The notes under the pieces are model-generated. The model was given only the letters and a program-made list of their open reading frames with translations, made no database searches and had not been told where the DNA came from. A stretch of DNA of 64,000 bases from an uncultured Eubacteriales bacterium (lineage in GTDB: Bacteria; Bacillota; Clostridia; Peptostreptococcales; Anaerovoracaceae): contig CADATO010000003.1 in NCBI GenBank assembly GCA_902790905.1, positions 1 to 64,000 on the forward strand, given 5' to 3'. Within the stretch, counting starts at the first letter, position 1; every line of letters begins with the position of its first letter. A program made the position numbers and the translations under genes. Positions 1 through 64,000 of the stretch are shown one piece after another.

Positions 1-22
1 CTGCTTATTCATTGCATTACAA

Positions 23-69
23 AAGCCCTGTCCGATACAGGATTGAACAGGGCTTCGGTTAGGTTTTTT
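23..69 (+). terminator. Probable intrinsic terminator of an upstream gene
   Basis: A 9-bp perfect inverted repeat (AAGCCCTGT at 23-31, ACAGGGCTT at 47-55) is followed, after 8 nt, by six T residues at 64-69. The gap between stem and T-run is longer than usual, so the call is moderate. It would end a gene lying left of the window. Confidence 0.5.
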
Positions 70-201
70 AGTCTGTCTACTTTCGCTTGACTAGTTCAGG
101 AAAGTCTGCCGGGTTTTCTCGTACAGGCGATGCGCGGCAGGGGATTCAAAAGACACACGTTTTTGGCAGGCTGGCTGGAATGAAAATAAATTCGAATTAT
201 T

Positions 202-228
202 TTAGCACTCACCGCTTGACAGTGCTAA
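202..228. promoter_or_regulatory. CIRCE operator (HrcA binding site)
   Basis: TTAGCACTC, nine bases, then CAGTGCTAA. This differs from the CIRCE consensus (TTAGCACTC-N9-GAGTGCTAA) at one base. CIRCE is the operator of the heat-shock repressor HrcA. It overlaps the -35 box of the promoter at 216-244, which suits repression of the hsp20 gene downstream. Confidence 0.9.
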
Positions 229-244
229 CAACAAGTGCTAGGAT
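216..244 (+). promoter_or_regulatory. Sigma-A promoter of hsp20
   Basis: TTGACA at 216-221, a 17-bp spacer and TAGGAT at 239-244. The -35 box lies inside the CIRCE element. Transcription would start near 251, giving a leader of about 238 nt before the hsp20 start codon. Confidence 0.75.
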
Positions 245-488
245 AGCATTGTCGGAAGGGAACAGAGCCCAGTGCCCCGGGAAACAAGAAAGGCCCGACG
301 AGGGCGAAGCGGAGCCAACAGAGCGATTCTCCGGTCCGGCAAATGTGAATGAGAAAGGCGGCAGCGGCAAAGATTCGGCCGCAGCGACCAACCAAACAAC
401 AACAGCTCAAGCGAGCGAGACAAAAGGCCTGGCGGAGCGATTCCGCGGAAGGCACGACAAGCAGCCCCAGAGGGCAAGGAGGTACATC
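245..488 (+). other. Long 5' leader of hsp20
   Basis: About 240 nt separate the promoter from the hsp20 start codon. The stretch is purine-rich and has no stop in the hsp20 frame, so an open frame runs from position 87. The residues it would add are low-complexity and unlike small heat-shock proteins, so I treat it as untranslated. A strong Shine-Dalgarno (AAGGAGG, 476-482) sits before the ATG at 489. I see no recognised RNA motif. Confidence 0.5.
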
Positions 489-923
489 ATGTTAATGCCT
501 ACACTGTTCAGAAACGATTGGTTTGATGATTTTATGGATGGTTTTCCGACAGAGCTGACCCGCACAGCAGGTGCGCGCGACAACGGCCTGATGAAGACCG
601 ACGTCAAGGAAAACGCTGACACGTTCGTGATCGACATGGATCTGCCGGGCTTCAACAAAGAAGACGTTAAGGCGCAGGTCAAGGATGGCTACCTGGTCAT
701 CGAGGCCGTCAAGAACGCGGACAAGGAAGACAAGGACGAAGATGGCAAGTACATCAGACGCGAAAGATTCTACGGCACCTGCAAGCGCAGCTTCTATGTC
801 GGCGAACAGGTCACCGAGGAAGATATCAAGGCGAAGTTCGAGAACGGCGTCCTGACCCTGACCATTCCGAAGGAAGCTAAGAAGGAAGTCGAAGCGCCGA
901 AGTACATCGCAATCGAAGGCTAA
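489..923 (+). CDS. hsp20: Hsp20/alpha-crystallin small heat-shock protein
   Basis: ATP-independent holdase chaperone that binds unfolding proteins in the cytoplasm. The 144-residue protein has a short N-terminal arm (MLMPTLFRNDW) and an alpha-crystallin domain from about residue 38. The domain includes DMDLPGFNKEDV and the family hallmark GVLTLTIPK near the C-terminus, which also holds a short charged tail. The ATG at 489 is chosen because AAGGAGG precedes it by 6 nt and because the family arm begins there. Regulation is by CIRCE/HrcA, placed over the promoter. It is followed by a terminator, so it is probably monocistronic. Identification is firm. Confidence 0.95.
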   Translation: MLMPTLFRNDWFDDFMDGFPTELTRTAGARDNGLMKTDVKENADTFVIDMDLPGFNKEDVKAQVKDGYLVIEAVKNADKEDKDEDGKYIRRERFYGTCKRSFYVGEQVTEEDIKAKFENGVLTLTIPKEAKKEVEAPKYIAIEG

Positions 924-1033
924 CGCCTGAGATACCAGCGGACCGCAGCCGGCAAGTCCGGCGCGGCACCGCAGACAGCGGGGAAGGCCGCTGACCAATA
1001 GTACTCTATTTACTCCTGAATGAACATAAAGAA

Positions 1034-1063
1034 AGCCCCGGTCATGCAGATGGCCGGGGTTTT
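1034..1063 (+). terminator. Terminator after hsp20
   Basis: CCCCGG (1036-1041) pairs with CCGGGG (1054-1059), extended inward by a few pairs, and is followed by TTTT at 1060-1063. It lies in the 211-bp gap between hsp20 and the next gene. Confidence 0.75.
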
Positions 1064-1064
1064 C

Positions 1065-1096
1065 TCGACAAATTATAGAATCAAGTATATTATAAT
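1065..1096 (+). promoter_or_regulatory. Probable promoter of the MBL-fold choline-binding protein
   Basis: TCGACA at 1065-1070 lies 17 bp before TATTAT (1088-1093) and 20 bp before TATAAT (1091-1096). The AT-rich -10 region is convincing; which hexamer is used is not clear. Confidence 0.5.
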
Positions 1097-1134
1097 AACT
1101 GACAGAAAAATGCATAATACGCAAGGGAACGATT

Positions 1135-3027
1135 GTGAAATTAAGAGAACTGGTAATCATTCTGACATTCATACTTGTCTTGACCTATCCTTTTTTGGTT
1201 GACGTTTTTGCTGAAAGCGGGGAAGACGGGGAACTTTTGCTGGAACAGGAAACGGAGGCAATAGAAGAGGAACCGGCAGAAGAGATCCCTGATGAGAATA
1301 TTGCAGCAGAAGTCACGGATGATGCAGCAGACGGCGAAGAGGCCCCGGAGCAGGATGTCTGCACGGCAGGGGACTCCGGGCTTGCACCCGGCAACAGAGT
1401 CTGGTTCTACAATATCGCGGGGGGCACTCCCACGAACAGCGATATGATTCTTATAGAGTCCAATGGCAGATATGGGCTGATTGATGCGGGGAACCGCTAT
1501 CAGGACACGATCGAGGATGCAGACGGCACAGTGTATTCTGTTCCGGAGATGTATCCGGATGGAACGTATGCGGGGCTGTCATCACAAAGGGAAGGGAAGA
1601 ATGGCCGGGATGCGGCGATCTATATGATCGAAACACTTGGCGTGGACCATTTGGATTTCATCATTGGCACACATGCGCATTCCGATCATATGGGCGGTAT
1701 ACCCGAGATAGCAGATCTTTTGGTCAATGCACAGGATGGCAGCACGCATTATCTGATCGATGATACAACAGTATTTCTGTATAAGGGATATACACATATC
1801 AGCAGTAAAGAAGATGATCTGGAGGGAAGTTCAGACCAGTCCTGGCACAATCAGGCGTTCGTAAATCAGGCAGTGTCGGCAGTTGAAAACCGCGGAGGAA
1901 AGGCCGTGGACATCAGCTGCGGGATCAATGTGCGGGAAGGGGAATCGATCCAGGCAGACTTTACGGGCATATTGCAGGCAATCCAGCAAACGGGAGCTTT
2001 TCAGCAGGTATCCTATGAATCCCGCGTTGATACGAATCCGTATGATGACAGATTATCGCTGGTGTTCCAGCAGATGAAGCTGGATCTTTACAATCTGTTC
2101 TCCGTAAAGGATGCCATTAATGAAAATGCAAATTCTATTGTCACAGTCGTCACAGACGGAGATCATAAAGTATACCTTGGCGGGGATATCGATACGCAGT
2201 ATCAGATAGAACAGAAAGTGGCTGCAGCTATATCAGACGACCATGGTCATATTGATGTGGTAAAGGCTTCTCACCACGGCAGGGACGGATCAAATTCAAA
2301 AGCGTTGATTGACAGCATTCAACCTTCTGTTATTATTTGCCCCGGGGTGCAGACTGCAGCGTCCACCGTATCGCCGTCACAGGGGTACACGGCGATGATG
2401 TATTACGCAGCATCCAATTATGCGACAAGGTTTTATCAAGTCGGGGCTGCGGCGAAGTTTCTGGTTGTGGATTTCAGCCTTGCAGATGGTCCTGTTTATG
2501 AATTTATCGACGAAGAGGACGGATGCAGGCTGGGGACTGCTGACGGGTGCCTGGACCCGGCGTATTATCTTAGCGATGGATGGGCACATTGGGATGTTGC
2601 GATCGCCGGAAATACGAGCAGGGAGTATTATTACTTCGAGAATGGCGCCCCTGTCACCGGGTGGAAGCAGATCGATGGCGAGGAATATTATTTTGATGCA
2701 GATGGCTTCATGCGGCGAGGCTGGCTTACTGAAAACGGCAAAACGTATTATCTAAAGAATAGCGGCAGCATGGCAACAGGCTGGTGCCGGATAGATGAAA
2801 CCTGGTACTACTTTGGCTCCAATGGAGCCATGGTGCAAAACGGCTGGGGCAAAGACGCGACCGGATGGTTCTGGACAGACAGCAGCGGCCGGATGGCGGC
2901 GAGCAAATGGATTCATGACAAGGGTAACTGGTACTATGTCGGGCCGAACGGGTATATGGTAACAGGCACCCGCGTCATCGGGAACAGAACCTACCGCTTT
3001 GATAGTTCAGGCAAATGGATCAGATGA
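1135..3027 (+). CDS. Secreted metallo-beta-lactamase-fold hydrolase with choline-binding repeats (Pce-like)
   Basis: 630 residues starting at GTG. An N-terminal hydrophobic segment (about residues 5-25) acts as signal peptide and is followed by an acidic Glu/Ala-rich linker. The catalytic part (about 85-475) shows the metal-binding motif HAHSDHMGG near residue 180 and a second histidine motif, SHHGRDGSN, near 380. From about residue 480 to the end there are six or seven choline/cell-wall-binding repeats of the WYYF...G.M.TGW type. This domain order matches pneumococcal Pce/CbpE, which removes phosphocholine from teichoic acid; that activity is an inference here. Its neighbours make and load phosphocholine, which supports it. 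Another secreted MBL hydrolase activity is possible. Confidence 0.8.
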   Translation: MKLRELVIILTFILVLTYPFLVDVFAESGEDGELLLEQETEAIEEEPAEEIPDENIAAEVTDDAADGEEAPEQDVCTAGDSGLAPGNRVWFYNIAGGTPTNSDMILIESNGRYGLIDAGNRYQDTIEDADGTVYSVPEMYPDGTYAGLSSQREGKNGRDAAIYMIETLGVDHLDFIIGTHAHSDHMGGIPEIADLLVNAQDGSTHYLIDDTTVFLYKGYTHISSKEDDLEGSSDQSWHNQAFVNQAVSAVENRGGKAVDISCGINVREGESIQADFTGILQAIQQTGAFQQVSYESRVDTNPYDDRLSLVFQQMKLDLYNLFSVKDAINENANSIVTVVTDGDHKVYLGGDIDTQYQIEQKVAAAISDDHGHIDVVKASHHGRDGSNSKALIDSIQPSVIICPGVQTAASTVSPSQGYTAMMYYAASNYATRFYQVGAAAKFLVVDFSLADGPVYEFIDEEDGCRLGTADGCLDPAYYLSDGWAHWDVAIAGNTSREYYYFENGAPVTGWKQIDGEEYYFDADGFMRRGWLTENGKTYYLKNSGSMATGWCRIDETWYYFGSNGAMVQNGWGKDATGWFWTDSSGRMAASKWIHDKGNWYYVGPNGYMVTGTRVIGNRTYRFDSSGKWIR

Positions 3028-3052
3028 CTGGACGCTGCGAATACACGGATAC

Positions 3053-3081
3053 TTGACAATAATCCCGGAAACATGTATAAA
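3053..3081 (+). promoter_or_regulatory. Promoter of the phosphocholine operon
   Basis: Perfect -35 TTGACA (3053-3058), 17-bp spacer, TATAAT-like TATAAA (3076-3081). A terminator-like hairpin starts only 3 nt downstream, and a set of inverted half-sites lies between it and the start codon. Confidence 0.8.
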
Positions 3082-3083
3082 TG

Positions 3084-3109
3084 AAAAAGGAACATACCGT
3101 TCCTTTTTT
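3084..3109 (+). terminator. Hairpin with T-run just after the promoter
   Basis: AAAAAGGAAC (3084-3093) pairs with GTTCCTTTTT (3099-3108) around a 5-nt loop and ends in six T. It may end the upstream MBL gene. Because it sits at the expected transcription start of the next operon, it could also act as an attenuator. Confidence 0.65.
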
Positions 3110-3117
3110 AAAGACGC

Positions 3118-3157
3118 TGTGTTCACGAAAATAAGTATCATGTGTTTCATGAACACA
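3118..3157. promoter_or_regulatory. Candidate operator: three TGTGTT half-sites
   Basis: TGTGTTCA (3118-3125) is a perfect inverted repeat of TGAACACA (3150-3157). A third half-site, TGTGTT at 3141-3146, forms a 6-5-6 palindrome with AACACA at 3152-3157. The sites lie between promoter and start codon of a gene whose product begins with a winged-helix domain, so autoregulation is possible. No regulator is proven. Confidence 0.4.
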
Positions 3158-3179
3158 ATGCAGCGGAGTTTATTGAGGT

Positions 3180-4979
3180 ATGAAAGAAGTGAAAGAAACA
3201 ACGGTTGATAACAATCGCAGTCTGACGATACAGGAAGCGGATATTCTACTGGCATTGCAGGGGCAAGGCTGCACCACGCAGCGCGCGTTGGCAGAAGCAG
3301 CCGGGTACAGCCTGGGGGCAGTCAACAACAGCCTGAACGGGTTGCTGAAAAAGGGATATCTAAATGATTCGAGAGACATTACGGATGCGGCGAAGAAGGT
3401 CATGGAGGAGCGTGCACCCCGCAATGCGATTATCCTTGCTGCAGGCATGGGTATGAGGATGGTGCCGATCAACCAGTCTTTCCCCAAAGCGTTTGTTGAG
3501 ATCGAGGGGGAGCGGCTTATCGAGCGGCAGATTAAGCAGCTGCGTGAAGCGGGTGTTTACGACATCACGATCGTTGTCGGTTTCATGAAGGACAGTTTTG
3601 AGTATTTGATTGATAAATACGGTGTTGCGCTCGTCTATAATCAGGACTATGCCATTAAAAACAACTTGTATTCACTTCGCAGCGTACTCGACAGACTTGG
3701 CAACACCTATATTGTTCCGTGCGATATCTGGTGCGCGGAGAATCCGTTTTCGATGCGGGAAATGTATTCCTGGTATATGGTGAGTACCCGGCAGGACATT
3801 GATAGTGCGGTCAGGGTGAACCGTAAAAAAGAACTTGTAAGGGTGGCGGAACACGCTTGCGGAAACAAGATGATCGGGATTTCTTATCTCATGAAACCTG
3901 AGGCAGACAGGATCGCCGGGCAAATCGAGAAGATGACTGCGGAAGGCAGGCACGAGGGCGACTTTTGGGAAGCGGCGTTGTTTGACGGGGACCGGATGTT
4001 TGTGAACGCGCGCGTTGCCAGTGAAGAGGATGTTGTTGAGATCAATACATACGAACAGCTCCGCGAGTTGGACGCCGATTCAAGCCAGCTGCAGTCTGAC
4101 GCCATTCGTTCGATCATGCGGGCGCTGGAGTGCCGGCATGATGAGATCAAAGACATTGCGGTGCTGAAGAAGGGGATGACGAACCGGTCGTTTGTTTTCA
4201 CGGTCAGAGGCGATAAGTATATTATGAGGATTCCCGGAGAAGGGACCAACCGGCTTATTGACCGCAAACAGGAAGCGGATGTTTTTAAAGCGATATCCGG
4301 TCTGGGATTGTGTGACGATCCGGTCTATATCAAGCCGGAAAAGGGATATAAAATCACAAAATATCTGGAGGGAATCCGGGCATGCGATCCGGAAAGCGAA
4401 TCCGATCTGCAGCGCTGTATGAAAAAACTGCGCCGTTTTCACAGTCTGAAGCTGAAGGTGGATCATGAGTTTGATCTGTTTGGCCATATTGAATTCTATG
4501 AAACACTGTGGCACGGTGCACCGTCGATTTACCAGGACTATCGGACAACGAAAGAGAATGTCATGAGCCTGCGCCGGTATATCGAAGAGGCTGACAAGGA
4601 CTGGTGTCTGACGCATATTGATGCGGTGCCGGATAATTTCCTGTTTTACCGCACGGCGGACAGTACGGAGGAACACCTGCAGCTGACCGACTGGGAGTAT
4701 TCGGGTATGCAGGATCCGCATGTCGATCTCGCAATGTTCTGCATCTACAGCTTATATGACCGGGAACAATGCGATCACCTTATAGATATCTACTTTGAGA
4801 ATCGGTGTGACAGGTCAACAAGGGTGAAAATCTACTGCTATATTGCGGTTTGCGGATTGCTTTGGTCAAACTGGTGTGAGTTTAAACGTCAATTGGGCGT
4901 AGAATTCGGGGAATATAGCTTACGGCAGTACCACTATGCAAAAGAGTTTTACAGGTATGCGAAAGAGTTGATGGCGTAA
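3180..4979 (+). CDS. wHTH - phosphocholine cytidylyltransferase (LicC) - choline kinase (LicA) fusion
   Basis: 599 residues with three parts. Residues 1-75 form a winged helix-turn-helix of MarR/ROK-regulator type. Residues about 80-310 are a LicC-type nucleotidyltransferase (ILAAGMGMRMVP, FPKAFVEIEGERLIERQI). Residues about 325-599 are a choline/ethanolamine-kinase-fold phosphotransferase with Brenner motif HIDAVPDN near 480 and metal site TDWEYSG near 505. Together LicA and LicC convert choline to phosphocholine and then CDP-choline in the cytoplasm. In Streptococcus and Haemophilus these are separate proteins without a DNA-binding domain. The gene is followed by a choline-type transporter. 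The GAGG before the ATG is only 1-2 nt away, so a GTG at 3189 is an alternative start. The domain calls are firm; the substrate is inferred. Confidence 0.85.
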   Translation: MKEVKETTVDNNRSLTIQEADILLALQGQGCTTQRALAEAAGYSLGAVNNSLNGLLKKGYLNDSRDITDAAKKVMEERAPRNAIILAAGMGMRMVPINQSFPKAFVEIEGERLIERQIKQLREAGVYDITIVVGFMKDSFEYLIDKYGVALVYNQDYAIKNNLYSLRSVLDRLGNTYIVPCDIWCAENPFSMREMYSWYMVSTRQDIDSAVRVNRKKELVRVAEHACGNKMIGISYLMKPEADRIAGQIEKMTAEGRHEGDFWEAALFDGDRMFVNARVASEEDVVEINTYEQLRELDADSSQLQSDAIRSIMRALECRHDEIKDIAVLKKGMTNRSFVFTVRGDKYIMRIPGEGTNRLIDRKQEADVFKAISGLGLCDDPVYIKPEKGYKITKYLEGIRACDPESESDLQRCMKKLRRFHSLKLKVDHEFDLFGHIEFYETLWHGAPSIYQDYRTTKENVMSLRRYIEEADKDWCLTHIDAVPDNFLFYRTADSTEEHLQLTDWEYSGMQDPHVDLAMFCIYSLYDREQCDHLIDIYFENRCDRSTRVKIYCYIAVCGLLWSNWCEFKRQLGVEFGEYSLRQYHYAKEFYRYAKELMA

Positions 4980-5004
4980 CAGCGGATCGAGAAGAAAGGA
5001 GGAG

Positions 5005-5058
5005 ATGCCGACCGGGCGGGAGGCATTGATTAAGAAATGGATAGCAAAGAGACAGTAA
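5005..5058 (+). CDS. Possible 17-residue leader peptide ahead of the transporter gene
   Basis: A short open frame, MPTGREALIKKWIAKRQ, begins 2 nt after the strongest Shine-Dalgarno in the area (AAAGGAGG, 4995-5002) and overlaps the start of the BCCT gene by 22 nt in another frame. The spacing from the Shine-Dalgarno is too short for good initiation, so this may be chance. If translated it would couple translation into the transporter gene. Confidence 0.2.
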   Translation: MPTGREALIKKWIAKRQ

Positions 5059-6635
5059 AAACACTCGACACAAGCCGGGTGGACTGGATGGTCACCTTGG
5101 TGCCATTCTTTTCCGTCATGGCGCTTGCTGTATATTTGTTTGTATTTCCGGATCAGGCAAATGACGCCATTATGAAAGTCAGGTTTTTCTTCGGAGATAC
5201 CTGCGGCGTCTTTTATCTGATCATGGGGTTGGGGACGCTTCTTATATCTCTTTATCTTGCTTTCTCAAAATACGGAGATATCGTGCTCGGCGGACCGGAT
5301 GAAAAGCCGAAGTACTCCTTCTTTACCTGGGGAAGCATGATGTTTACCTGCGGTCTTGCAGCTGACATTCTGTTTTACTCGTTCTCGGAATGGGTGATGT
5401 ATGCTACCAATCCGCACATCGCGGAGATGGGGAGCATTGAAGAATGGGCGGGGGTATTTCCTTTGTTCCATTGGAGTTTTATCCCCTGGGCGTTTTATCT
5501 TGTATTGGCCGTCGCATTTGGCTTTATGGTGCACGTGCGGAAAAGAAACCGTCAGCGGTATTCCGAAGCCTGCCGTCCGCTGATCGGGGATAAACATGCC
5601 AACGGAATGCTCGGAAGAGTCATTGACCTCTTCGCGCTTTTTGCATTGCTGGCAGGCACGGCGACAACATTTTCGGTTGCTACGCCGCTGCTGGCAAGCA
5701 TCATAGTGAAACTGTTCGGGATGGAGCTCAGCCGCACGGCCGTTACCATCATCATTCTGGTGATCACCTGTGCGGTGTATACCTATGCTGTTCTGCACGG
5801 ATTTAAAGGAATCAGTTTCCTGGCGAAACTGTGCATTTACCTGTTCTTCGGCCTGTTGATTCTCGTCGTTCTGATCGGCGGGCAGGGGCGTTTCATCATC
5901 GAAAACGGGTTCCAGAGTTTTGGCCTCATGGTCCAGCATTTCTTCGAACTCAGCACGTATACGGATCCTTCAAGAAGCAACAATTTCCCGCAGGATTGGA
6001 CGATCTACTACTGGGCCTACTGGATGGTCTGGTGTATTGCAGCCCCCTTCTTTATCGGAAATATCAGCCGGGGACGGACGATCAGACAGACGATTCTCCA
6101 CGGGTATGTGTTCGGCGTTGGCAGTACGATCGTCAGCTTCATTGTGTTGAACAACTACGGTCTCGGACTGCAGATCGAGGGGAAAGCGGATTTTATTGCA
6201 CAGTACGAAGTGGATGGTGATCTTTATCAGCTGATCCTTGATATTATCGACACCCTGCCGGGGAGCAGTATTATTCTCGTGTGGATCCTGTTGTGCATGA
6301 TCGCTTTTTATGCGACGAGTTTTGATTCGATCGCGTATACGGCTGCATGCTACAGCTATAAAAAGATCGAGGAAAACGAACGCCCGCACACCATGATCGT
6401 ACTGCTCTGGTGCCTGCTGCTTATCGTGCTGCCTATCGCACTGGTGTTCTCCGAGAGCAGTATGAGCAATATCCAGAGTATATCGATTATCAGTGCATTC
6501 CCGATCGGCATCATCATGATCCTCATGATAAGTGCGTTTGTTAAAGATGCGAAAAAATATCTTGGAGAGTCCGCGGTGCTGAAAGAGCGCTCCCTGCCGC
6601 ACGGCGAAAAGGAAGGACAGAACGGGCATGCATAA
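5037..6635 (+). CDS. BCCT-family choline/betaine transporter
   Basis: 532-residue polytopic membrane protein with about 12 hydrophobic segments. The BCCT signature region around residue 320 (DWTIYYWAYWMVW, then ISRGRTIRQ) is intact. BCCT carriers take up quaternary amines such as choline, betaine or carnitine. Its position between a LicC-LicA fusion and a second LicC indicates choline supply for phosphocholine synthesis, the role played by the unrelated permease LicB in pneumococcus. An in-frame stop lies 6 nt upstream of the ATG, so the start cannot be further left; a GGGAGG at 5018-5023 is 13 nt away. The stop overlaps the next gene by 8 nt, indicating one operon. Confidence 0.9.
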   Translation: MDSKETVKTLDTSRVDWMVTLVPFFSVMALAVYLFVFPDQANDAIMKVRFFFGDTCGVFYLIMGLGTLLISLYLAFSKYGDIVLGGPDEKPKYSFFTWGSMMFTCGLAADILFYSFSEWVMYATNPHIAEMGSIEEWAGVFPLFHWSFIPWAFYLVLAVAFGFMVHVRKRNRQRYSEACRPLIGDKHANGMLGRVIDLFALFALLAGTATTFSVATPLLASIIVKLFGMELSRTAVTIIILVITCAVYTYAVLHGFKGISFLAKLCIYLFFGLLILVVLIGGQGRFIIENGFQSFGLMVQHFFELSTYTDPSRSNNFPQDWTIYYWAYWMVWCIAAPFFIGNISRGRTIRQTILHGYVFGVGSTIVSFIVLNNYGLGLQIEGKADFIAQYEVDGDLYQLILDIIDTLPGSSIILVWILLCMIAFYATSFDSIAYTAACYSYKKIEENERPHTMIVLLWCLLLIVLPIALVFSESSMSNIQSISIISAFPIGIIMILMISAFVKDAKKYLGESAVLKERSLPHGEKEGQNGHA

Positions 6636-7497
6636 AGTGGATAATGCGGTTATTCTCGCCGCCGGAACATCTTCGAGATTTGCACCGCTGTCGTATGAAA
6701 TGCCGAAGGGGCTGATATCCGTAAGAGGGGAAGTTCTTATCGAGCGGCAGATACGGCAGCTGAAGGAAGTAGGTATCGACCAGATTGTTGTGGTCACAGG
6801 GTACTTAAAGGAACAGTTTGAGTATCTTGCGAAAGAGTATGGTGTGATACTGATCAATAATGATGAGTATTGCACGCGCAACAATAACAGCAGCATCTGG
6901 GCTGCCCGGGACTATCTGAGAAACAGTTATATCTGTTCTTCCGATAATTATTTCACATCAAACCCATTCGAAAGTGCTGTGGAGGATGCGTATTATTCGG
7001 CCATCTACTCCGAGGGCTATACGAAAGAATGGTGCCTGCGTGTTGATGACGACGGCAATATAAATAAAGTCAGCATCGGGGGCAGGGATGCCTGGTATAT
7101 GCTGGGGCAGGTCTTTTGGACCAGAGAGTTCAGTGCGCAGTTCCTGCGTATTCTCGAAGCCGAGTATGATTTGCCGGCGACCAGAGACAAGCTTTGGGAA
7201 AGCATTTTTATGGAGCATCTGGACACCTTGAAAATGAAGGTGCGCAAATACACAGCGGATAGTATTTTTGAGTTTGATACGCTGGATGAACTAAGAGAGT
7301 TTGATCCGACCTTCTGCAAACACTCCGGTTCGAGAATTATGGAAGAGGTCGCAGAAACACTGGGCGGAACAGAAGAGGAAATGTCCGGGATCGAAGTCAT
7401 TAAGGGGCCGGATGGAGAGGCGGCAGGTTTTTCATTCCTTTTCAGATCAGAGCAGTATCAGTATTGTTACAGAACGAAGAAGCTGAACAGATGTTAA
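6628..7497 (+). CDS. licC: Second LicC-type phosphocholine cytidylyltransferase with a cut-off kinase start
   Basis: 289 residues. The first 230 form a LicC-like nucleotidyltransferase (ILAAGTSSRFAPLSYEMPKGL, shown here in part, and RGEVLIERQIRQLKEVG) close to the middle domain of the protein at 3180-4979. It would make CDP-choline from CTP and phosphocholine. Residues about 235-289 align with the first strands of the choline-kinase domain in that fusion (SFLFRSEQYQYCYR against SFVFTVRGDKYIMR). The frame then stops, so the kinase catalytic part is absent. It overlaps the BCCT gene by 8 nt and ends just before a terminator. It is probably a paralogue that lost its kinase. Confidence 0.8.
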   Translation: MHKVDNAVILAAGTSSRFAPLSYEMPKGLISVRGEVLIERQIRQLKEVGIDQIVVVTGYLKEQFEYLAKEYGVILINNDEYCTRNNNSSIWAARDYLRNSYICSSDNYFTSNPFESAVEDAYYSAIYSEGYTKEWCLRVDDDGNINKVSIGGRDAWYMLGQVFWTREFSAQFLRILEAEYDLPATRDKLWESIFMEHLDTLKMKVRKYTADSIFEFDTLDELREFDPTFCKHSGSRIMEEVAETLGGTEEEMSGIEVIKGPDGEAAGFSFLFRSEQYQYCYRTKKLNRC

Positions 7498-7533
7498 ATC
7501 GCTCTTGCGATCGGGGGAAGCTTCCGGATGATT

Positions 7534-7563
7534 AAAAAAGGCCGATGCATCAGCATCGGCTTT
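7534..7563. terminator. Bidirectional terminator between convergent genes
   Basis: GCCGATGC (7541-7548), loop ATCA, GCATCGGC (7553-7560). A-run 7534-7539 on the left and TTTATT on the right let it serve both the LicC operon (+) and the shikimate-kinase-like gene (-). Confidence 0.85.
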
Positions 7564-7564
7564 A

Positions 7565-8104
7565 TTATCGGTAACTGTCATAGAGCGGCCGACGTTGCTC
7601 ATACAGTTTCATATATTTCGCTCTGGCGGCGTCTTTGTCCGGATCGAGCAGGAACGCGTAGTGGATCGAGTCGTCATCCGGTGCCTGCGCAATGGCGCGC
7701 TCGAACATAGTGTCGGCGGGTTCGTCGGCGATGATGACTCTCCCGGTGCGCACCAGATCGGCGCTCATCGGGTCGAGGATCGTGTCATCGCCGCAGCAGA
7801 TGACCGCCGAGTACGCTGCTGTTTGGCCTGCTGCGCCGGCCGGCGCGTTGCCGCGGCTGCAGATCGGTGCCGGATCCGGCTCCGTCGGTTCGCCCAGCTC
7901 CTGCAGGATCGCCGTCAATGTTTCGTATTCTTTGTTGCGCAGCTCGTGCTCGCCCATGGTGATGACCATGCGGCGGATGCTGCGGCCGTCGCGTTCCTTG
8001 ATCTCCGCGTTGAGATCGTAGAGCGGAATGCCGTATTTTTCGCTGGCAGCGCGGGCGACAGCCATGCGATCACTGCCTATAAAACCAATTACATAGATAA
8101 CCAT
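7565..8104 (-). CDS. Shikimate-kinase-like P-loop protein with degenerate Walker A
   Basis: 179 residues. The N-terminus (MVIYVIGFIGSDRMAVARAA) and the following IPLYDLNAEIKERDGRSI segment follow the shikimate-kinase pattern: P-loop, then D.DAEIE...G.SI, then an E..LR..E stretch. In true shikimate kinases the P-loop is GxxGxGKS/T. Here it is GFIGSDRM, with the lysine and the Ser/Thr lost, so phosphoryl transfer is doubtful. The tail is charged and not recognised. An extended -10 sits only 6 nt before the ATG, so the mRNA may be leaderless. The open frame runs far upstream, but only this part looks like protein and the upstream frame is antisense to another gene. Confidence 0.6.
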   Translation of the reverse strand: MVIYVIGFIGSDRMAVARAASEKYGIPLYDLNAEIKERDGRSIRRMVITMGEHELRNKEYETLTAILQELGEPTEPDPAPICSRGNAPAGAAGQTAAYSAVICCGDDTILDPMSADLVRTGRVIIADEPADTMFERAIAQAPDDDSIHYAFLLDPDKDAARAKYMKLYEQRRPLYDSYR

Positions 8105-8110
8105 GTACGT

Positions 8111-8119
8111 AGTATAACA
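8111..8119 (-). promoter_or_regulatory. Extended -10 promoter of the shikimate-kinase-like gene
   Basis: On the minus strand TGTTATACT (TGn plus TATACT) ends 6 nt before the ATG. No -35 box is evident. Initiation would fall at or next to the start codon. Confidence 0.5.
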
Positions 8120-8143
8120 TGAAAGCCGCCGTTGCGGCCGGTT

Positions 8144-8172
8144 TTGACGCTGTATGTAAAACAGACTATAAT
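8144..8172 (+). promoter_or_regulatory. Promoter of the nucleotidyltransferase/SDR pair
   Basis: TTGACG (8144-8149), 17-bp spacer, perfect TATAAT (8167-8172). An AGGGAGGA Shine-Dalgarno (8183-8190) follows, 7 nt before ATG 8198. Confidence 0.85.
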
Positions 8173-8197
8173 TAAAATGGATAGGGAGGACCTTTAT

Positions 8198-9127
8198 ATG
8201 AATATCACACCGATCAAAGAACCGACTCTCATCATCATGGCCGCGGGCATGGGCAGCCGTTACGGCGGGCTCAAGCAGATCGATCCGGTCACGGACAAGG
8301 GCGAGATCATCATGGACTTCTCCCTGTTCGACGCAAAGCGCGCCGGCTTCAAGAAAGTCGTGTTTGTTATAAAGGAAGAAATGGAAGAAGCATTCCGCGC
8401 CCTGATGGATGAGCGTGTCGGAAAGCACATGGACGTGCAGTACGCGTTCCAGAAGCTGGACGATCTGCCGGACGGCTATGCGATTCCGGAAGGACGCGAA
8501 AAGCCCTGGGGCACCGGGCATGCGATCCTCGCGGCACGCCACCTCGTGGACGGCAACTTCGCGGTCATCAACGCGGACGATTACTACGGCCCCAACGGAT
8601 TTAAGCTCATGTACGACTTCCTGACCCGCAAGGCCGGCCCCGCCGACTTCTGCATGATCAGCTACGAACTCTGCAAGACAGTCACGGAGAACGGCAGCGT
8701 TTCCCGCGGCGTCTGCAACATCTCGAAGAATGGCTACCTCAACCACATCGTCGAGCGCACCCGCATCGAGCACGTGGGCGACAAGATCTGCTACACCGAA
8801 GACGACGGCGAAAGCTGGACCGAGCTCGCGCCGCACACCCCTGTTTCGATGAACTTCTGGGGCTACACGCATATGATGATGGAGGAACTGGAATCGCAAT
8901 TCCCCGCCTTCCTCGACGAAGCGATGAAAGAAAACCCGATGAAGGGCGAATATCAGATCCCGAGAGTCACCGACGGCCTGATCAAATCCGGCCAGGCGGA
9001 CGTCACCGTTCTGCAGAGCGCAGACCGCTGGTACGGCGTGACATATAAGGAAGACAAACAGAGCGTCGTCGAAGCCATGCAGGCGATGAAGGACAGCGGT
9101 CTGTACCCGGAGGTTCTGTGGGGTTAG
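8198..9127 (+). CDS. Sugar-phosphate nucleotidyltransferase-like protein
   Basis: 309 residues. The start ATG follows a near-perfect Shine-Dalgarno and promoter. The nucleotide-binding signature lies at residues 10-30 (LIIMAAGMGSRYGGLKQ). The middle holds AINADDYYG-like acidic metal-site residues (VINADDYYG near residue 125). Such enzymes transfer NMP from NTP to a sugar phosphate or similar phosphate; the substrate cannot be read from sequence. It shares a promoter with the following SDR gene, 13 nt away. G+C content is high compared with the flanking glycan genes, so it looks like part of the older chromosome. Confidence 0.7.
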   Translation: MNITPIKEPTLIIMAAGMGSRYGGLKQIDPVTDKGEIIMDFSLFDAKRAGFKKVVFVIKEEMEEAFRALMDERVGKHMDVQYAFQKLDDLPDGYAIPEGREKPWGTGHAILAARHLVDGNFAVINADDYYGPNGFKLMYDFLTRKAGPADFCMISYELCKTVTENGSVSRGVCNISKNGYLNHIVERTRIEHVGDKICYTEDDGESWTELAPHTPVSMNFWGYTHMMMEELESQFPAFLDEAMKENPMKGEYQIPRVTDGLIKSGQADVTVLQSADRWYGVTYKEDKQSVVEAMQAMKDSGLYPEVLWG

Positions 9128-9140
9128 AAGGAAAACAGCC

Positions 9141-9953
9141 ATGAAGAAACAGACAGCAAAAAAGATCGCGATCGTCACCGGCGCCTCGAGCGGACTGGGA
9201 CGGGAATTCGTCAAACAGATCGCAAAGAGCCGGCAGCTCGATGAGATCTGGGTCATCGCGCGCCGCAGAGACCGGCTTGAAGAGGTGCGCCGCCTGAGCA
9301 AAGTGGCGCTCCGCACGATCCCGCTCGATCTGACCGAGAAGAGCGCTTTTGATGTGCTGCGCCATGCCCTCGAGGAATCGCACCCTGACGTGCGCATGCT
9401 CGTCAATGCCGCCGGCGTCGGCAAGATCGGCATGACCACAGAGCTCTCCCTGCAGGAGAACGACCAGATGATCGATCTCAACTGCCGGGCGGCTGTCGAT
9501 ATGTGTCTGACAGTACTGCCTCACATGAGCCGCAGCAGTGAACTGATCAATATCTGTTCGGTGGCGGGGTTCCAGCCGCTGACCGGCCTCAATACCTACG
9601 CGGCGACAAAAGCATTCCTGCTCAGCTGGACCAAAGCGCTGCACCACGAACTGCTGCTGAAGGGCATCAAGGTCACGGCGCTGTGCCCGTACTGGGTCAA
9701 GGACACGGAATTCATCCCGGTTGCCAAGGAGACTGACTATGCGCCGATCGCCAAAGAGGGCGACAAAAGTGCGATTAAAAACTTCTGGTTTGCCGGGCAT
9801 GCAAAGTACATCGTCCGTCAGGCGCTGCGTGCAAGCCGGCTCAACCTGTGGGTCTGCTCGCCCGGCCCCGTGGCAAAGGCGGAGCGGCTGGTCAGCTGGG
9901 TGCTTCCGGACTGTGTGATAATCCCTGTGTGGGATATCCTGAGGAGACTGTGA
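9141..9953 (+). CDS. Short-chain dehydrogenase/reductase
   Basis: 270 residues with a classical SDR layout: TGASSGLGREF at residues about 13-23 for NAD(P) binding, NAAGVGKIG near 95, the catalytic serine in NICSVAGF near 137, and YAATK (Tyr and Lys of the active site) near 153. It reduces or oxidises an unknown alcohol/ketone in the cytoplasm. It is the second gene after the nucleotidyltransferase. The last 50 residues are basic and moderately hydrophobic (LRASRLNLWVCSP), as in SDRs that act on lipids or sterols, but no substrate can be named. Confidence 0.8.
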   Translation: MKKQTAKKIAIVTGASSGLGREFVKQIAKSRQLDEIWVIARRRDRLEEVRRLSKVALRTIPLDLTEKSAFDVLRHALEESHPDVRMLVNAAGVGKIGMTTELSLQENDQMIDLNCRAAVDMCLTVLPHMSRSSELINICSVAGFQPLTGLNTYAATKAFLLSWTKALHHELLLKGIKVTALCPYWVKDTEFIPVAKETDYAPIAKEGDKSAIKNFWFAGHAKYIVRQALRASRLNLWVCSPGPVAKAERLVSWVLPDCVIIPVWDILRRL

Positions 9954-9988
9954 AACGTTCTCTGGTATCTGCACGGAGCTGCACGTTC

Positions 9989-10017
9989 TTGAAACCCCGT
10001 AGTATAAACGATATAAT
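9989..10017 (+). promoter_or_regulatory. Promoter of glycan operon 1
   Basis: TTGAAA (9989-9994), 17-bp spacer, perfect TATAAT (10012-10017). It drives the 12.7-kb run of tightly packed plus-strand genes up to 22726. Confidence 0.85.
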
Positions 10018-10046
10018 AAACTGATACTCGCAGAAAAGGATACGCA

Positions 10047-12002
10047 ATGGAAAATGAAAAGACGGAAAAGCGAATACAGCATGCGCATATCATCATGCTG
10101 TATTTGATTATATATGATGCTATCGCTGTCAGCGTTTCTTATTTTACAGCGCTTTGGCTGCGTTTTGATTTGCGGTTCTCAGCGATTCCACCCTGGTATC
10201 TGGAAGCGTGGAAGAGTTTTGCTCTGATCTACGTAGTCTTTTGTATTGTCGTATTCTGGTTTTTCAGGCTTTACAAGAGCATTTGGAGATTCGCCAGCTT
10301 TAAGGAACTGGAGCGCATTTCCGTTGCGACGCTCATTACAACGGTTTCTCATATCGTGCTGATCACCATTCTCTTCCAGAGAATGCCCATTTCTTATTAT
10401 CTGATGGGTGCGTGTCTGCAGTTCCTGCTGGTTACCGGGATCCGATTCTCATATCGGTTCATTTTACTTTTGCGTTCTACTGAGCGGATGAAAACAGCAA
10501 ACAACTGTATGCTGATTGGAGCCGGCGCAGCCGGGGCGGTCATACTGAGAGAACTGGAACGCAGCAAAGAGCTGGAGGATAAGATCGTCTGCATCATAGA
10601 CGATAACCGCAATAAATGGAACAGGTATATCGAGGGCATTCCGGTTATCGGGGGGCGTGACAAGATCCTTAGCGCAGTCAAGGAATATGGCATTAAGAAA
10701 ATATACCTGGCGATTCCCAGCCTTTCCGGAAAAGAGCGGAAGCAGATTCTGGATATTTGCAAAGAAACGGAATGTGAACTGCACACCCTTCCCGGAATGT
10801 ATCAGTTGATGCTTGGAAAAGTGACGGTCAACTCCCTGCGGAAAGTCAAGGTAGAAGATCTGCTTGGCCGTGAACCCGTGAAAATGGATTCCCGTGAACG
10901 CCGTACATTCCTGAGCGGAAAGACTGTTCTGATTACCGGGGGCGGCGGCAGCATCGGCAGCGAACTGTGCCGGCAGGTGGCGTCGATCCGGTCGTTGAAG
11001 CGGTTGATTATTTTTGATATTTATGAGAATAACGCACATGCGATTCGTTTAGAGCTTGAGGATAAGTATCCGGATATTGATCTGGTTGTCCTGATTGGGT
11101 CTGTACGTAACAGCCGCAGACTCATGCAGGTTTTTGAAGAATACCGGCCGGATATCGTTTTCCATGCAGCCGCGCACAAGCATGTGCCTCTGATGGAAGA
11201 CAGCCCCTGCGAATCCATCAAGAATAATGTCATAGGAACATACTACACAGCGTATGCAGCGATGGCATATGACTGTGAAAAGTTTGTGCTGATCTCGACG
11301 GACAAAGCCGTCAATCCGGTCAATATTATGGGCGCCAGCAAGCGTCTTTGCGAGATGGTCGTGCAGACGTTTGCAAAAAAGATCAGTGCCGGTAAAGCGA
11401 GTGACTTGCCCTCCCTGCACGGGAAGATTCCTTACGGAAAGAGCAGATTCGACGAAGTTCAGGTGGTAGCAAAGCCGCGGACGGAGTTCGTTGCAGTACG
11501 TTTCGGGAATGTTCTTGGCAGCAATGGTTCTGTCATTCCGCGGTTCAAAGAGCAGATTGAGGCCGGCGGACCGGTAACGGTCACGCATCCGGATATCATC
11601 CGGTACTTCATGACGATCCCTGAGGCAGCCTCCCTTGTCATCGAAGCAGCGACATTCGGCGGGGGCGGACGGATCTTTGTCCTTGACATGGGCACTCCGG
11701 TAAAAATTGTGGATCTGGCCAGGAACATGATACAGTTATCCGGCCTGAAGCCAGATGAAGATATCAAAATTGTTTACACGGGGCTGAGACCGGGCGAAAA
11801 ACTGTACGAAGAGAGGCTCATGGACGAAGAGGGTCTGCAGACAACTTCGAATGAACTGATCAGTATCGGGAAGCCCATCGAATTTGATGAAGACAGGTTT
11901 TTGAAGCAGCTTCAGGAGCTTATGGTTGCTGCCTATGAAGATCGCGCGGATATACGCGATCGGGTGGCGGAAATGGTCCCCACCTATCACATCATCGGTT
12001 AG
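10047..12002 (+). CDS. Membrane UDP-sugar 4,6-dehydratase (PglF/WbpM/CapD type)
   Basis: 651 residues. Four hydrophobic segments fill residues 12-135. A first Rossmann domain starts near 152 (CMLIGAGAAGAVILREL) and the dehydratase SDR domain near 293 (VLITGGGGSIGSE). The catalytic loop STDKAVNPVNIMGASK has Met where most SDRs have Tyr, as in PglF and WbpM. These enzymes turn UDP-GlcNAc into a 4-keto-6-deoxy sugar, the first step to bacillosamine, AATGal or related 2,4-diamino sugars. The next two genes encode the matching aminotransferase and initiating transferase. An AAAAGGA Shine-Dalgarno lies 6 nt before the ATG. Confidence 0.9.
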   Translation: MENEKTEKRIQHAHIIMLYLIIYDAIAVSVSYFTALWLRFDLRFSAIPPWYLEAWKSFALIYVVFCIVVFWFFRLYKSIWRFASFKELERISVATLITTVSHIVLITILFQRMPISYYLMGACLQFLLVTGIRFSYRFILLLRSTERMKTANNCMLIGAGAAGAVILRELERSKELEDKIVCIIDDNRNKWNRYIEGIPVIGGRDKILSAVKEYGIKKIYLAIPSLSGKERKQILDICKETECELHTLPGMYQLMLGKVTVNSLRKVKVEDLLGREPVKMDSRERRTFLSGKTVLITGGGGSIGSELCRQVASIRSLKRLIIFDIYENNAHAIRLELEDKYPDIDLVVLIGSVRNSRRLMQVFEEYRPDIVFHAAAHKHVPLMEDSPCESIKNNVIGTYYTAYAAMAYDCEKFVLISTDKAVNPVNIMGASKRLCEMVVQTFAKKISAGKASDLPSLHGKIPYGKSRFDEVQVVAKPRTEFVAVRFGNVLGSNGSVIPRFKEQIEAGGPVTVTHPDIIRYFMTIPEAASLVIEAATFGGGGRIFVLDMGTPVKIVDLARNMIQLSGLKPDEDIKIVYTGLRPGEKLYEERLMDEEGLQTTSNELISIGKPIEFDEDRFLKQLQELMVAAYEDRADIRDRVAEMVPTYHIIG

Positions 12003-12037
12003 TTTAGTAAGGAAAGGGTGCTGAGAGAGGTTTTCAA

Positions 12038-13327
12038 ATGGCATTTAACAAACAGAATACAATGAAACCGTTCAATGAAAAAATCTGGCTTTCTTCTCCG
12101 ACGATGCATGGGGAAGAGCTGGTCTATATGCAAGAGGCCTACGAGACCAACTGGATGTCTACCCTCGGCAAAAATATCAATGAGACAGAACGGATCACCT
12201 GTGAGAAGATCGGCTGCAAGCATGCGGTTGCGCTGTCTTCCGGGACCGCAGCCATGCATCTTGCGATCAAACTGGCAGGGGAACGGCTGTATGGGCAGCC
12301 TGCTGTAGGCCATGGCGTATTGGAAGGCCGGAAGGTTTTCTGTTCAGACATGACATTCGATGCGACCATTAATCCAGTCGCCTATGAAGGCGGGGAAGCT
12401 GTTTTTATCGACTCGGAATACGATACCTGGAATATGGATCCAGTCGCATTGGAAAAAGCGTTTGAGCTTTATCCGGATGTGCGGCTCGTTGTTGTTGTGC
12501 ATCTCTACGGGACACCGTGCAAGATGGATGAATTGCGCGCTGTCTGCGAGAAGCACGGGGCACTGATTGTGGAGGATGCCGCAGAATCCATGGGGGCAAC
12601 GTATAAAGGCCGTCAGACAGGGGTGCTGGGAGATGTCGGTGTTGTTTCATTCAACGGGAACAAAATCATCACTGGTTCATCCGGCGGTATGCTGCTGACC
12701 GATGACGGGGAAGCGGCGGAGAAGGTCCGGAAATGGAGCACGCAGAGCCGTGAGGATGCTGCCTGGTACCAGCATGAAGAACTCGGCTATAACTACCGGA
12801 TGAGCAACGTCATCGCCGGCGTTGTACGCGGCCAGTATCCGCATCTGGAAGAGCACATCGCTCAGAAAAAGGCGATTTATGAGCGTTATGCAGAAAACCT
12901 GGCAGGACTTCCCGTCAGCATGAATCCATACCAGAAAGATGTCGCAGAGCCGAATTACTGGCTGTCCTGCCTGCTCATCGATAAAGAAGCAATGTGCCGT
13001 CAGGTTCGTGGTGATAAAGAAGCGCTTTATGTTGCCGAGGCGGGGAAAAGCTGCCCGACGGAAATCCTTGAGGCGATCGCATCCATCAACGCCGAGGGGC
13101 GCCCGATCTGGAAACCGATGCATATGCAGCCAATTTACCGCAGCCATGCGTTCGTAACGGCTGCCGGTAACGGACGTGCGCGAAGCAATGCATATATTGA
13201 GAGTGCAGGATTTGTTGATGTCGGCGCTGATATCTTTGCAAGGGGGCTGTGCCTGCCGAGCGATAACAAGATGACACTGGAGCAGGTGGGCATTGTCTGC
13301 GAAGTCATCAGAAAGTGCTTTGAATAG
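12038..13327 (+). CDS. DegT/DnrJ/EryC1 sugar aminotransferase (PglE-like)
   Basis: 429 residues, PLP-dependent. The cofactor lysine is in SFNGNKIITG near residue 209, preceded by VEDAAESMG (the Asp that binds the pyridine nitrogen). The N-terminal LSSPTMHGEE is typical of aminotransferases that act on UDP-4-keto-6-deoxy-GlcNAc, such as PglE and the pneumococcal AATGal enzyme. It would add the 4-amino group to the product of the preceding dehydratase. C4 stereochemistry (bacillosamine or AATGal precursor) cannot be told. The 35-nt spacing to the previous gene and 11 nt to the next indicate one transcript. Confidence 0.88.
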   Translation: MAFNKQNTMKPFNEKIWLSSPTMHGEELVYMQEAYETNWMSTLGKNINETERITCEKIGCKHAVALSSGTAAMHLAIKLAGERLYGQPAVGHGVLEGRKVFCSDMTFDATINPVAYEGGEAVFIDSEYDTWNMDPVALEKAFELYPDVRLVVVVHLYGTPCKMDELRAVCEKHGALIVEDAAESMGATYKGRQTGVLGDVGVVSFNGNKIITGSSGGMLLTDDGEAAEKVRKWSTQSREDAAWYQHEELGYNYRMSNVIAGVVRGQYPHLEEHIAQKKAIYERYAENLAGLPVSMNPYQKDVAEPNYWLSCLLIDKEAMCRQVRGDKEALYVAEAGKSCPTEILEAIASINAEGRPIWKPMHMQPIYRSHAFVTAAGNGRARSNAYIESAGFVDVGADIFARGLCLPSDNKMTLEQVGIVCEVIRKCFE

Positions 13328-13338
13328 GATACACATAC

Positions 13339-14082
13339 ATGGGTATAGTTAAAAAAACGGGAAAAGTTTTATCGGCAGCTGCTTTGGCTATGACAGCAGG
13401 CGTGGCGGTGAAAAACGCGCTCGCTGCTGTACCGGATGAAGAAGCCGGACATAGACAGGGCTTTTACGAGAAGTACGTCAAGAGGCCGCAGGATTTCCTC
13501 TGCGCGTTGTCGGCTTCGGTTGTGCTGTCACCGGTCATGGCGGCGACAGCAATACTGGTGCGGATCAATCTCGGCAGTCCGGTCCTGTTTGTACAGGAAC
13601 GGCCGGGAAAGGGCGGCAAGCCTTTTAAACTTTACAAATTCAGAACGATGCTTCCGCCTAAAGAGGGTGTGATAGATCCGACCCAGGACGGGGCGAGACT
13701 GACACCGTTCGGGAAAAAACTCAGAAGTACCAGTCTTGATGAATTGCCCGAATTATTCAATATGCTGAAGGGCGATATGTCGGTTGTGGGGCCAAGACCG
13801 CTTCTTATGCAGTACATGGGCCGGTATGATGAACATCAGATTCGCCGCCACGAAGTGCTGCCCGGTTTTACCGGACTGGCACAGGTCAACGGGCGCAACG
13901 CGATCAGCTGGGAAGATAAGTTTGATTGGGATGTGAAGTATGTCGACAACATCACATTCAGCGGAGACTGGAAGATCATTTTCGAGACGGTCAGAACGGT
14001 TTTGAAGAGAGAGGGCATCAGCAGCGCCGGAGAGGCGACAATGGCAGAGTTTATGGGATCCTCTTCGAAAGGAACAGAATAA
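13339..14082 (+). CDS. Initiating sugar-phosphate transferase (PglC/WcaJ family)
   Basis: 247 residues. A hydrophobic membrane helix (about 45-75) is followed by the bacterial sugar-transferase core: RPGKGGKPFKLYKFRTM, then DELPELFNMLKGDMS and VVGPRPLL. It moves a sugar-1-phosphate from a UDP-sugar onto undecaprenyl phosphate at the inner face of the membrane and so starts glycan assembly. With the dehydratase and aminotransferase upstream, the likely first sugar is a 2-acetamido-4-amino-trideoxyhexose, as in pneumococcal teichoic acid. The stop codon overlaps the next start (TAATG). Confidence 0.9.
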   Translation: MGIVKKTGKVLSAAALAMTAGVAVKNALAAVPDEEAGHRQGFYEKYVKRPQDFLCALSASVVLSPVMAATAILVRINLGSPVLFVQERPGKGGKPFKLYKFRTMLPPKEGVIDPTQDGARLTPFGKKLRSTSLDELPELFNMLKGDMSVVGPRPLLMQYMGRYDEHQIRRHEVLPGFTGLAQVNGRNAISWEDKFDWDVKYVDNITFSGDWKIIFETVRTVLKREGISSAGEATMAEFMGSSSKGTE

Positions 14083-15689
14083 TGAAGATTCTTATTACTG
14101 GCGTGGGCAGAAGGATAGAACTGATCCAGGCATTTCGTAACGCAGCGCTTGTTCTAAACAAAGAATTGAAGATCTACGGCGCGGATATGGCGGGGACGGC
14201 GCCGGCATTGGCGTACTGCGATTACACAAGAACTGTGGTAGCGATGAAAGACCCCGGGTATATAGATGATTTGCTTCGGATTTGCCGTGCGGAGCAGATC
14301 GATCTTTTGATTCCTACGATCGACACAGACCTTCTGGTGCTGTCGGAAAACAAGGCGCGGTTTGACGCGATCGGCACACGGGTGATGATCAGCGCACCGG
14401 AGAGTATAAGGATCTGCAGAGACAAGAATCTGACATCTGATTTCTTTGTCGACTGCGGCCTGCATGCTCCTATGCCCGTGAATGATTGGACGATGTACGA
14501 TGCCGGATACCCGGCTTTCATTAAACCGAAAGACGGCAGCAGTTCGATCAACGCTTTCAAGGTCGAGAATGCAGAAGAACTGGAGGTTTATGCCGGTCAG
14601 GTGGAGGATTATATCGTCCAGCCCTTTGTGTCCGGGCGGGAGTATACGATAGATGTCTTTTGTGATTGGGATGGAGAGCCTGTCAGCATTGTGCCAAGAG
14701 AACGCATGCAGATAAGGGCTGGAGAAGTTCTGAAAACGCGGATCTGCATGGATCCGGTCATGATCGAGGAGGCAAAGGCGCTTTGCAAGGCATTCCGCCC
14801 GTGCGGCCCGATGACCGTACAGCTGATTCGTGACGGGAAAGGCGTCGACTGGTTTATAGAAATCAATCCGCGTTACGGCGGGGGTGCTCCGCTATCCATG
14901 AAAGCCGGCGCAAGAAGTGCTGAGACGGTGTTGAAGATGCTGGACGGCGAAGCTGTCGAACGTATGCCGGAAATTGCAGACAAGGCCATTTATAGCCGTT
15001 TTGATCAGTCGGTTTGCATCGAGGAAGGCCGCAGTAAGGTCTGCGGGGTGGTTTTTGACCTCGATGATACGCTCTACAGTGAAAAGGATTATGTCAGATC
15101 CGGGTTCAAAGCAGTCTCTGATTATCTTGGCGGAGGCTATGAAGAATCGCTGTGGCATTCGTTCGAAGAAGGGAAGCCGGCGATCGATGAGCTTCTTTGC
15201 AAACTTGGAAGAGAAGAGGAAAAAGAAGCTGTTCTGGATCGGTATCGGACACACGCGCCCCGGATCGAACTCTATGATGGCGTGAAGGAGCTTCTGCAGA
15301 AGCTCCGTGAACAGGGACGCAAGATCGGCATCATCACGGATGGCAGACCGGAGGGACAGAAGAATAAAATTGCTGCATTGGGACTGGATCAGCTGGTGGA
15401 CGACATCCTGATCACGGACGAACTTGGCGGTGTGCAGTTCCGCAAACCCTGCGATATCGCATTCCGCATCATGCAGACAAAGTGGCGGCTCCCGGCTGGC
15501 GAAATGGTGTATATTGCGGATAATCCGGACAAGGATTTTCAGGCTCCGAAACAGCTTGGCATGCGGTGCATCATGATTGACAATGCGGACGGACTGTATA
15601 CCGGTGAGCATGCCGTAAAGAATGTGGTGTATGCAGGCAGGAAAGGCTGGACCGAACAGCTGCTTGAGCTGTTGCCGGGCGAGTGCTAA
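14082..15689 (+). CDS. ATP-grasp ligase fused to a HAD phosphatase
   Basis: 535 residues. Residues 1-310 resemble carbamoyl-phosphate-synthase-like ATP-grasp enzymes: MKILITGVGRRIELI at the start, FIKPKDGSSSINAF for ATP binding near 150, and EINPRYGGG with metal ligands near 265. Residues about 320-535 form a HAD hydrolase with DLDDTLYS (nucleophile Asp), a TDG motif near 420 and IADNPDKDF. ATP-grasp enzymes join a carboxylate to an amine through an acyl phosphate; HAD enzymes usually remove phosphate. In this cluster the pair could attach an amino acid or similar acyl group to the free amino group of a sugar or amino-polyol and trim a phosphate. That role is inference. The start is the ATG overlapping the previous stop. 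Confidence 0.75.
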   Translation: MKILITGVGRRIELIQAFRNAALVLNKELKIYGADMAGTAPALAYCDYTRTVVAMKDPGYIDDLLRICRAEQIDLLIPTIDTDLLVLSENKARFDAIGTRVMISAPESIRICRDKNLTSDFFVDCGLHAPMPVNDWTMYDAGYPAFIKPKDGSSSINAFKVENAEELEVYAGQVEDYIVQPFVSGREYTIDVFCDWDGEPVSIVPRERMQIRAGEVLKTRICMDPVMIEEAKALCKAFRPCGPMTVQLIRDGKGVDWFIEINPRYGGGAPLSMKAGARSAETVLKMLDGEAVERMPEIADKAIYSRFDQSVCIEEGRSKVCGVVFDLDDTLYSEKDYVRSGFKAVSDYLGGGYEESLWHSFEEGKPAIDELLCKLGREEEKEAVLDRYRTHAPRIELYDGVKELLQKLREQGRKIGIITDGRPEGQKNKIAALGLDQLVDDILITDELGGVQFRKPCDIAFRIMQTKWRLPAGEMVYIADNPDKDFQAPKQLGMRCIMIDNADGLYTGEHAVKNVVYAGRKGWTEQLLELLPGEC

Positions 15690-15704
15690 ACGGAGGATAC
15701 AGGT

Positions 15705-16544
15705 GTGACAACATTTGAAGAATATAAAGCGAAACAACTGGAGATCCTGCATGAACTGGACAGGGTCTGCAAACTGGCAGGCATCCAGTATTTTCTGGCG
15801 TATGGGACCTGCCTCGGGGCGGTAAGACACAAGGGGTTTATTCCCTGGGATGATGACATCGATATCTTCCTGCCGTGTCAGGAAATGCAGAAGCTTCTGG
15901 ATAACCGGCATCTGTTCAAAGAGCAGTATTTTGTTCAGACAAGAGAGACTGACCCCGGATACACGAACATGAAGGTCTCGCTCAGAGACTCTTCTACGTC
16001 GTATTTTGGTGATGAGAACGACGATCAGGATATCAACCATGGCATGTCGATCGATTTGTACAATCTGTATCCGTATCCGGACCGGTTTCTGACTGCCCAT
16101 AAGCTGATCATTGATTCGTACGTGCTGCGGATTCTCTATATGAAAACACCGCCCCGGCATCACGGCAAGAAAGGCAAACTTGTCTACGGACTCATCCATG
16201 GACTGTATGCCGGAAAGCGCGCTGAAAAGAAGATTCGGAAGATCGAGGCAAAGCTTGCGAACAACGGCGGTTCAAAGTATTATGCGTCCTTCTTTGGCGA
16301 TGATATCACGCCGGTTTCCTGTTTCAAGTTCCCGCGCAAAAACTTTGAGAGCTGCAAGGAATTGATGTTTGAGGACTATATGGCACCTTGTCCTGCGGAT
16401 CCCGAGCAGATTTGCGAGCTGACATATGGGAAAACATACATGGAGTATCCGCCCGAGGAGGAACGGGTTCCCAGACATCAGGTACTGTTCATGAGCTGTG
16501 ATGAGCCGTACACCGACTATAAAGGCGTCTATTACTGCAAATGA
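15705..16544 (+). CDS. licD: LicD-family phosphotransferase (first copy)
   Basis: 279 residues starting at GTG with CGGAGG 8 nt upstream. The LicD signature is complete: AYGTCLGAVRHKGFIPWDDDIDI in the first 60 residues, with the catalytic acidic run. LicD proteins move phosphocholine, or in eukaryotic relatives ribitol phosphate, from a CDP-linked donor to a glycan. The operon also encodes a separate CDP-alcohol-forming enzyme (18804-20153), so this copy may use that donor rather than CDP-choline. A second LicD lies at 32981-33736. Confidence 0.88.
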   Translation: MTTFEEYKAKQLEILHELDRVCKLAGIQYFLAYGTCLGAVRHKGFIPWDDDIDIFLPCQEMQKLLDNRHLFKEQYFVQTRETDPGYTNMKVSLRDSSTSYFGDENDDQDINHGMSIDLYNLYPYPDRFLTAHKLIIDSYVLRILYMKTPPRHHGKKGKLVYGLIHGLYAGKRAEKKIRKIEAKLANNGGSKYYASFFGDDITPVSCFKFPRKNFESCKELMFEDYMAPCPADPEQICELTYGKTYMEYPPEEERVPRHQVLFMSCDEPYTDYKGVYYCK

Positions 16545-16554
16545 GGTGCGGGCA

Positions 16555-17700
16555 TTGAGAGTAGATAGAGCATATTGCTGCGATTCCCCGTTTCAGGTAT
16601 TCACGTGCATCCATATGGAACTGCATCAGCATACCTGTTCGGATATGTATATATTGGATGCTTTTAAGGACGCCGGCCGCATTGTCGGGGAACTGCGCAA
16701 GCGCGGTCTGTTCAGAAAGGTCGTCCTGATCGGCACGGAACGCGTGTACAACAAGAATAAGACTGTCAATAAGCGGACGCTGAAAAGCAGTCTTGGTACA
16801 TTTGGAACATATTTTGATGTCAGAGAGATCGTAGAGGGCTATATTGAAAAAGACGCTGTCTATGACGAGATGTACTTTTCCTGCAATCAGCTGAGCTTCA
16901 GACTTGCGAGGTTTTATTTCATCAAAAAAGGATATCCGACCAGATTCGTTATGTATGATGAGGGGGCAGGGTCTTACGACGGGCACTTTGAACGGGTGAA
17001 GTTCACGGACGCCTTCGTGCGGAGGATTCTGTTCGGGAAAAGAGCCGGGAACAGCGGGCTGGATCTGTACCTGTATCAGCCGGAACTGTACTTTGCTTAT
17101 GAGAAGGAAAAGCACCGGCTGCACAAAATCTGCCCGTTCGATGAAACGGACAAGGCCTATCTGGACGATTATAATGCGATCTTCAACAGTATTGCCGTTG
17201 AAACGGCCGGAAAACATATCTATTTCGATACGCTCCGGGAAGAAGTCGTAGTGACTGAGGAAGCGCTCGTCAGCATGCAGCAATGGTATGATATGATAGA
17301 AGATGCGCTGGGAGCGGAAAACATCCTGGTCAAACCGCATCCGCGGGCGTTCCGGAAATACCCGCACAATGCAGAGGATTTTGCGGCATCGGATTGTCCG
17401 ATGGAGATCAATTATTTATCCATGGATCTGGACGATCTTGGGCTGATCTCCCTGCTTTCGACAGCGGCGATCTCGCCAAAACTGATTTATGACAAAGAGC
17501 CGCGGGTATTGATCCTTTGTAATGTAGATAAGAATGTGTATAAGGCGAATGAGGATTTGCTCGCCTTTTACCGTTCAGTCAAAGCATTGTACCGGGATCC
17601 GGACAGATTCATGATCCCGGAAAACATGGAAGAACTGAAAGAGTGTCTGAAAGTGATCGCTGCAGATAGTAAAAGAGGAAAGGGAGAACAGAATGCTTAA
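16555..17700 (+). CDS. GT52-like glycosyltransferase (sialyl/nonulosonyl transferase candidate)
   Basis: About 381 residues from TTG 16555, which has GAGG 8 nt upstream; GTG 16546 directly after the preceding stop is an alternative. The N-terminus ([17 protein letters not shown]) matches the opening of family 52 and polysialyltransferase-like enzymes, and the C-terminal half has VKPHPRAF, the HP motif that binds CMP-sugar in this group. The genome segment makes a CMP-activated nonulosonate, so transfer of that sugar is the likely job. The acceptor is unknown. It overlaps the next gene by 8 nt. Confidence 0.6.
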
Positions 17701-18775
17701 TTTTACGGTGGGACCGGTAATGTCCAGCGAAGCGGTACGGGCAATTGGTGCAGAACAGGTGCCCTACTTCCGTACATCTGAGTTTTCAGAGCTGATGCTG
17801 GAAAACGAAAGGATGATGCTTGCGTTTACCAAAGCCGGAAAAAACGCCAGAGCCGTATTCATGACGGGGTCCGGCACAGCCTCTATGGAAGCGGCAGTGA
17901 TCAACTGCTTCACAAAAGAGGATCGGGTGCTGGTGGTTGATGGCGGCAGCTTCGGACATAGGTTTGTTGAGATCCTGGAGATCTATGAGATTCCTCATAC
18001 TGCCATTAAACCGGCATTCGGCTGCGGAGTCACTGCGGAAGATCTTGCTCCTTATGAAGGAAAGGGCTATACAGGGTTTCTGGTCAATCTTGACGAGACG
18101 TCCATCGGCGTCCTTTATGACATTGAACTGATCAGCGACTTTTGCCGCCGGAACGGCATTTTTCTGATCGTGGATTCTATCAGTTCTTTCCTGTGCGACC
18201 CCTTTGATATGGAGAAGTATGGCGTTCAGGTCATGATCACAGGGTCCCAGAAGGCACTTGCGTGCCCGCCCGGCGTTTCGATCATTGTACTTTCCGGGGA
18301 GGCGGTAGAGAGAGTTTACAGCAATCACCCGAAGACGGTCTATCTTGATCTGAAATCCGCGCTGACGAACGGGGAGCGCGGGCAGACACCGTTCACCTGT
18401 GCAGTGGGGATCCTTCGCCAGATCCATGCGCGGCTTGCAGAGATCCAGGAGGCCGGCGGGGTCGAATCAGAAATCAGCAGAATCGCAGGGCTGGCCGCAT
18501 ATTTCCGTCGAAGAATCAAAGAAGAGAATCTTCCTTTCAGTATCGTATCGCAGTCTCTGTCGAATGCGGTAACGCCGCTGAGCCCGACGAACGGAACATC
18601 GGCAAATGACATCTTTCTGACTTTGAAGGATGAGTATGGAATCTGGATCTGCCCGAACGGCGGAGCACTTAAAGACACGGTCTTCCGGGTCGGCCACATC
18701 GGTGCTCTCACAGAAGCGGATTATGACACACTGATCGCGGCATTCCTGGATATGGCAGCGAAGGGGAAACTGTGA
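17693..18775 (+). CDS. Class V aminotransferase (AGXT/PhnW-like)
   Basis: 360 residues, PLP-dependent fold type I. The N-terminal [12 protein letters not shown] and the central cofactor lysine in [12 protein letters not shown] (near 187) place it in the alanine-glyoxylate / 2-aminoethylphosphonate aminotransferase group. There is no phosphonate pathway in the window, so PhnW activity is unlikely. It directly precedes a cytidylyltransferase fusion, which suggests that it makes an amino-alcohol phosphate (or its precursor aldehyde/ketone) that is then CDP-activated. Substrate unknown. AAAGGGAG lies before the ATG inside the end of the previous gene. Confidence 0.75.
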
Positions 18776-18803
18776 TATTAGCAGATCGTTTCGGAGAGAG
18801 AAA

Positions 18804-20153
18804 ATGGTTAAAGTAATAACATACGGAACATACGATATGCTTCACTACGGGCATATCCGGTTGCTGGAAAGAGCAAAGGCGCTGGGTGATTATCTGATTG
18901 TCGGGGTAACATCAGACGATTACGACAAGACGCGCGGCAAGATCAACATACAGCAGCCTCTGGAAGAGCGCATAGAAGCGATTCGGAAAACAGGACTGGC
19001 TGACAAGATTGTCGTAGAGGAGTACGAAGGCCAGAAAATCGATGATATCAAGCGGTACGGGGTCGATATATTTGCAATCGGATCTGACTGGAGAGGATAT
19101 TTCGATTATATCGGGGAGTATTGCGAAGTCGTTTATCTGGAGAGGACACAGGGAATCTCCAGTTCTGAGATCCGGTCCGAAAAAAGACGGGTGCGCCTTG
19201 GTCTGGCGGGCACCCGTGAGGAAAACATCTTATATAAGCATTACCAGGAAAGCGGATATGTAGATGGTCTGGATGTGACAGCGATCTGCACAGGCAACGA
19301 GCGATTCTATGAAGAGTTCCGCGTGGACGGCGTGAGCAAATGCCAATCCTACGAAGAATTGCTGGATGAGTGTGATGCCGTCTACCTGCTGTCTCATCCC
19401 AAGACTCACTACCGGGAGATCCGCGAAGCGCTGGAGAAAGGGAAGCATGTTCTTTGTGAGGCTCCGCTGTGCATCGGCGGTGCGGAAGAGTGTAAAGAAT
19501 TGCTGTCCCTTGCAAAGCAGAAGGGTCTCGTCCTTATGCCGGGAATCAAAACCGCGTATTCCACTGCTTACAGCAGAATGCTCCTGCAGCTGAAGGCGGG
19601 AAAGATCGGCAGGGTTGTTTCTGTTGATGCGACATGTACCAGCATGCTGCCCTATGAACTGCAAAAGAAAGATATCGGAGCCGCCTGGGACAGCATCTGC
19701 GCCTGGGGCCCGACGGCCATGCTGCCGGTATTTGATATCCTTGGCACGGATTATAAGAACTTCGACATCCACAGTCTGATTTATGAGGACACGGACTTCG
19801 ATCTGTTTTCAAAAGTTGATTTTGCCTACGATAATGGTGTCGGGACGATCAAAGTAGGCAGAGGAGTAAAATCCGAAGGGGAACTGATCGTGAGCGGAAC
19901 GAAGGGATATATTTACGTCCCTGCGCCCTGGTGGAAAATGGACTATTTTGAACTTCGGGCGGAGAACCCCGCGGATAACAAAAGGTTCTTCTACCAGCTT
20001 GACGGAGAGGGAATCCGGCATCAGCTGGTCGCGTTCACAAAACAGATCAACGATCCGGAGAACGACGTGATTTCTCATGTTGATGAAGCAGTCACCATGG
20101 CGATTCATCAAATTATAGGCAGTTATTATAAGGGCGACCGTAATCAGATATGA
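18804..20153 (+). CDS. TagD-like cytidylyltransferase fused to a Gfo/Idh/MocA-like domain
   Basis: 449 residues. Residues 1-130 are a glycerol-3-phosphate-cytidylyltransferase-type domain: TYGTYDMLHYGHIRLLERA with the HxGH motif, and ERTQGISSSEIRS. Residues about 150-449 follow the Gfo/Idh/MocA pattern (DAVYLLSHPKTHYREI, then GKHVLCEAPL). The usual glycine-rich loop is poor, and the EKP lysine is replaced (CEAP), so redox activity may be lost. The enzyme should form a CDP-linked alcohol from CTP and an alcohol phosphate. The partner is probably the aminotransferase product upstream and the user a LicD. It overlaps wzy by 4 nt (ATGA). Confidence 0.75.
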   Translation: MVKVITYGTYDMLHYGHIRLLERAKALGDYLIVGVTSDDYDKTRGKINIQQPLEERIEAIRKTGLADKIVVEEYEGQKIDDIKRYGVDIFAIGSDWRGYFDYIGEYCEVVYLERTQGISSSEIRSEKRRVRLGLAGTREENILYKHYQESGYVDGLDVTAICTGNERFYEEFRVDGVSKCQSYEELLDECDAVYLLSHPKTHYREIREALEKGKHVLCEAPLCIGGAEECKELLSLAKQKGLVLMPGIKTAYSTAYSRMLLQLKAGKIGRVVSVDATCTSMLPYELQKKDIGAAWDSICAWGPTAMLPVFDILGTDYKNFDIHSLIYEDTDFDLFSKVDFAYDNGVGTIKVGRGVKSEGELIVSGTKGYIYVPAPWWKMDYFELRAENPADNKRFFYQLDGEGIRHQLVAFTKQINDPENDVISHVDEAVTMAIHQIIGSYYKGDRNQI

Positions 20154-21310
20154 TATTTGACAGACCAATCATAAAAGGGGAGCCGGGAAAAATCTCGGTG
20201 CAGGAACTGTCGGTCTATTTGTATTTTATTTCGATCCTGATACTGACATATCAGGATAATACATTGACGACGCTCCTGTATTATGGTGCGGCGTTTGCAT
20301 GCCTTGTATCTCTTAAACTCATCAAAAAAAGAACAGAACCGATCGTGATTGCCCTCCTGCTCACGGGGTTGGCGTTCGGTATGCTGAATATCGGGCTGGT
20401 CGGAAATCTGAATCCCATCCTTCTGTTCATCTTTTTGATGAGTGTTTACAGTGCGCAGCTTTTCATGCATGAAAGCGTCCCTGCAAAGGTTTTCCTGAAT
20501 ATTTTATGGGTGTGGGTCATCTATATTCTTTTGATGATAGCACTGAAAGGACTTGGGAACCCGGTCTTTACATATGTTTCGAATAACTACATCTCTGTAT
20601 ATCTGTTCTCGCCAACAGTCCTGTACTATATCAAAAGCGAGATGGATCATGAAGAGATCAGAATCTTTCCGGCGGCAGTTGTCTGGGTGATGTGCGTCCT
20701 GGGCACAAGCCGTTCGGGGCTGATTACAGCGACTCTGATGCTGGGGGCTCTGCTTGTCTACAAGTATTACATGGGACAGGGGAGTCATAGAAAGATCCTT
20801 CTTCTGGGCGCAGCGTTTTTCGGTTGTGTGCTGGCGGTCGCGGTCCTGCTGCCGTTAGTTTTTGAACGGTTTTCAGACTACTATATCGTAGACAGATTCC
20901 TTTCCATGGGATTGACCAGCAATGCCAGACTGCGCATGTGGAGTGAGTATATCGCGCTGCTGGATGACAAGACGTATCTCCTGTTCGGTGGGCCGATGGA
21001 TCAGGTGTACTGGGCGGCACGGTTTTATGAGGGGAATCTGCACAATTCGTTCTTCTTCGTGCATGCCTATCTGGGAATCGTCGGCTTTGTCGGCATGGTG
21101 CTGCTCATGGCATACAGCGCGGCTGTTGCGTGGAAAAAAAGAAACTGGGTGTTCCTGATCATGTTTGGGACGTTCTGTCTCAGGGCATTCACAGACCATG
21201 TGTTTGGATGCAATCGCCTCACCCCGGTTTTCCTGTGCATGCTGCTGTACCCGTTTCTTTACAAATGGAAAGAAGATAGAAGCGAGATAGATACGACGGC
21301 TGATCAATAG
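20150..21310 (+). CDS. wzy: O-antigen/capsule polymerase (Wzy-like)
   Basis: 386-residue membrane protein with about ten hydrophobic segments and a larger outside loop between residues about 250 and 300 (WSEYIALLDDKTYLLFGG). That layout, weak sequence conservation, and the position next to a flippase identify it as a Wzy polymerase, which joins lipid-linked repeat units outside the membrane. It could instead be an O-antigen-ligase-type protein. The start ATG overlaps the stop of the preceding gene. Confidence 0.75.
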   Translation: MIFDRPIIKGEPGKISVQELSVYLYFISILILTYQDNTLTTLLYYGAAFACLVSLKLIKKRTEPIVIALLLTGLAFGMLNIGLVGNLNPILLFIFLMSVYSAQLFMHESVPAKVFLNILWVWVIYILLMIALKGLGNPVFTYVSNNYISVYLFSPTVLYYIKSEMDHEEIRIFPAAVVWVMCVLGTSRSGLITATLMLGALLVYKYYMGQGSHRKILLLGAAFFGCVLAVAVLLPLVFERFSDYYIVDRFLSMGLTSNARLRMWSEYIALLDDKTYLLFGGPMDQVYWAARFYEGNLHNSFFFVHAYLGIVGFVGMVLLMAYSAAVAWKKRNWVFLIMFGTFCLRAFTDHVFGCNRLTPVFLCMLLYPFLYKWKEDRSEIDTTADQ

Positions 21311-21319
21311 GAGATATAT

Positions 21320-22726
21320 ATGGACAATGGTTCAAAAGCCCTGAAATCAGGTTTGTGGTATTTTATCGCAAACTTTGTAGTGAAAGGAATGGCGCTCATC
21401 ACGACGCCGATTTTTACGCGTCTGATGACCAAATCGGCTTTTGGCGATTACAGCAATTTCTTTTCCTGGGCAAGCATCGCGGCTATTGTGATCACAATGA
21501 GCATGGAGTCCAGTCTGATCAGCGCTAAATTTGATTATGAAAAGAGATTGGATCAGTACAATCTGTCGCTCGTCGGTCTGGCATTCGCATCAACAGCCGT
21601 CTGGGCAGTTGTCATCAATGTTTTCTCCGGTTTCTTCTGTGATCTGCTGCATTTGCGGCTGTTCTACATCAATCTTATTCTGGTTTACAGCTTCTTCGGT
21701 GCGATCGTGAATGTGTATCAGATGCATGAGCGATTTCAGTACCGCTACAAGGCAGCTGTTTTTGTTGCTTTGCTGGTAGCGGTGACTACAGCCGCTCTTT
21801 CAGTCGGGCTGGTTGTAGGTATGGAGGATACACTGACAGGCCGGGTGATTGGGACAGTGGTTCCAACGCTTGCTGTCGGACTTGCGCTCATGGTCCCGCT
21901 CACAAAGAAGGGAAAGCGGGTGGACGTTGGCACGTGGCCGTATGTTCTGAAAATCTGTATTCCTTATGTGCCGCATCTGCTATCCCTGACAGTGCTCAAT
22001 TCTGTGGACAGGATCATGATCACCAGGATCTGCGGGTCAACAGACAATGCTCTGTATTCTGTTGCGTATACCTGCGGGCATATGGTGACGATCCTGATGA
22101 TCGCTATGAATGGCGCTTTTGCCCCGTGGCTCGGGGATAAACTGCACGAAAAGGCGTTTGATCAGATCAGGAAGATTTCGAAGTATTATATTCTGGGTTT
22201 CTGTGTTCTGGCTGTATTAATGATGCTGCTGGCTCCCGAGATCCTTTTGATACTGGGTGGTAAATCCTACATGGAAGCGCAGTTCGTCATAGCGCCTGTT
22301 GCTATGGGGTGTGTGTGCCAGTTCCTGTATACCTTGTTCGTCAATGTGGAACAGTACGAGAAAAAAACCGTAGGGATGGCATTTGCCAGCGTCGCTGCGG
22401 CGGTGCTGAACTTTTTCCTGAATGCGGTATTCATTCCGAAGTTCGGATATATAGCAGCTGCGTATACGACACTTGCAGGATATCTGTTCCTGCTGGCTGT
22501 TCATATGCTGCTTGTTAAAAGAATGGGTTTTGGAAAGGCGTTCAGTTACGGATATGTCGCAGGGACTGTAGCAGTCATGATGGCGGTCACTTTGCTGGTC
22601 AATTATCTGTACACGAACATCATGGTGCGGATCATCGTGTTCGGCGTGCTGATTGCTGCGCTGCTGGTTGCCATGTATATCAAGCGGGATGTTATGAAGC
22701 CGCTCGTCCGGAAGGTAATAAAGTAA
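21320..22726 (+). CDS. wzx: Oligosaccharide flippase (Wzx, MOP superfamily)
   Basis: 468 residues with about 12-14 membrane segments. The N-terminus (SGLWYFIANFVVKGMALITTPIFTRL, read in parts) is the classic polysaccharide-biosynthesis/Wzx start. It moves undecaprenyl-linked oligosaccharide across the membrane. AGGAGA precedes the ATG. It is the last gene of glycan operon 1. Its last 35 bp are overlapped, on the other strand, by the end of a broken acyltransferase gene. Confidence 0.88.
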   Translation: MDNGSKALKSGLWYFIANFVVKGMALITTPIFTRLMTKSAFGDYSNFFSWASIAAIVITMSMESSLISAKFDYEKRLDQYNLSLVGLAFASTAVWAVVINVFSGFFCDLLHLRLFYINLILVYSFFGAIVNVYQMHERFQYRYKAAVFVALLVAVTTAALSVGLVVGMEDTLTGRVIGTVVPTLAVGLALMVPLTKKGKRVDVGTWPYVLKICIPYVPHLLSLTVLNSVDRIMITRICGSTDNALYSVAYTCGHMVTILMIAMNGAFAPWLGDKLHEKAFDQIRKISKYYILGFCVLAVLMMLLAPEILLILGGKSYMEAQFVIAPVAMGCVCQFLYTLFVNVEQYEKKTVGMAFASVAAAVLNFFLNAVFIPKFGYIAAAYTTLAGYLFLLAVHMLLVKRMGFGKAFSYGYVAGTVAVMMAVTLLVNYLYTNIMVRIIVFGVLIAALLVAMYIKRDVMKPLVRKVIK

Positions 22727-23725
22727 GAAGCCGGGCAGGCAGCCGCTTTTCACCGAATATAATATACATTGGTATTGATATAAGAACAGACAGGACAATC
22801 CCGGCCGTAAACATTAAATAGGTGTTCTGCCAAATCCCGGCTGATGCAATTAGATCGATGATGCTGTAATGCAGCATATACAGCATAAAGGTGGTCTTTG
22901 CCAGGAAAGAGAGAAGACCATTTCTTTTTGCGGTACATTCCCCACCTGGTTTCTCGCGGAGAGCACTCAGCCCCAGGCACAGGATAAACCACATTATGAT
23001 GAAAGACTTGATTGTATAGGCATCTTTATAATAGGCACCATAACCGATATAAATAAAGATGGACAGAACAAACAGGGCCGGAGTGATCTTAGAATCGATC
23101 TTATCGTAAATATAATAAGCAAGAAAGCCCATCCCAAGGACGAACCCGAGGCCGCAGCCTCTCCCTCCCAGAATGTATTCAGAGGGTACCCAAAGGAAAA
23201 AACTCAGCAGCAGGATCCGTTTCAGATCAATCGGCTCCTGTTTTTTTACGATCAAATAAAACCAGGTGAGCGGGAAGTATGACCAGTACTCCAGAGACAG
23301 TGTCCAGAGAGGACGACCGGACCCGAACGGGATGCATTCAAAATTGGGAATGATCCGGTTGATTGCCATCCCCTGCAGCATGCCGGCATTCCCAAGAAAC
23401 TGTTGGATGCTGAACGCATCATAATAGGAATACGCGTTCTCGTTCAGCTATATAGACAAAGCATCCAGCAGAGCAATAAGAATCAATGCGGGGATGTACT
23501 CCCTGAAAATGCGCCGTGTTTTGTGGCTGGCAAAAGCAGCGATTGTATAATCGCCGCTTTGACTCTTTCCGTCAAGGGAATAGGCTAACAGAAACCCTGA
23601 TTTAGAAAAGTAAGTCCATATACAGAGAAACTGTGTCCGAAAAGGACAAACAGTGCCGCTGTAACTCGGAAGATATCTAAAAAAGTTTGTTGCCGTCCGT
23701 TTAATGCTGTATGTCGATTACTCAC
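22692..23725 (-). pseudogene. Broken acyltransferase-3 family membrane protein
   Basis: Read on the minus strand, a GTG at 23725 with AAAAGG 5 nt upstream starts a typical family N-terminus (QQTFLDIFRVTAALFVLFGHS). Near 23610-23625 the reading shifts to another frame (WTYFSKSGFLLAYSLDG), with about 20 family residues seemingly missing at the joint. An in-frame TAG then lies at 23448-23450, inside ALSI-stop-LNENAY. The remainder (GRPLWTLSLEYWSYFP onward, about 229 residues with several membrane helices) is open to 22692. Such proteins O-acetylate surface glycans. Two separate lesions make it a pseudogene. It is last in the minus-strand operon behind the CMP-nonulosonate synthetase. Confidence 0.8.
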
Positions 23726-23828
23726 AATTGCCTTTTGTATAAAAACTAGTTGAAATAATGGCGCTTGAATGTTCTGTATTCAAGTTGGATTTCCGAGGGA
23801 GAATAACTGGGTTGTCATCCTGCGGTAA

Positions 23829-24578
23829 TCATTTAATATTGTCTTTTAACTCTTTAAATGAGGGGTACTCTTCGAAGAGGTACTTCGCAATCACTTCCAT
23901 GAGTTCAAAATCATTTTCATGATCCAGATCAAGGATACCGGTGTCATACATTTCTATGATCTCACAGTGCCCATCCAGTACTCCTTTCCCGGAAGCAAGA
24001 TACTTCGGGGAATATGCGTAAAGAGATGCATTCATGTCGTATACGACCGGTGCCTGCTGTCTGGCTGTGAGCGAGGATTCGATGACCCGCCGTACGCCCT
24101 TGTCGGAGCGCATGACCTGATTGAAATAGGGATTTCTTCTTGCCGGTGTCACAGATGTGGTGACGTCCGGGTGTTTTTCGGCGTGCACTTTCAGAAGGGC
24201 CTCTATATCAGAGACCGTGCGCAGCGGTGAGGTGATATCGAGATCTACGATGACGTCGTAATGGGTACCTGTCCGGTTTTCCATCTCTGTAAGGCAGTTG
24301 TTGATCACCGCGATCTTCCCCACGGAATCCCCTGCCAGATCAGGAGAGCGCCTGATCAGATGAACCGGCCGGAACGGGTTGTTGTTCATCATTTCCAGCA
24401 ACTCCTCGCTGTCGGAATTGATGACAATGTCGTATTCTACGGAAGGGTTTCTTTTCAGAAACAGATCAAGTGCAGAAAGTGTGTAGTAGGGAAGGGGAAC
24501 GCCAAGGAAATCACGGATATTTTTGTTCTTGATGCCCTTTGAACCGGCACGTCCGCAGATAGTAAATAAGACATTCAT
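23829..24578 (-). CDS. legF: CMP-N-acylneuraminate/legionaminate synthetase
   Basis: 249 residues. The N-terminus MNVLFTICGRAGSKGIKNKNI is the CTP-binding signature of the CMP-nonulosonate synthetase family (NeuA, LegF, PtmB). Later residues DYDVIVDLDITSPLR supply the metal-binding Asp. The enzyme joins CTP and a free nonulosonic acid to give the CMP-sugar donor. The second ATG is preferred because the AGAAAGG Shine-Dalgarno is 8 nt from it and only 2 nt from the first. The Leg assignment rests on the LegB/C/H/G/I and PtmE genes across the divergent promoter. Confidence 0.88.
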   Translation of the reverse strand: MNVLFTICGRAGSKGIKNKNIRDFLGVPLPYYTLSALDLFLKRNPSVEYDIVINSDSEELLEMMNNNPFRPVHLIRRSPDLAGDSVGKIAVINNCLTEMENRTGTHYDVIVDLDITSPLRTVSDIEALLKVHAEKHPDVTTSVTPARRNPYFNQVMRSDKGVRRVIESSLTARQQAPVVYDMNASLYAYSPKYLASGKGVLDGHCEIIEMYDTGILDLDHENDFELMEVIAKYLFEEYPSFKELKDNIK

Positions 24579-24594
24579 AAGCATAGCCTTTCTG

Positions 24595-25536
24595 TTATTT
24601 CTCTAATATTCCCTGTGTGAGTTTGAGAACTTTCACCGCATGGGGAAGTTCTTCCTGCAGTTTATCGCCAGACGTCACAGCATCGAGAAAGAATTCCAGC
24701 TCCCGCGTCTGATAGGCATCTCTTTCGTCACCGAAATCGATCACTTTTCCCGACTTTGTCCAGGAAACCGTTCCTGCGAGAAGATCTCCGATAATAGTAT
24801 CTGTATCTGTGAACAATGTAATTGTCCGCATGCTTTTTCTGCCGAAATAGTCAAGATGCAGTTCGCAGATCCGCTCGTTCCCGTACCGGGCGATATAGAC
24901 GGCATAGTCGTTGCTGTCTATGTCCAGCTGTGAGACCTTTCCGGTAAAGGAGTGCACCTCCGACGGCATCCCGAAAAGATAGGTGAGATAATCCCACTCG
25001 TGGATGAGATCAATATCAACACCGCCGCCCAGTTCTTTATGAGCACTGTATGTCGATCGATAATCCGTACCGGGCCTCCATTCGGGCAGGTAACTGGATG
25101 AAATGCTTCTGACTGCCAGCACTGCTGCAGGGTCGATCTCGTTTTTCAGATACTGTATCACACCTGTATAGCGCAGGGGGCAGGCAACATAATAGACAGA
25201 ATCCGGACGGAGCGGAATCTGTTCGAGTCTGTTCAGCATGCGGAGCGAGGCAACCGGCTTTTCTATAAAGAAGTGCCGTGCGTGATCATGCACATGCGCG
25301 AGCGTCTCAGCGTGATGTTCGGTGGGATTTGTGAGAAAGATTATATCGTAATCCCAGGGCAGTTCGTCTACAGAAGTGAAAACCTGTTCGATGCCTTCCG
25401 GGAATCCATCTCCGCGCACAGCATTACGGCGCAGGGCATCGATATGAAGTTCGATTTGCCGCTCTTTGCAGATTTTTGTCAGGTTCCGGATATGCCGCTT
25501 AGCGATGGATCCGATCCCTACAAAACATACCTTCAT
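24595..25536 (-). CDS. Gfo/Idh/MocA-family oxidoreductase
   Basis: 313 residues. N-terminal NAD(P) loop GIGSIAKRHIRNL and the catalytic EKP motif (FFIEKPVASL) near residue 98 are both intact. A conserved DLIHEWDY segment follows in the C-terminal sheet domain. The family oxidises or reduces sugars. Position between a CMP-nonulosonate synthetase and another family member suggests a sugar modification for the same glycan. The start overlaps the previous gene's stop by 4 nt. Confidence 0.85.
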   Translation of the reverse strand: MKVCFVGIGSIAKRHIRNLTKICKERQIELHIDALRRNAVRGDGFPEGIEQVFTSVDELPWDYDIIFLTNPTEHHAETLAHVHDHARHFFIEKPVASLRMLNRLEQIPLRPDSVYYVACPLRYTGVIQYLKNEIDPAAVLAVRSISSSYLPEWRPGTDYRSTYSAHKELGGGVDIDLIHEWDYLTYLFGMPSEVHSFTGKVSQLDIDSNDYAVYIARYGNERICELHLDYFGRKSMRTITLFTDTDTIIGDLLAGTVSWTKSGKVIDFGDERDAYQTRELEFFLDAVTSGDKLQEELPHAVKVLKLTQGILEK

Positions 25537-26522
25537 TTCTTCCCTCCGGCTTCGATGCTGTCTATGAGTTTCAGAATCTCCAGATCTTCTTCAAAGGTGT
25601 ATTCGGCAGCCCCTTCTCCTTTGACTTGCGCGATGAAAGATTCCAGTTCACTGCGGTAGGCGTTTTCGATGACGAAAGAGGCATACCCGTCCTGTTTATC
25701 AACGGAATCGTACAGATCGATGTCTCTGTCAACGCCTGCTTCTATATCATACTCCCGCAGTCCTGAGGGGGTACCGTTCCAGGTCACATACAGCGATTCG
25801 TTATAGACTTCCAGATTTCGGACCGCCTTTCTCGATACAACATCTATGCCCAACACGCCCTTGTTGCCGTTGACGTGCTTGATCAGCAGAAGAAAGTTGT
25901 CGTGATACTGGATCGGCAGATCCGTGCATTTGCCGGACAGAACTTCGTAAGATTCGATTTCCCCGAACACTTTTGTCAGCCAGGGGAGTTCGATCGCAAA
26001 CAGCTCTCTGCATCCGTTGGTCCGTTTGTCGCTGACGAAGTAATCGCCGATGGATTCCCAGGGGTGCCAATCGGGAAGGTACTGCCCGACATGGTAGTTG
26101 TAATTGAGATTGCCGTCTGTGGCAGCTATCCTGTCCCGGATATACCGGATTTCATCTCTGTACAGGAAAGTAGAGGACAGGAATAAAACGAGCCCCTTTT
26201 CTTTTGCCGCGGCAATATTGGAAAGATACCCGTCGTCTACCAGATTCAATTCGGTAAACACATGGCATCCACCTGCAAGACATGTCTCTATGATAGGTGC
26301 ATGGGACAGCGGAGAAGTGGAAATAACAGCACAATCAGGATGGAACGTCTGCAAAGCAGCGGCCAGATCGCCGGCCGTCTGAATCGAAAACTCTTCCTCG
26401 GCAATCCTGCGCCGCTCCGGGTTGGTATCCACCCCGGTTATGGCAAAATCGCCGGAGATCTGCTGCAACAGTCGTATTCTTCTGCGTCCCATCGAGCCGA
26501 GCCCGACCACAATGAACTTCAT
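25533..26522 (-). CDS. Gfo/Idh/MocA-family protein with altered EKP motif
   Basis: 329 residues. The dinucleotide loop GLGSMGRRRIRLLQ is present, but the catalytic EKP motif is replaced by TELNL (HVFTELNLVDDGY). Oxidoreductases of this fold found beside nonulosonate genes sometimes show this change; whether it still does redox chemistry is unclear. First gene of the minus-strand operon. A GAAGGAGG Shine-Dalgarno lies 8 nt before the ATG, and a TATAAT box and an inverted repeat lie upstream. Confidence 0.8.
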   Translation of the reverse strand: MKFIVVGLGSMGRRRIRLLQQISGDFAITGVDTNPERRRIAEEEFSIQTAGDLAAALQTFHPDCAVISTSPLSHAPIIETCLAGGCHVFTELNLVDDGYLSNIAAAKEKGLVLFLSSTFLYRDEIRYIRDRIAATDGNLNYNYHVGQYLPDWHPWESIGDYFVSDKRTNGCRELFAIELPWLTKVFGEIESYEVLSGKCTDLPIQYHDNFLLLIKHVNGNKGVLGIDVVSRKAVRNLEVYNESLYVTWNGTPSGLREYDIEAGVDRDIDLYDSVDKQDGYASFVIENAYRSELESFIAQVKGEGAAEYTFEEDLEILKLIDSIEAGGKK

Positions 26523-26554
26523 CCGGAGCCTCCTTCATCTAGCCTGGAAATACT

Positions 26555-26577
26555 GGATGTTATGCACATCCATTATA
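26555..26577 (-). promoter_or_regulatory. -10 box and adjoining inverted repeat, minus operon
   Basis: TATAAT on the minus strand (26577-26572) touches a perfect 6-5-6 inverted repeat, GGATGT (26555-26560) TATGC ACATCC (26566-26571). The -35 region is weak. The repeat would sit at the transcription start and could be an operator or a 5'-end hairpin. Confidence 0.55.
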
Positions 26578-26633
26578 CTATAACAAATAGAGAAGAACAG
26601 TGCAGTGAAAAAAATGTGGTTTGTATGCTTTTA

Positions 26634-26642
26634 TGATATAAT
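26634..26642 (+). promoter_or_regulatory. Extended -10 promoter of the legionaminic operon
   Basis: TGATATAAT: a TG dinucleotide one base before a perfect TATAAT (26637-26642). No good -35 hexamer is seen. It lies in the 149-bp gap between divergent operons. Confidence 0.6.
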
Positions 26643-26671
26643 AATAAGCAAGTTTATTTTGCGGAGAAAGA

Positions 26672-27904
26672 ATGCTGAAAAGGCGGGTAATTAAAATGTT
26701 CAATCTGGATTTGTTTATTGCAGAGCACGTCATAAAGCGCCCTTCGTCCATGTTTGTTCCGGATATCCAAGCGAACAAAAGCGAACTGACCGAAAAAATA
26801 GAGGGCAAATCGGTTTTGGTCATTGGCGGGGCCGGATCGATCGGGTCTTCATTCATCAAAGCGCTTCTGCCCTTCAAACCGGCGGCGCTGGTCGTTGTTG
26901 ATACGAATGAAAACGCACTGGCGGAACTGACGCGGGACCTGCGCTCAACGAAGGGGATGTACGTTCCGGACGACTATATCCCGTATCCGATGGATTTTGC
27001 TTCTCCTGTCTTTGAAAAAATGCTTAGAGAACGGGGCGGGTTTGATATTGTCGGCAACTTCTCTGCGCATAAGCATGTCAGGTCCGAAAAGGATATTTAT
27101 TCGGTGGAGGCGCTTCTTCGGAACAATGTTCTGAACGCGAAAAAACTGCTGGATCTGCTGGCGGAGTACCCGCCGGAAGAGTATTTCTGCGTTTCCACAG
27201 ATAAAGCGGCGAATCCGGTTAACATTATGGGGGCGTCAAAGCGCATTATGGAGGATGTTATTTTCAGCTATTCCGACAGATTCCCCGTCAAAACTGCGCG
27301 GTTTGCCAATGTTGCATTTTCGAATGGTTCGCTGCCCGCCGGATTCCTCAACCGGATTCAGAAACTGCAGCCGCTGTCCGCTCCGTCGGATGTCAGACGG
27401 TTCTTTGTCTCGCCGGAAGAATCCGGGCAGATTTGCCTTCTCTCGTGTATTCTGGGCGAAAACCGCGCGATCTTCTTCCCCAAGCTGGAAGAAGCGCAAA
27501 TGATGACCTTTGACGCGATCGGGACGGAACTCCTGAAGGCGCAGGGCTATCAGGTGCTGGAATGCGAATCCGACGAGGAAGCGATCGATAAGGCAGAAGC
27601 CTTGAAACAGGGCAGCAGCCTGTATCCCGTTCACTATTCCGGCTCCGACACTTCCGGGGAGAAACCGTTTGAGGAATTTGTGACCGACACTGAGACGGCG
27701 GACATGCAGCGTTTTGGTTCTCTGGGCGTGATCACGGGAAAGGCGATTCCGGACAAGGAAAGGATTGCTGTGCTGTTTGAACAGCTCGGCGCTGCCTTTG
27801 AAAAAGAAAAGACCGAGAAAGAAGAAATCGTCCAGATCATCAAGTCCTATCTGCCGAATTTCGATCACATTGAAACCGGCAAGTCTCTGGACAGCAAAAT
27901 GTAA
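26672..27904 (+). CDS. legB: NDP-GlcNAc 4,6-dehydratase, LegB type
   Basis: 410 residues, soluble. SDR loop VIGGAGSIGSS near residue 50; catalytic stretch STDKAANPVNIMGASKR has Met in place of Tyr as in the C5-retaining dehydratases. The extra N-terminal 35 residues and C-terminal 100 residues match the LegB layout, longer than ordinary short sugar dehydratases. In Campylobacter LegB works on GDP-GlcNAc; the GDP-sugar-forming PtmE homologue in this operon fits. Start: GGAG lies 5 nt before ATG 26672; a later ATG at 26696 is possible. Confidence 0.85.
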   Translation: MLKRRVIKMFNLDLFIAEHVIKRPSSMFVPDIQANKSELTEKIEGKSVLVIGGAGSIGSSFIKALLPFKPAALVVVDTNENALAELTRDLRSTKGMYVPDDYIPYPMDFASPVFEKMLRERGGFDIVGNFSAHKHVRSEKDIYSVEALLRNNVLNAKKLLDLLAEYPPEEYFCVSTDKAANPVNIMGASKRIMEDVIFSYSDRFPVKTARFANVAFSNGSLPAGFLNRIQKLQPLSAPSDVRRFFVSPEESGQICLLSCILGENRAIFFPKLEEAQMMTFDAIGTELLKAQGYQVLECESDEEAIDKAEALKQGSSLYPVHYSGSDTSGEKPFEEFVTDTETADMQRFGSLGVITGKAIPDKERIAVLFEQLGAAFEKEKTEKEEIVQIIKSYLPNFDHIETGKSLDSKM

Positions 27905-27923
27905 GTCAGAAAGAAGGTTTAAT

Positions 27924-29099
27924 ATGGGCAAGTTCATTCCTCTGTCGATTCCGAATTTTGAGGGGAACGAAAGAAAGTATGTTGATGATGCACTGGACCA
28001 GGGGTGGGTATCCACGGGCGGTGCGTATATTACCAGACTCGAGGAAGACCTGGCGGCTTTCCTGCACACGAAAAACGTGGCTGCTGTGCAGAGCGGAACT
28101 TCAGCGCTGCACCTTTCTCTGGTAGAAGCCGGCGTTCAGCCGGGCGATATCGTGCTTGTGCCGCCGCTTACGTTCATAGCGGCAGTCAATCCCGTTAAGT
28201 ACCAGTTTGCATCGCCGGTTTTCATCGACTGCGATGACAGCTTCTGTATGGATCCGGTCAAGCTGCGTTCTTTCTGCAAAGAGGAATGTGAGTTTGACGG
28301 CACTGCATTGAGCCATAACGGGAAAGTCGTCAAGGCGGTCCTGGTCGTCCATGTTTTCGGGAACATGGCGGATATGGAAGCAATCATGGAAATCGCAGAA
28401 GAATACCATCTGAAAGTGATTGAAGATGCGACGGAAGCGCTTGGGACCTTCTACACGGAAGGGAAATACGCAGGGAAGTATGCCGGCACGATCGGCCATT
28501 TTGGCGCATTCAGTTTCAATGGCAACAAAATCATCACAACCGGCGGCGGCGGAGCGGTCACTGCCAATGACCCGGCCGTTGTAGATCACATCCGTTTTCT
28601 TTCCACACAGGCAAAAACAGATCCGCACTATTATCTCCATGACGAGGTCGGATACAACTACAGGATGACAAATCTGCAGGCTGCGCTGGGTGTGGCGCAA
28701 ATGGAGGAACTCCCGGAATTCCTCCGCAGAAAACAAAAGAATTTTGAGCAGTATGAGGAAGAGTTCAGGGACTTTGCGTACGGGACTATCATGCCGTTCC
28801 GCGAAGGGACCAGCTCTAACAAGTGGTTCTATTCTCTCAATATTGACAAGGAGCATGTTCATGCATCCATGCGGGAGATTATTCTGGCACTGCAGGAAAA
28901 AGGTGTTCAGACGAGACCGATCTGGGGCCTGATCAACGAGCAGAAGCCGTATTTGAACGAGGAAACATATCAGATGGAAAAAGCGCCGTATTATGCAGAG
29001 CGCATACTGAATATTCCTTCCAGTACGCAGATTACCCGGGAGGAGATTTCATATGTGGTGAGCACGATCAAACAGGTGCTTGAGGAGATTGCGGAATGA
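27924..29099 (+). CDS. legC: NDP-4-keto-sugar aminotransferase, LegC type
   Basis: 391 residues of the DegT/DnrJ/EryC1 family. N-terminus IPLSIPNFEGNERKYVDD followed by GWVSTGGAYI is characteristic of LegC. Cofactor lysine in SFNGNKIITTGGGG near residue 203. It transaminates the LegB product to the 4-amino sugar on the way to diacetyl-bacillosamine. The start is the ATG at 27924 (AGAAGG upstream), since the frame before it is the antisense/overlap of legB. It overlaps the next gene by 4 nt. Confidence 0.9.
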   Translation: MGKFIPLSIPNFEGNERKYVDDALDQGWVSTGGAYITRLEEDLAAFLHTKNVAAVQSGTSALHLSLVEAGVQPGDIVLVPPLTFIAAVNPVKYQFASPVFIDCDDSFCMDPVKLRSFCKEECEFDGTALSHNGKVVKAVLVVHVFGNMADMEAIMEIAEEYHLKVIEDATEALGTFYTEGKYAGKYAGTIGHFGAFSFNGNKIITTGGGGAVTANDPAVVDHIRFLSTQAKTDPHYYLHDEVGYNYRMTNLQAALGVAQMEELPEFLRRKQKNFEQYEEEFRDFAYGTIMPFREGTSSNKWFYSLNIDKEHVHASMREIILALQEKGVQTRPIWGLINEQKPYLNEETYQMEKAPYYAERILNIPSSTQITREEISYVVSTIKQVLEEIAE

Positions 29100-30142
29100 A
29101 AAGGCCGTCAGCAGAGAAATATATAGGGCGTGACACACTATCCGTTGCAGAGGCAATGCAGATCATCGACAGAAATGTCGGCGGTATAGTTATTCTTGTG
29201 GGAGAGAACGGAACGCTGACCGGAACACTGACAGACGGGGATATACGAAGATTCCTTCTGGCAGGGGGAAAGCTGGACGAACGTTCCAAACTGGCGGCAA
29301 ACCCGCACCCGCGTTATGCGTTTACGACAGAGGATGCAGAAAAGCTGTATCACAAGAAGAACTTCACCGCGATTCCGATTATCGATGAGGAAAACGTGGT
29401 CGTCGATGTCTATATCGGGGAACAGAAAACGCAGGAGTATCCCGCATTGAATATCCCGGTTGTGATCAACGCCGGCGGAAAAGGGACGCGGCTGGATCCG
29501 TTTACCCGCGTGCTTCCCAAGCCTCTTATTCCCGTGGGCGATCTGCCCATCATCGAGCATATCATGAATCTGTTCTCGAAGTACGGATGCACGGAGTTCC
29601 ACGTGATCGTCAACTACAAGAAAGAGTTGATGAAGGCATACTTTGCCGATAACGACAATGATTACAATATTACGTGGTACGACGAGGAAACCCCACTCGG
29701 GACAGGGGGCGGTCTGAGCCTGCTCAGGGGAAAACTAAACCGGACTTTCTTCTTCACCAACTGTGACACGCTGATCCAGACGAATTACGAAAGCCTGCTG
29801 GACTTCCATGTGGACAGCGAGAACGTGATCACGATGGTCTGCGCACATAAGAACCTGACGATCCCGTACGGTGTCATAGAGATGGGCGAGAACGGGGTCA
29901 TCGACGGGTTTAGAGAAAAACCTATGCTGTCTTTCCTCACCAACACCGGCATGTATCTTGTCGAGCCGGAAGTGCTTGATCAGGTGGAGGACAACGTGCC
30001 CGTCGGATTCCCTGATGTTGTTGAGCGCGTGCGCCAGCTTGGAAAGAACGTGGCTGTTTATCCGATCAGCGAGAGTGAATGGATGGACATGGGGCAGCTG
30101 TCTGAACTCGAAAAAATGAGAAAGCGGTTATACGGAGAATAA
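29096..30142 (+). CDS. ptmE: CBS-domain sugar nucleotidyltransferase (PtmE-like GlcN-1-P guanylyltransferase)
   Basis: 348 residues. Residues about 10-115 form a CBS-domain pair (LTGTLTDGDIRRFLL, then FTAIPIIDEENVVVDV). Residues 120-348 form the nucleotidyltransferase (NAGGKGTRLDPFTRVLPKPL). This CBS-plus-NTP-transferase order is that of Campylobacter PtmE, which makes the GDP-linked glucosamine that feeds legionaminic acid synthesis. CBS domains usually sense adenine nucleotides, so the step may be allosterically controlled. Its presence argues for the GDP rather than UDP route. Confidence 0.85.
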   Translation: MKRPSAEKYIGRDTLSVAEAMQIIDRNVGGIVILVGENGTLTGTLTDGDIRRFLLAGGKLDERSKLAANPHPRYAFTTEDAEKLYHKKNFTAIPIIDEENVVVDVYIGEQKTQEYPALNIPVVINAGGKGTRLDPFTRVLPKPLIPVGDLPIIEHIMNLFSKYGCTEFHVIVNYKKELMKAYFADNDNDYNITWYDEETPLGTGGGLSLLRGKLNRTFFFTNCDTLIQTNYESLLDFHVDSENVITMVCAHKNLTIPYGVIEMGENGVIDGFREKPMLSFLTNTGMYLVEPEVLDQVEDNVPVGFPDVVERVRQLGKNVAVYPISESEWMDMGQLSELEKMRKRLYGE

Positions 30143-30156
30143 TCTGGAGGAATGCA

Positions 30157-30786
30157 GTGAACAGAAGACTATTGCTTCTCGGAGGCGGTGGCCATTGCCG
30201 TTCGGTCGTAGACAGTGCGCTGTCTTTGAACATATACGACGAAATAGGGATCGTTGATTTTAAGGACAGCTCCTGCCTCGGCATCCCGGTCGTGGGAACG
30301 GATGATGACCTCCCGGCACTGTACAGCAAGGGATGGACAGACGCTTTCATCACGTTGGGGAGCATCGGGAATACAACCGTCAGGAGAAAACTGTTCCAGC
30401 TGATAAACAGTATCGGGCTGATGGTGCCTGCGATCATTGATCCTTCGGCTGCGGTGGCCGCCGGGACAGAGATAGGGCGGGGCGTCTTCATTGGAAAAAA
30501 CGCGGTGCTCAATACCGGCGCCAGTGTTGGAGACTGCGCCATCATCAATACCGGTGCTGTGGTGGAGCATGATTGCTCCGTGGGCGCATTTGCCCATGTC
30601 AGCCCCGGCGCGGTCCTGTGCGGAGAAGTGACAGTCGGAGCGGATGCACATGTTGGTGCCGGCGCTGTCGTCAGGCAACAGTTAGTCATCGGAGAGCACG
30701 CCCTGATCGGGGCGGGCAGTGTCGTACTGCGGGAGATACCGGCTCATGCGAAGGCATACGGGAATCCGTGCAGGGTGGTGGAATAA
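30157..30786 (+). CDS. legH: Left-handed beta-helix N-acetyltransferase (PglD/NeuD/LegH family)
   Basis: 209 residues starting at GTG, 6 nt after CTGGAGG. N-terminal small Rossmann-like domain (LLLLGGGGHCRSVVD) followed by hexapeptide repeats (GRGVFIGKNAVLNTGASVGD and so on) with the catalytic His in VEHDCSVG. It acetylates the 4-amino group of the LegC product with acetyl-CoA. Its stop directly abuts the ATG of the next gene. A NeuD-like O-acetyltransferase role is the alternative. Confidence 0.85.
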   Translation: MNRRLLLLGGGGHCRSVVDSALSLNIYDEIGIVDFKDSSCLGIPVVGTDDDLPALYSKGWTDAFITLGSIGNTTVRRKLFQLINSIGLMVPAIIDPSAAVAAGTEIGRGVFIGKNAVLNTGASVGDCAIINTGAVVEHDCSVGAFAHVSPGAVLCGEVTVGADAHVGAGAVVRQQLVIGEHALIGAGSVVLREIPAHAKAYGNPCRVVE

Positions 30787-31779
30787 ATGAGTGTATATAT
30801 TATCGCGGAAGCCGGCGTCAACCATAACGGCAGTTTTGAGCTGGCTTGCAGACTGGTCGATGCCGCGAAAGAGGCAGGCGCAGACTGCATTAAATTTCAG
30901 ACGTTTAAGGCGGAAAAGCTCGTATCGAAGGACGCTGGAAAAGCGGCGTATCAGCAGGAAATGACGGGCGGCGGTTCGCAGCAGGACATGCTCAGGAAAC
31001 TGGAGCTCTCTTTTGATGAGTTCCTGCGCTTGAAAGAGTACTGTGAGAAGAAAGAGATCCGCTTTTTATCCACGCCGTTTGATTTCGAAAGCATCCGGTT
31101 TCTGGAATCGCTGGATATGCCGTTCTGGAAAATCCCCTCCGGAGAGGTGACAAATCTTCCGTATCTGGTCGCTTTGGCCAAAACCGGGAAGCCGGTCATC
31201 CTTTCAACGGGGATGTGCACGATGAAAGAAATTGAGGCAGCGATACAGGTACTCAAAGAAAACGGAACGGAGGATATCCGCCTGCTGCACTGCAACACGG
31301 AGTACCCGACCCCGTTTGAGGATGTCAATCTGAACGCCATGAAGACCATGAGGGAAGCGTTCGGTTGCGAGGTGGGATATTCTGATCACACCAGGGGAAT
31401 CGAGGTGCCAATCGCGGCAGCTGCGCTTGGCGCAACGGTGATCGAGAAGCACTTTACACTTGACCGGACGATGGAAGGGCCGGACCACAAGGCGAGTCTG
31501 GAACCGGATGAGCTGGCTGCTATGGTGCAGGGGATCCGGCATATCGAAAAAGCACTCGGCAGCGGGATCAAGGAACCGTCGCCGTCCGAAAAAAAGAACA
31601 TCGCAGTTGCCAGAAAGAGCATCGTTGCCGGCAGACCAATAAGGCAGGGAGAAGTATTCAGTGAAGAGAATCTCGCTGTCAAGCGCCCGGGAACCGGCAT
31701 CAGTCCGATGAAATGGAATGATGTGCTTGGAAACCGCGCAAAGCGGGACTTTGAAGAGGATGAACTGATCGAACTATGA
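30787..31779 (+). CDS. legI: N-acylneuraminate/legionaminate synthase
   Basis: 330 residues. NeuB-type TIM barrel (IAEAGVNHNGSFELA, CIKFQTFKAEKLV, KIPSGEVTNLP, GYSDHT) plus a C-terminal antifreeze-like SAF domain (RKSIVAGRPIRQGEVF near 275). It condenses phosphoenolpyruvate with a 6-carbon sugar to form the 9-carbon nonulosonic acid. Sequence alone cannot separate Neu5Ac from legionaminic acid; neighbouring LegB, LegC and PtmE genes favour the latter. It overlaps the next gene by 4 nt. Confidence 0.92.
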   Translation: MSVYIIAEAGVNHNGSFELACRLVDAAKEAGADCIKFQTFKAEKLVSKDAGKAAYQQEMTGGGSQQDMLRKLELSFDEFLRLKEYCEKKEIRFLSTPFDFESIRFLESLDMPFWKIPSGEVTNLPYLVALAKTGKPVILSTGMCTMKEIEAAIQVLKENGTEDIRLLHCNTEYPTPFEDVNLNAMKTMREAFGCEVGYSDHTRGIEVPIAAAALGATVIEKHFTLDRTMEGPDHKASLEPDELAAMVQGIRHIEKALGSGIKEPSPSEKKNIAVARKSIVAGRPIRQGEVFSEENLAVKRPGTGISPMKWNDVLGNRAKRDFEEDELIEL

Positions 31780-32957
31780 AGAAGATAGGTGTTGTTACTT
31801 CGACAAGAGCAGAATACGGACTCCTGTCCCCAGTCATTCAGGAATTGCGGAAGAAAGAGTCGGAAGCGCTGCGGATTGATCTGATCGTTACCGGCACGCA
31901 TTTGAGCGACCAGTACGGCATGACGATCCGGGAGATTGAAGCGACGGGGGACAGGATTGACCATACGATTCCAATCCCTGTTGACTCCCGCGACGAGCTG
32001 GATATCTCCCGCAACCAGGCGGACGCACTCGTCAGGTTTACCGAATTGTTCTGCCGTGAAAAGTACGATGCGGTAATGCTGCTGGGAGACCGGTATGAGA
32101 TACTGGCCGTCGCTGTTGCGGCGGGGAATACACGGACCCCGGTGTTCCACCTGTGCGGCGGAGATACAACGGAGGGGGCACTGGATGAGTGGGTGCGCCA
32201 TTCGATTACGAAGATCAGCTACCTGCACTTTGTAACGAACGAAGAAAGCTGCAGACGGGTGATCCAGCTTGGGGAAGATCCGTCCAGAGTCTTTGATTTC
32301 GGATCGACGAGCATCGACAATATCCTTCGTGTGGCGGATATGCCGCGGGCGGAAGCGCTGGAGAGCATCGGCATGCCGGAATGCCGGTATGCACTCTGCA
32401 CGTATCATCCTGTCACCATGGAGCGCGGCGGCTTGCAGGCGCAGATGGACGAATTGCTCGGTGCGGTAAGATCTTTTCCGGATATCCAGTTCATTGTTAC
32501 GAAGTCAAATGCAGATCAGGGCGGCGCAAGGATCAACGCGATTCTTGACGATGCGGAAAAAGAGATCAGTAACCTGCACGTTTTTACATCGCTGGGAGTC
32601 AGACGGTACCTGTCTTTGATGAAGTATGCTGCGTTTGTGCTCGGCAACTCCTCGAGCGGGATCATTGAGACGCCTGCATTCGGGATTCCGACAGTGAATA
32701 TCGGAGACCGGCAGCGGGGGAGACTGCAGTCTGAAAGCATTGTCAACTGCAGCCCGGACCGGGACAGCATCGTCGGGGCGATCAGGATCGCGCTCAGCGA
32801 AGAGCACAGGGCAATAAGCAGAAAGGTCAACAGCCCGTATGGAGATGGCCGTGCTGCCGGCAGGATTGCAGAAAAAGCGATTGAAACGGTCATGGCGGAA
32901 ACGATCGATCTGAAAAAGACTTTTTACGATCTTCAGACAGGCGGGAAGCCATATTAA
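31776..32957 (+). CDS. legG: Hydrolysing NDP-sugar 2-epimerase (LegG/NeuC)
   Basis: 393 residues. Start KKIGVVTSTRAEYGLLSPV, then GDRYEILAVAVAA, HLCGGDTTEGALDE and GNSSSGIIETP near residue 290, all features of the hydrolysing UDP-GlcNAc/GDP-diacetylbacillosamine 2-epimerases. It releases the free mannose-type sugar used by the synthase upstream. ATGA overlap with legI shows translational coupling. Confidence 0.92.
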   Translation: MKKIGVVTSTRAEYGLLSPVIQELRKKESEALRIDLIVTGTHLSDQYGMTIREIEATGDRIDHTIPIPVDSRDELDISRNQADALVRFTELFCREKYDAVMLLGDRYEILAVAVAAGNTRTPVFHLCGGDTTEGALDEWVRHSITKISYLHFVTNEESCRRVIQLGEDPSRVFDFGSTSIDNILRVADMPRAEALESIGMPECRYALCTYHPVTMERGGLQAQMDELLGAVRSFPDIQFIVTKSNADQGGARINAILDDAEKEISNLHVFTSLGVRRYLSLMKYAAFVLGNSSSGIIETPAFGIPTVNIGDRQRGRLQSESIVNCSPDRDSIVGAIRIALSEEHRAISRKVNSPYGDGRAAGRIAEKAIETVMAETIDLKKTFYDLQTGGKPY

Positions 32958-32980
32958 AGTGAACGAGGCAGAGAACAGAT

Positions 32981-33736
32981 ATGATAGATGTAGAAAACCA
33001 ATACGGAACAAAAGAGCGGCAGATTGAACTGCTGGAGATGATTCGGGATATAGACAGCATCCTGCGCAGCCACGGAATCTCGTACAGCCTTTGCGGCGGA
33101 ACATTGATCGGAGCTGTCCGGGAGAAGGGGTTTATCCCCTGGGATGATGACATCGATATCATGGTTGACCGTGCAAATTTTGACAGAATCTGTGCGCTGT
33201 TCCGTGCAGAGAAGGACTTGCCTTATGTATTGAACGATTATCTGTGGGTGCGGCGCATCCAGAAGAAGAACGACTCGCGGAAAGGTCTTCAGGCTGCCAC
33301 GGTGGATGTTTTTGTAATGGATAATTGCCCGAACAACCCGTTGGTGCAAAAGAGCAAGGTTGCATTGATCAAAACACTGCAGGGTATGATGAAAGAAGAG
33401 ATAGACCTTTCGCAGGTGTCGCTGGTCTATAAAGTCTGCCTGATTGCTACCGCTCTGGCCGGGAGATGTTTCTCCTACCGGAAGAAGCTCCATTGGTACG
33501 ACAAAGTTTCAATGATCGGGAACAAAAGACAGACCGCATGGCTTGGCATGTATAATGATCTGTTTAAAAATCTGTCATTAAAATACGATAGAGATACATT
33601 TGCAAAATACCAGGATGCGACATTTGAAGGTGTCACATTGCCGATTACTGCAAAGTACGACAGTTATCTTACTACCGTGTATGGCAACTATCTGACACCG
33701 CCTGCAGAGGAAGAGCGCAAACCGGAACACATGTAA
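32981..33736 (+). CDS. licD: LicD-family phosphocholine transferase (second copy)
   Basis: 251 residues with the full signature CGGTLIGAVREKGFIPWDDDIDI near residues 38-60 and a TVDVFVMD segment. It transfers phosphocholine (or another CDP-linked alcohol phosphate) to a cell-surface glycan. It is the last gene of the nonulosonate operon, 23 nt after legG. It is only distantly like the first LicD, so the two probably serve different acceptors or donors. Confidence 0.88.
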   Translation: MIDVENQYGTKERQIELLEMIRDIDSILRSHGISYSLCGGTLIGAVREKGFIPWDDDIDIMVDRANFDRICALFRAEKDLPYVLNDYLWVRRIQKKNDSRKGLQAATVDVFVMDNCPNNPLVQKSKVALIKTLQGMMKEEIDLSQVSLVYKVCLIATALAGRCFSYRKKLHWYDKVSMIGNKRQTAWLGMYNDLFKNLSLKYDRDTFAKYQDATFEGVTLPITAKYDSYLTTVYGNYLTPPAEEERKPEHM

Positions 33737-33751
33737 TCCTGACTGTAAGAC

Positions 33752-33780
33752 TTGTCAAATCCATAGGTAACTGGGATAAT
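33752..33780 (+). promoter_or_regulatory. Promoter of the Wzz-like gene
   Basis: TTGTCA (33752-33757), 17-bp spacer, GATAAT (33775-33780), with TG at 33772-33773 giving an extended -10. Confidence 0.7.
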
Positions 33781-33831
33781 AGGGTTTGCATCAGGAACCG
33801 CAAAAGGGAAATCAAGTAAAAGGGGACATTT

Positions 33832-35022
33832 ATGGAATATAATCTGAATCTGTATGACATGATTACAATCATCAGGAACTCATGGAAGAGGATCCTGGCG
33901 GTTGCTTTGGTATGTGCTGTTCTCGCCTGCGCTGCCGGCGCTGTTAAGGCAATGGGCATCGGACAGGCCTCATCGGGAGGGGCAACGGAAGAGCAGTCCG
34001 GAGTCGATGTATATGATCTTTGGGTATCCTCCAAGGCGGAAGAATCCGAGGGGCTGACCGACCAGGTCATGCAGGCTTATGATACGGCACTCAATGCGCC
34101 TTTGATGCAGATTGATCCGTATAATTGTGTCTACCGGCAGCTCGTGTTCACTTTGGAAGATGCGTATGTCATCAGGAAGGATACATTTGAGTCCTGGGTT
34201 TCGGAGAAATTCACCGATCAGACGACCGGAGAAAGGAAATACATCCTTGATGTTCGAGGCAATGTCGGCGAGGTTGTGATCACGATCTGGGACAGCGAAG
34301 GGTACGATGTGGATGCGGCTGCAGAAGAGGTGCAGGCGTATGTTGTTCAGAAGGCAAAAGAAAACAATATCTCCATCATCGCCATGAACAATACCAGAGA
34401 GCAGGGATTGAGCCAGATAATGTTCGAAAAACAGGATGTGATCCGGAACAATATCCTGCGGCTTCAGAATGAAAAGGGGTACTTTGACGGCAGTACGGTC
34501 ATTGGCAGATCTGCCAACAGCGAGCCGGCCGGGATGAGCAAGCGCGATCTCATCAAGCTGGCCATTCTCGGATTTGCAGGGGGCCTTGTGCTCGGCGTAC
34601 TTCTTGCACTGTACCGCGTTGTGAGAAGGGGAATTCTTCTTTCTGCAGCACAGGTCAGGGACTTCTTCGGGCTCACAGAGATTGGTGTCTATGAGCCGGG
34701 CAACGGGGAGCAGGGCAAAACGCTCTCTGCCGTTGTTTCTGCACTGGCGGAAAAGTGTGAGAGCATCCTCGTTTTTGATGATCATGATCCGGAAATCATC
34801 AGCGCCCTTGCGCAGACGCTGAACGACAGCAGTGATAAGGAATTCAAGTGCGGAAAAGGTCTGTCGGAGGAGGCAACCGGTGTAGAGGGATTGCTTTATG
34901 CCGATGGATCGATCATTCCGGTAGCCCTTGGGAAGTCGACTTTCAAGGATGTACAAAGATATATCCGCTGGGCACAGCAGTTCAAGAAAGAAACAGTTGG
35001 ATTTATTGTTATTGAAGGGTGA
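33832..35022 (+). CDS. Wzz/CpsC-like chain-length protein with degenerate kinase-like tail
   Basis: 396 residues. Two membrane helices (about 20-40 and 245-265) flank an outside region, the layout of Wzz/CpsC polysaccharide co-polymerases. After the second helix about 120 residues (ALAEKCESILVFDDHDPEIISALA) resemble the shape of a bacterial tyrosine kinase but have no Walker A, no Walker B catalytic residues and no tyrosine cluster. No separate CpsD kinase or CpsB phosphatase is seen in the window. It has its own promoter and terminator. Confidence 0.7.
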   Translation: MEYNLNLYDMITIIRNSWKRILAVALVCAVLACAAGAVKAMGIGQASSGGATEEQSGVDVYDLWVSSKAEESEGLTDQVMQAYDTALNAPLMQIDPYNCVYRQLVFTLEDAYVIRKDTFESWVSEKFTDQTTGERKYILDVRGNVGEVVITIWDSEGYDVDAAAEEVQAYVVQKAKENNISIIAMNNTREQGLSQIMFEKQDVIRNNILRLQNEKGYFDGSTVIGRSANSEPAGMSKRDLIKLAILGFAGGLVLGVLLALYRVVRRGILLSAAQVRDFFGLTEIGVYEPGNGEQGKTLSAVVSALAEKCESILVFDDHDPEIISALAQTLNDSSDKEFKCGKGLSEEATGVEGLLYADGSIIPVALGKSTFKDVQRYIRWAQQFKKETVGFIVIEG

Positions 35023-35070
35023 TACCGCAGGCAATCGCTGAAGGGCGGATATAGAATCCGAAATGCAGGC

Positions 35071-35103
35071 GTGGCGCACGGGCTTTCCGTGAGCCGCGTT
35101 TTT
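35071..35103 (+). terminator. Terminator of the glycan region
   Basis: GGCGCACGG (35073-35081) pairs with CCGTGAGCC (35087-35095), one mismatch, 5-nt loop, then GCG and five T (35099-35103). It ends the Wzz-like gene and separates the glycan region from the ribosomal operon. Confidence 0.75.
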
Positions 35104-35136
35104 CGTTGCGGGTGCTGAAATTCTGCGATTTTATAC

Positions 35137-35164
35137 TTGCAATCGCGCAGAAAACCGCTATAAT
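35137..35164 (+). promoter_or_regulatory. Promoter of rpsF-ssb-rpsR
   Basis: TTGCAA (35137-35142), 16-bp spacer, perfect TATAAT (35159-35164). A leader of about 93 nt follows. Confidence 0.8.
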
Positions 35165-35171
35165 TAAAAGG

Positions 35172-35235
35172 CACGCAGTCTGCGTGTTTATACACAACAG
35201 AATACGTGCGCCCTGCGTAAGCACGAGGCTTACGC
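35172..35235 (+). promoter_or_regulatory. Structured leader of the rpsF operon
   Basis: Two hairpins: CACGCAGTCTGCGTG (35172-35186) and an 8-bp perfect stem GCGTAAGC (35215-35222) / GCTTACGC (35228-35235). rpsF operons often carry an S6:S18-binding leader, but I do not see its conserved bases, so only the structure is claimed. Confidence 0.4.
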
Positions 35236-35263
35236 CATCTTAGTCCATAGGGAGGAAACAAAA

Positions 35264-35686
35264 ATGATCAATTACGAAACCCTGTTTATTCTTGACCCCG
35301 CTCTCGAGGATGAGAAGAAAGATGCAGCGATCGAAATGGTCAAAGGCGTCATCAGCGCTGACGGCGAAGTCGGCGAAGTCGATGTCTGGGGCCTGAAGAA
35401 GCTGGCGTATCCCATCCAGAAGAAGAACGAGGGTTATTATGTTGTGATCGAATTCCAGGCAAATCCTGAACTGCCGAAGGAACTCGACAGAAGGATGCGC
35501 ATCAGCGATGCCTTCATGCGTCACATCATCGTCAACAAGGAAGAAGAACTGAAGAACGCGCCGAAAGCGGCTCCGAAGGCTGCAAAGGAAGAAGCTCCGA
35601 AGGCGGAAGCGCCCAAGGAAGAAGCTCCTGCAGAGGAAGCTCCGGCAGAAGCACCCGCAGCTGAAGAAGCACCGGTAGAAGAATAA
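35264..35686 (+). CDS. rpsF: 30S ribosomal protein S6
   Basis: 140 residues. The S6 domain occupies residues 1-95 (MINYETLFILDP, VWGLKKLAYPIQKKNEGYY, RRMRISDAFMRHI, the last binding S18/rRNA). A tail of about 45 residues rich in Ala, Glu, Pro and Lys follows, longer than in E. coli or Bacillus S6. A strong AGGGAGGA site precedes the ATG. It is first in the operon rpsF-ssb-rpsR. Confidence 0.97.
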   Translation: MINYETLFILDPALEDEKKDAAIEMVKGVISADGEVGEVDVWGLKKLAYPIQKKNEGYYVVIEFQANPELPKELDRRMRISDAFMRHIIVNKEEELKNAPKAAPKAAKEEAPKAEAPKEEAPAEEAPAEAPAAEEAPVEE

Positions 35687-35696
35687 GAGGTGGCTC

Positions 35697-36335
35697 ATGA
35701 ACAGCGTAGCATTGATCGGAAGATTGACAAGAGACCCGGAGATCCGGTACACAGGTGACCAGATGGCCATCGCGACCTTCTCGATCGCTATCGACCGGCC
35801 TCCGAGAAGAGATGGTACCAGAGAGACAGATTTCCCGCGCATCACGGTCTTCGGCCGTCAGGCGGAGAACTGCGAAAAGTACCTGAAGAAGGGCCGGATG
35901 GTAGGTGTTACCGGAAGGATCCAGACCGGCAGCTACACCAACAAGAACGGCGACAAAGTCTACACCACCGACATCGTGGCGGACAGAGTCGAGTTCCTCG
36001 AGTGGGGCGACCGTGAAGGCGGACAGAACCAGGGCGGTTACGGCAGCCAGGGCGGCTATGGCCAGCAGGGCCAGGGCGGTTACGGCGGTCAGAGCAGCTA
36101 CGGACAGTCCGGCGGATCCTATGGCGGCCAGAACAACTACGGCCAGAGCCAGAATTCGTATGGCCAGCAGAGCCAGGGCGGTTACAGCCAGGGCGGCTAC
36201 GGACAGGGCGGTTACGGCCAGCAGAGCCAGAGCGGCTTTGGCGGTCAGGACAGCTTCGGTCAGAGCCAGCAGTCCCAGGCACCTTCGATGCCCCAGGGCT
36301 TTGAAGCCATCGACGACGATGATATTCCCTTCTAG
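35697..36335 (+). CDS. ssb: Single-stranded DNA-binding protein
   Basis: 212 residues. OB-fold domain in residues 1-108 (MNSVALIGRLTRDPEIRYT, FPRITVFGRQAENC). A long Gly/Gln/Tyr/Ser-rich linker of YGQ-type repeats follows, and the protein ends in the acidic tip DDDIPF that recruits replication and repair partners. It coats single-stranded DNA. The repetitive linker DNA (about 36035-36275) is tandem-like but coding. Confidence 0.97.
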   Translation: MNSVALIGRLTRDPEIRYTGDQMAIATFSIAIDRPPRRDGTRETDFPRITVFGRQAENCEKYLKKGRMVGVTGRIQTGSYTNKNGDKVYTTDIVADRVEFLEWGDREGGQNQGGYGSQGGYGQQGQGGYGGQSSYGQSGGSYGGQNNYGQSQNSYGQQSQGGYSQGGYGQGGYGQQSQSGFGGQDSFGQSQQSQAPSMPQGFEAIDDDDIPF

Positions 36336-36374
36336 AGGGTGATAACCCTTTGCAGTTGATAAAGGAGATTAACA

Positions 36375-36605
36375 ATGGAAAGAAGAAAAGGCGGATTCAG
36401 AAGAAAGAAAGTTTGCCAGTTCTGCGCAGAGAAGGTGGACTTCGTAGATTATAAGGATACCGAGACGCTGAAGAAGTACATCACCGAGAGAGGCAAGATC
36501 CTTCCCAAGCGCATCACCGGTACCTGCGCGATCCATCAGAGAGCGGTCACCACGGCTGTCAAGAGAGCCCGCACCGTCGCTCTGCTGCCCTACGTGGCTG
36601 ACTAA
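36375..36605 (+). CDS. rpsR: 30S ribosomal protein S18
   Basis: 76 residues, full length for the family. [19 protein letters not shown] at the start with a CxxC pair, and [18 protein letters not shown] at the end. Binds S6 in the platform of the 30S subunit. An AAAGGAG site precedes the ATG. A terminator follows, so the operon ends here. Confidence 0.98.
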
Positions 36606-36627
36606 TTCGCGAGTAACGAATGACAGG

Positions 36628-36653
36628 GAGCCGTCCTCCGGGGCGGCTCTTTT
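36628..36653 (+). terminator. Terminator after rpsR
   Basis: GAGCCG (36628-36633) and CGGCTC (36644-36649), with further G-C pairs inside, followed by TTTT. Confidence 0.8.
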
Positions 36654-36722
36654 GATTTCGCGTAATCGCACAGCCTGCCCGGCCGTCCCCGCGCGGAAAA
36701 CAGATACAAACAGACCGATCTG

Positions 36723-36731
36723 TGGTATACT
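36723..36731 (+). promoter_or_regulatory. Extended -10 promoter of gdpP-rplI-dnaB
   Basis: TGGTATACT (TG, one base, TATACT at 36726-36731). No clear -35. The 142-nt leader to the gdpP start is G+C-rich and unremarkable. Confidence 0.5.
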
Positions 36732-36873
36732 TACTCTGTATTTGTATACCCAGAATGGGGGAATAGCGGGCAAACCATAAAAGTGAGCCGCGGACACAGC
36801 CGCAGCCCGGCAGACACGGCCCGCCAGTCCCGATACATGCGGTATTCCGCGCAGCACCGCGGGGTGATGATCT

Positions 36874-38631
36874 ATGGAAAGAGAACAAATCAAAGAATAC
36901 ATGCAGAGCATACCGGTCCCGATGTGCGTCCTCGATGAAAAGGGCGACGTTATCGCGGCCAGTCCCGGTATGGCGGATGTCTTCCTGTATGACGGCCTGA
37001 CGGGCAGCAACATCTTTGCCCTGACCGGCATCAAGTACCAGGACATCGTAGCGCGCTACGAACGCAGAGACAGCGCCAAGTTCAGCAGCAACGGCAAATA
37101 CTTCCGCGTGCAGGTCGGCGCACTGCCTGGCTCGCCGCTTTACCTGACCCTGACGTTCACCGACGTAACGGAGTTCGAAAACCTCAAAGTCCGCTACATC
37201 AACGAGCGCGCCTACACGGTCATCGTGGATGTGGACAACTTCACGGAGCTGCTGCACCGCACCGAGGACGCCAACCGGCAGGTCCTCTCCGGTGAGATCG
37301 ACCGCAAAGTCCGGCAGTGGGGGTCGCAGATGTATGCGAGCGTCACGCAGGTCCGGCAGGGACGGTATCTGCTGATCGTAGAAAAGAAATATATCAACGA
37401 GCAGGAACGCGCCAAGTTCAACATCCTGAACGAAATGCGCGAGATCCCGACCGAAGCGGACTTCCCCGTGACGGTCAGCATCGGCATCGGCGCAGCGGGG
37501 GACAACCCCGGGCAGGACGAGAAATTCGCCAGACAGGCGCTCGACATGGCCAAGGGCCGCGGCGGCGACCAGGTCGTCATCAAGCTGGATGACAGCCTGA
37601 CCTACTACGGCGGCACCGCCAGATCCGTCGAAAAGCGCAGCAAAGGCAAATCCCGCGTCATCGGCTACGCGCTCGAGAGCCTCATCGACAGCGCGAGCAA
37701 CGTCCTGATCATGGGCCACAAAAACCCGGACATGGACGCGTTCGGCTCGGCGCTCGGCGTGTACTGCCTGGCCAGACAGCGCGGCAAGCGGGCGTATATC
37801 GTGATCGATCAGATCACGGAAGCGCTGACGCTCCTTTATAACGAGATCCTTGAAGAGGGCCGCCATGAGATCATCACCGGCGAAAAGGCCCTGGAGGTCC
37901 TCGACGAAAAGAGCGTGCTGATCATGGTCGACACCCACCGTCCGAGCATCAGCGAATGCCCCGAACTCTGGGAGAAGGCCATCCGGACCGTGATCATCGA
38001 TCACCACAGAAAGTCCGATGAACAGACCAAGACCCCGACCCTGAGCTATATGGAAAGCTACGCCTCCAGCGCGTCGGAACTCGTCACCGAGATCCTGCAG
38101 TACACCGTGGAGAGAAGGGACATCCTCAAGAGCGAAGCGAACGCGCTGCTCGCCGGCATCATGGTCGACACGAACAGCTTCTCGGTGAAGTCCGGGATCC
38201 GTACGTTCGAGGCGGCGGCCTGGCTCAAGCGCATCGGCGCGGACAGCGAGCAGGTCAAGAAACTGTTCCAGATCAGCTACGAGATGTTCAAACTCAAAGC
38301 AGACTGTTACAACGCCGCGGTGATCGACGACAAAGGCATGGCGTTCACCGTCTACAACGGCGCTTCCGAGAACGCGCAGATCATCAACGCGCAGGTTGCG
38401 GACGAACTGCTGACCATCCAGGGCGTCAAGGCGAGCTTTGTTGCTTCACGCGATCTGATGGGCCGCACGTACATCAGCGCCAGATCGCTGGGCGAGATCA
38501 ACGTGCAGGTCATCATGGAGCAGTTTGGCGGCGGCGGGCACCTCAATACCGCAGGCGCACAGCTGCGCATGAGCCCGGAAGAAGCTATCGAACAGATCAA
38601 AGCCTACCTCGCGGCAGAGGGGCTGGAATAA
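36874..38631 (+). CDS. gdpP: DHH-DHHA1 cyclic-di-AMP phosphodiesterase lacking the membrane anchor
   Basis: 585 residues. Order: PAS-like domain (1-100, MCVLDEKGDVIAAS), degenerate GGDEF domain (about 105-245), DHH catalytic domain (GHKNPDMDAFGSALG near 277, VDTHRPS, IIDHHRKS near 372) and DHHA1 domain (GGGGHLNTAGAQL near 551). This is the order of GdpP, which degrades c-di-AMP. Usual GdpP proteins of about 655 residues begin with two membrane helices. Here the protein starts directly at the PAS domain and the upstream DNA has no such helices, so it should be cytosolic. It sits in the usual place before rplI and dnaB. Confidence 0.9.
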   Translation: MEREQIKEYMQSIPVPMCVLDEKGDVIAASPGMADVFLYDGLTGSNIFALTGIKYQDIVARYERRDSAKFSSNGKYFRVQVGALPGSPLYLTLTFTDVTEFENLKVRYINERAYTVIVDVDNFTELLHRTEDANRQVLSGEIDRKVRQWGSQMYASVTQVRQGRYLLIVEKKYINEQERAKFNILNEMREIPTEADFPVTVSIGIGAAGDNPGQDEKFARQALDMAKGRGGDQVVIKLDDSLTYYGGTARSVEKRSKGKSRVIGYALESLIDSASNVLIMGHKNPDMDAFGSALGVYCLARQRGKRAYIVIDQITEALTLLYNEILEEGRHEIITGEKALEVLDEKSVLIMVDTHRPSISECPELWEKAIRTVIIDHHRKSDEQTKTPTLSYMESYASSASELVTEILQYTVERRDILKSEANALLAGIMVDTNSFSVKSGIRTFEAAAWLKRIGADSEQVKKLFQISYEMFKLKADCYNAAVIDDKGMAFTVYNGASENAQIINAQVADELLTIQGVKASFVASRDLMGRTYISARSLGEINVQVIMEQFGGGGHLNTAGAQLRMSPEEAIEQIKAYLAAEGLE

Positions 38632-38700
38632 AGGAAGCGGCTGCGCGGAATAAAAACAGGACAGTCAATCAGATATTCTTAACAGACAGGAGATAAAGCA

Positions 38701-39147
38701 ATGATCGTAATCTTACTCAAAGACGTCAAAGGCACCGGTAAAGCAGGCGAGATCGTCAAAGTCAGCGACGGCTATGCGCGCAACATGCTGATCCCCCGCG
38801 GGATGGCCAAGGAAGCGACAGACGGCAACGTCCGCAGCCTCGAGAAGGCCAAGGCGGTGCAGGCGCAGAAAGATGCCGATGCAAAGGCGGCGGCGGAGAA
38901 GCTGGCGGAAGAACTCAAAGACAAGGAGATCGTCATCCGCACCAAGGGCGGCGAAGGCGGCAAGCTCTTCGGCAGCATCACCACCAAGGACATCGAGGCG
39001 GCCGTTAAGGACCAGCTCGGTGTGAAGATCGACAAGAAAAAGATGCAGATGGAATCGCCCATCAAGCACATCGGCTCGCACGAAGTGGCAGTGAAACTGG
39101 CGGGCGGCGTGGCAGCCGTCATCCGCGTCAAGGTCGAGGCCGAATAA
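38701..39147 (+). CDS. rplI: 50S ribosomal protein L9
   Basis: 148 residues, full length. N-terminal domain [33 protein letters not shown]; long central helix; C-terminal rRNA-binding domain with [23 protein letters not shown] lies before the ATG. Sits between gdpP and dnaB, as in most Bacillota. Confidence 0.98.
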
Positions 39148-39162
39148 GAAAGGAAACGAGCA

Positions 39163-40485
39163 ATGGCAGGTGAGAGGATCCCTCCGCACAATATGGAAGC
39201 CGAACAGTCCGTCCTCGGGGCATGCATGCTCTCGAAGGATGCGCTGTACGACGTGCTGGAAAAAGTGCGTGAAGAGGACTTTTACAATAAGAATCACGGC
39301 GAGATCTTTGCCGCCATCAAGGCGCTCGAGAAAAAGGGCTCCCCGGTGGACGTGCTGACGGTCTCGGATGAGCTCGCGCGGCGCAACTCGCTCGACATGG
39401 TCGGCGGGCGTGCGTACGTGGCGACGCTGTCTGCGAATGTCCCCTCGACATCCAATGCGGGGCAGTACGCGTCCATCGTCACGGACAGCGCGGAGATGCG
39501 CCGGCTGATCGAAACAGCGGCCGACATCATGGAGCAGGGGTACAGCAGCGAACTGCCGGCCTCGACCATCCTCGACCACGCGGAGCAGCAGATCTTTGAG
39601 ATCGCGCAGAGCCGCAACACCAGAGACATGGCCAAGCTCAAGGACGTCCTCGCGGACAACATGGCGCTGATCAACGAACTCGCCGACAAGAAAGGCGAGA
39701 TCATCGGCGTGCCGACCGGGTTCATCGACCTTGACAAGATGATCAGCGGCATGCAGAAGTCCGACCTCATCATCCTCGCGGCGCGCCCGTCCATGGGTAA
39801 GACGGCGTTCGCCCTGTGCGTGGCACGCAACGCGGCGCTCAAAGGGTACAAGGTCGCGATCTTCTCGCTCGAAATGGGCAAGATGCAGCTCTCCCAGAGA
39901 CTGCTGTCCATGGAGGCGGGCGTCGACGCCAACCGACTGCGTACCGGACGCCTCGAGAGCAATGACTGGATGAAGATGTCGGCGGTCATGGACCGTCTCT
40001 CGGAGGCGGACATCCGCATCGACGATACCCCCGGCATGACGGTCATGGGCATCAAGAACAAGTGCCGCCGCATGAAGGCGGAGGCGGGGCTCGACCTCGT
40101 CGTCATCGACTACCTGCAGCTCATGTCGGCGGACGGCAGGGCCGAAAGCCGCCAGCAGGAAGTCTCCAACCTGTCGCGTAACTTAAAGCAGCTCGCCAGA
40201 GAACTCGACTGCCCGGTGCTGGTGCTTTCCCAGCTGTCCCGTGCCGTCGAGAGCCGCAGCGACCACAGACCGCAGCTCGCGGACCTGCGTGAGTCCGGCT
40301 CCATCGAGCAGGACGCGGACGTTGTGCTGTTCCTCTACCGCGACGAAGTCTACGACAAGGAGACAGACCGTCCGGGCGAGTGCGAAGTGCACGTATCCAA
40401 ACAAAGAAACGGCCCGATCGGCGTCGTCGACGTCCTGTGGCAGGGCCGCTACACCAGATTTGTCAACAAGCAGCAGGGTTCCTGA
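39163..40485 (+). CDS. dnaB: Replicative DNA helicase DnaB
   Basis: 440 residues. N-terminal primase-interacting domain (PPHNMEAEQSVLGACM) and RecA-like motor with Walker A ARPSMGKTAFAL near 207, DYLQLM for Walker B near 318, and the DNA-binding loop LSQLSRAVESR. Unwinds DNA at the fork as a hexamer. 15 nt after rplI, so the same transcript. Confidence 0.97.
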   Translation: MAGERIPPHNMEAEQSVLGACMLSKDALYDVLEKVREEDFYNKNHGEIFAAIKALEKKGSPVDVLTVSDELARRNSLDMVGGRAYVATLSANVPSTSNAGQYASIVTDSAEMRRLIETAADIMEQGYSSELPASTILDHAEQQIFEIAQSRNTRDMAKLKDVLADNMALINELADKKGEIIGVPTGFIDLDKMISGMQKSDLIILAARPSMGKTAFALCVARNAALKGYKVAIFSLEMGKMQLSQRLLSMEAGVDANRLRTGRLESNDWMKMSAVMDRLSEADIRIDDTPGMTVMGIKNKCRRMKAEAGLDLVVIDYLQLMSADGRAESRQQEVSNLSRNLKQLARELDCPVLVLSQLSRAVESRSDHRPQLADLRESGSIEQDADVVLFLYRDEVYDKETDRPGECEVHVSKQRNGPIGVVDVLWQGRYTRFVNKQQGS

Positions 40486-40582
40486 TGCGCAGACAGTCCG
40501 GCTCTGATGCACCGGCAGCAGAGTCGGCAAAGCGCGGCCGGATCCGCCGGCTGCGAACCCTAACGGAGAAAACATACCGCAC

Positions 40583-42040
40583 ATGTTCAGGAAAGAACCG
40601 AAAACAACTGTATATCTGTACGACACGCCCATCGAGAACATCTTTCTCGCGGAGTACATGCCGGAGATCCCGGGCGACTATCTGAAGGTGTATCTGTATG
40701 CCCAGATGCTCGCAAGTTCCGGGGAGACCGCGGAATCGCCTATTTACGATGCCGCAGCACCGGCGCAGTCCGGCGCGGCCGGGCAGGCGGCGGGCGGACT
40801 CGGCCTTGCCGGCGGATCGCTGGCGGCCGGCTACCGTAAGATCGCCAAGGCGCTGCGCATGGAGCCTGTCGATGTGGAGAAGGCGTTCCTGTACCTGTCC
40901 GAACTCGGACTGGCTGAAAAGCGCGCCGGCAGATGGGTCTTTCCTGTCATGAAGGAAAAACTGTACGGCAGTCCGAATACGAGACGGCGCACCCCGGAGA
41001 ACACGGGCGCCGGAACTGCGGCCGGCACCACGAACGGGGCAGCCGGGGCTGCGCAGAACGGACAGCCCGGCGCGGCAGGGCAGAGCACACAGAACGGCAG
41101 CCTTGCCGGCGGCGCGGACCAGACCGCGTACCGGCGCCTCCTCAACAACAGGCCGATCGCGGACATGACCGCGAAGGTGCAGGAGATCGTGGGGCGATTC
41201 CTGCTCCCGGAAGAGACGCAGGCCATCATGGACTGGATCACCGAACTCGGCGCGGACCCGGACCTCATCGTGCGCGCGTACGAATACGCCAGACAGCGCG
41301 GGGCGACGAGCCACCGCTACGTCAGCAAGGTCCTGATCGGCTGGGCGGAGAACGGCATCCACACCAGACAGGATGCGGACGAATACCTGGCGGAGCGCGA
41401 CGAACGGCACTTCGTGTACCGGCGCATCATGCAGGCGCTTGGATTCAGCCGCAATGTCACGGAAGAGGAAGCGCGTCTCATCGACGAATGGGTCGACGAA
41501 CTGGACTGCTCGATGCAGCAGATCATGGATGCCTGTGCGAAGACAGCGGGCATCGGCAATCCGAATATCAAGTACGTCGATGCGGTCCTGAGAAATCAGA
41601 AGGCCGGCAAAGGCGGACAGGGCGGACAGAGCGGTCAGCAGGAAGTTTCGCGCAACCGCGTGCTCGCATACTACGCACATTTGCGTGAAGAGGCGGAAGA
41701 ACGCGCGGAACAGGCGCGGCTCGACGTCTACAGAAGAGTGCCGGAAATCCGGCAGATGGATGAACAGATCGCGGCAGCCAGCCGTGAGATGACCAATGTG
41801 ATGGTGCAGGGCGGCGCAGACAAGATCGAGCGCATTCAGGCGCTCCGCAGCCGTCTGCAGCAGACGGAACAGGCAAAGACCCGGCTCATGACCGAGCGCG
41901 GGATCCCGATCGATATTATGAACATCCGCTACCGCTGTCCGCGGTGCGGGGATACGGGCGTACTCGACAACGGCGCCCGCTGTGACTGCTATCTGGAGGT
42001 CGTGAAAGAAGCGGCCGATTGGCATGAAGAAGAAAAGTAA
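40583..42040 (+). CDS. DnaD-domain replication protein with DnaC-type zinc motif
   Basis: 485 residues. N-terminal winged-helix of DnaD/DnaB type (about 1-130, including an Ala/Gly-rich insert). A linker of about 50 residues rich in Gly, Ala and Thr follows, then two DnaD C-terminal domains (about 195-270 with GATSHRYVSKVLIGW; 275-345 with NIKYVDAVLRN). A coiled region leads to a C-terminal Cys cluster (YRCPRCGDTG...CDC). That Cys cluster resembles the zinc motif at the start of clostridial DnaC helicase loaders, yet no AAA+ domain follows, and no dnaC gene is next door. Role: primosome assembly and probably delivery of DnaB. The neighbours (dnaB before) support it. Confidence 0.8.
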   Translation: MFRKEPKTTVYLYDTPIENIFLAEYMPEIPGDYLKVYLYAQMLASSGETAESPIYDAAAPAQSGAAGQAAGGLGLAGGSLAAGYRKIAKALRMEPVDVEKAFLYLSELGLAEKRAGRWVFPVMKEKLYGSPNTRRRTPENTGAGTAAGTTNGAAGAAQNGQPGAAGQSTQNGSLAGGADQTAYRRLLNNRPIADMTAKVQEIVGRFLLPEETQAIMDWITELGADPDLIVRAYEYARQRGATSHRYVSKVLIGWAENGIHTRQDADEYLAERDERHFVYRRIMQALGFSRNVTEEEARLIDEWVDELDCSMQQIMDACAKTAGIGNPNIKYVDAVLRNQKAGKGGQGGQSGQQEVSRNRVLAYYAHLREEAEERAEQARLDVYRRVPEIRQMDEQIAAASREMTNVMVQGGADKIERIQALRSRLQQTEQAKTRLMTERGIPIDIMNIRYRCPRCGDTGVLDNGARCDCYLEVVKEAADWHEEEK

Positions 42041-42830
42041 AGGACGAGTCAAAAAATTTGAGCAGGAAAACAACATCCTGCAGTTCCCCGGGGACGCGGC
42101 GCGTTCCTACAGCGAGCGGGACGACGAGGCAGGCGTGAGCCAGACCCGGTACAATACGCAGGATCTGTACGACACCCCGCTGTACGGGAATGAGGAATAC
42201 GACGATCCGGACTACGCGCCGGGCGCTGATTTTACGCGCAATGAAAGCTATGAGCCTTCTTCGCGGTTTGACCTCGATGCCTTTATGGAAGAAGGATGGG
42301 AGAACATCCGGCAGCAGGCGGCGGCCGATATCAGCCGCGGAGACTACGGGAGCAGCCGGTACGGCGCAGAGAGCAGCGATTATGGCAGCCGCACCAGCAC
42401 AGACGCGGCAGGCAGCGCGCAGAAGCCGCACTTCACGGCGGCGGACGCCTACGGCAGAGAAGCCGACGAGGGCGCCGGTCCGACGTCCGACCCGATGATC
42501 CACCGGCCTAAGCAGGAGAGCAAGGACGAGCGCAAGAAAAAGCGTGTCAGCGCGCAGAAACGCAGACGCCGCCTGATCTATTTCGCGGTGTTCGCCGTTG
42601 CGCTGGTCGTGATCTTCTTCACCATCCAGAACGTGATCAGCCTCAAGATGGAAGAGCGCGAACTCCTCCAGCAGCAGCGCGAGCTCGAAGCGCGCAAGGC
42701 GGAACTTGAAGAGGAACTCACACAGGTCGACGAGACCGACTATATCGAGCAGCAGGCAAGGGAGCAGCTGCATATGATCAAACCGGGCGAGATCCTGTAT
42801 CTGCTGCCCGATCACGACGACAAGGAATAA
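42024..42830 (+). CDS. Septum-formation initiator (DivIC/FtsL-like) with long disordered head
   Basis: 268 residues, overlapping the previous gene by 17 nt. Residues 1-180 are polar, rich in Asp, Ser, Tyr and Arg, and look disordered. A single membrane helix follows (about 190-210, LIYFAVFAVALVVIFF), then a coiled coil (EERELLQQQRELEARKAEL) and a family ending (QAREQLHMIKPGEILYLL). Family members are about 100 residues, so the cytosolic head is a large addition. It should act in the divisome with FtsB/FtsL partners. The place between replication and rRNA-maturation genes is unusual. Confidence 0.85.
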   Translation: MKKKSKGRVKKFEQENNILQFPGDAARSYSERDDEAGVSQTRYNTQDLYDTPLYGNEEYDDPDYAPGADFTRNESYEPSSRFDLDAFMEEGWENIRQQAAADISRGDYGSSRYGAESSDYGSRTSTDAAGSAQKPHFTAADAYGREADEGAGPTSDPMIHRPKQESKDERKKKRVSAQKRRRRLIYFAVFAVALVVIFFTIQNVISLKMEERELLQQQRELEARKAELEEELTQVDETDYIEQQAREQLHMIKPGEILYLLPDHDDKE

Positions 42831-42832
42831 CC

Positions 42833-43453
42833 ATGGCACAGGACTTTCCCGTCATTGCGGAGACCATCATCGTAGAGGGCCGCGATGACACCAACAGCAT
42901 CAAACGGGCCGTTGCGGCCGAGACGATAGAGACACATGGATTTGGCATCCGCAGGGAGACCTGGGAGCTGATCGACAAAGCGTACCGGACGACGGGCATC
43001 ATCGTGTTCACCGATCCGGACCACGCGGGGGAGACGATCAGAAAACGCATTCTGGACAAATACCCGGATGCGCTCGAGGCATTCCTCGATCAGGAATCCG
43101 CACGCGCCGGCGACGACATCGGCATCGAGAACGCGGCGCCGGATGCGGTCCGTGAGGCACTGGCAAAAGTGCACCGCGCAGCGTCTGCAGAAGGCGGCGC
43201 CGGAAGTACAGACAGTGCGGCCGGCGGCGCAGACAGTGCGGCAGATGATGCTGCGGCTGAGCGATTCTCCATGGCGGACCTGCAGGAGGCAGGGCTCATC
43301 GGCACAGAGAGTGCTCAGGCAGGCAGACAGGCCGTGGGCAAGGCGCTCGGCATCGGCTACGGCAACGCCAAGGCGTTTCTGAGAAAACTCAACCATTACG
43401 GGATCAGCAGAGAAGACTTCGCGCAGGCGGTCAGCACCTGGCAGGCGAAGTAA
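42833..43453 (+). CDS. rnmV: Ribonuclease M5 (5S rRNA maturation)
   Basis: 206 residues. Toprim domain with VEGRDDT near residue 15 and FTDPDHAGETIRK near 60 (acidic metal ligands), and a C-terminal RNA-binding part (GRQAVGKALGIGYGNAKAFLRKLN). Cleaves 5S rRNA precursor. Between them lies an Ala/Gly/Asp-rich stretch (about 105-145) absent from the usual protein, which accounts for the extra length. Directly before rsmA, the common arrangement. Confidence 0.92.
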   Translation: MAQDFPVIAETIIVEGRDDTNSIKRAVAAETIETHGFGIRRETWELIDKAYRTTGIIVFTDPDHAGETIRKRILDKYPDALEAFLDQESARAGDDIGIENAAPDAVREALAKVHRAASAEGGAGSTDSAAGGADSAADDAAAERFSMADLQEAGLIGTESAQAGRQAVGKALGIGYGNAKAFLRKLNHYGISREDFAQAVSTWQAK

Positions 43454-43462
43454 CCAAGCGAT

Positions 43463-44464
43463 ATGACACACAAAAAAGGCAGACAACCGTATACTTCCGA
43501 CAAAGTCCGTCCGATCAAGAGCCTCGGGCAGAATTTCCTGCGCGACCAGAACGTTGTGGCGGCGATCGTGGACGGGGCGGAGCTCGGTGAGGATGATCTC
43601 TGTATCGAGATCGGTCCGGGCACAGGCGCTCTGACCGGCATGGCGGCCAAGCGGGCGCGCCATCTGGTTGCGATCGAGCTCGACCGGCATGTGCTCGGGC
43701 ATCTGCGCAGGGAACTCGCGCGGCAGGGGCTGTCCATGTATGTGGATGAACCGGCGGCCGCGGCGCCGCAGGGCGAAGAGGCCGGGGCTGCAAGTGAAGA
43801 AGCCGGCGCAGATCCGACATATACGGAAGCCGGCGCGGCGTTCGATGCAGCGCTTGCCACAAAAGCGGACGTTGAGGTGGTGCTTGCAGACATCCTGAAA
43901 GTCGACCTCACCGCGCTCATCAACGAACAGAAAGAGAAAGATCCGCAGATCACCGGTGCAGCGCTCATCGGCAATCTGCCCTACTATATCACGACCCCGA
44001 TCATCATGAAGGTGCTGGAAGAGGCGGTGCCCGTGCGCAGCCTGACCGTCATGATGCAGAAGGAAGTCGCAGACCGCATCCTGGCAAAGCCGGGCACCAA
44101 GGCGTACGGCGCACTCAGCGTCGCGGTGCAGTACTACTGCACGGTGGAGAAGGTCGCGGACGCGCCGCGGCAGTGTTTCCATCCGCAGCCGAAGGTGGAC
44201 AGCGTGGTCCTGCGGCTCGACAGAAGAGAGGAGAAGGCGGCGGCGCCAATCGACGAATCGCTCTTCTTCCTCTGCATCCGCGCGGGGTTTTCCAAGCGGC
44301 GCAAGACGCTGCTCAACTGTTTCACAGGCATGTTCGGTATGGACAAGGAAGAGATCGCTCATGAACTGACCGCAGCGGGCATCGACCCGTCGCGGCGCGG
44401 CGAGACGCTGACAATCGAAGAATATGCAGCGCTCGCAGATCATTTTGCAGCTCTGAAGGACTGA
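43463..44464 (+). CDS. rsmA: 16S rRNA A1518/A1519 dimethyltransferase
   Basis: 333 residues. SAM-binding IEIGPGTGALTG near residue 50, catalytic GNLPYYITTPII near 170 (NLPY), QKEVADRIL and a C-terminal KRRKTLLNC. Adds four methyl groups to two adenosines in helix 45. A stretch of about 45 residues rich in Ala, Gly and Glu (about 93-135) is inserted between core strands, making the protein longer than the usual 270-290. Lies 9 nt after rnmV. Confidence 0.95.
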   Translation: MTHKKGRQPYTSDKVRPIKSLGQNFLRDQNVVAAIVDGAELGEDDLCIEIGPGTGALTGMAAKRARHLVAIELDRHVLGHLRRELARQGLSMYVDEPAAAAPQGEEAGAASEEAGADPTYTEAGAAFDAALATKADVEVVLADILKVDLTALINEQKEKDPQITGAALIGNLPYYITTPIIMKVLEEAVPVRSLTVMMQKEVADRILAKPGTKAYGALSVAVQYYCTVEKVADAPRQCFHPQPKVDSVVLRLDRREEKAAAPIDESLFFLCIRAGFSKRRKTLLNCFTGMFGMDKEEIAHELTAAGIDPSRRGETLTIEEYAALADHFAALKD

Positions 44465-44468
44465 GCTA

Positions 44469-46826
44469 ATGAAGAAGGATAAGTACAGAAAAATGGCGGT
44501 GGCCGCTGACGAGATCAACACGCCGGCTGCAGAAGAGAACAAAGCGGCTGCCGAAGCCGTCACAGGGGCGGACAGCATCAGCGATTACGCGGCGGAAGAG
44601 GTGGCGGCAGCCACAGCAGCGAAGGGCCGCGAGCGTTTTGGTGCGCTGAAAAGAGCCCGCCGCGCAAAGGCGCGCCGCGGGGACAGAAAGCCGAGCCGGG
44701 CGGTCCGCAAAAGGGCGCGGCGCATCCATTCGTTCAGAGAACCGCGGACGGCGGCCGGGCGATTCTTCTACAGAAGAGTGCACAACTTCCTCGGGGTCTC
44801 GTTCGCAACGGCATTCCTGATCGTGCTCCTGACCGAAACGCTGGCCAGGCAGACGGTCTACGGCGGCGTGGCGTTCCTTGTGATGCATCCGCTGGTCTTC
44901 CTGATCAACGTGCTGATCGTGTTCACGACGATCTCGCTGGCGATGTTCTTCCGGCGCAAGATGTTCTTCTACATCGTACTGTCGGCGCTCTGGACCGGCT
45001 TTGGCATCGTGAACGGCATCATCCTCTCGCAGCGCATGACGCCTCTTACGACGCACGATGTCACGGAACTGCGGGATGGCCTTTCGATCGCAACAAACTA
45101 TTTCTCGACGAAGCAGCTCGTGATGCTGGGGGCAGGGGCGGCGCTGCTGGTGCTGATCCTGCTGGTTCTGTTCATCAGGCTGCCGAAGGTGCACGAGAAG
45201 ATCCACTATCAGCGGGCACTGGTCACGTATCTGATCATCTTTGTCATCGGATTTGGCAGCGTGCTCGGCGGCATGCGGGTCGGCATCCTCGACACGTTCT
45301 TCCCGAACCTGGCGTACGGCTACCGGGACAATGGATTTAACTACTGCTTCCTTGCGACCTGGCTCGACCAGGGCATCCGCAAGCCCAGCCATTATTCGGC
45401 GCATTCGATCAACAACATCTTTACGATCGACGAGCGCAACACGACGGTGCCGGGCAGACTGCCGGCGTATTCGGTAGACGGGACGCCGCTGACCGGAACA
45501 GAAGACGGGGCAGCGGTCACAACGGACGGCGCTGCGGCCACCACGACGGCGGCACAGCCCGCACAGAGCGATTCCGGGAAGTACCCGAACATTATCGTCG
45601 TACAGCTCGAGTCCTTCATGGACCCGACGATCATCAAGGGGCTGAAGTGCTCGCAGGACCCGATGCCCAACTTCCGCAGATTGTCGGAACAATACTCTTC
45701 CGGCAGACTGCAGGTGCCCGCGATGGGGGCAGGCACGGCGAACACGGAGCTCGAGCTCATGACGGGCCTCAGCGTCAAGTTCTTCGGACCGGGCGAATAC
45801 CCGCACAAGACGATCCTGCGCGAGGAGACCTGCGAGTCGATCCCGTACGATCTCAAACTTTACGGTTACACCAGCCACGCGATCCACAACCACCGCGGGG
45901 CGTTCTACGGGCGCAACAAAGTCTATCCCAACCTCGGCTTTGACACCTTCACGAGCCTCGAGTACATGAACGGCATCACCAAAACGCCGAAAAACTGGGC
46001 GAAGGACGACGTGCTGCCGGAGCAGATCTTCAACGCGCTCAATTCGACGGAGGGGCAGGACTATGTCTTCTGCATTTCGGTGCAGGGGCACGGCAAGTAC
46101 CCGACGATGCGGCTTCTGTCCGACCCGAACATCTTTGTCAGCGGCATCGCGGATGAAGAACTCCGCCTCCAGTGGGAGTACTTCGCCAACCAGGTCTACG
46201 AGATGGACCAGTTCGTCGGGGCGCTGACCGATCAGCTGCGCGACTTCGACGAAGACACGATCGTCATCTTCTACGGTGATCACATGCCGGCGCTGACCAA
46301 CATCTCCGAGGAAACGCTCTCCGACGGCCGCAACATCTACCAGACCGACTACGTCATCTGGAGCAACTTCGATATGCCGGAAGAGGATATGGATCTGTAC
46401 GCCTATCAGGCGGGGGCGGTCATGCTGGACCGCATCGGGCTGCACAACGGCACGCTGGTGACGTTCCACCAGAACCACCGCGAGGATGCGAACTACCTCG
46501 ACGAGCTCAAGGCGCTGCAGTACGACATGCTCTACGGCAAGCGGTTCATCTACGACGGGGAATCGCCCTTCTACCCGACCACGCTCAAGATGGGCGTCAA
46601 GGACATCAGGATCCTTAGCGTTGAGAAGATCGGCGACAAGCACTACATCAAGGGCGAGAACTTCACCGAATACAGCAAGGTCAACCTCGACGGGGAGATC
46701 CTGGACACGAAATATGTCAGTCCCTCACTGCTCGAACTGAATGAAGAAGTGGATCCATCAGCGGTCGCACGCATGAAGATCAGCCAGGTGGAGAAGAACA
46801 ACGAGATCCTGAGTACAACGGAGTAA
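44469..46826 (+). CDS. LtaS-family glycerolphosphate transferase (sulfatase domain membrane protein)
   Basis: 785 residues. An Arg/Ala-rich cytosolic head (1-110), five membrane helices (about 110-270) and an extracellular sulfatase-type domain. The domain shows QLESFMDP near 380, GTANTELELMTG near 425 with the catalytic Thr, and YGDHMP near 600 as metal site. LtaS-type enzymes transfer glycerolphosphate from phosphatidylglycerol to build lipoteichoic acid or modify glycans. An Ala/Thr-rich stretch sits before the catalytic domain and a beta-rich extension of about 100 residues follows it. 4 nt after rsmA. Confidence 0.9.
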   Translation: MKKDKYRKMAVAADEINTPAAEENKAAAEAVTGADSISDYAAEEVAAATAAKGRERFGALKRARRAKARRGDRKPSRAVRKRARRIHSFREPRTAAGRFFYRRVHNFLGVSFATAFLIVLLTETLARQTVYGGVAFLVMHPLVFLINVLIVFTTISLAMFFRRKMFFYIVLSALWTGFGIVNGIILSQRMTPLTTHDVTELRDGLSIATNYFSTKQLVMLGAGAALLVLILLVLFIRLPKVHEKIHYQRALVTYLIIFVIGFGSVLGGMRVGILDTFFPNLAYGYRDNGFNYCFLATWLDQGIRKPSHYSAHSINNIFTIDERNTTVPGRLPAYSVDGTPLTGTEDGAAVTTDGAAATTTAAQPAQSDSGKYPNIIVVQLESFMDPTIIKGLKCSQDPMPNFRRLSEQYSSGRLQVPAMGAGTANTELELMTGLSVKFFGPGEYPHKTILREETCESIPYDLKLYGYTSHAIHNHRGAFYGRNKVYPNLGFDTFTSLEYMNGITKTPKNWAKDDVLPEQIFNALNSTEGQDYVFCISVQGHGKYPTMRLLSDPNIFVSGIADEELRLQWEYFANQVYEMDQFVGALTDQLRDFDEDTIVIFYGDHMPALTNISEETLSDGRNIYQTDYVIWSNFDMPEEDMDLYAYQAGAVMLDRIGLHNGTLVTFHQNHREDANYLDELKALQYDMLYGKRFIYDGESPFYPTTLKMGVKDIRILSVEKIGDKHYIKGENFTEYSKVNLDGEILDTKYVSPSLLELNEEVDPSAVARMKISQVEKNNEILSTTE

Positions 46827-46830
46827 TACT

Positions 46831-47397
46831 ATGCCCGGACGCATTGAAACCGACAGACTGATACTCGAAACATGGACGCCCAAGGACGCCCCAGCGCTCT
46901 ACGCGTACGCAAAGAACCCGAACGTCGGGCCTAACGCCGGCTGGAAACCGCACGCGGACGTCCGTGAGTCAAAGCGCATCATCAAGACGATCTTCAGCGC
47001 GAAAGACACCTGGAAGATCGTATGGAAAGAGAACGGCGAGGTCATCGGCAGCATCGGTCTGGATGACGACCGGCGCCGTCCCGGCATCCCCTCGCGCGAA
47101 CTCGGGTACTCTCTGGCGGAACCCTACTGGGGCCGCGGCATCATGACCGAGGCCGGCAAGGCGGTGCTGCGGTACGGATTTGAGAATCTGCACCTTGCGA
47201 TCATCTCGATCCAGACCGCTGTGTCGAATGTGCGCTCGCAGAGCGTCATCCGCAAGCTGGGCTTCCATCCCGAAGGCATGGAACGCATGTGCTACCGCAT
47301 CTACGACGGCACGACCGTGGACGAGTACGTGTTCTCGATGCTCCGCTCCGAATGGGAGTCTCTCTATCTCGATCCGGACGCTACTTCAGAATGCTGA
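46831..47397 (+). CDS. GNAT N-acetyltransferase (RimJ/RimL-like)
   Basis: 188 residues. ETDRLILETWTPKDAPALY at the start, ELGYSLAEPYWGRGIMTEA for acetyl-CoA binding, and VSNVRSQSVIRKLGF near the C-terminus are typical of the RimJ-like branch. It acetylates an amine, often a protein N-terminus or small molecule. The target is not readable. Starts 4 nt after the LtaS-type gene. Its last 17 bp overlap the convergent asparaginase gene. Confidence 0.88.
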   Translation: MPGRIETDRLILETWTPKDAPALYAYAKNPNVGPNAGWKPHADVRESKRIIKTIFSAKDTWKIVWKENGEVIGSIGLDDDRRRPGIPSRELGYSLAEPYWGRGIMTEAGKAVLRYGFENLHLAIISIQTAVSNVRSQSVIRKLGFHPEGMERMCYRIYDGTTVDEYVFSMLRSEWESLYLDPDATSEC

Positions 47398-48394
47398 ACG
47401 GTACCGTATCGAAAGCGATCGGCGTATAGAACGCCTTCTTGAACTCTTCGCGCGGAAGGTCAAGCCCAAGCAGCCACATCAGTTTTGTGACGGCTGCTTC
47501 TGTTGTCATATCATAAGCCTGCAGCAGATCGTAGCGCTCCATCGCTTCGTGGCCGACTTCGTACGTCGCCAGGTCGCTGCCCTCCATCGCCACCTGCGTG
47601 GAGATGACGACGATGCAGCCTTTGTTCGCGAGGGTTTGCATACGGTCCATGAAGTTCCGGTGCTCCGGGAAGGGCAGGCCGCCCACGCCGTATGTCTCGA
47701 TGACAACGGCTTTGTAATGATCCGCGACGTAGTCCAGCACGCCCGGATCCATCCCGGGAATCAGCTTGAGCAGGAAGACTTCCGGCACCATCTTGTCGTA
47801 GAACTTAAGCGGTGCCATGGAGGGCTCCGGAACAACGTACCGCAGGACGCGGCCGCCGTCGATCGAAGCGACTTCCGGATAGTTGATGCTCGAAAACGCA
47901 TAGTAACTCTTGGATCTTGTCTTGCGGGCGCGGGTGCCGACGATCGCGCTGCCGGAGAATACCAGGAACACACCGCGCACACCGTCTTCGCAGGCGAAGC
48001 GGATGCTGTCGAGCAGGTTTTTCTTCGCGTCGGTGACTTCATCCATCAGCGGCTTCTGCGAACCGGTCAGCACGATCGGCTTGTCCGGATTCTGGATGAG
48101 GTAGGAAAGCGCCGATGACGTGTACGCCATGGTGTCCGTCCCATGGGTGATGACAAACCCGTCGTAATCGTGATAGTGCTCCTTGATCGTTTTCGCCATC
48201 AGCAGCCAGTGCTCGGGCTGCATGTTGGTGCTGTCAAGACGCAGCAGCTCCATGCAGTCGATGGTGCAGAATCCGATCAGGTCCGTCATGCTGCCGAGGA
48301 TATCTTCCGGCGAGACGGAAGGCGCCAGGCCATTGCCAGTGTTCTTGCTGGCGATGGTGCCGCCGGTGGTGATGAGTAACAGTTTCTTTTTCAT
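47381..48394 (-). CDS. ansA: Type I (cytosolic) L-asparaginase
   Basis: 337 residues, no signal peptide. LLITTGGTIASKNTG at the start (first catalytic Thr) and VITHGTDTMAYTSSAL near 85 (second Thr-Asp pair) are the two family signatures; Lys in GSQKPL near 114 completes the site. Hydrolyses asparagine to aspartate and ammonia. The long open frame upstream is antisense to the next gene; the ATG at 48394 follows GAAAGAG and begins at the family N-terminus. Confidence 0.95.
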   Translation of the reverse strand: MKKKLLLITTGGTIASKNTGNGLAPSVSPEDILGSMTDLIGFCTIDCMELLRLDSTNMQPEHWLLMAKTIKEHYHDYDGFVITHGTDTMAYTSSALSYLIQNPDKPIVLTGSQKPLMDEVTDAKKNLLDSIRFACEDGVRGVFLVFSGSAIVGTRARKTRSKSYYAFSSINYPEVASIDGGRVLRYVVPEPSMAPLKFYDKMVPEVFLLKLIPGMDPGVLDYVADHYKAVVIETYGVGGLPFPEHRNFMDRMQTLANKGCIVVISTQVAMEGSDLATYEVGHEAMERYDLLQAYDMTTEAAVTKLMWLLGLDLPREEFKKAFYTPIAFDTVPFSILK

Positions 48395-48433
48395 AGCATC
48401 GCTCTTTCGTGTTCCTGCCTGCAGTTTTTTATC

Positions 48434-48496
48434 ATTATACATGATTGGCGGGCTTGCAGAAAGCAAGATGTATGCCGCACAGAAATGTGGTAGAAT
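48434..48496. promoter_or_regulatory. Divergent promoters, ansA and YczE-like gene
   Basis: Minus strand: TTTCTG, 17-bp spacer, TATAAT (about 48462-48434) for ansA. Plus strand: extended -10 TGGTAGAAT (48488-48496) for the membrane protein gene. Confidence 0.55.
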
Positions 48497-48523
48497 GCAG
48501 GCGTTGGATAGGATGCAAAAAGA

Positions 48524-49333
48524 ATGACTGCAGAAAGAAAGCGCGAAAAGAGAAATACCGAAGAGAGACTGCCGCACCGCACGGCCGGGCAGCTTGCAGG
48601 TATCTCTTTGCGTATCCTGCGGGCGCAGATTGTCGTGACGTTCGGGCTGACGCTGGTGTATCTGGCGAACCTTGGCGTTGCGCCGTGGGACATGCTGGCG
48701 ATCGGCATCTCTTATCACACGCCGCTGCAGTACGGCACGGCGCTGAATGTGGTCGGGATCTGTGTCATCCTGGCGGATGTGTTCCTGCGCGAGAAGATCG
48801 GCCTGTCGACGATTCAGGATGTGCTGCTCAGCGGTTGGATCATTGATCTGTGGACATTCCTGTTCCGGCGGATCGGTGTGGCCGATGTCCTGCTGGGTAT
48901 CAGCGGGAACGCCGACGCGGCCGGCGGGTTTGCTGCGTGGTTTACTGACCTTCCGGATGCCGGCGCCATTGCGCTGCGCATCGGACTCTTCGTTGCCGGT
49001 ATTCTGATCTTCTGTCTGGGTCAGCTGATGGTTCAGAGCATGGCCATGGGTGCCGGTCCGCGCGATACACTCGTGCTGGGGCTCGGCCGCAAAGTGCCGA
49101 AGGTGCCGATCGGCGCGGTGACGTGGGGGATGCTCGCGCTCGTATTCGCCATCGGGCTGCTGCTCGGCGGTCCGGTGGGCCTCGGGACGATCGGTGCGGT
49201 CTTCGGGATGAGCCTCGGGCAGCAGCTGATGTGCCGGATTTTTCATTTCGAACCGCGCGCCGTGCGGCACGAGAATGCCATTGAAACACTGCATAGCGTG
49301 CGGGGAACCGGAGATGAAAGAACAGCAATGTGA
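48524..49333 (+). CDS. YczE/YyaS/YitT-type integral membrane protein
   Basis: 269 residues with five to six hydrophobic segments. The start of the membrane part (VTFGLTLVYLANLGVAPWDMLAIGI) and the later MGAGPRDTLVLGLGRK carry the conserved Pro-Trp-Asp and Gly-Pro-Arg-Asp pairs of the YczE family. Function is not established. It may move a small molecule. Monocistronic by context, with an AGAATG-type weak ribosome site. The C-terminus is short and charged. Confidence 0.7.
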   Translation: MTAERKREKRNTEERLPHRTAGQLAGISLRILRAQIVVTFGLTLVYLANLGVAPWDMLAIGISYHTPLQYGTALNVVGICVILADVFLREKIGLSTIQDVLLSGWIIDLWTFLFRRIGVADVLLGISGNADAAGGFAAWFTDLPDAGAIALRIGLFVAGILIFCLGQLMVQSMAMGAGPRDTLVLGLGRKVPKVPIGAVTWGMLALVFAIGLLLGGPVGLGTIGAVFGMSLGQQLMCRIFHFEPRAVRHENAIETLHSVRGTGDERTAM

Positions 49334-49425
49334 CGCTGTCTGGAATTTCTTATATGCAAGTTCACAATCTGATAGTAGAATGACTATGATAGGTTAATCA
49401 TCGACAGAGAGGAAACGCAAAGGAT

Positions 49426-50646
49426 ATGTGGAATCAAAGAAAAAGATGGGGTGTTGTAATAGCAGCGATTCTTCTGGCAGTTGTGTTGACGGGGCCGGAT
49501 GTATACGCGGCGTCAGATGAGACTTCAGCGGATGTTGCCGCTGTACCGATTGGAAACGGAGCAAGAATGGTAACAGAAGAAGGTTACCTGAAATTGCACC
49601 CGCCTGTTGTTTATAACCCTCTGACGGGTATTGAAGGGTACAACGAAGCAGCTGTTGGCAAGAGGCCGATCGCGCTTGTTGTTGAGAATGATCCAAAAGC
49701 GAGACCGCAATGGGGAATTGATGATCCGGAAAAATCACCGGACATTATTCTGGAGGGAGAGATGGAAGGCGGTGAAACCAGAACACTTTGGTTTTACGCA
49801 GATATGAATTCTCTTCCGTCTCAAGTCGGACCCTTGAGGAGCGCCAGACCGCCTTATGTCCGTTTTTCAGAACTGTTTGATGCTATCTTCGTTCACTGTG
49901 GATTCAGCCGAACGACCTGGGACTATACAGGGGCAGATACTGTTTTTGAGGAAGATCAGGTGGACCATATCGATATGCTCCATTATGATAATGCAACAGG
50001 CGTATTTGACCGGGATTACACCAGGACAAGTATGCTGGAACATACGGCATTCCTGCGGGGAGAACGAGTTGCGGATACAGTTGCAGCTTTTGGCTTCCGT
50101 ACGGATGCAGATCTTTCCCGTTACACGGTTTTTGAGTTCCGGCGGAATGAGGAACCGGCCGAACCGGAAACTTTTGCCGGCTTAGCCGGGGCTGCAAATG
50201 CAGCGGTTGCTGCTTACCTGGCACCACCGGAAGAGCCTGAGGAACCGGCGGGCACGCCCTGCCGGACTATCGACTGTACGTTCTCTTCAGCGACTGACAC
50301 ACGACATTTTGAGTATTCCGAAGCAGACGGAATGTATCATACACAGGACTACTATACAGATGTCGCGCGGACAAATGTACTGATCCTGTTTGATACAACC
50401 CAGTATATCAGTAAGGCGGATTACTGGGGCGCAGGACAGGAAGAACTGTATTGCGATTATCTGTTTACGGGCGGAACCGGGAAGCTTGCCAGCGCCGGGA
50501 AGGTAGAGGATATTACCTGGGCCGTAGAGAACGGAAAAATCGTGCTCAGGAATCAGGACGGCGAGCCGGCTCTGCTGACGCCCGGGAAGACATGGATTGG
50601 TTGGTGCTCCGGGAATAAAGGCGGGAGTGCGACGACAGCGGAATAG
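49426..50646 (+). CDS. Secreted DUF3048 protein (YerB-like)
   Basis: 406 residues. Signal peptide in residues 1-30 without a lipobox. The mature part opens with the DUF3048 pattern: NPLTGIEGYN, RPIALVVENDPKARPQ, EGEMEGGETRTLWFY, GPLRSARPPYV. The C-terminal third repeats a related fold (NVLILFDTTQY, GKTWIGW). The family occurs in Gram-positive bacteria with one or two copies of this fold; its job is unknown. First gene of the lower-G+C surface block. AAAGG lies a few nt before the ATG; TAGAAT at 49376-49381 is a possible -10. Confidence 0.85.
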   Translation: MWNQRKRWGVVIAAILLAVVLTGPDVYAASDETSADVAAVPIGNGARMVTEEGYLKLHPPVVYNPLTGIEGYNEAAVGKRPIALVVENDPKARPQWGIDDPEKSPDIILEGEMEGGETRTLWFYADMNSLPSQVGPLRSARPPYVRFSELFDAIFVHCGFSRTTWDYTGADTVFEEDQVDHIDMLHYDNATGVFDRDYTRTSMLEHTAFLRGERVADTVAAFGFRTDADLSRYTVFEFRRNEEPAEPETFAGLAGAANAAVAAYLAPPEEPEEPAGTPCRTIDCTFSSATDTRHFEYSEADGMYHTQDYYTDVARTNVLILFDTTQYISKADYWGAGQEELYCDYLFTGGTGKLASAGKVEDITWAVENGKIVLRNQDGEPALLTPGKTWIGWCSGNKGGSATTAE

Positions 50647-50772
50647 CAAAAAAGTGCTTGCGGCTTGAAAGGAATGGCAATCATTATTCAAATGTGCTAA
50701 TATAATTAGTTGGAGAAGTGTTCCCTGTATAATTACTAGTTCTTTGGCCAGAATAAAGAGAGGTGCAAACAA

Positions 50773-52263
50773 TTGTTAAAACAGATAGGGTTGAAATCGA
50801 GTGCAGTCAGAGTACTTCTGGTATTAGTCCTTTCCATCTGTGTGTTGGCGATGGCAGACGTGAAATCCGTTTACGCGGACAGTGAGACTCTGGACCAGCA
50901 GCCCGTTTCGTGGACGGAGGAAGAACCGGGGGAGGATGAGCCGGCGGTCAGTATCAGCGATGCTGAAATCACAGGGATTCTCGCCAGTTATGACTACACG
51001 GGCAGCGCAATCACTCCGGAACCGACAGTCAAGATCGGAACAACCGTACTGGCGAAGGATACCGACTATAATGTTTCTTACAGCAATAACACAGAAGCAG
51101 GCACAGCAACGGTTACGATCACGGGTATCGGGGCTTATGAAGGAACGAAGTCGGTTGATTTTCAGATTGTTCCAAAAGGCTGGTACTGGAGCAGCAAGGA
51201 TAGCGAATGGTATTATTACCGCGATGGGTCTGCTGTTACAGATACATGGATAAAGGCCAAAAGTGGCGGGTGCTGGATGGATGGAAGCGGTAAACTCACC
51301 AGGAACAGGTGGATCCAATCCGGCGGTGCCTGGTATTACCTGAATGCAGATGGCTATATGGCTGCAAACCAATGGGTTAAAACCAGCGGCGTCTGGTATT
51401 TTGTAGATGCAAACGGCAAAATGCAGACCAACCAGTGGAAAAAGAGCAATGGGAAATGGTACTACCTGAAGAACACCGGCGCCATGGCTGCAAACCAGTG
51501 GATCAAGGCATCCGGCGGTTGGTGCTGGATGGGATCAGATGGTGTCATGGCAGCTAATAAGTGGATCAAAACCGGCGGTGCGTGGTATTACCTCAAGTCA
51601 GACGGCTACATGGCTGCCAATCAGTGGGTCAAAGCAAAAGGCGGCTGGTGCTGGATGAGCGGCAGCGGCGCCATGGTAGCTAATAAGTGGATCAAAACTG
51701 GCGGCGCATGGTATTACCTCAAATCGGACGGCTATATGGCCGCAGGGCAGTGGGCTAAGTCGAACGGAAAATGGTGCTATTTACAGGGCACCGGGAAGAT
51801 GGCTGCGGACAAGTGGCTCAAGACCGGGGGGCACTGGTATTATCTTGACTCGAACGGTTATATGCGGACCGATCCGTATATTTTCATCAGTATCGATGAG
51901 CAGACTCTGTATTATTACAAAGATGGAAGCTGCTATCTCAAGACCCCGGTTGTCACTGGCAAACTGTATGGCATCAAGTATCACGGGACTCCGACCGGCA
52001 ACTACAGGATTCTGTCCAAACAGCGGAATACACATTTGAAAGGCGTGGAGGATGACGGAAAAACGAAATATGATTCGTTCGTCAGATACTGGATGCCTTT
52101 CAGAGGTGATGGGTATGGGTTGCATGATGCTGATTGGAGAGGGTCTTTCGGCGGAACGATCTATAAGTATTCCGGTTCTCACGGATGTGTCAACATGCCG
52201 GTGAGTGCTGCGGGCAAACTGTACAACCTCATTACTGTCGGCACGTTTGTTCGCATCCAGTAA
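50773..52263 (+). CDS. L,D-transpeptidase with choline-binding repeats
   Basis: 496 residues from TTG, preceded by AGAGGTG. Signal peptide 1-36; an Ig-like domain (about 58-135, YTGSAITPEPTV, TATVTITGIGAYEG); then about ten choline/cell-wall-binding repeats of 21 residues (136-365), alternating WCWM and WYYL forms; then a YkuD catalytic domain (368-496) with SHGCVNMP holding the active-site Cys and GLHDADWRG. YkuD enzymes make 3-3 peptidoglycan cross-links or attach proteins. The repeats should dock it on phosphocholine-bearing wall polymer. Ends in a strong terminator. Confidence 0.9.
   Translation: MLKQIGLKSSAVRVLLVLVLSICVLAMADVKSVYADSETLDQQPVSWTEEEPGEDEPAVSISDAEITGILASYDYTGSAITPEPTVKIGTTVLAKDTDYNVSYSNNTEAGTATVTITGIGAYEGTKSVDFQIVPKGWYWSSKDSEWYYYRDGSAVTDTWIKAKSGGCWMDGSGKLTRNRWIQSGGAWYYLNADGYMAANQWVKTSGVWYFVDANGKMQTNQWKKSNGKWYYLKNTGAMAANQWIKASGGWCWMGSDGVMAANKWIKTGGAWYYLKSDGYMAANQWVKAKGGWCWMSGSGAMVANKWIKTGGAWYYLKSDGYMAAGQWAKSNGKWCYLQGTGKMAADKWLKTGGHWYYLDSNGYMRTDPYIFISIDEQTLYYYKDGSCYLKTPVVTGKLYGIKYHGTPTGNYRILSKQRNTHLKGVEDDGKTKYDSFVRYWMPFRGDGYGLHDADWRGSFGGTIYKYSGSHGCVNMPVSAAGKLYNLITVGTFVRIQ
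51553..51804 (+). repeat. Near-identical 126-bp tandem units inside the L,D-transpeptidase gene
   Basis: Two consecutive 126-bp units (beginning at 51553 and 51679) share long identical blocks such as gctaataagtggatcaaaac. Each encodes two 21-residue choline-binding repeats. The rest of the repeat array is similar at protein level only. Such units can expand or shrink by recombination. Confidence 0.8.
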
Positions 52264-52293
52264 TAGGAAAGAACTGAGAGTTTAATGGTTTTG

Positions 52294-52327
52294 AAAGTAG
52301 ACATGCATACCGCATGTCTACTTTTTT
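52294..52327 (+). terminator. Strong terminator after the L,D-transpeptidase
   Basis: 13-bp perfect stem (52294-52306 with 52312-52324), 5-nt loop ATACC, T-run to 52327. Confidence 0.92.
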
Positions 52328-52343
52328 AGGACAGCGAAAGAAC

Positions 52344-52373
52344 TTGACGCGTCATTGTATTGTTGGGTAAAAT
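52344..52373 (+). promoter_or_regulatory. Promoter of the glucosaminidase gene
   Basis: TTGACG (52344-52349), 18-bp spacer, TAAAAT (52368-52373). Transcription should begin near 52380. Confidence 0.65.
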
Positions 52374-52381
52374 AATAATGA

Positions 52382-52431
52382 ACTGGTCCACTCTTTGTTT
52401 TTGTAGAAAAAACAAAGAGGACCGGTTTTTT
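52382..52431 (+). promoter_or_regulatory. Terminator-like hairpin at the 5' end of the glucosaminidase mRNA
   Basis: ACTGGTC (52382-52388) pairs with GACCGGT (52420-52426), one G-T pair. After a 2-nt bulge, CTCTTTGTTTTT (52391-52402) pairs with AAAAACAAAGAG (52408-52419). Six T follow (52426-52431). With the promoter as read, this 19-bp hairpin begins at about the first transcribed base and ends 22 nt before the ATG. It may be an attenuator or a second terminator for read-through from upstream. Confidence 0.7.
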
Positions 52432-52453
52432 GGTAAGGAGAAGTACAGAAGAT

Positions 52454-54649
52454 ATGTCAGTTTTGTCTAGTCGTAAGAGAGCAGTCATTATATTTGCAGT
52501 GGTTCTTCTGTTGCTTGGAATCATGGCAATGCAGCCGCCTGTAGACAGCTATGCAGCGCCTACGCGGTTCACTCTGTCTCAGGCTACCTACCCTACTGCG
52601 CTTAAACAGGGGACTTCATTCAGCCTTCGCGGTACTCTCACCGGGGTGAATACGATCACGAAGGTAGAGGTGGGAGTCGCTGCCTCTTCGTCCGGAGCTT
52701 ATCTGAACGGGTTTTATTATGTTAAATCCGGATTGAACGGGAAGAGTTTTAGCATATCGAATGCGGACAGTTCATTGAAATTCGGGAACCTGTCTCCCGG
52801 CAGTTACTACTACCGGATAACCGCCTATGACGGCCAGGGCAGTGAAGTGGTACTCAACCAGCCGTTTACGGTTTCGGGCACACAGACCACAGCGGCAACA
52901 GGAACGTGGAAGAGAGAAGACGGGGCATGGTACTACTATTATCAGAATGGCTCGAAAGCAACAAACGGCTGGGTGCATGACGGCAAAGGATGGTGCTGGC
53001 TGGATGGCGACGGAAAACTCGTCACCAACCGGTGGTTCATGTATAAAGATGTGTGGTATTACCTGAAATCCAGCGGCTATATGGCAGCAAATGAATGGGC
53101 GAAAGCCAGCAAGGGATGGTGCTGGATGAACAGCGATGGCAGGCTTGCTGTCAGCAAGTGGGTCTGGTACAAAGATTTCTGGTATTTCATCAAAGATGAT
53201 GGATACATGGCTGCCGATGGATGGGCAAATGATGGAAAAGGTTGGTTTTGGACAGATAGCGAAGGCAGACTGCAAACCAGCGCATGGGTCAAATCCAATG
53301 GGGCCTGGTATTATATGCAGCCCAGCGGGTATATGGCTGCAAACAGGTGGATCAATGACGGCCGCGGCTGGTGCTGGATGGAAAAAAGCGGACGGATGGC
53401 CGCAAACAGATGGGTCAAAACAGGCGGTCAGTGGTATTATCTGAAGTCCAGCGGTTATATGGCTGTTGGGCAGTGGTTTCATGATGGGGTAGGTTGGTGC
53501 TGCGCAGATAATGATGGCTTGCTGATGACAAACTGCTGGTTTAAATCCAACGGAGTCTGGTACTATTTTAAATCCAGCGGATACATGGCAGCCAATGAGT
53601 GGATCAAGGACAATGCAGGCTGGTGGTACTGGATAGACGCAGAGGGGCATTATATAACAAATGCCTGGATTGGCAATGCGGATGAGTGGTATTATATGGG
53701 GTCGAATGGGCATATTGCAAAAGGCCCGTTGGGATTCGACGACTATCTCGACCAGGCAGGATTTCCGGACAGTTACAAACCGGCGCTGCAGCAACTTCAT
53801 AAGACACACCCGAAATGGGTTTTTTATGCCGATGCGACGGGTGTTTCATGGAATGATCTGATGACAAAACAAAAGGTTGTAGGGCGGAATCTTGTTGAGC
53901 CTACAAGCAGCGCTTCATATATCAACCAGGCATATGTCGGCAGTTCGTTTGACGGCCGGTGGAAACAGGCTTCCGATGCGGCAATCGCCTACTATCTGGA
54001 TCCCCGGAATTTCCTGACGGAGAGCGGAATATTTCAGTTCCTCGACCAGCGAAGTGCGTACAACCCCGGGACAAAAGAGCAGATTGAAACATTGGTGTCA
54101 TCAAATAGCTGCTTTATGAACACGGATGACTATATTTCCTGGATATACAATGCCGGGAAAAATTCCGGCGTGAACCCCTGCGTATTAACAGCCATGGTCA
54201 TTATGGAACAGGGTTGGCGGGGAACCAGTGATCTGATCAGTGGAACGAACAGCAGTTATCCGGGCATCTACAATCATTTCAATGTCGGCGCCTATACAGC
54301 CGGCGGAATGAATGCGATTACACGCGGCCTCTGGTGGGCGAGCGGGGCAGGTTCCGGCGCCACTTCTTTCGGACGCCCGTGGAACACCGTCGAAAAGTCT
54401 CTGACCGGTGGGGCAGCACATTATAAATCTGGATATATCGATAATAACCAGTACACATATTACACCAAAAAATTCAATGTCATGAACGGCACATCCGAGG
54501 TTGGTACACACCAGTACATGACAAACGTAGATGGTGCCTATTATGAAGGGGCGATTGCAAAAGGTGCTTATGTGAATGACAATACGAGGGTTGTTTTCCG
54601 TATTCCGGTGTTTAATAACCTGCCATCTAAGGCCTGCCCGAAACCGTAG
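52454..54649 (+). CDS. Glucosaminidase (GH73-like) autolysin with choline-binding repeats
   Basis: 731 residues. Signal peptide to about residue 35; an Ig-like domain (36-145); about 14 choline/cell-wall-binding repeats of 21 residues (about 150-425), again alternating GWCWM and WYYL forms; then a glucosaminidase-type catalytic region (425-731) with YYLDPRNFLTESGIFQFL, LTAMVIMEQGW and YNHFNVGAY. It should cut between GlcNAc and MurNAc in peptidoglycan, like pneumococcal LytB. The ATG at 52454 is used because AAGGAG lies 13 nt before and the signal peptide starts there; the further-upstream TTG lies in the terminator hairpin. Confidence 0.88.
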   Translation: MSVLSSRKRAVIIFAVVLLLLGIMAMQPPVDSYAAPTRFTLSQATYPTALKQGTSFSLRGTLTGVNTITKVEVGVAASSSGAYLNGFYYVKSGLNGKSFSISNADSSLKFGNLSPGSYYYRITAYDGQGSEVVLNQPFTVSGTQTTAATGTWKREDGAWYYYYQNGSKATNGWVHDGKGWCWLDGDGKLVTNRWFMYKDVWYYLKSSGYMAANEWAKASKGWCWMNSDGRLAVSKWVWYKDFWYFIKDDGYMAADGWANDGKGWFWTDSEGRLQTSAWVKSNGAWYYMQPSGYMAANRWINDGRGWCWMEKSGRMAANRWVKTGGQWYYLKSSGYMAVGQWFHDGVGWCCADNDGLLMTNCWFKSNGVWYYFKSSGYMAANEWIKDNAGWWYWIDAEGHYITNAWIGNADEWYYMGSNGHIAKGPLGFDDYLDQAGFPDSYKPALQQLHKTHPKWVFYADATGVSWNDLMTKQKVVGRNLVEPTSSASYINQAYVGSSFDGRWKQASDAAIAYYLDPRNFLTESGIFQFLDQRSAYNPGTKEQIETLVSSNSCFMNTDDYISWIYNAGKNSGVNPCVLTAMVIMEQGWRGTSDLISGTNSSYPGIYNHFNVGAYTAGGMNAITRGLWWASGAGSGATSFGRPWNTVEKSLTGGAAHYKSGYIDNNQYTYYTKKFNVMNGTSEVGTHQYMTNVDGAYYEGAIAKGAYVNDNTRVVFRIPVFNNLPSKACPKP

Positions 54650-54699
54650 AGGGATGGCTGGCAAGAAGCTTTCCGGCAATATGTGATTGGAGATTTGAA

Positions 54700-55371
54700 A
54701 TGGGATATGCAGTGAGGGATAAAAAAGAAATACTAAAGATCCGCTGGTTACTGGCTGTAATCATCCCGGTCATTTGGTTATTTGGTTACATGCAGTCCGC
54801 CTATGCCGTCGATGCATACATTGATGCACAGCCGGCAGATGTCGAAATCGGACAGGATGTTGAAGTGACCGTTGTCTTCAGCGGCGACAATGTGGGGCGT
54901 GTCAGAGCAGTACTGGAATATGATCCGAACGTGCTGAGTTACCAGGGCGATGGAGATGACAGCGGGACGGTTTCTCTGTCTATGGCAGGAACGGGGGATA
55001 GTATTGTTTATCAGCTCCCATTTAAAGCTGTGGGCGCAGGCGATTCCACGCTGAGCATGACACCGCTGGATGCCTACGATTTGGATGAAATGAACGTGCC
55101 GCTTCCGGAGCAGCAGACAATGTCGGTCAAAGTATCGGCCCCGGAAGGAGCGAAGCCGGATACTGCGGCGCAGACCGAAAAAACCGAGCAGCCGGATCCG
55201 GATGTGCAGGAAACGCAAAAGCCGGCGACGGATACTGACAATGCCGGGAAAACTGATAAGGAAGACAAAGAAGAGCACACCCGTTCAAATCTGACCATTT
55301 GGCTGCTTGGAGGAGTGGTACTGGTTTTGGGTGTTGTATTAGCGGTGCTCGTTGCACGCAGAAGGAACTGA
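54700..55371 (+). CDS. Cohesin-like surface protein with C-terminal membrane anchor
   Basis: 223 residues. Signal peptide (about 12-32). Residues 35-135 have the pattern of cohesin-like/Ig-like beta domains: AYIDAQPADVEIGQDVEVTV, then LEYDPNVLSYQG, then YQLPFKAVGAGDSTLSM. A Thr/Glu/Pro/Lys-rich stalk (140-190) leads to a C-terminal membrane helix (194-217) and the basic tail ARRRN. Cohesins bind dockerins; I see no dockerin in the window. The partner is unknown. It lies between the glucosaminidase and the LCP gene on the same strand, and may share their transcript. Confidence 0.6.
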   Translation: MGYAVRDKKEILKIRWLLAVIIPVIWLFGYMQSAYAVDAYIDAQPADVEIGQDVEVTVVFSGDNVGRVRAVLEYDPNVLSYQGDGDDSGTVSLSMAGTGDSIVYQLPFKAVGAGDSTLSMTPLDAYDLDEMNVPLPEQQTMSVKVSAPEGAKPDTAAQTEKTEQPDPDVQETQKPATDTDNAGKTDKEDKEEHTRSNLTIWLLGGVVLVLGVVLAVLVARRRN

Positions 55372-55396
55372 GCAGTCATTAAGCCGGGGTAATCAT

Positions 55397-56470
55397 ATGA
55401 GTGATAATAACAGTAGAAAAAGCAACGCGGGAAAAAGGCGGGTTAAAAAATGGCAGAAGATCCTGATTGCGGTCTTATCGGTATTACTGATTGCCGCAGG
55501 AAGTGCTTATGGTTTTGTCATGCACAAACTGAACCAGATTGAAAGAGATCCGGATCTTGACCTAAGCGCACTGAAGACGGTCGAGGTGCCTGACTACCGC
55601 AACATTCTGCTTTTGGGCATAGACACCCGAAATATGGATGTTGCAGATGGTTCGCGTTCTGACGCGATTATGATTGCAAGCATTAACGAGAGCAGCAAGG
55701 AGGTCAGAGTCACCTCCATTTATCGGGATACACTGCTGAAGATGGGGGATTGGGACAGTTACGAGAAGGTCACGCACGCGCATGCCTATGGCGGTGTAGA
55801 AATGACGCTCCAAACGCTGAATCAGGCACTCGATCTGGATATGACCGAGTATGTGGAATTCAATTTCAAGGCTGTAGCGGATGCGGTGGATGCAGTCGGC
55901 GGTATCACAGTTGATGTGAAAGAAAGGGAAATCGAGCAACTCAATAAATACACGATCGAGTCGGCTAACAGTATAGGAAAAACCGACTACCATCTCGTGG
56001 AGGAACCGGGAGAGCAGGTTCTGGACGGTGCACAGGCGGTATCTTATGGCCGGATCCGCAAGGGTGTGGGTGATGATTATAAGCGAACCGAACGGATGCG
56101 GATCGTGATGGAACTGCTGCTGGAAAAAGTCAAGCAGATGAGTGTGAGCGAGATTAACGATCTGCTGTCAATTGTTCTTCCGCAAATCAAAACAAACTTG
56201 ACAAATACACAGATTCTAGATTTAATGGCTGATGTGAATAAGTACGAGGTTACTGACAGTATCGGGTTCCCATTCCAGAAATACGGGACCTATATTGACG
56301 GTGTCTCGGTAGTAGTGCCGCTTGACTGGGAAGCAGATGTCAGTCGTTGGCATGAGAAGATGTTCGGTCAGACGGGGTACGAAGTCAGCCCGCAGGCCAA
56401 AGAAATCAGCGACCATATCAAGGCAGAAATGCTTGATGAGGCCAGGCCGGACGAGGACTACGAATACTAG
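55397..56470 (+). CDS. LytR-CpsA-Psr (LCP) family glycopolymer ligase
   Basis: 357 residues. Short cytosolic head, one membrane helix (about 22-43), then the extracellular LCP domain: ILLLGIDTRN near 75, RSDAIMIASIN near 92, VTSIYRDT with the catalytic Arg near 110, THAHAYGG near 130 and SYGRIRK near 220. LCP enzymes move teichoic acids or capsule from undecaprenyl carrier to peptidoglycan. In this window it is the likely ligase for the phosphocholine-bearing glycan. Start ATG 55397 is chosen because the residues before it are not typical. Confidence 0.92.
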   Translation: MSDNNSRKSNAGKRRVKKWQKILIAVLSVLLIAAGSAYGFVMHKLNQIERDPDLDLSALKTVEVPDYRNILLLGIDTRNMDVADGSRSDAIMIASINESSKEVRVTSIYRDTLLKMGDWDSYEKVTHAHAYGGVEMTLQTLNQALDLDMTEYVEFNFKAVADAVDAVGGITVDVKEREIEQLNKYTIESANSIGKTDYHLVEEPGEQVLDGAQAVSYGRIRKGVGDDYKRTERMRIVMELLLEKVKQMSVSEINDLLSIVLPQIKTNLTNTQILDLMADVNKYEVTDSIGFPFQKYGTYIDGVSVVVPLDWEADVSRWHEKMFGQTGYEVSPQAKEISDHIKAEMLDEARPDEDYEY

Positions 56471-56520
56471 ACGGCAGAGGATCGTCCGGGCATTCAGGAA
56501 AACCGTTAAAACATAATATT

Positions 56521-56567
56521 CAGATCAAAAGCAACCAAAGTTCATTCTCAAGAGATTGATCTGTTTT
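56521..56567 (+). terminator. Weak terminator-like hairpin after the LCP gene
   Basis: CAGATCAA (56521-56528) and TTGATCTG (56556-56563) pair perfectly, with a 27-nt loop, followed by TTTT. The long loop makes it uncertain; the next gene's ribosome site follows at 56571. Confidence 0.35.
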
Positions 56568-56584
56568 ATTGGGGGCTTTTGATT

Positions 56585-57738
56585 GTGAATTCATTAGATC
56601 AGAATATTTGGGTGTATCGGGCAACACCGATGTTCAGTAAAGAGAACCGGGACTGGTCAGTTGACCTGCTCCGCGTGTTTTCGTGCTTTATGGTCTGCAT
56701 TGTGCATGCGGCCGGAAGAACATTGCCCGGCTACTATGATTCCGTCGTGCTTGGTTCAACGGATTGGCTGTTCGTCACATTGTACCGTGGAATATTTGCT
56801 TCAGGCACGGTGCTGTTTGTCATGATCAGCGGGATCTTTTTTCTGTCGCCGGAAAGAAATGTGACAGCAAAAAAGTCTGGACTAAAAATGTGCCCAAAAT
56901 GGCTGCCGCCTATATTGGCTGGAGTTTTCTCTACGCATTCTATGAAATACGGCCCCACAGTCTAAATGAGATCATGTCGGGTACGTTTATCCGGCAGTGG
57001 CTGGAACAACCGGATCATATGTGGTACATCCCGATGATCATCTCTCTCTACATCATTGTTCCGCTTTTGCGTTACATCACGGCGTCGCAGGATGAGAAAC
57101 TGTTCAGGTATATTGTGATCATTTTCATCGCAGGAATCGCAATTCATACAGTTTTTGATTTCCCGGAGCTGCCGGCAATGCAGAAATGGACGCAGAATTA
57201 CATCTATCCGGCTCTGTGGGCAACTCCTTATTCGATCGTTTGCCAGTATATGTTCTGGATGTTGTTCGGGTATATTGCGTATACATACAGGCCGCGAAAA
57301 CAGGTCCGGCTGGTACTGTATGGCCTGGGGCTGCTCTCTGTAGTTCTCTTTGAAATCATCAATTATGTGTATTTCACTGAAACCGGAGCCGCATCGGCAT
57401 CTAATCTGGTACAGAAATTCAATTTGCTCATGTTCTTTAAGAACGTGTCAATTTTCTACATTTTCATATGCGGTTTTGAGGATATTACTTTTTCAGATAG
57501 AGCAAAAAAGTGGATTGCAAAAATGTCCAGTGCAACGTTGGTCATCTATCTAGCACACTGGCTGATCCACTCGATTCTGTTTGATCACGGATTCCTTTAT
57601 ACAGGGAAAATGTGTTTGCCCATCACTGCAGCGGCATGGGTGTATGCGATCATTTCATTCGTGGTGGGACTGGTTCTTGCAGAACTGACACATCTTGTGC
57701 CTTGGAAGAAGGCCTGGATAAAGGTGAGAGGTTTATAA
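56585..57738 (+). pseudogene. Acyltransferase-3 membrane protein split at a slippery A_AAA_AAG
   Basis: From GTG 56585 (GGGGG 9 nt upstream) the first frame gives a family N-terminus (DWSVDLLRVFSCFMVCIVHAAGR) and membrane helices, and runs as far as a stop at 56963-56965. The rest of the protein (GWSFLYAFYEI onward to 57738, about 9 helices) is in the -1 frame. Homology switches frames exactly at GCA AAA AAG (56867-56875): after a -1 slip the next codon is GTC, continuing VWTKNVPK. The joined product, about 384 residues, has the normal length. Either an A was lost, or ribosomes slip, or the A-run varies. The family O-acetylates surface polymers. Confidence 0.8.
56869..56875 (+). other. Slippery heptamer A AAA AAG
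   Basis: In the zero frame the bases read GCA AAA AAG, so the heptamer is phased as in E. coli dnaX for a -1 shift. A GGAAAG lies about 12 nt upstream and could act as an internal Shine-Dalgarno stimulator. I see no strong hairpin downstream. Confidence 0.6.
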
Positions 57739-57767
57739 AAAAAGATGCCGCAAGCGGCATCTTTTTT
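57737..57767. terminator. Bidirectional terminator between acyltransferase and hprK
   Basis: AAAAAAAGATGCCG, loop CAAG, CGGCATCTTTTTT: 13-bp stem with A-run and T-run on either side, serving both converging genes. Confidence 0.92.
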
Positions 57768-57770
57768 ATG

Positions 57771-58781
57771 TCACAGCTGTTTCAGCCCGTACATTTCACG
57801 AAGCTGCGGGGTGACGTCCTTGACCATGTTGGAGTCCGTGTCGTCGCCCGCGTCTTCGGCCATTTTGGCGTTCATGCGGTCGCAGAGTTCCTGGGCGGCG
57901 TTGTAGCCCATGTATTTGGCGCGCGCGTTGACGGCGGCGCCCTCCACGATGATGGCGACGTTGCGGCCGGGGCGGATCGGGATGGTGTGGCTGACGACAC
58001 TGATGCCCAGGAAATCAGTGTGCTGTTCGTCGAGCCCGAGGCGGTCGTAGGAGTCGTCCTTGTCGTATTCCTGCAGGGTGATGGCAAGGTCGATATTCAT
58101 GGTGTCCTTGACGCTCTCCACGCCGAACATGTTCTTGATATTGAGGATGCCGATGCCGCGCAGCTCAAGCAGGTGTCGCGTGAGCTCCGGCGCGTAGCCG
58201 ACCAGGGTCGCATCGGAGACTTTGCGGATCTCGACGATGTCGTCCGAAACGAGTCTGTGGCCGCGGCGGATGAGCTCCAGGGCTACCTCCGACTTACCGA
58301 TGCCGCTGTCTCCCATGATGAGCACGCCGATGCCGTATACATCGACAAGGACGCCGTGCACGGTCACGCGCTCTGCGAGCTGGACTTTGAGCCAGCGGGT
58401 GAGCTCGGCGGTGAGGCTGGTGGTCGTCTTCTTCGACACGAGCAGCGGGATTTGGTTGCGGTGGCAGGCGGTGATCATGCCGATGGCGGGTTTGTTGTTA
58501 TTGGCGTAGATGAGGCAGGGCAGGTTGTGCGATGTGAATTCATCGTACGCGGCCCGTTCCTTCTCACTGTCGAGGCTCTTCACGTAGGCGGACTCGACGT
58601 TGCCCAGGACCTGGACGCGGCCCTCGTCGAAGTCGTAGTACCAGCCGGTGAGCTGCAGGGCGGGGCGGTTGATCTCCCAGGTCTCGATATATCTGTCATC
58701 GGTGGGGATCTCCGGAGTGAGGTTCTCAAGGCCTTCTTTTTCGATGAGATCGGTGACGGAGATCTTGACGTTGTTTGCCAT
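57771..58781 (-). CDS. hprK: HPr kinase/phosphorylase
   Basis: 336 residues. N-terminal domain (1-130), Walker A GDSGIGKSEVALELI near 160, capping loop LVSDD, and the family signature LLELRGIGILNIKNMFG near 210, then IPIRPGRNVAIIVE. Phosphorylates HPr on Ser46 in response to glycolytic metabolites, setting carbon catabolite control. Start ATG 58781 has AGAAAGGA 7 nt upstream; the extra residues before it are not family-like. Own promoter upstream. Confidence 0.97.
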   Translation of the reverse strand: MANNVKISVTDLIEKEGLENLTPEIPTDDRYIETWEINRPALQLTGWYYDFDEGRVQVLGNVESAYVKSLDSEKERAAYDEFTSHNLPCLIYANNNKPAIGMITACHRNQIPLLVSKKTTTSLTAELTRWLKVQLAERVTVHGVLVDVYGIGVLIMGDSGIGKSEVALELIRRGHRLVSDDIVEIRKVSDATLVGYAPELTRHLLELRGIGILNIKNMFGVESVKDTMNIDLAITLQEYDKDDSYDRLGLDEQHTDFLGISVVSHTIPIRPGRNVAIIVEGAAVNARAKYMGYNAAQELCDRMNAKMAEDAGDDTDSNMVKDVTPQLREMYGLKQL

Positions 58782-58860
58782 GGCGATTCCTTTCTGGTAT
58801 GCCGGCAGGGCCGGCTGACGTCCGCACAGATTGCTGGTGCGGAGCGATGCTTGTATCTTC

Positions 58861-58889
58861 AGTATAGGAGCAACGGCGGCGGAATTCAA
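58861..58889 (-). promoter_or_regulatory. Promoter of hprK
   Basis: Minus strand: TTGAAT (58889-58884), 17-bp spacer, TATACT (58866-58861). Confidence 0.75.
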
Positions 58890-58903
58890 TTGCAAAGCGT
58901 ATG

Positions 58904-58934
58904 AAAAAGACCAGCCCCGACGGAGCTGGTCTTT
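58904..58934 (-). terminator. Terminator of the NhaD-like gene
   Basis: Minus strand AAAGACCAGC pairs with GCTGGTCTTT around a 9-nt loop, with the T-run continuing (A-run 58904-58908 on the plus strand). Confidence 0.85.
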
Positions 58935-58988
58935 GTGGTTGGTGTGATATCGCTGCGCTGCAGGATGCAGTATGCGCAGATGCGGCGA

Positions 58989-60344
58989 TCAGTGGCCGTA
59001 CCGGACGAACAGCATGATCATCGAGATCGCGATGACGATGATCGTAGCAGGAGCACTGTACTTGCAGTATTCGCCCCAGCCGATCGGACGGTCGTTCTCC
59101 GAGGAGACGGAGCAGCCGACGACGTTCGCGGATGCACCGATCGGGGTCGCGCTGCCGCCGATGTCGGTACCCATGGACAGTGTCCATGCCAGCGTGGAGA
59201 GGTCGAAGCCTTCGACCATGGCGAGGTCCTTGATGATCGGGACCATGGTCGCTGCGAACGGGATGTTGTCGACGAACGCACTGGCGATCGCGGATACCCA
59301 GAGGATGATCGCGATGGTGATCAGCAGGTTGCCGCCGCTGACCTTCGCAATGAAGTTCGCGATGAGTTCGAGGATGCCTGTCTGCTCGAGGCCGCCGACG
59401 ACGATGAAGAGGCCGACGAAGAACAGCAGGGTCTTGTAGTCCACGCCAGCCATGATGTCCTTGAGCGCTTTCGCGTAGACGATCGCGGTGACGATGGCGA
59501 CGCCGATGCCGATGGTGGCAACGGTGAGGCCGGTCTGTGCGTGGGTGACGAGCAGGACGACTGCGATCGCGAAGATGATGACGCTGGCGAAGAAGTCGCG
59601 CTTGCTCTGGATGACTTCATTCGGTTCCGGATACTCGAGCAGGGACGGGTCTTTGACTTCGCTGCGGACCTTCTTGTGCATGACGATGTAGAAGTAGACC
59701 AGCGTGAAGATAAGACCGACGCCTGCGATCGGACCGGTGTTGGTGATGAAGTCGCCGAACGAGTAGTGCAGCGAGGTACCGATGATGATGTTCGGCGGGT
59801 CACCGCACATGGTGGCCGAGCCACCGAGGTTGGCGCAGAAGACTTCTGCAATGATCATCGGGCCCGGATCGAACCGCAGGAGTCTGGCCAGCTCGATGGT
59901 GGCGCGGGCCAGGAACAGGATGACCGTGATGCTGTCGATGAACATCGCCAGCGCCGCGGACAGTGTCATGAATGCGACGAGGATCTTGACCGGGTCGTAT
60001 TTGACGGCCTTGGCGAGGGTCAGGCAGAGCCATTTGAAGAAGCCTGCATGTCCCATGCCTTCGATCATGACCATCATACCGCCGATGAACAGGATCGTAG
60101 CCCAGTTGATACCGCTCGATTCTTCGGTGGCTTCGTGTGCCGCATACCAGAACGACGGATGGAAAATGTTCTTGAATGCCAGTGTGTCAATGATCGCCTG
60201 CGGGCTGCGCATGCAGACGCCGAAGACGAGAACGATCATCAGAAGACCGGCGCCGAGGGTGATCAGGTGCCGCGGGATCTTCTCCATGACGATCATCACG
60301 AACATGACGATGAAGATACTGACTGCGAGGATTTGCGTAATCAA
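58989..60344 (-). CDS. NhaD/ArsB-type (ion transporter superfamily) Na+/H+ antiporter
   Basis: 451 residues with about 12 hydrophobic segments. Features of the ArsB/NhaD group: WATILFIGGMMVMIEGM, DSITVILFLARATI, NLGGSATMCGDPPNIIIG, and near the C-terminus DNIPFAATMVPI and GSATPIGASANV. It exchanges Na+ (or another ion) for protons. The substrate is inferred from family. AAGGAGG before the ATG. Single gene between its own promoter and terminator. The long open frame on the opposite strand is a codon-composition shadow. Confidence 0.85.
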   Translation of the reverse strand: MITQILAVSIFIVMFVMIVMEKIPRHLITLGAGLLMIVLVFGVCMRSPQAIIDTLAFKNIFHPSFWYAAHEATEESSGINWATILFIGGMMVMIEGMGHAGFFKWLCLTLAKAVKYDPVKILVAFMTLSAALAMFIDSITVILFLARATIELARLLRFDPGPMIIAEVFCANLGGSATMCGDPPNIIIGTSLHYSFGDFITNTGPIAGVGLIFTLVYFYIVMHKKVRSEVKDPSLLEYPEPNEVIQSKRDFFASVIIFAIAVVLLVTHAQTGLTVATIGIGVAIVTAIVYAKALKDIMAGVDYKTLLFFVGLFIVVGGLEQTGILELIANFIAKVSGGNLLITIAIILWVSAIASAFVDNIPFAATMVPIIKDLAMVEGFDLSTLAWTLSMGTDIGGSATPIGASANVVGCSVSSENDRPIGWGEYCKYSAPATIIVIAISMIMLFVRYGH

Positions 60345-60472
60345 AGCGTCCTCCTTCGAATGATTAGTAATGGCTGTCTTTCACTCATGTGTGAATCGGA
60401 ATCGCACAGCAACCTGCCCGGCTGCCTGTGCGGGCATCGATGTTTCGCAAAAAAACATAAGGATGCACATAA

Positions 60473-60502
60473 ATTATAGCAGTTACCGTGACAGATTGTA
60501 AA
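60473..60502 (-). promoter_or_regulatory. Promoter of the NhaD-like antiporter
   Basis: Minus strand: TTTACA (60502-60497), 18-bp spacer, TATAAT (60478-60473). Confidence 0.75.
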
Positions 60503-60607
60503 GTTCCTCGAGTGTTGATTTTTCAATATTTATTGTCAAAGATTTATCAAAAGAGCACAGATATCGCACAGAGCGATTCCATGTGAAAAAACTGGACCAG
60601 AACGTGC

Positions 60608-60640
60608 GAAAATAAAATAAGAGCCCTGCGGACAGGGCTC
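60608..60640 (-). terminator. Terminator of gap
   Basis: Minus strand: GAGCCCTG, loop TCCG, CAGGGCTC, then TTATTTTATTTT. Confidence 0.85.
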
Positions 60641-60653
60641 TTGCAGGCGCCTC

Positions 60654-61673
60654 TTAGACGAGGGTGCCCAGGTGTTTCATGGTGCGGATGAGCTGGCTGA
60701 CGTAGCTCATCTCGTTGTCGTACCACGCGACGATGCGGACTTCGTAGATGTGGGTGCCGCACTTTTCGGCCAGGGTCTGGGTCGCGTCGAACAGCGAGCC
60801 GTAGCTGATGCCGATGATGTCGCTGGAGACGAGTTCTTCTTCGGTGTAGCCGAAGGATTCGCTCTGCGCCGCCTTCATGGCTTCGTTGATGCCCTCGACA
60901 CTGACGCTGTCGGTCATGTCTTTGAGGGTCGCGTCCAGGATGGTGATGGAGCCGGACGGCACGGGCACGCGCTGCGCACTGCCGATGAGTTTGCCGTCGA
61001 GTTCCGGGATGACCAGGCCGATCGCCTTGGCTGCGCCGGTAGAATTCGGAACGATGTTGATCGCGCCGGCTCTTGCGCGGCGGAGGTCGCCCTTTCTGTG
61101 CGGGCCGTCGAGGATCATCTGGTCGCCGGTGTAGGCATGGATGGTGGTCATGAAGCCGGTACGGACTTCTCTGTAGTTCGCCAGAACTTTGGCCATCGGG
61201 GCGAGGCAGTTGGTGGTGCAGCTCGCGCCGCTGACGATGTTGTCGTCCTTGGTCAGGGTCTCGTGGTTGACGCCGTAGACGATGGTCGGCAGGTCATTGC
61301 CGGCAGGCGCGGAGATCAGGACCTTCTTGGCGCCCGCGTCGATGTGCGCCTGGGACTTCTCTTTGGACGTGTAGAAGCCGGTGCACTCGAGGACGATGTC
61401 GACGTCGAGTTCCTTCCAGGGCAGGTTCTTTGCATCGGGTTCTTTGTAGATGGGAATGTCGCGGTCGTCGACCTGGATGCTGTCCCCGTCCGAGGAAATG
61501 TCATGGAAATCCGCATAGCGGCCCTGCACAGAGTCATACTTGAGCAGGTGCGCGAGCATCTTCGGATCGGTCAGGTCGTTGATCGCAACGATGTCGATGT
61601 CCTTGTCCTCGTGCATCTTGCGGAAGGCCAGGCGTCCGATGCGGCCGAAGCCGTTGATTGCAACTCTTGTCAT
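60654..61673 (-). CDS. gap: Glyceraldehyde-3-phosphate dehydrogenase
   Basis: 339 residues. NAD-binding [14 protein letters not shown] at the N-terminus, catalytic Cys in [16 protein letters not shown] near 153, and [13 protein letters not shown] at the C-terminus. Key glycolytic enzyme. Start ATG 61673 has GGAGGTGG upstream. It lies 112 nt after a DeoR-type regulator on the same strand; no clear own promoter is seen, so they may be cotranscribed. Confidence 0.97.
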
Positions 61674-61785
61674 GTTTTCCACCTCCATGGTATAGCAGTG
61701 TTGATTGTGTACGTTTGTTTATTGAGACCGGGTCGTATGCCGTTCGAGGAATCGCTCAGTTTGCGCATTCAGCGCAGCGTTCCCG

Positions 61786-62532
61786 CTAAACGGTCATGAT
61801 GGTCAGGTCGCTGAATGCCCTGCCCGGATCTTTGTCTGTGAGGATGAGCCCGCAGTCCGCGCCGGCGAAGGACACCGGGCCGACTTTGCCGAACTTGGTG
61901 TGGTCCACCAGGATGTAGACGCGGGATGCGTTGTCGACCGCCGCCGCCTTGACCAGGGACTCGTCGATGTCGTTCGTGGTCAGGCCGTGCGCGATGTCGA
62001 TGGCGGTCGCACCGATGAAGCACTTGGTGAAGTTGTATTTGCGGATGTTCTCCACGGTATCGTGCCCGACGATGGACTCGGTCGACGTCTTGACATGCCC
62101 GGCCGTCGTGTAGACGGTCAGCCCGCGCGCGGCGAGCCGGTAGGCGTGCTTGATGCCGTTGGTGACGTAGGTCGCCTTCGCGTTCGTCAGGAAATCGATC
62201 ATCGCGCCGGTCGTGGTGCCCGCGTCGATGAAGACGAGATCGCCGTCCTGCACAAGGGAAGCGGCATACGCGGCGATGCGCTGCTTTTCTTCGGGCAGCA
62301 GGTTGTGCTTGATCGAGATGTCCACGTCGGCCGCCGGGGTGGTGGCTGTCTGCGGGATCGCGATCGCGCCGCCGAACACTCTGCGCAGACGGCCTGCCTT
62401 GTCGAGGGCGGCGATGTCGCGCCGGACAGTCGCATCGCTCACGCCAAGCGCGGGTGCCAGTTCGGTCACCCGTACGGAGTTCTGCTGCTGCAGCTTGTTC
62501 ATGATGGCTTCAAATCGTTCGTATTGGAGCAT
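61786..62532 (-). CDS. DeoR-family transcriptional regulator
   Basis: 248 residues. N-terminal helix-turn-helix (RVTELAPALGVSDATVRRDIAAL) and a C-terminal sugar-phosphate sensing domain (VFIDAGTTTGAMIDFL, HGLTTNDID). Represses or activates sugar genes in response to a phosphorylated sugar. The adjacent gap gene is a reasonable target. Start ATG 62532 opens the family N-terminus (MLQYERFEAIM); the frame before it is Pro-rich and not family-like. Confidence 0.9.
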   Translation of the reverse strand: MLQYERFEAIMNKLQQQNSVRVTELAPALGVSDATVRRDIAALDKAGRLRRVFGGAIAIPQTATTPAADVDISIKHNLLPEEKQRIAAYAASLVQDGDLVFIDAGTTTGAMIDFLTNAKATYVTNGIKHAYRLAARGLTVYTTAGHVKTSTESIVGHDTVENIRKYNFTKCFIGATAIDIAHGLTTNDIDESLVKAAAVDNASRVYILVDHTKFGKVGPVSFAGADCGLILTDKDPGRAFSDLTIMTV

Positions 62533-62607
62533 TTTGAAATACCTGTGAAAGGGGGGCTTGGGGCCTGATGCTGGGCGATTCCACGGAATCGCCAAACGTC
62601 TTCATTT

Positions 62608-62636
62608 ACAATATCATGCAAATTGCGCAAGGTCAA
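62608..62636 (-). promoter_or_regulatory. Promoter of the DeoR-type regulator
   Basis: Minus strand: TTGACC (62636-62631), 17-bp spacer, TATTGT (62613-62608). Confidence 0.65.
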
Positions 62637-62683
62637 TCTAAAATGAACAAAAACGAACATTTGTAGCAAAACACACGCAGATG

Positions 62684-62692
62684 TGATATATT
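62684..62692 (+). promoter_or_regulatory. Extended -10 promoter ahead of a possible small RNA
   Basis: TGATATATT: TG one base before TATATT (62687-62692). No good -35. It is followed 43 nt later by a strong terminator and no gene in between. Confidence 0.45.
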
Positions 62693-62698
62693 GCAGGC

Positions 62699-62770
62699 AG
62701 GTCTTATCCGGCCGGGCCATACGCAGGCAGAAATGCGCAAGGATACAAAACGTGTCCCTGCGCTTTTTTT
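62699..62770 (+). ncRNA. Candidate 70-nt small RNA
   Basis: Between the extended -10 and the terminator lies about 36 nt of G+C-rich sequence, then a terminator hairpin. The unit would be about 70 nt long and has no convincing reading frame. It could equally be a leader whose terminator controls entry into brnT. Confidence 0.4.
62735..62770 (+). terminator. Strong orphan terminator upstream of brnT
   Basis: GCGCA (62735-62739) and GGATAC (62741-62746) pair with GTGTCC (62752-62757) and TGCGC (62759-62763), leaving one mismatched pair, then seven T (62764-62770). No plus-strand gene precedes it. Confidence 0.85.
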
Positions 62771-62808
62771 GTTCTCCGGGTGCAGCGACTTACCGGAAGA
62801 GGAGAGCG

Positions 62809-62837
62809 TTGACAGGAAGGAGGCATAATTATAAAAT
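62809..62837 (+). promoter_or_regulatory. Promoter of brnTA
   Basis: Perfect TTGACA (62809-62814), 17-bp spacer, TAAAAT (62832-62837). The ATG begins 5 nt after the -10, so a leaderless or nearly leaderless mRNA is expected. Confidence 0.75.
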
Positions 62838-62843
62838 AATTAT
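62825..62843. promoter_or_regulatory. Candidate BrnA operator: twin ATAATTAT palindromes
   Basis: Two identical 8-bp palindromes, ATAATTAT at 62825-62832 and 62836-62843, have centres 11 bp apart (one helical turn) and cover the -10 box and start codon. BrnA-type antitoxins repress their own operon, so this is a natural site. Confidence 0.55.
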
Positions 62844-63153
62844 GGGAGACATCAGATTTGAATGGGACCTGAACAAAGCGGAAAGTAATCAGGTCAAACA
62901 CGGCATCTCATTCGAGGAGGCAGTAACGGTGTTCTACGATGACTTTGCCTTGATGTTCGATGATCCCGAACATTCTGTTACGGAGGAACGGTTTATGATC
63001 ATAGGGATGACTTCAGAAGCGAACATATGCGTCGTGAGCCATTGCTATAGAGAGCAGAATGTGATCCGGATCATCTCTGCCAGACGGGCAGCAAGGAAAG
63101 AGCAGGACACGTATTTCAGACACAGAAACAGACGAGGAGGTGGTATTCAATGA
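62842..63153 (+). CDS. brnT: BrnT-family toxin (ribonuclease)
   Basis: 103 residues from ATG 62842. BrnT pattern: FEWDLNKAESNQVKHGISFEEAVTVF at the N-terminus, then ERFMIIGMTSEANICVV and IRIISARRAARKEQ with the conserved Arg-Arg and Glu. BrnT is an RNase that slows translation and growth. AGGAAGGAGG lies 19 nt upstream of the ATG, too far for normal initiation, which with the promoter position suggests a leaderless start. It overlaps brnA by 4 nt. Confidence 0.88.
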   Translation: MGDIRFEWDLNKAESNQVKHGISFEEAVTVFYDDFALMFDDPEHSVTEERFMIIGMTSEANICVVSHCYREQNVIRIISARRAARKEQDTYFRHRNRRGGGIQ

Positions 63154-63380
63154 GAGATGAGTATGACATTGAGAATCTGAATCCGCGTCCCAATCCGTAC
63201 GCGGCGAAGCTGAAGAAGCAGATCACGATCAACATCAACAGCACGACGATCACCTATTTCCGCGAGTTGGCGGAGGAGACCGGCATCCCGTACCAGACGC
63301 TGATCAATCTGTATCTGACCGACTGCGCGCAGAAGAAGCGCAAGATCGATCTGTCCTGGCATTCCGAGGACGAAAAGTAA
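63150..63380 (+). CDS. brnA: BrnA-family antitoxin
   Basis: 76 residues. Basic ribbon-helix-helix segment (KKQITININSTTITYFREL, then TGIPYQTLINLYL) as in CopG/BrnA proteins. Binds BrnT and blocks it, and the complex binds the operon promoter. The ATGA overlap with brnT couples translation. A bidirectional terminator follows. Confidence 0.88.
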   Translation: MRDEYDIENLNPRPNPYAAKLKKQITININSTTITYFRELAEETGIPYQTLINLYLTDCAQKKRKIDLSWHSEDEK

Positions 63381-63401
63381 AGGCTTCGGATTGACTTCAC
63401 T

Positions 63402-63436
63402 AAAAAACCCGGCGGCTGTGATGGCTGCCGGGTTTT
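63402..63436. terminator. Bidirectional terminator after brnTA
   Basis: AAAACCCGGC and GCCGGGTTTT with extra pairs inside, A-run and T-run outside. Lies between brnA and the convergent pyruvate-carboxylase-type gene. Confidence 0.88.
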
Positions 63437-63486
63437 GAGTTGGTTGTGTTGATGTTCTGCGCGATGCGATTCCTTGCGCCGCTGGA

Positions 63487-64000
63487 CTAGTACTGCTGGC
63501 CGGGGATGCCGCCGCTGAAGGCCGGGCGGTCTTCGAACGCTGCGCTGACGACGGACTCGTCCGCGATCTTGATCAGCGTGGTGTGGCCGTTGACCTCGAA
63601 CAGCAGGTCGCGGTAGCCGTTCTCGTCCGGTTCGCGGATCTCGAGCAGGGTGATGGTCAGCTCCTGGTCGTCCGAGACTTTGACCTGGCAGGTCTCACCC
63701 AGAGACAGACCGTAGAAGTAGATATCCGAACCCATTCTCGAGAGGTCGCCGTCCTGCTTGAGGTCGCGCATGTATTCCTCAAATACCTGCGGATACATCG
63801 CGTAGCCGATGATCTCACGGCCGGTGCCGGCAAGACCGAAGTACTTGCGCAGACCGCTCTTGATGTGCTCGAAGTCTTCAGGCGGCAGGACTTCGCCGGG
63901 ACGCACGTCGATCGGCTGGACATCCTTGAGGACGACCTTTCTGAGGTCTTCCGGGAATCCGCCCATCGGCTGGCCCATCATGCCCTGGAAGAAGTCCACG
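63487..64000 (-). CDS. C-terminal part of a pyruvate carboxylase-type enzyme (runs off the window)
   Basis: At least 170 residues; the gene begins right of the window. The visible part matches the end of the carboxyltransferase region and the following linker of pyruvate carboxylase / oxaloacetate decarboxylase alpha: DLRKVVLKDVQPIDVRPGEVLPP, DIYFYGLSLGETCQVKV, ITLLEIREPDENGYRDLLFEVNG. Such enzymes carboxylate pyruvate with biotin. After this segment the usual biotinyl domain (with an MKM lysine motif) should follow, but the protein ends about 25 residues later (GGIPGQQY), so the biotinyl domain is missing or is a separate protein. Confidence 0.75.
   Translation of the reverse strand, partial: VDFFQGMMGQPMGGFPEDLRKVVLKDVQPIDVRPGEVLPPEDFEHIKSGLRKYFGLAGTGREIIGYAMYPQVFEEYMRDLKQDGDLSRMGSDIYFYGLSLGETCQVKVSDDQELTITLLEIREPDENGYRDLLFEVNGHTTLIKIADESVVSAAFEDRPAFSGGIPGQQY

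Follow-up and report, generated by a model that had tools for sequence, protein, structure and literature searches.

The question raised by this locus is whether an anaerobic member of the Clostridia carries a phosphocholine surface system of the pneumococcal kind, and which of its proteins would make CDP-choline. The window, that is the whole stretch of DNA analysed, covers the initial 64 kb of a contig of 83 kb, and belongs to a 2.0-Mb genome which is 97% complete. Gene identities were assigned by Pfam and NCBIfam scans of the window (Table 1). Choline-binding repeats (CBRs) are the tandem repeats described by PF01473, PF19127 and PF19085. All the genes named in the preliminary description of the locus were retrieved, with small corrections of coordinates or domains. 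The LicC and LicA domains mentioned there are both present, but are parts of one 599-aa protein, here called LicCA, which starts with a winged helix. No match was found by scanning the window with Rfam.

Table 1. Genes of the 64-kb window discussed in the text, with the matches on which their assignment relies.
Feature	Position	Strand	Evidence
Secreted protein, MBL-fold and C-terminal CBR	1135..3027	+	Choline_bind_3 6e-24, Choline_bind_1 2e-20, Lactamase_B 8e-6 (Pfam)
LicCA: winged helix, LicC-like domain, choline kinase	3180..4979	+	MarR_2, NTP_transf_3, Choline_kinase (Pfam)
BCCT quaternary-amine transporter, likely choline importer	5037..6635	+	Pfam BCCT 2e-121
Separate LicC (LicC2), probable CTP:phosphocholine cytidylyltransferase	6628..7497	+	1JYK E 3e-40; key residues
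NTP-transferase-like protein	8132..9127	+	true start probably downstream; promoter-like site 8144-8172
Short-chain dehydrogenase	9141..9953	+	
PglF-type UDP-GlcNAc 4,6-dehydratase	10047..12002	+	Polysacc_synt_2 9e-113
PglE-type aminotransferase	12038..13327	+	DegT_DnrJ_EryC1 2e-75
PglC-type initiating sugar-phosphate transferase	13339..14082	+	Bac_transf 6e-58
ATP-grasp and HAD fusion	13926..15689	+	frame opens upstream, start uncertain
LicD1, LicD-family phosphotransferase (choline or other CDP-alcohol)	15705..16544	+	LicD 5e-36; FKRP E 2e-5
Candidate glycosyltransferase	16498..17700	+	DEG and HP motifs in translation
PhnW/AepZ-like class V aminotransferase	17693..18775	+	TIGR03301 1e-45, below cut-off
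TagD-like cytidylyltransferase fused to GFO/IDH dehydrogenase	18804..20153	+	
Wzy-like polymerase	20150..21310	+	weak Wzy_C, below cut-off
Wzx flippase	21320..22726	+	Polysacc_synt 1e-19
Nonulosonic (legionaminic-type) acid genes: dehydratase, aminotransferase, CBS-nucleotidyltransferase, PglD-like, NeuB, NeuC	26672..32957	+	
LicD2, second LicD-family phosphotransferase	32981..33736	+	LicD 2e-31
CBR and YkuD L,D-transpeptidase	50773..52263	+	
CBR and SagB-like glucosaminidase region	52430..54649	+	SagB-like match weak, below cut-off
LCP glycopolymer-peptidoglycan ligase	55352..56470	+	LytR_cpsA_psr 2e-35

The window plausibly encodes a Lic-type phosphocholine surface system, in which LicCA and the separate LicC have split roles and CBRs serve for docking; we assign to this reading a probability of about 0.78. 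Choline would be imported by the BCCT transporter, and phosphorylated by the kinase half of LicCA, a step for which the residue evidence is strong. Residues and co-occurrence point to the separate LicC, rather than to the LicC domain of LicCA, as the source of CDP-choline. Phosphocholine would then be transferred by one or both LicDs to a glycan which may be started by the PglF/E/C proteins; its export would rely on Wzx, and its attachment to peptidoglycan probably on the LCP ligase, encoded by one of the two LCP genes of the genome. Secreted CBR proteins, 15 in all and including several wall-remodelling enzymes, would dock on the phosphocholine residues. At the sequence level the phosphocholine surface glycan is well supported, because the genes are present, choline kinase and CBRs co-occur, and the components are found as a single run in three genomes.

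The nearest solved structure to the kinase half of LicCA is the pneumococcal LicA 4R77 (E 8e-30), and the AF2 model of LicCA (pLDDT 88) matches LicA with a Z of 27.4. Eight choline-contact residues of LicA have been published (PMC4364537). Seven are found in the window protein (Thr29, Asp176, Val178, Tyr197, Trp251, Trp254 and Tyr268) and, Val178 apart (101/126), are conserved in at least 115 of 126 relatives; the eighth, Glu213, is replaced by Tyr, as in 100 of the 126. Residues thus provide strong evidence that the pocket is that of a choline kinase.

The two LicC sequences of the locus are not equivalent. Pneumococcal LicC 1JYK is the best solved relative of the fused domain (E 1e-32), but the separate LicC is closer to it (E 3e-40). 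Residues are given in the numbering of pneumococcal LicC, consistent with the Asp105, Asp192, Arg129 and Glu216 cited in PMC6697681. The separate LicC of the window retains Trp136, Trp165, Asp107, Glu216 and Asp218. Alignment to 1JYK revealed Trp136 in 66/67 separate LicCs, in which Trp165 is mostly, and Asp218 also, conserved; fused LicC domains carry Ser136 in 58/60 cases, Asn218 in 57/60, and Leu165 in most, while retaining Arg18, Lys28, Asp107, Glu216 and the CTP motif. The window LicCA conforms to the latter pattern, the equivalent of Trp136 being Ser209, with Leu in place of Trp165 and Asn in place of Asp218. Trp136 is said to contact choline in the LicC structure described by Kwak in 2002. 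The existence of an aromatic box is confirmed in PMC6697681, where its residues are not named, and where a PntC enzyme having the aromatic residues of LicC was found to prefer aminoethylphosphonate. By its match to 1JYK, its key residues and its AF2 model (pLDDT 95, Z 29.9 to 1JYL), the separate protein looks like a genuine LicC cytidylyltransferase. The fused domain, changed at Trp136, Trp165 and Asp218, does not look like a canonical LicC.

The two types of LicC occur in pairs. A Trp136-bearing separate LicC is found near 61 of 67 fused proteins lacking Trp136, and near none of the 12 which keep it; adding class-level loci, the figures become 76/86 and 1/16, all such counts ignoring relatedness, and the Ser136 fused domains being a single clade (FastTree, local support 100). 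Several loci display just 1.5 kb of flank, so that the cases in which no separate LicC was seen may be an undercount of the pairs. Separate LicCs derive from at least three lineages of the tree, and that of the window nests among fused proteins with Trp136; it can be aligned (47-50%) into the start of LicA of fused relatives, its C-terminal stub being the remnant of a lost LicA domain. Clostridium-like genomes contain a second, distant lineage of fused proteins, different from that of the window LicCA; here too Trp136 is missing and a separate LicC is present. Some of its members have lost Asp107, and their separate LicC scores 180-204 bits to pneumococcal LicC. Four genomes of a Clostridium-like family (f45; G263, G362, G442 and G580) contain 150-265 candidate choline-binding repeats each, and the LicC domain of their LicCA has no Trp136 and, in three of the four, no Asp107. 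The winged helix is found in 94/103 fused proteins versus 3/115 separate LicCs.

Given both the Trp136 residue pattern and the pairing of Trp136-less LicCA with separate LicC, the latter is probably the CDP-choline synthetase. The model of the fused domain is well folded (pLDDT mostly 83-98, Z 26.6 to 1JYK), which argues that in this lineage the domain has been re-tuned rather than decayed; LicCA would then probably act as a choline kinase, to which a winged helix and the modified LicC domain are joined. For such a division of labour the sequence evidence is moderate. The LicC domain of LicCA, regarded in the preliminary description as the LicC of the pathway, is devoid of Trp136 and is probably not the CDP-choline synthetase; the notion that LicCA alone may account for both LicC and LicA was dropped after the residue comparison to 1JYK. 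One may still argue that LicCA is an ordinary bifunctional kinase/cytidylyltransferase, and the separate LicC a paralogue acting on another phospho-alcohol. The conserved fold, Asp107, Glu216 and CTP motif of the fused domain fit this scheme, as does the existence of single fused proteins with Trp136, and Treponema denticola may be taken as a precedent, its LicCA fusion being reportedly bifunctional in a CDP-choline route. Yet, as many as 67 fused domains have lost Trp136, 61 adjoining a separate LicC which bears it, and the second lineage has kept its high-scoring separate LicC even though Asp107 is gone in some members, which makes the bifunctional scheme improbable.

What the LicC domain of LicCA does, once joined to a winged helix, is a matter of conjecture: it may sense products of the pathway, or activate a different phospho-alcohol. 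A tentative proposal, on the unlikely side, is that LicCA is a trigger enzyme, whose LicC domain, relieved of its catalytic duty by the second LicC, would bind CDP-choline or CTP and signal to the attached DNA-binding domain whether production of the choline system should be increased, the kinase being still at work. The 3027-3180 interval, located 5' of LicCA, features a promoter-like TTGACA-17-TATAAA sequence, a hairpin flanked by A/T residues, and GTGTTCA/TGAACAC repeats, a possible regulator site. A common palindromic operator was sought upstream of LicCA in 34 loci, and discarded because no better than shuffles.

CBRs of the three window proteins score far above Pfam cut-offs. The search of the whole genome for additional choline-binding proteins, suggested in the preliminary description, identified 12 more, for a total of 62 CBR matches in 15 secreted proteins, all of which qualify, by profile, as tandem-repeat proteins of the PF01473/PF19127/PF19085 type. 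Partner domains in the genome include two of NlpC/P60 type, a GH25 lysozyme and a YkuD transpeptidase; a weak C39-like match is below cut-off. Aromatic W[YF][YFW] motifs are found in 15/15. Association with choline kinase was monitored in 198 genomes of the family and 391 of the class. Defining as CBR-rich genomes with 7 or more matches, a threshold chosen after the data had been seen, choline kinase and CBR-rich status co-occur in 13/17 versus 6/181 genomes in the family, while the class gives 12/18 versus 13/373. When any CBR match is considered, with no threshold, p is 1e-6 in the family and 6e-9 in the class. Taken together, p values for the two samples range from 1e-6 to 1e-13, none being corrected for relatedness.

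Among 76 named LicCA loci, most of which repeat the LicCA-BCCT-LicC association of the window, a separate LicC lies within reach in 67 and a BCCT gene in 60. Three genomes of one genus carry, in a single run, genes for a choline-binding protein, LicCA, BCCT, LicC, PglF, aminotransferase, PglC, Wzx, LCP and another choline-binding protein; in one of the three, LicD resides within the run. The wide distribution outside streptococci foreseen in the preliminary description is thus substantiated by the co-occurrence in two samples and by this run. LicCA, LicC and BCCT are present in Lachnospira eligens ATCC 27750, and licD, licCA, licC and the BCCT gene are contiguous in pE1-2, a mobilizable plasmid of Lacticaseibacillus paracasei (L132, 11052-15947), where they terminate a rhamnose capsule locus. 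Collinsella has a single fused protein with Trp136, and a DMT transporter and repeat proteins are found nearby. In a Kiritimatiellae MAG, outside Bacillota, a fused LicC-LicA, a further LicA match, BCCT and LicD lie together (L120, 8124-12722).

The BCCT protein, whose solved relatives are DddT, CaiT, BetP and BetT, occupies in the locus the place of the LicB permease. Exactly two LicD genes reside in the 2.0-Mb genome, both in the window. A LicD phylogeny meant to pick the choline transferase had long branches and gave no assignment; neither LicD can therefore be named as such. Both may act on choline. Glycan clusters 1 and 2 may contribute to one common glycan. Members of the LicD family can use other CDP-alcohols. 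Cluster 1 (10047-22726) has its own CDP-alcohol chemistry, provided by the TagD-like cytidylyltransferase-dehydrogenase and the PhnW-like aminotransferase, and LicD1 may consequently use another alcohol. This weakens one point of the preliminary description: the evidence favours a phosphocholine system at the surface, served by choline-binding proteins of the same genome, but does not support the assignment of all the parts to a single glycan. The best match to PEP mutase in the whole genome (97% complete) scores 20 bits, against a cut-off of 31.5, which makes a 2-aminoethylphosphonate pathway unlikely; aminoethylphosphonate was rejected as the true substrate on the same ground. Lacking a phosphonate pathway, the 18804-20153 and 17693-18775 genes perhaps represent a route to a CDP-amino-alcohol. 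The same capsule-type cluster includes a PylC/PRK12767-like ATP-grasp fused to a HAD phosphatase (13926-15689). The 16498-17700 protein has no Pfam match, and a single distant relative was retrieved from the 198 genomes of the family, so that it is rare; the presence of DEG and HP motifs hints at a bacterial sialyltransferase. In a 634-aa membrane protein (L130, 769-2673, minus strand), a CDP-alcohol phosphotransferase is combined with a region apparently resembling a phosphatase and with an additional membrane portion.

Other explanations concern the fate of CDP-choline and the ligand of the repeats. CDP-choline could be mainly converted into phosphatidylcholine and not used for a glycan, as a CDP-choline route to phosphatidylcholine is known in Treponema (PMC7368946) and two CDP-alcohol phosphotransferases are encoded in the genome, one of them as the unusual fusion of 634 aa. 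This is very unlikely, since CBR proteins track with LicCA, and LicCA is found beside glycan genes and LicD, even in the plasmid capsule locus. We consider slightly less probable still that the repeats bind another, glucan-type ligand, the choline genes serving an unrelated capsule and the linkage being coincidental. The repeat family does hold glucan-binding and clostridial toxin repeats (PMC4929436), and many genomes have a few CBR matches but no LicCA; coincidence is nonetheless hard to reconcile with the co-occurrence measured in two genome samples, the aromatic motifs of all 15 proteins, and the adjacency of CBR genes to LicCA in several loci. More credible, though short of an even chance, is a refinement compatible with the phosphocholine surface system, in which LicD1 transfers a different CDP-alcohol, produced by the TagD-like and aminotransferase genes, and only LicD2 handles choline; either the two substituents would then be on distinct glycans, or a single glycan would bear both. 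The PhnW-like and TagD-like genes adjoin LicD1, as expected from such a refinement, but TagD-like genes and LicD are also found directly beside LicCA in two other loci (L095 and L099), and the LicD tree offered no resolution.

The putative phosphocholine surface system of the window resembles that of Streptococcus pneumoniae, where lic1/lic2 serve phosphocholine teichoic acid and choline-binding proteins: common to the two are choline kinase, LicC and LicD, initiation with an amino sugar, a flippase, LCP, and numerous wall enzymes of the choline-binding type. The term pneumococcus-like, used in the preliminary description, is appropriate for the logic, not for the parts: in the locus BCCT takes the place of LicB, LicA shares one polypeptide with a winged helix and a LicC-like domain, LicC is encoded separately, no TarIJ was seen beside the locus, and nonulosonic-acid genes are nearby. 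In Treponema denticola, cytidylyltransferase-like and choline kinase domains are reportedly fused as well; here, LicCA lies beside LicD and choline-binding proteins, and a second LicC is present. PntC, the aminoethylphosphonate cytidylyltransferase, has the LicC fold and some of the active-site residues, but gives a lower structural match (Z 22-24 versus 26-30 for LicC), and PEP mutase is below cut-off here. In other Gram-positive anaerobes outside streptococci, Atopobium rimae and Olsenella uli, lic genes reside near phosphonate genes (PMC6697681), whereas no phosphonate pathway was detected here. Choline-binding-domain proteins and a lysozyme of Clostridium acetobutylicum, which belongs to another family, are reported in work cited in PMC12029793, and likewise place repeats of this type on wall enzymes of clostridia.

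Choline-binding systems outside streptococci are thus already known, and earlier work has described both lic genes of certain anaerobes and wall enzymes of clostridia which bear choline-binding repeats. In the open-licence literature, Clostridia are unmentioned in a survey of ChoP-expressing species (PMC10434233), and choline is unmentioned in a review of gut surface polysaccharides. What appears to be new is a Lic logic in which choline uptake would depend on BCCT, and CDP-choline synthesis probably on a LicCA/LicC pair that is split and re-tuned, the two-protein arrangement recurring across many Clostridia. Phosphocholine, a major antigen which also serves in mimicry of the host, has been investigated mainly in bacteria of the airways. 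LicCA without Trp136 is repeatedly paired with a LicC that has it, which lends itself to a clean biochemical test. If the proposed system is real, dietary choline would be a wall nutrient for gut Clostridia, the gut would harbor a source of phosphocholine antigen, and choline-based wall tools would become available for little-studied bacteria. Should LicCA also be a trigger enzyme, many gut Clostridia would regulate their coat by means of a choline switch contained in the enzyme itself.
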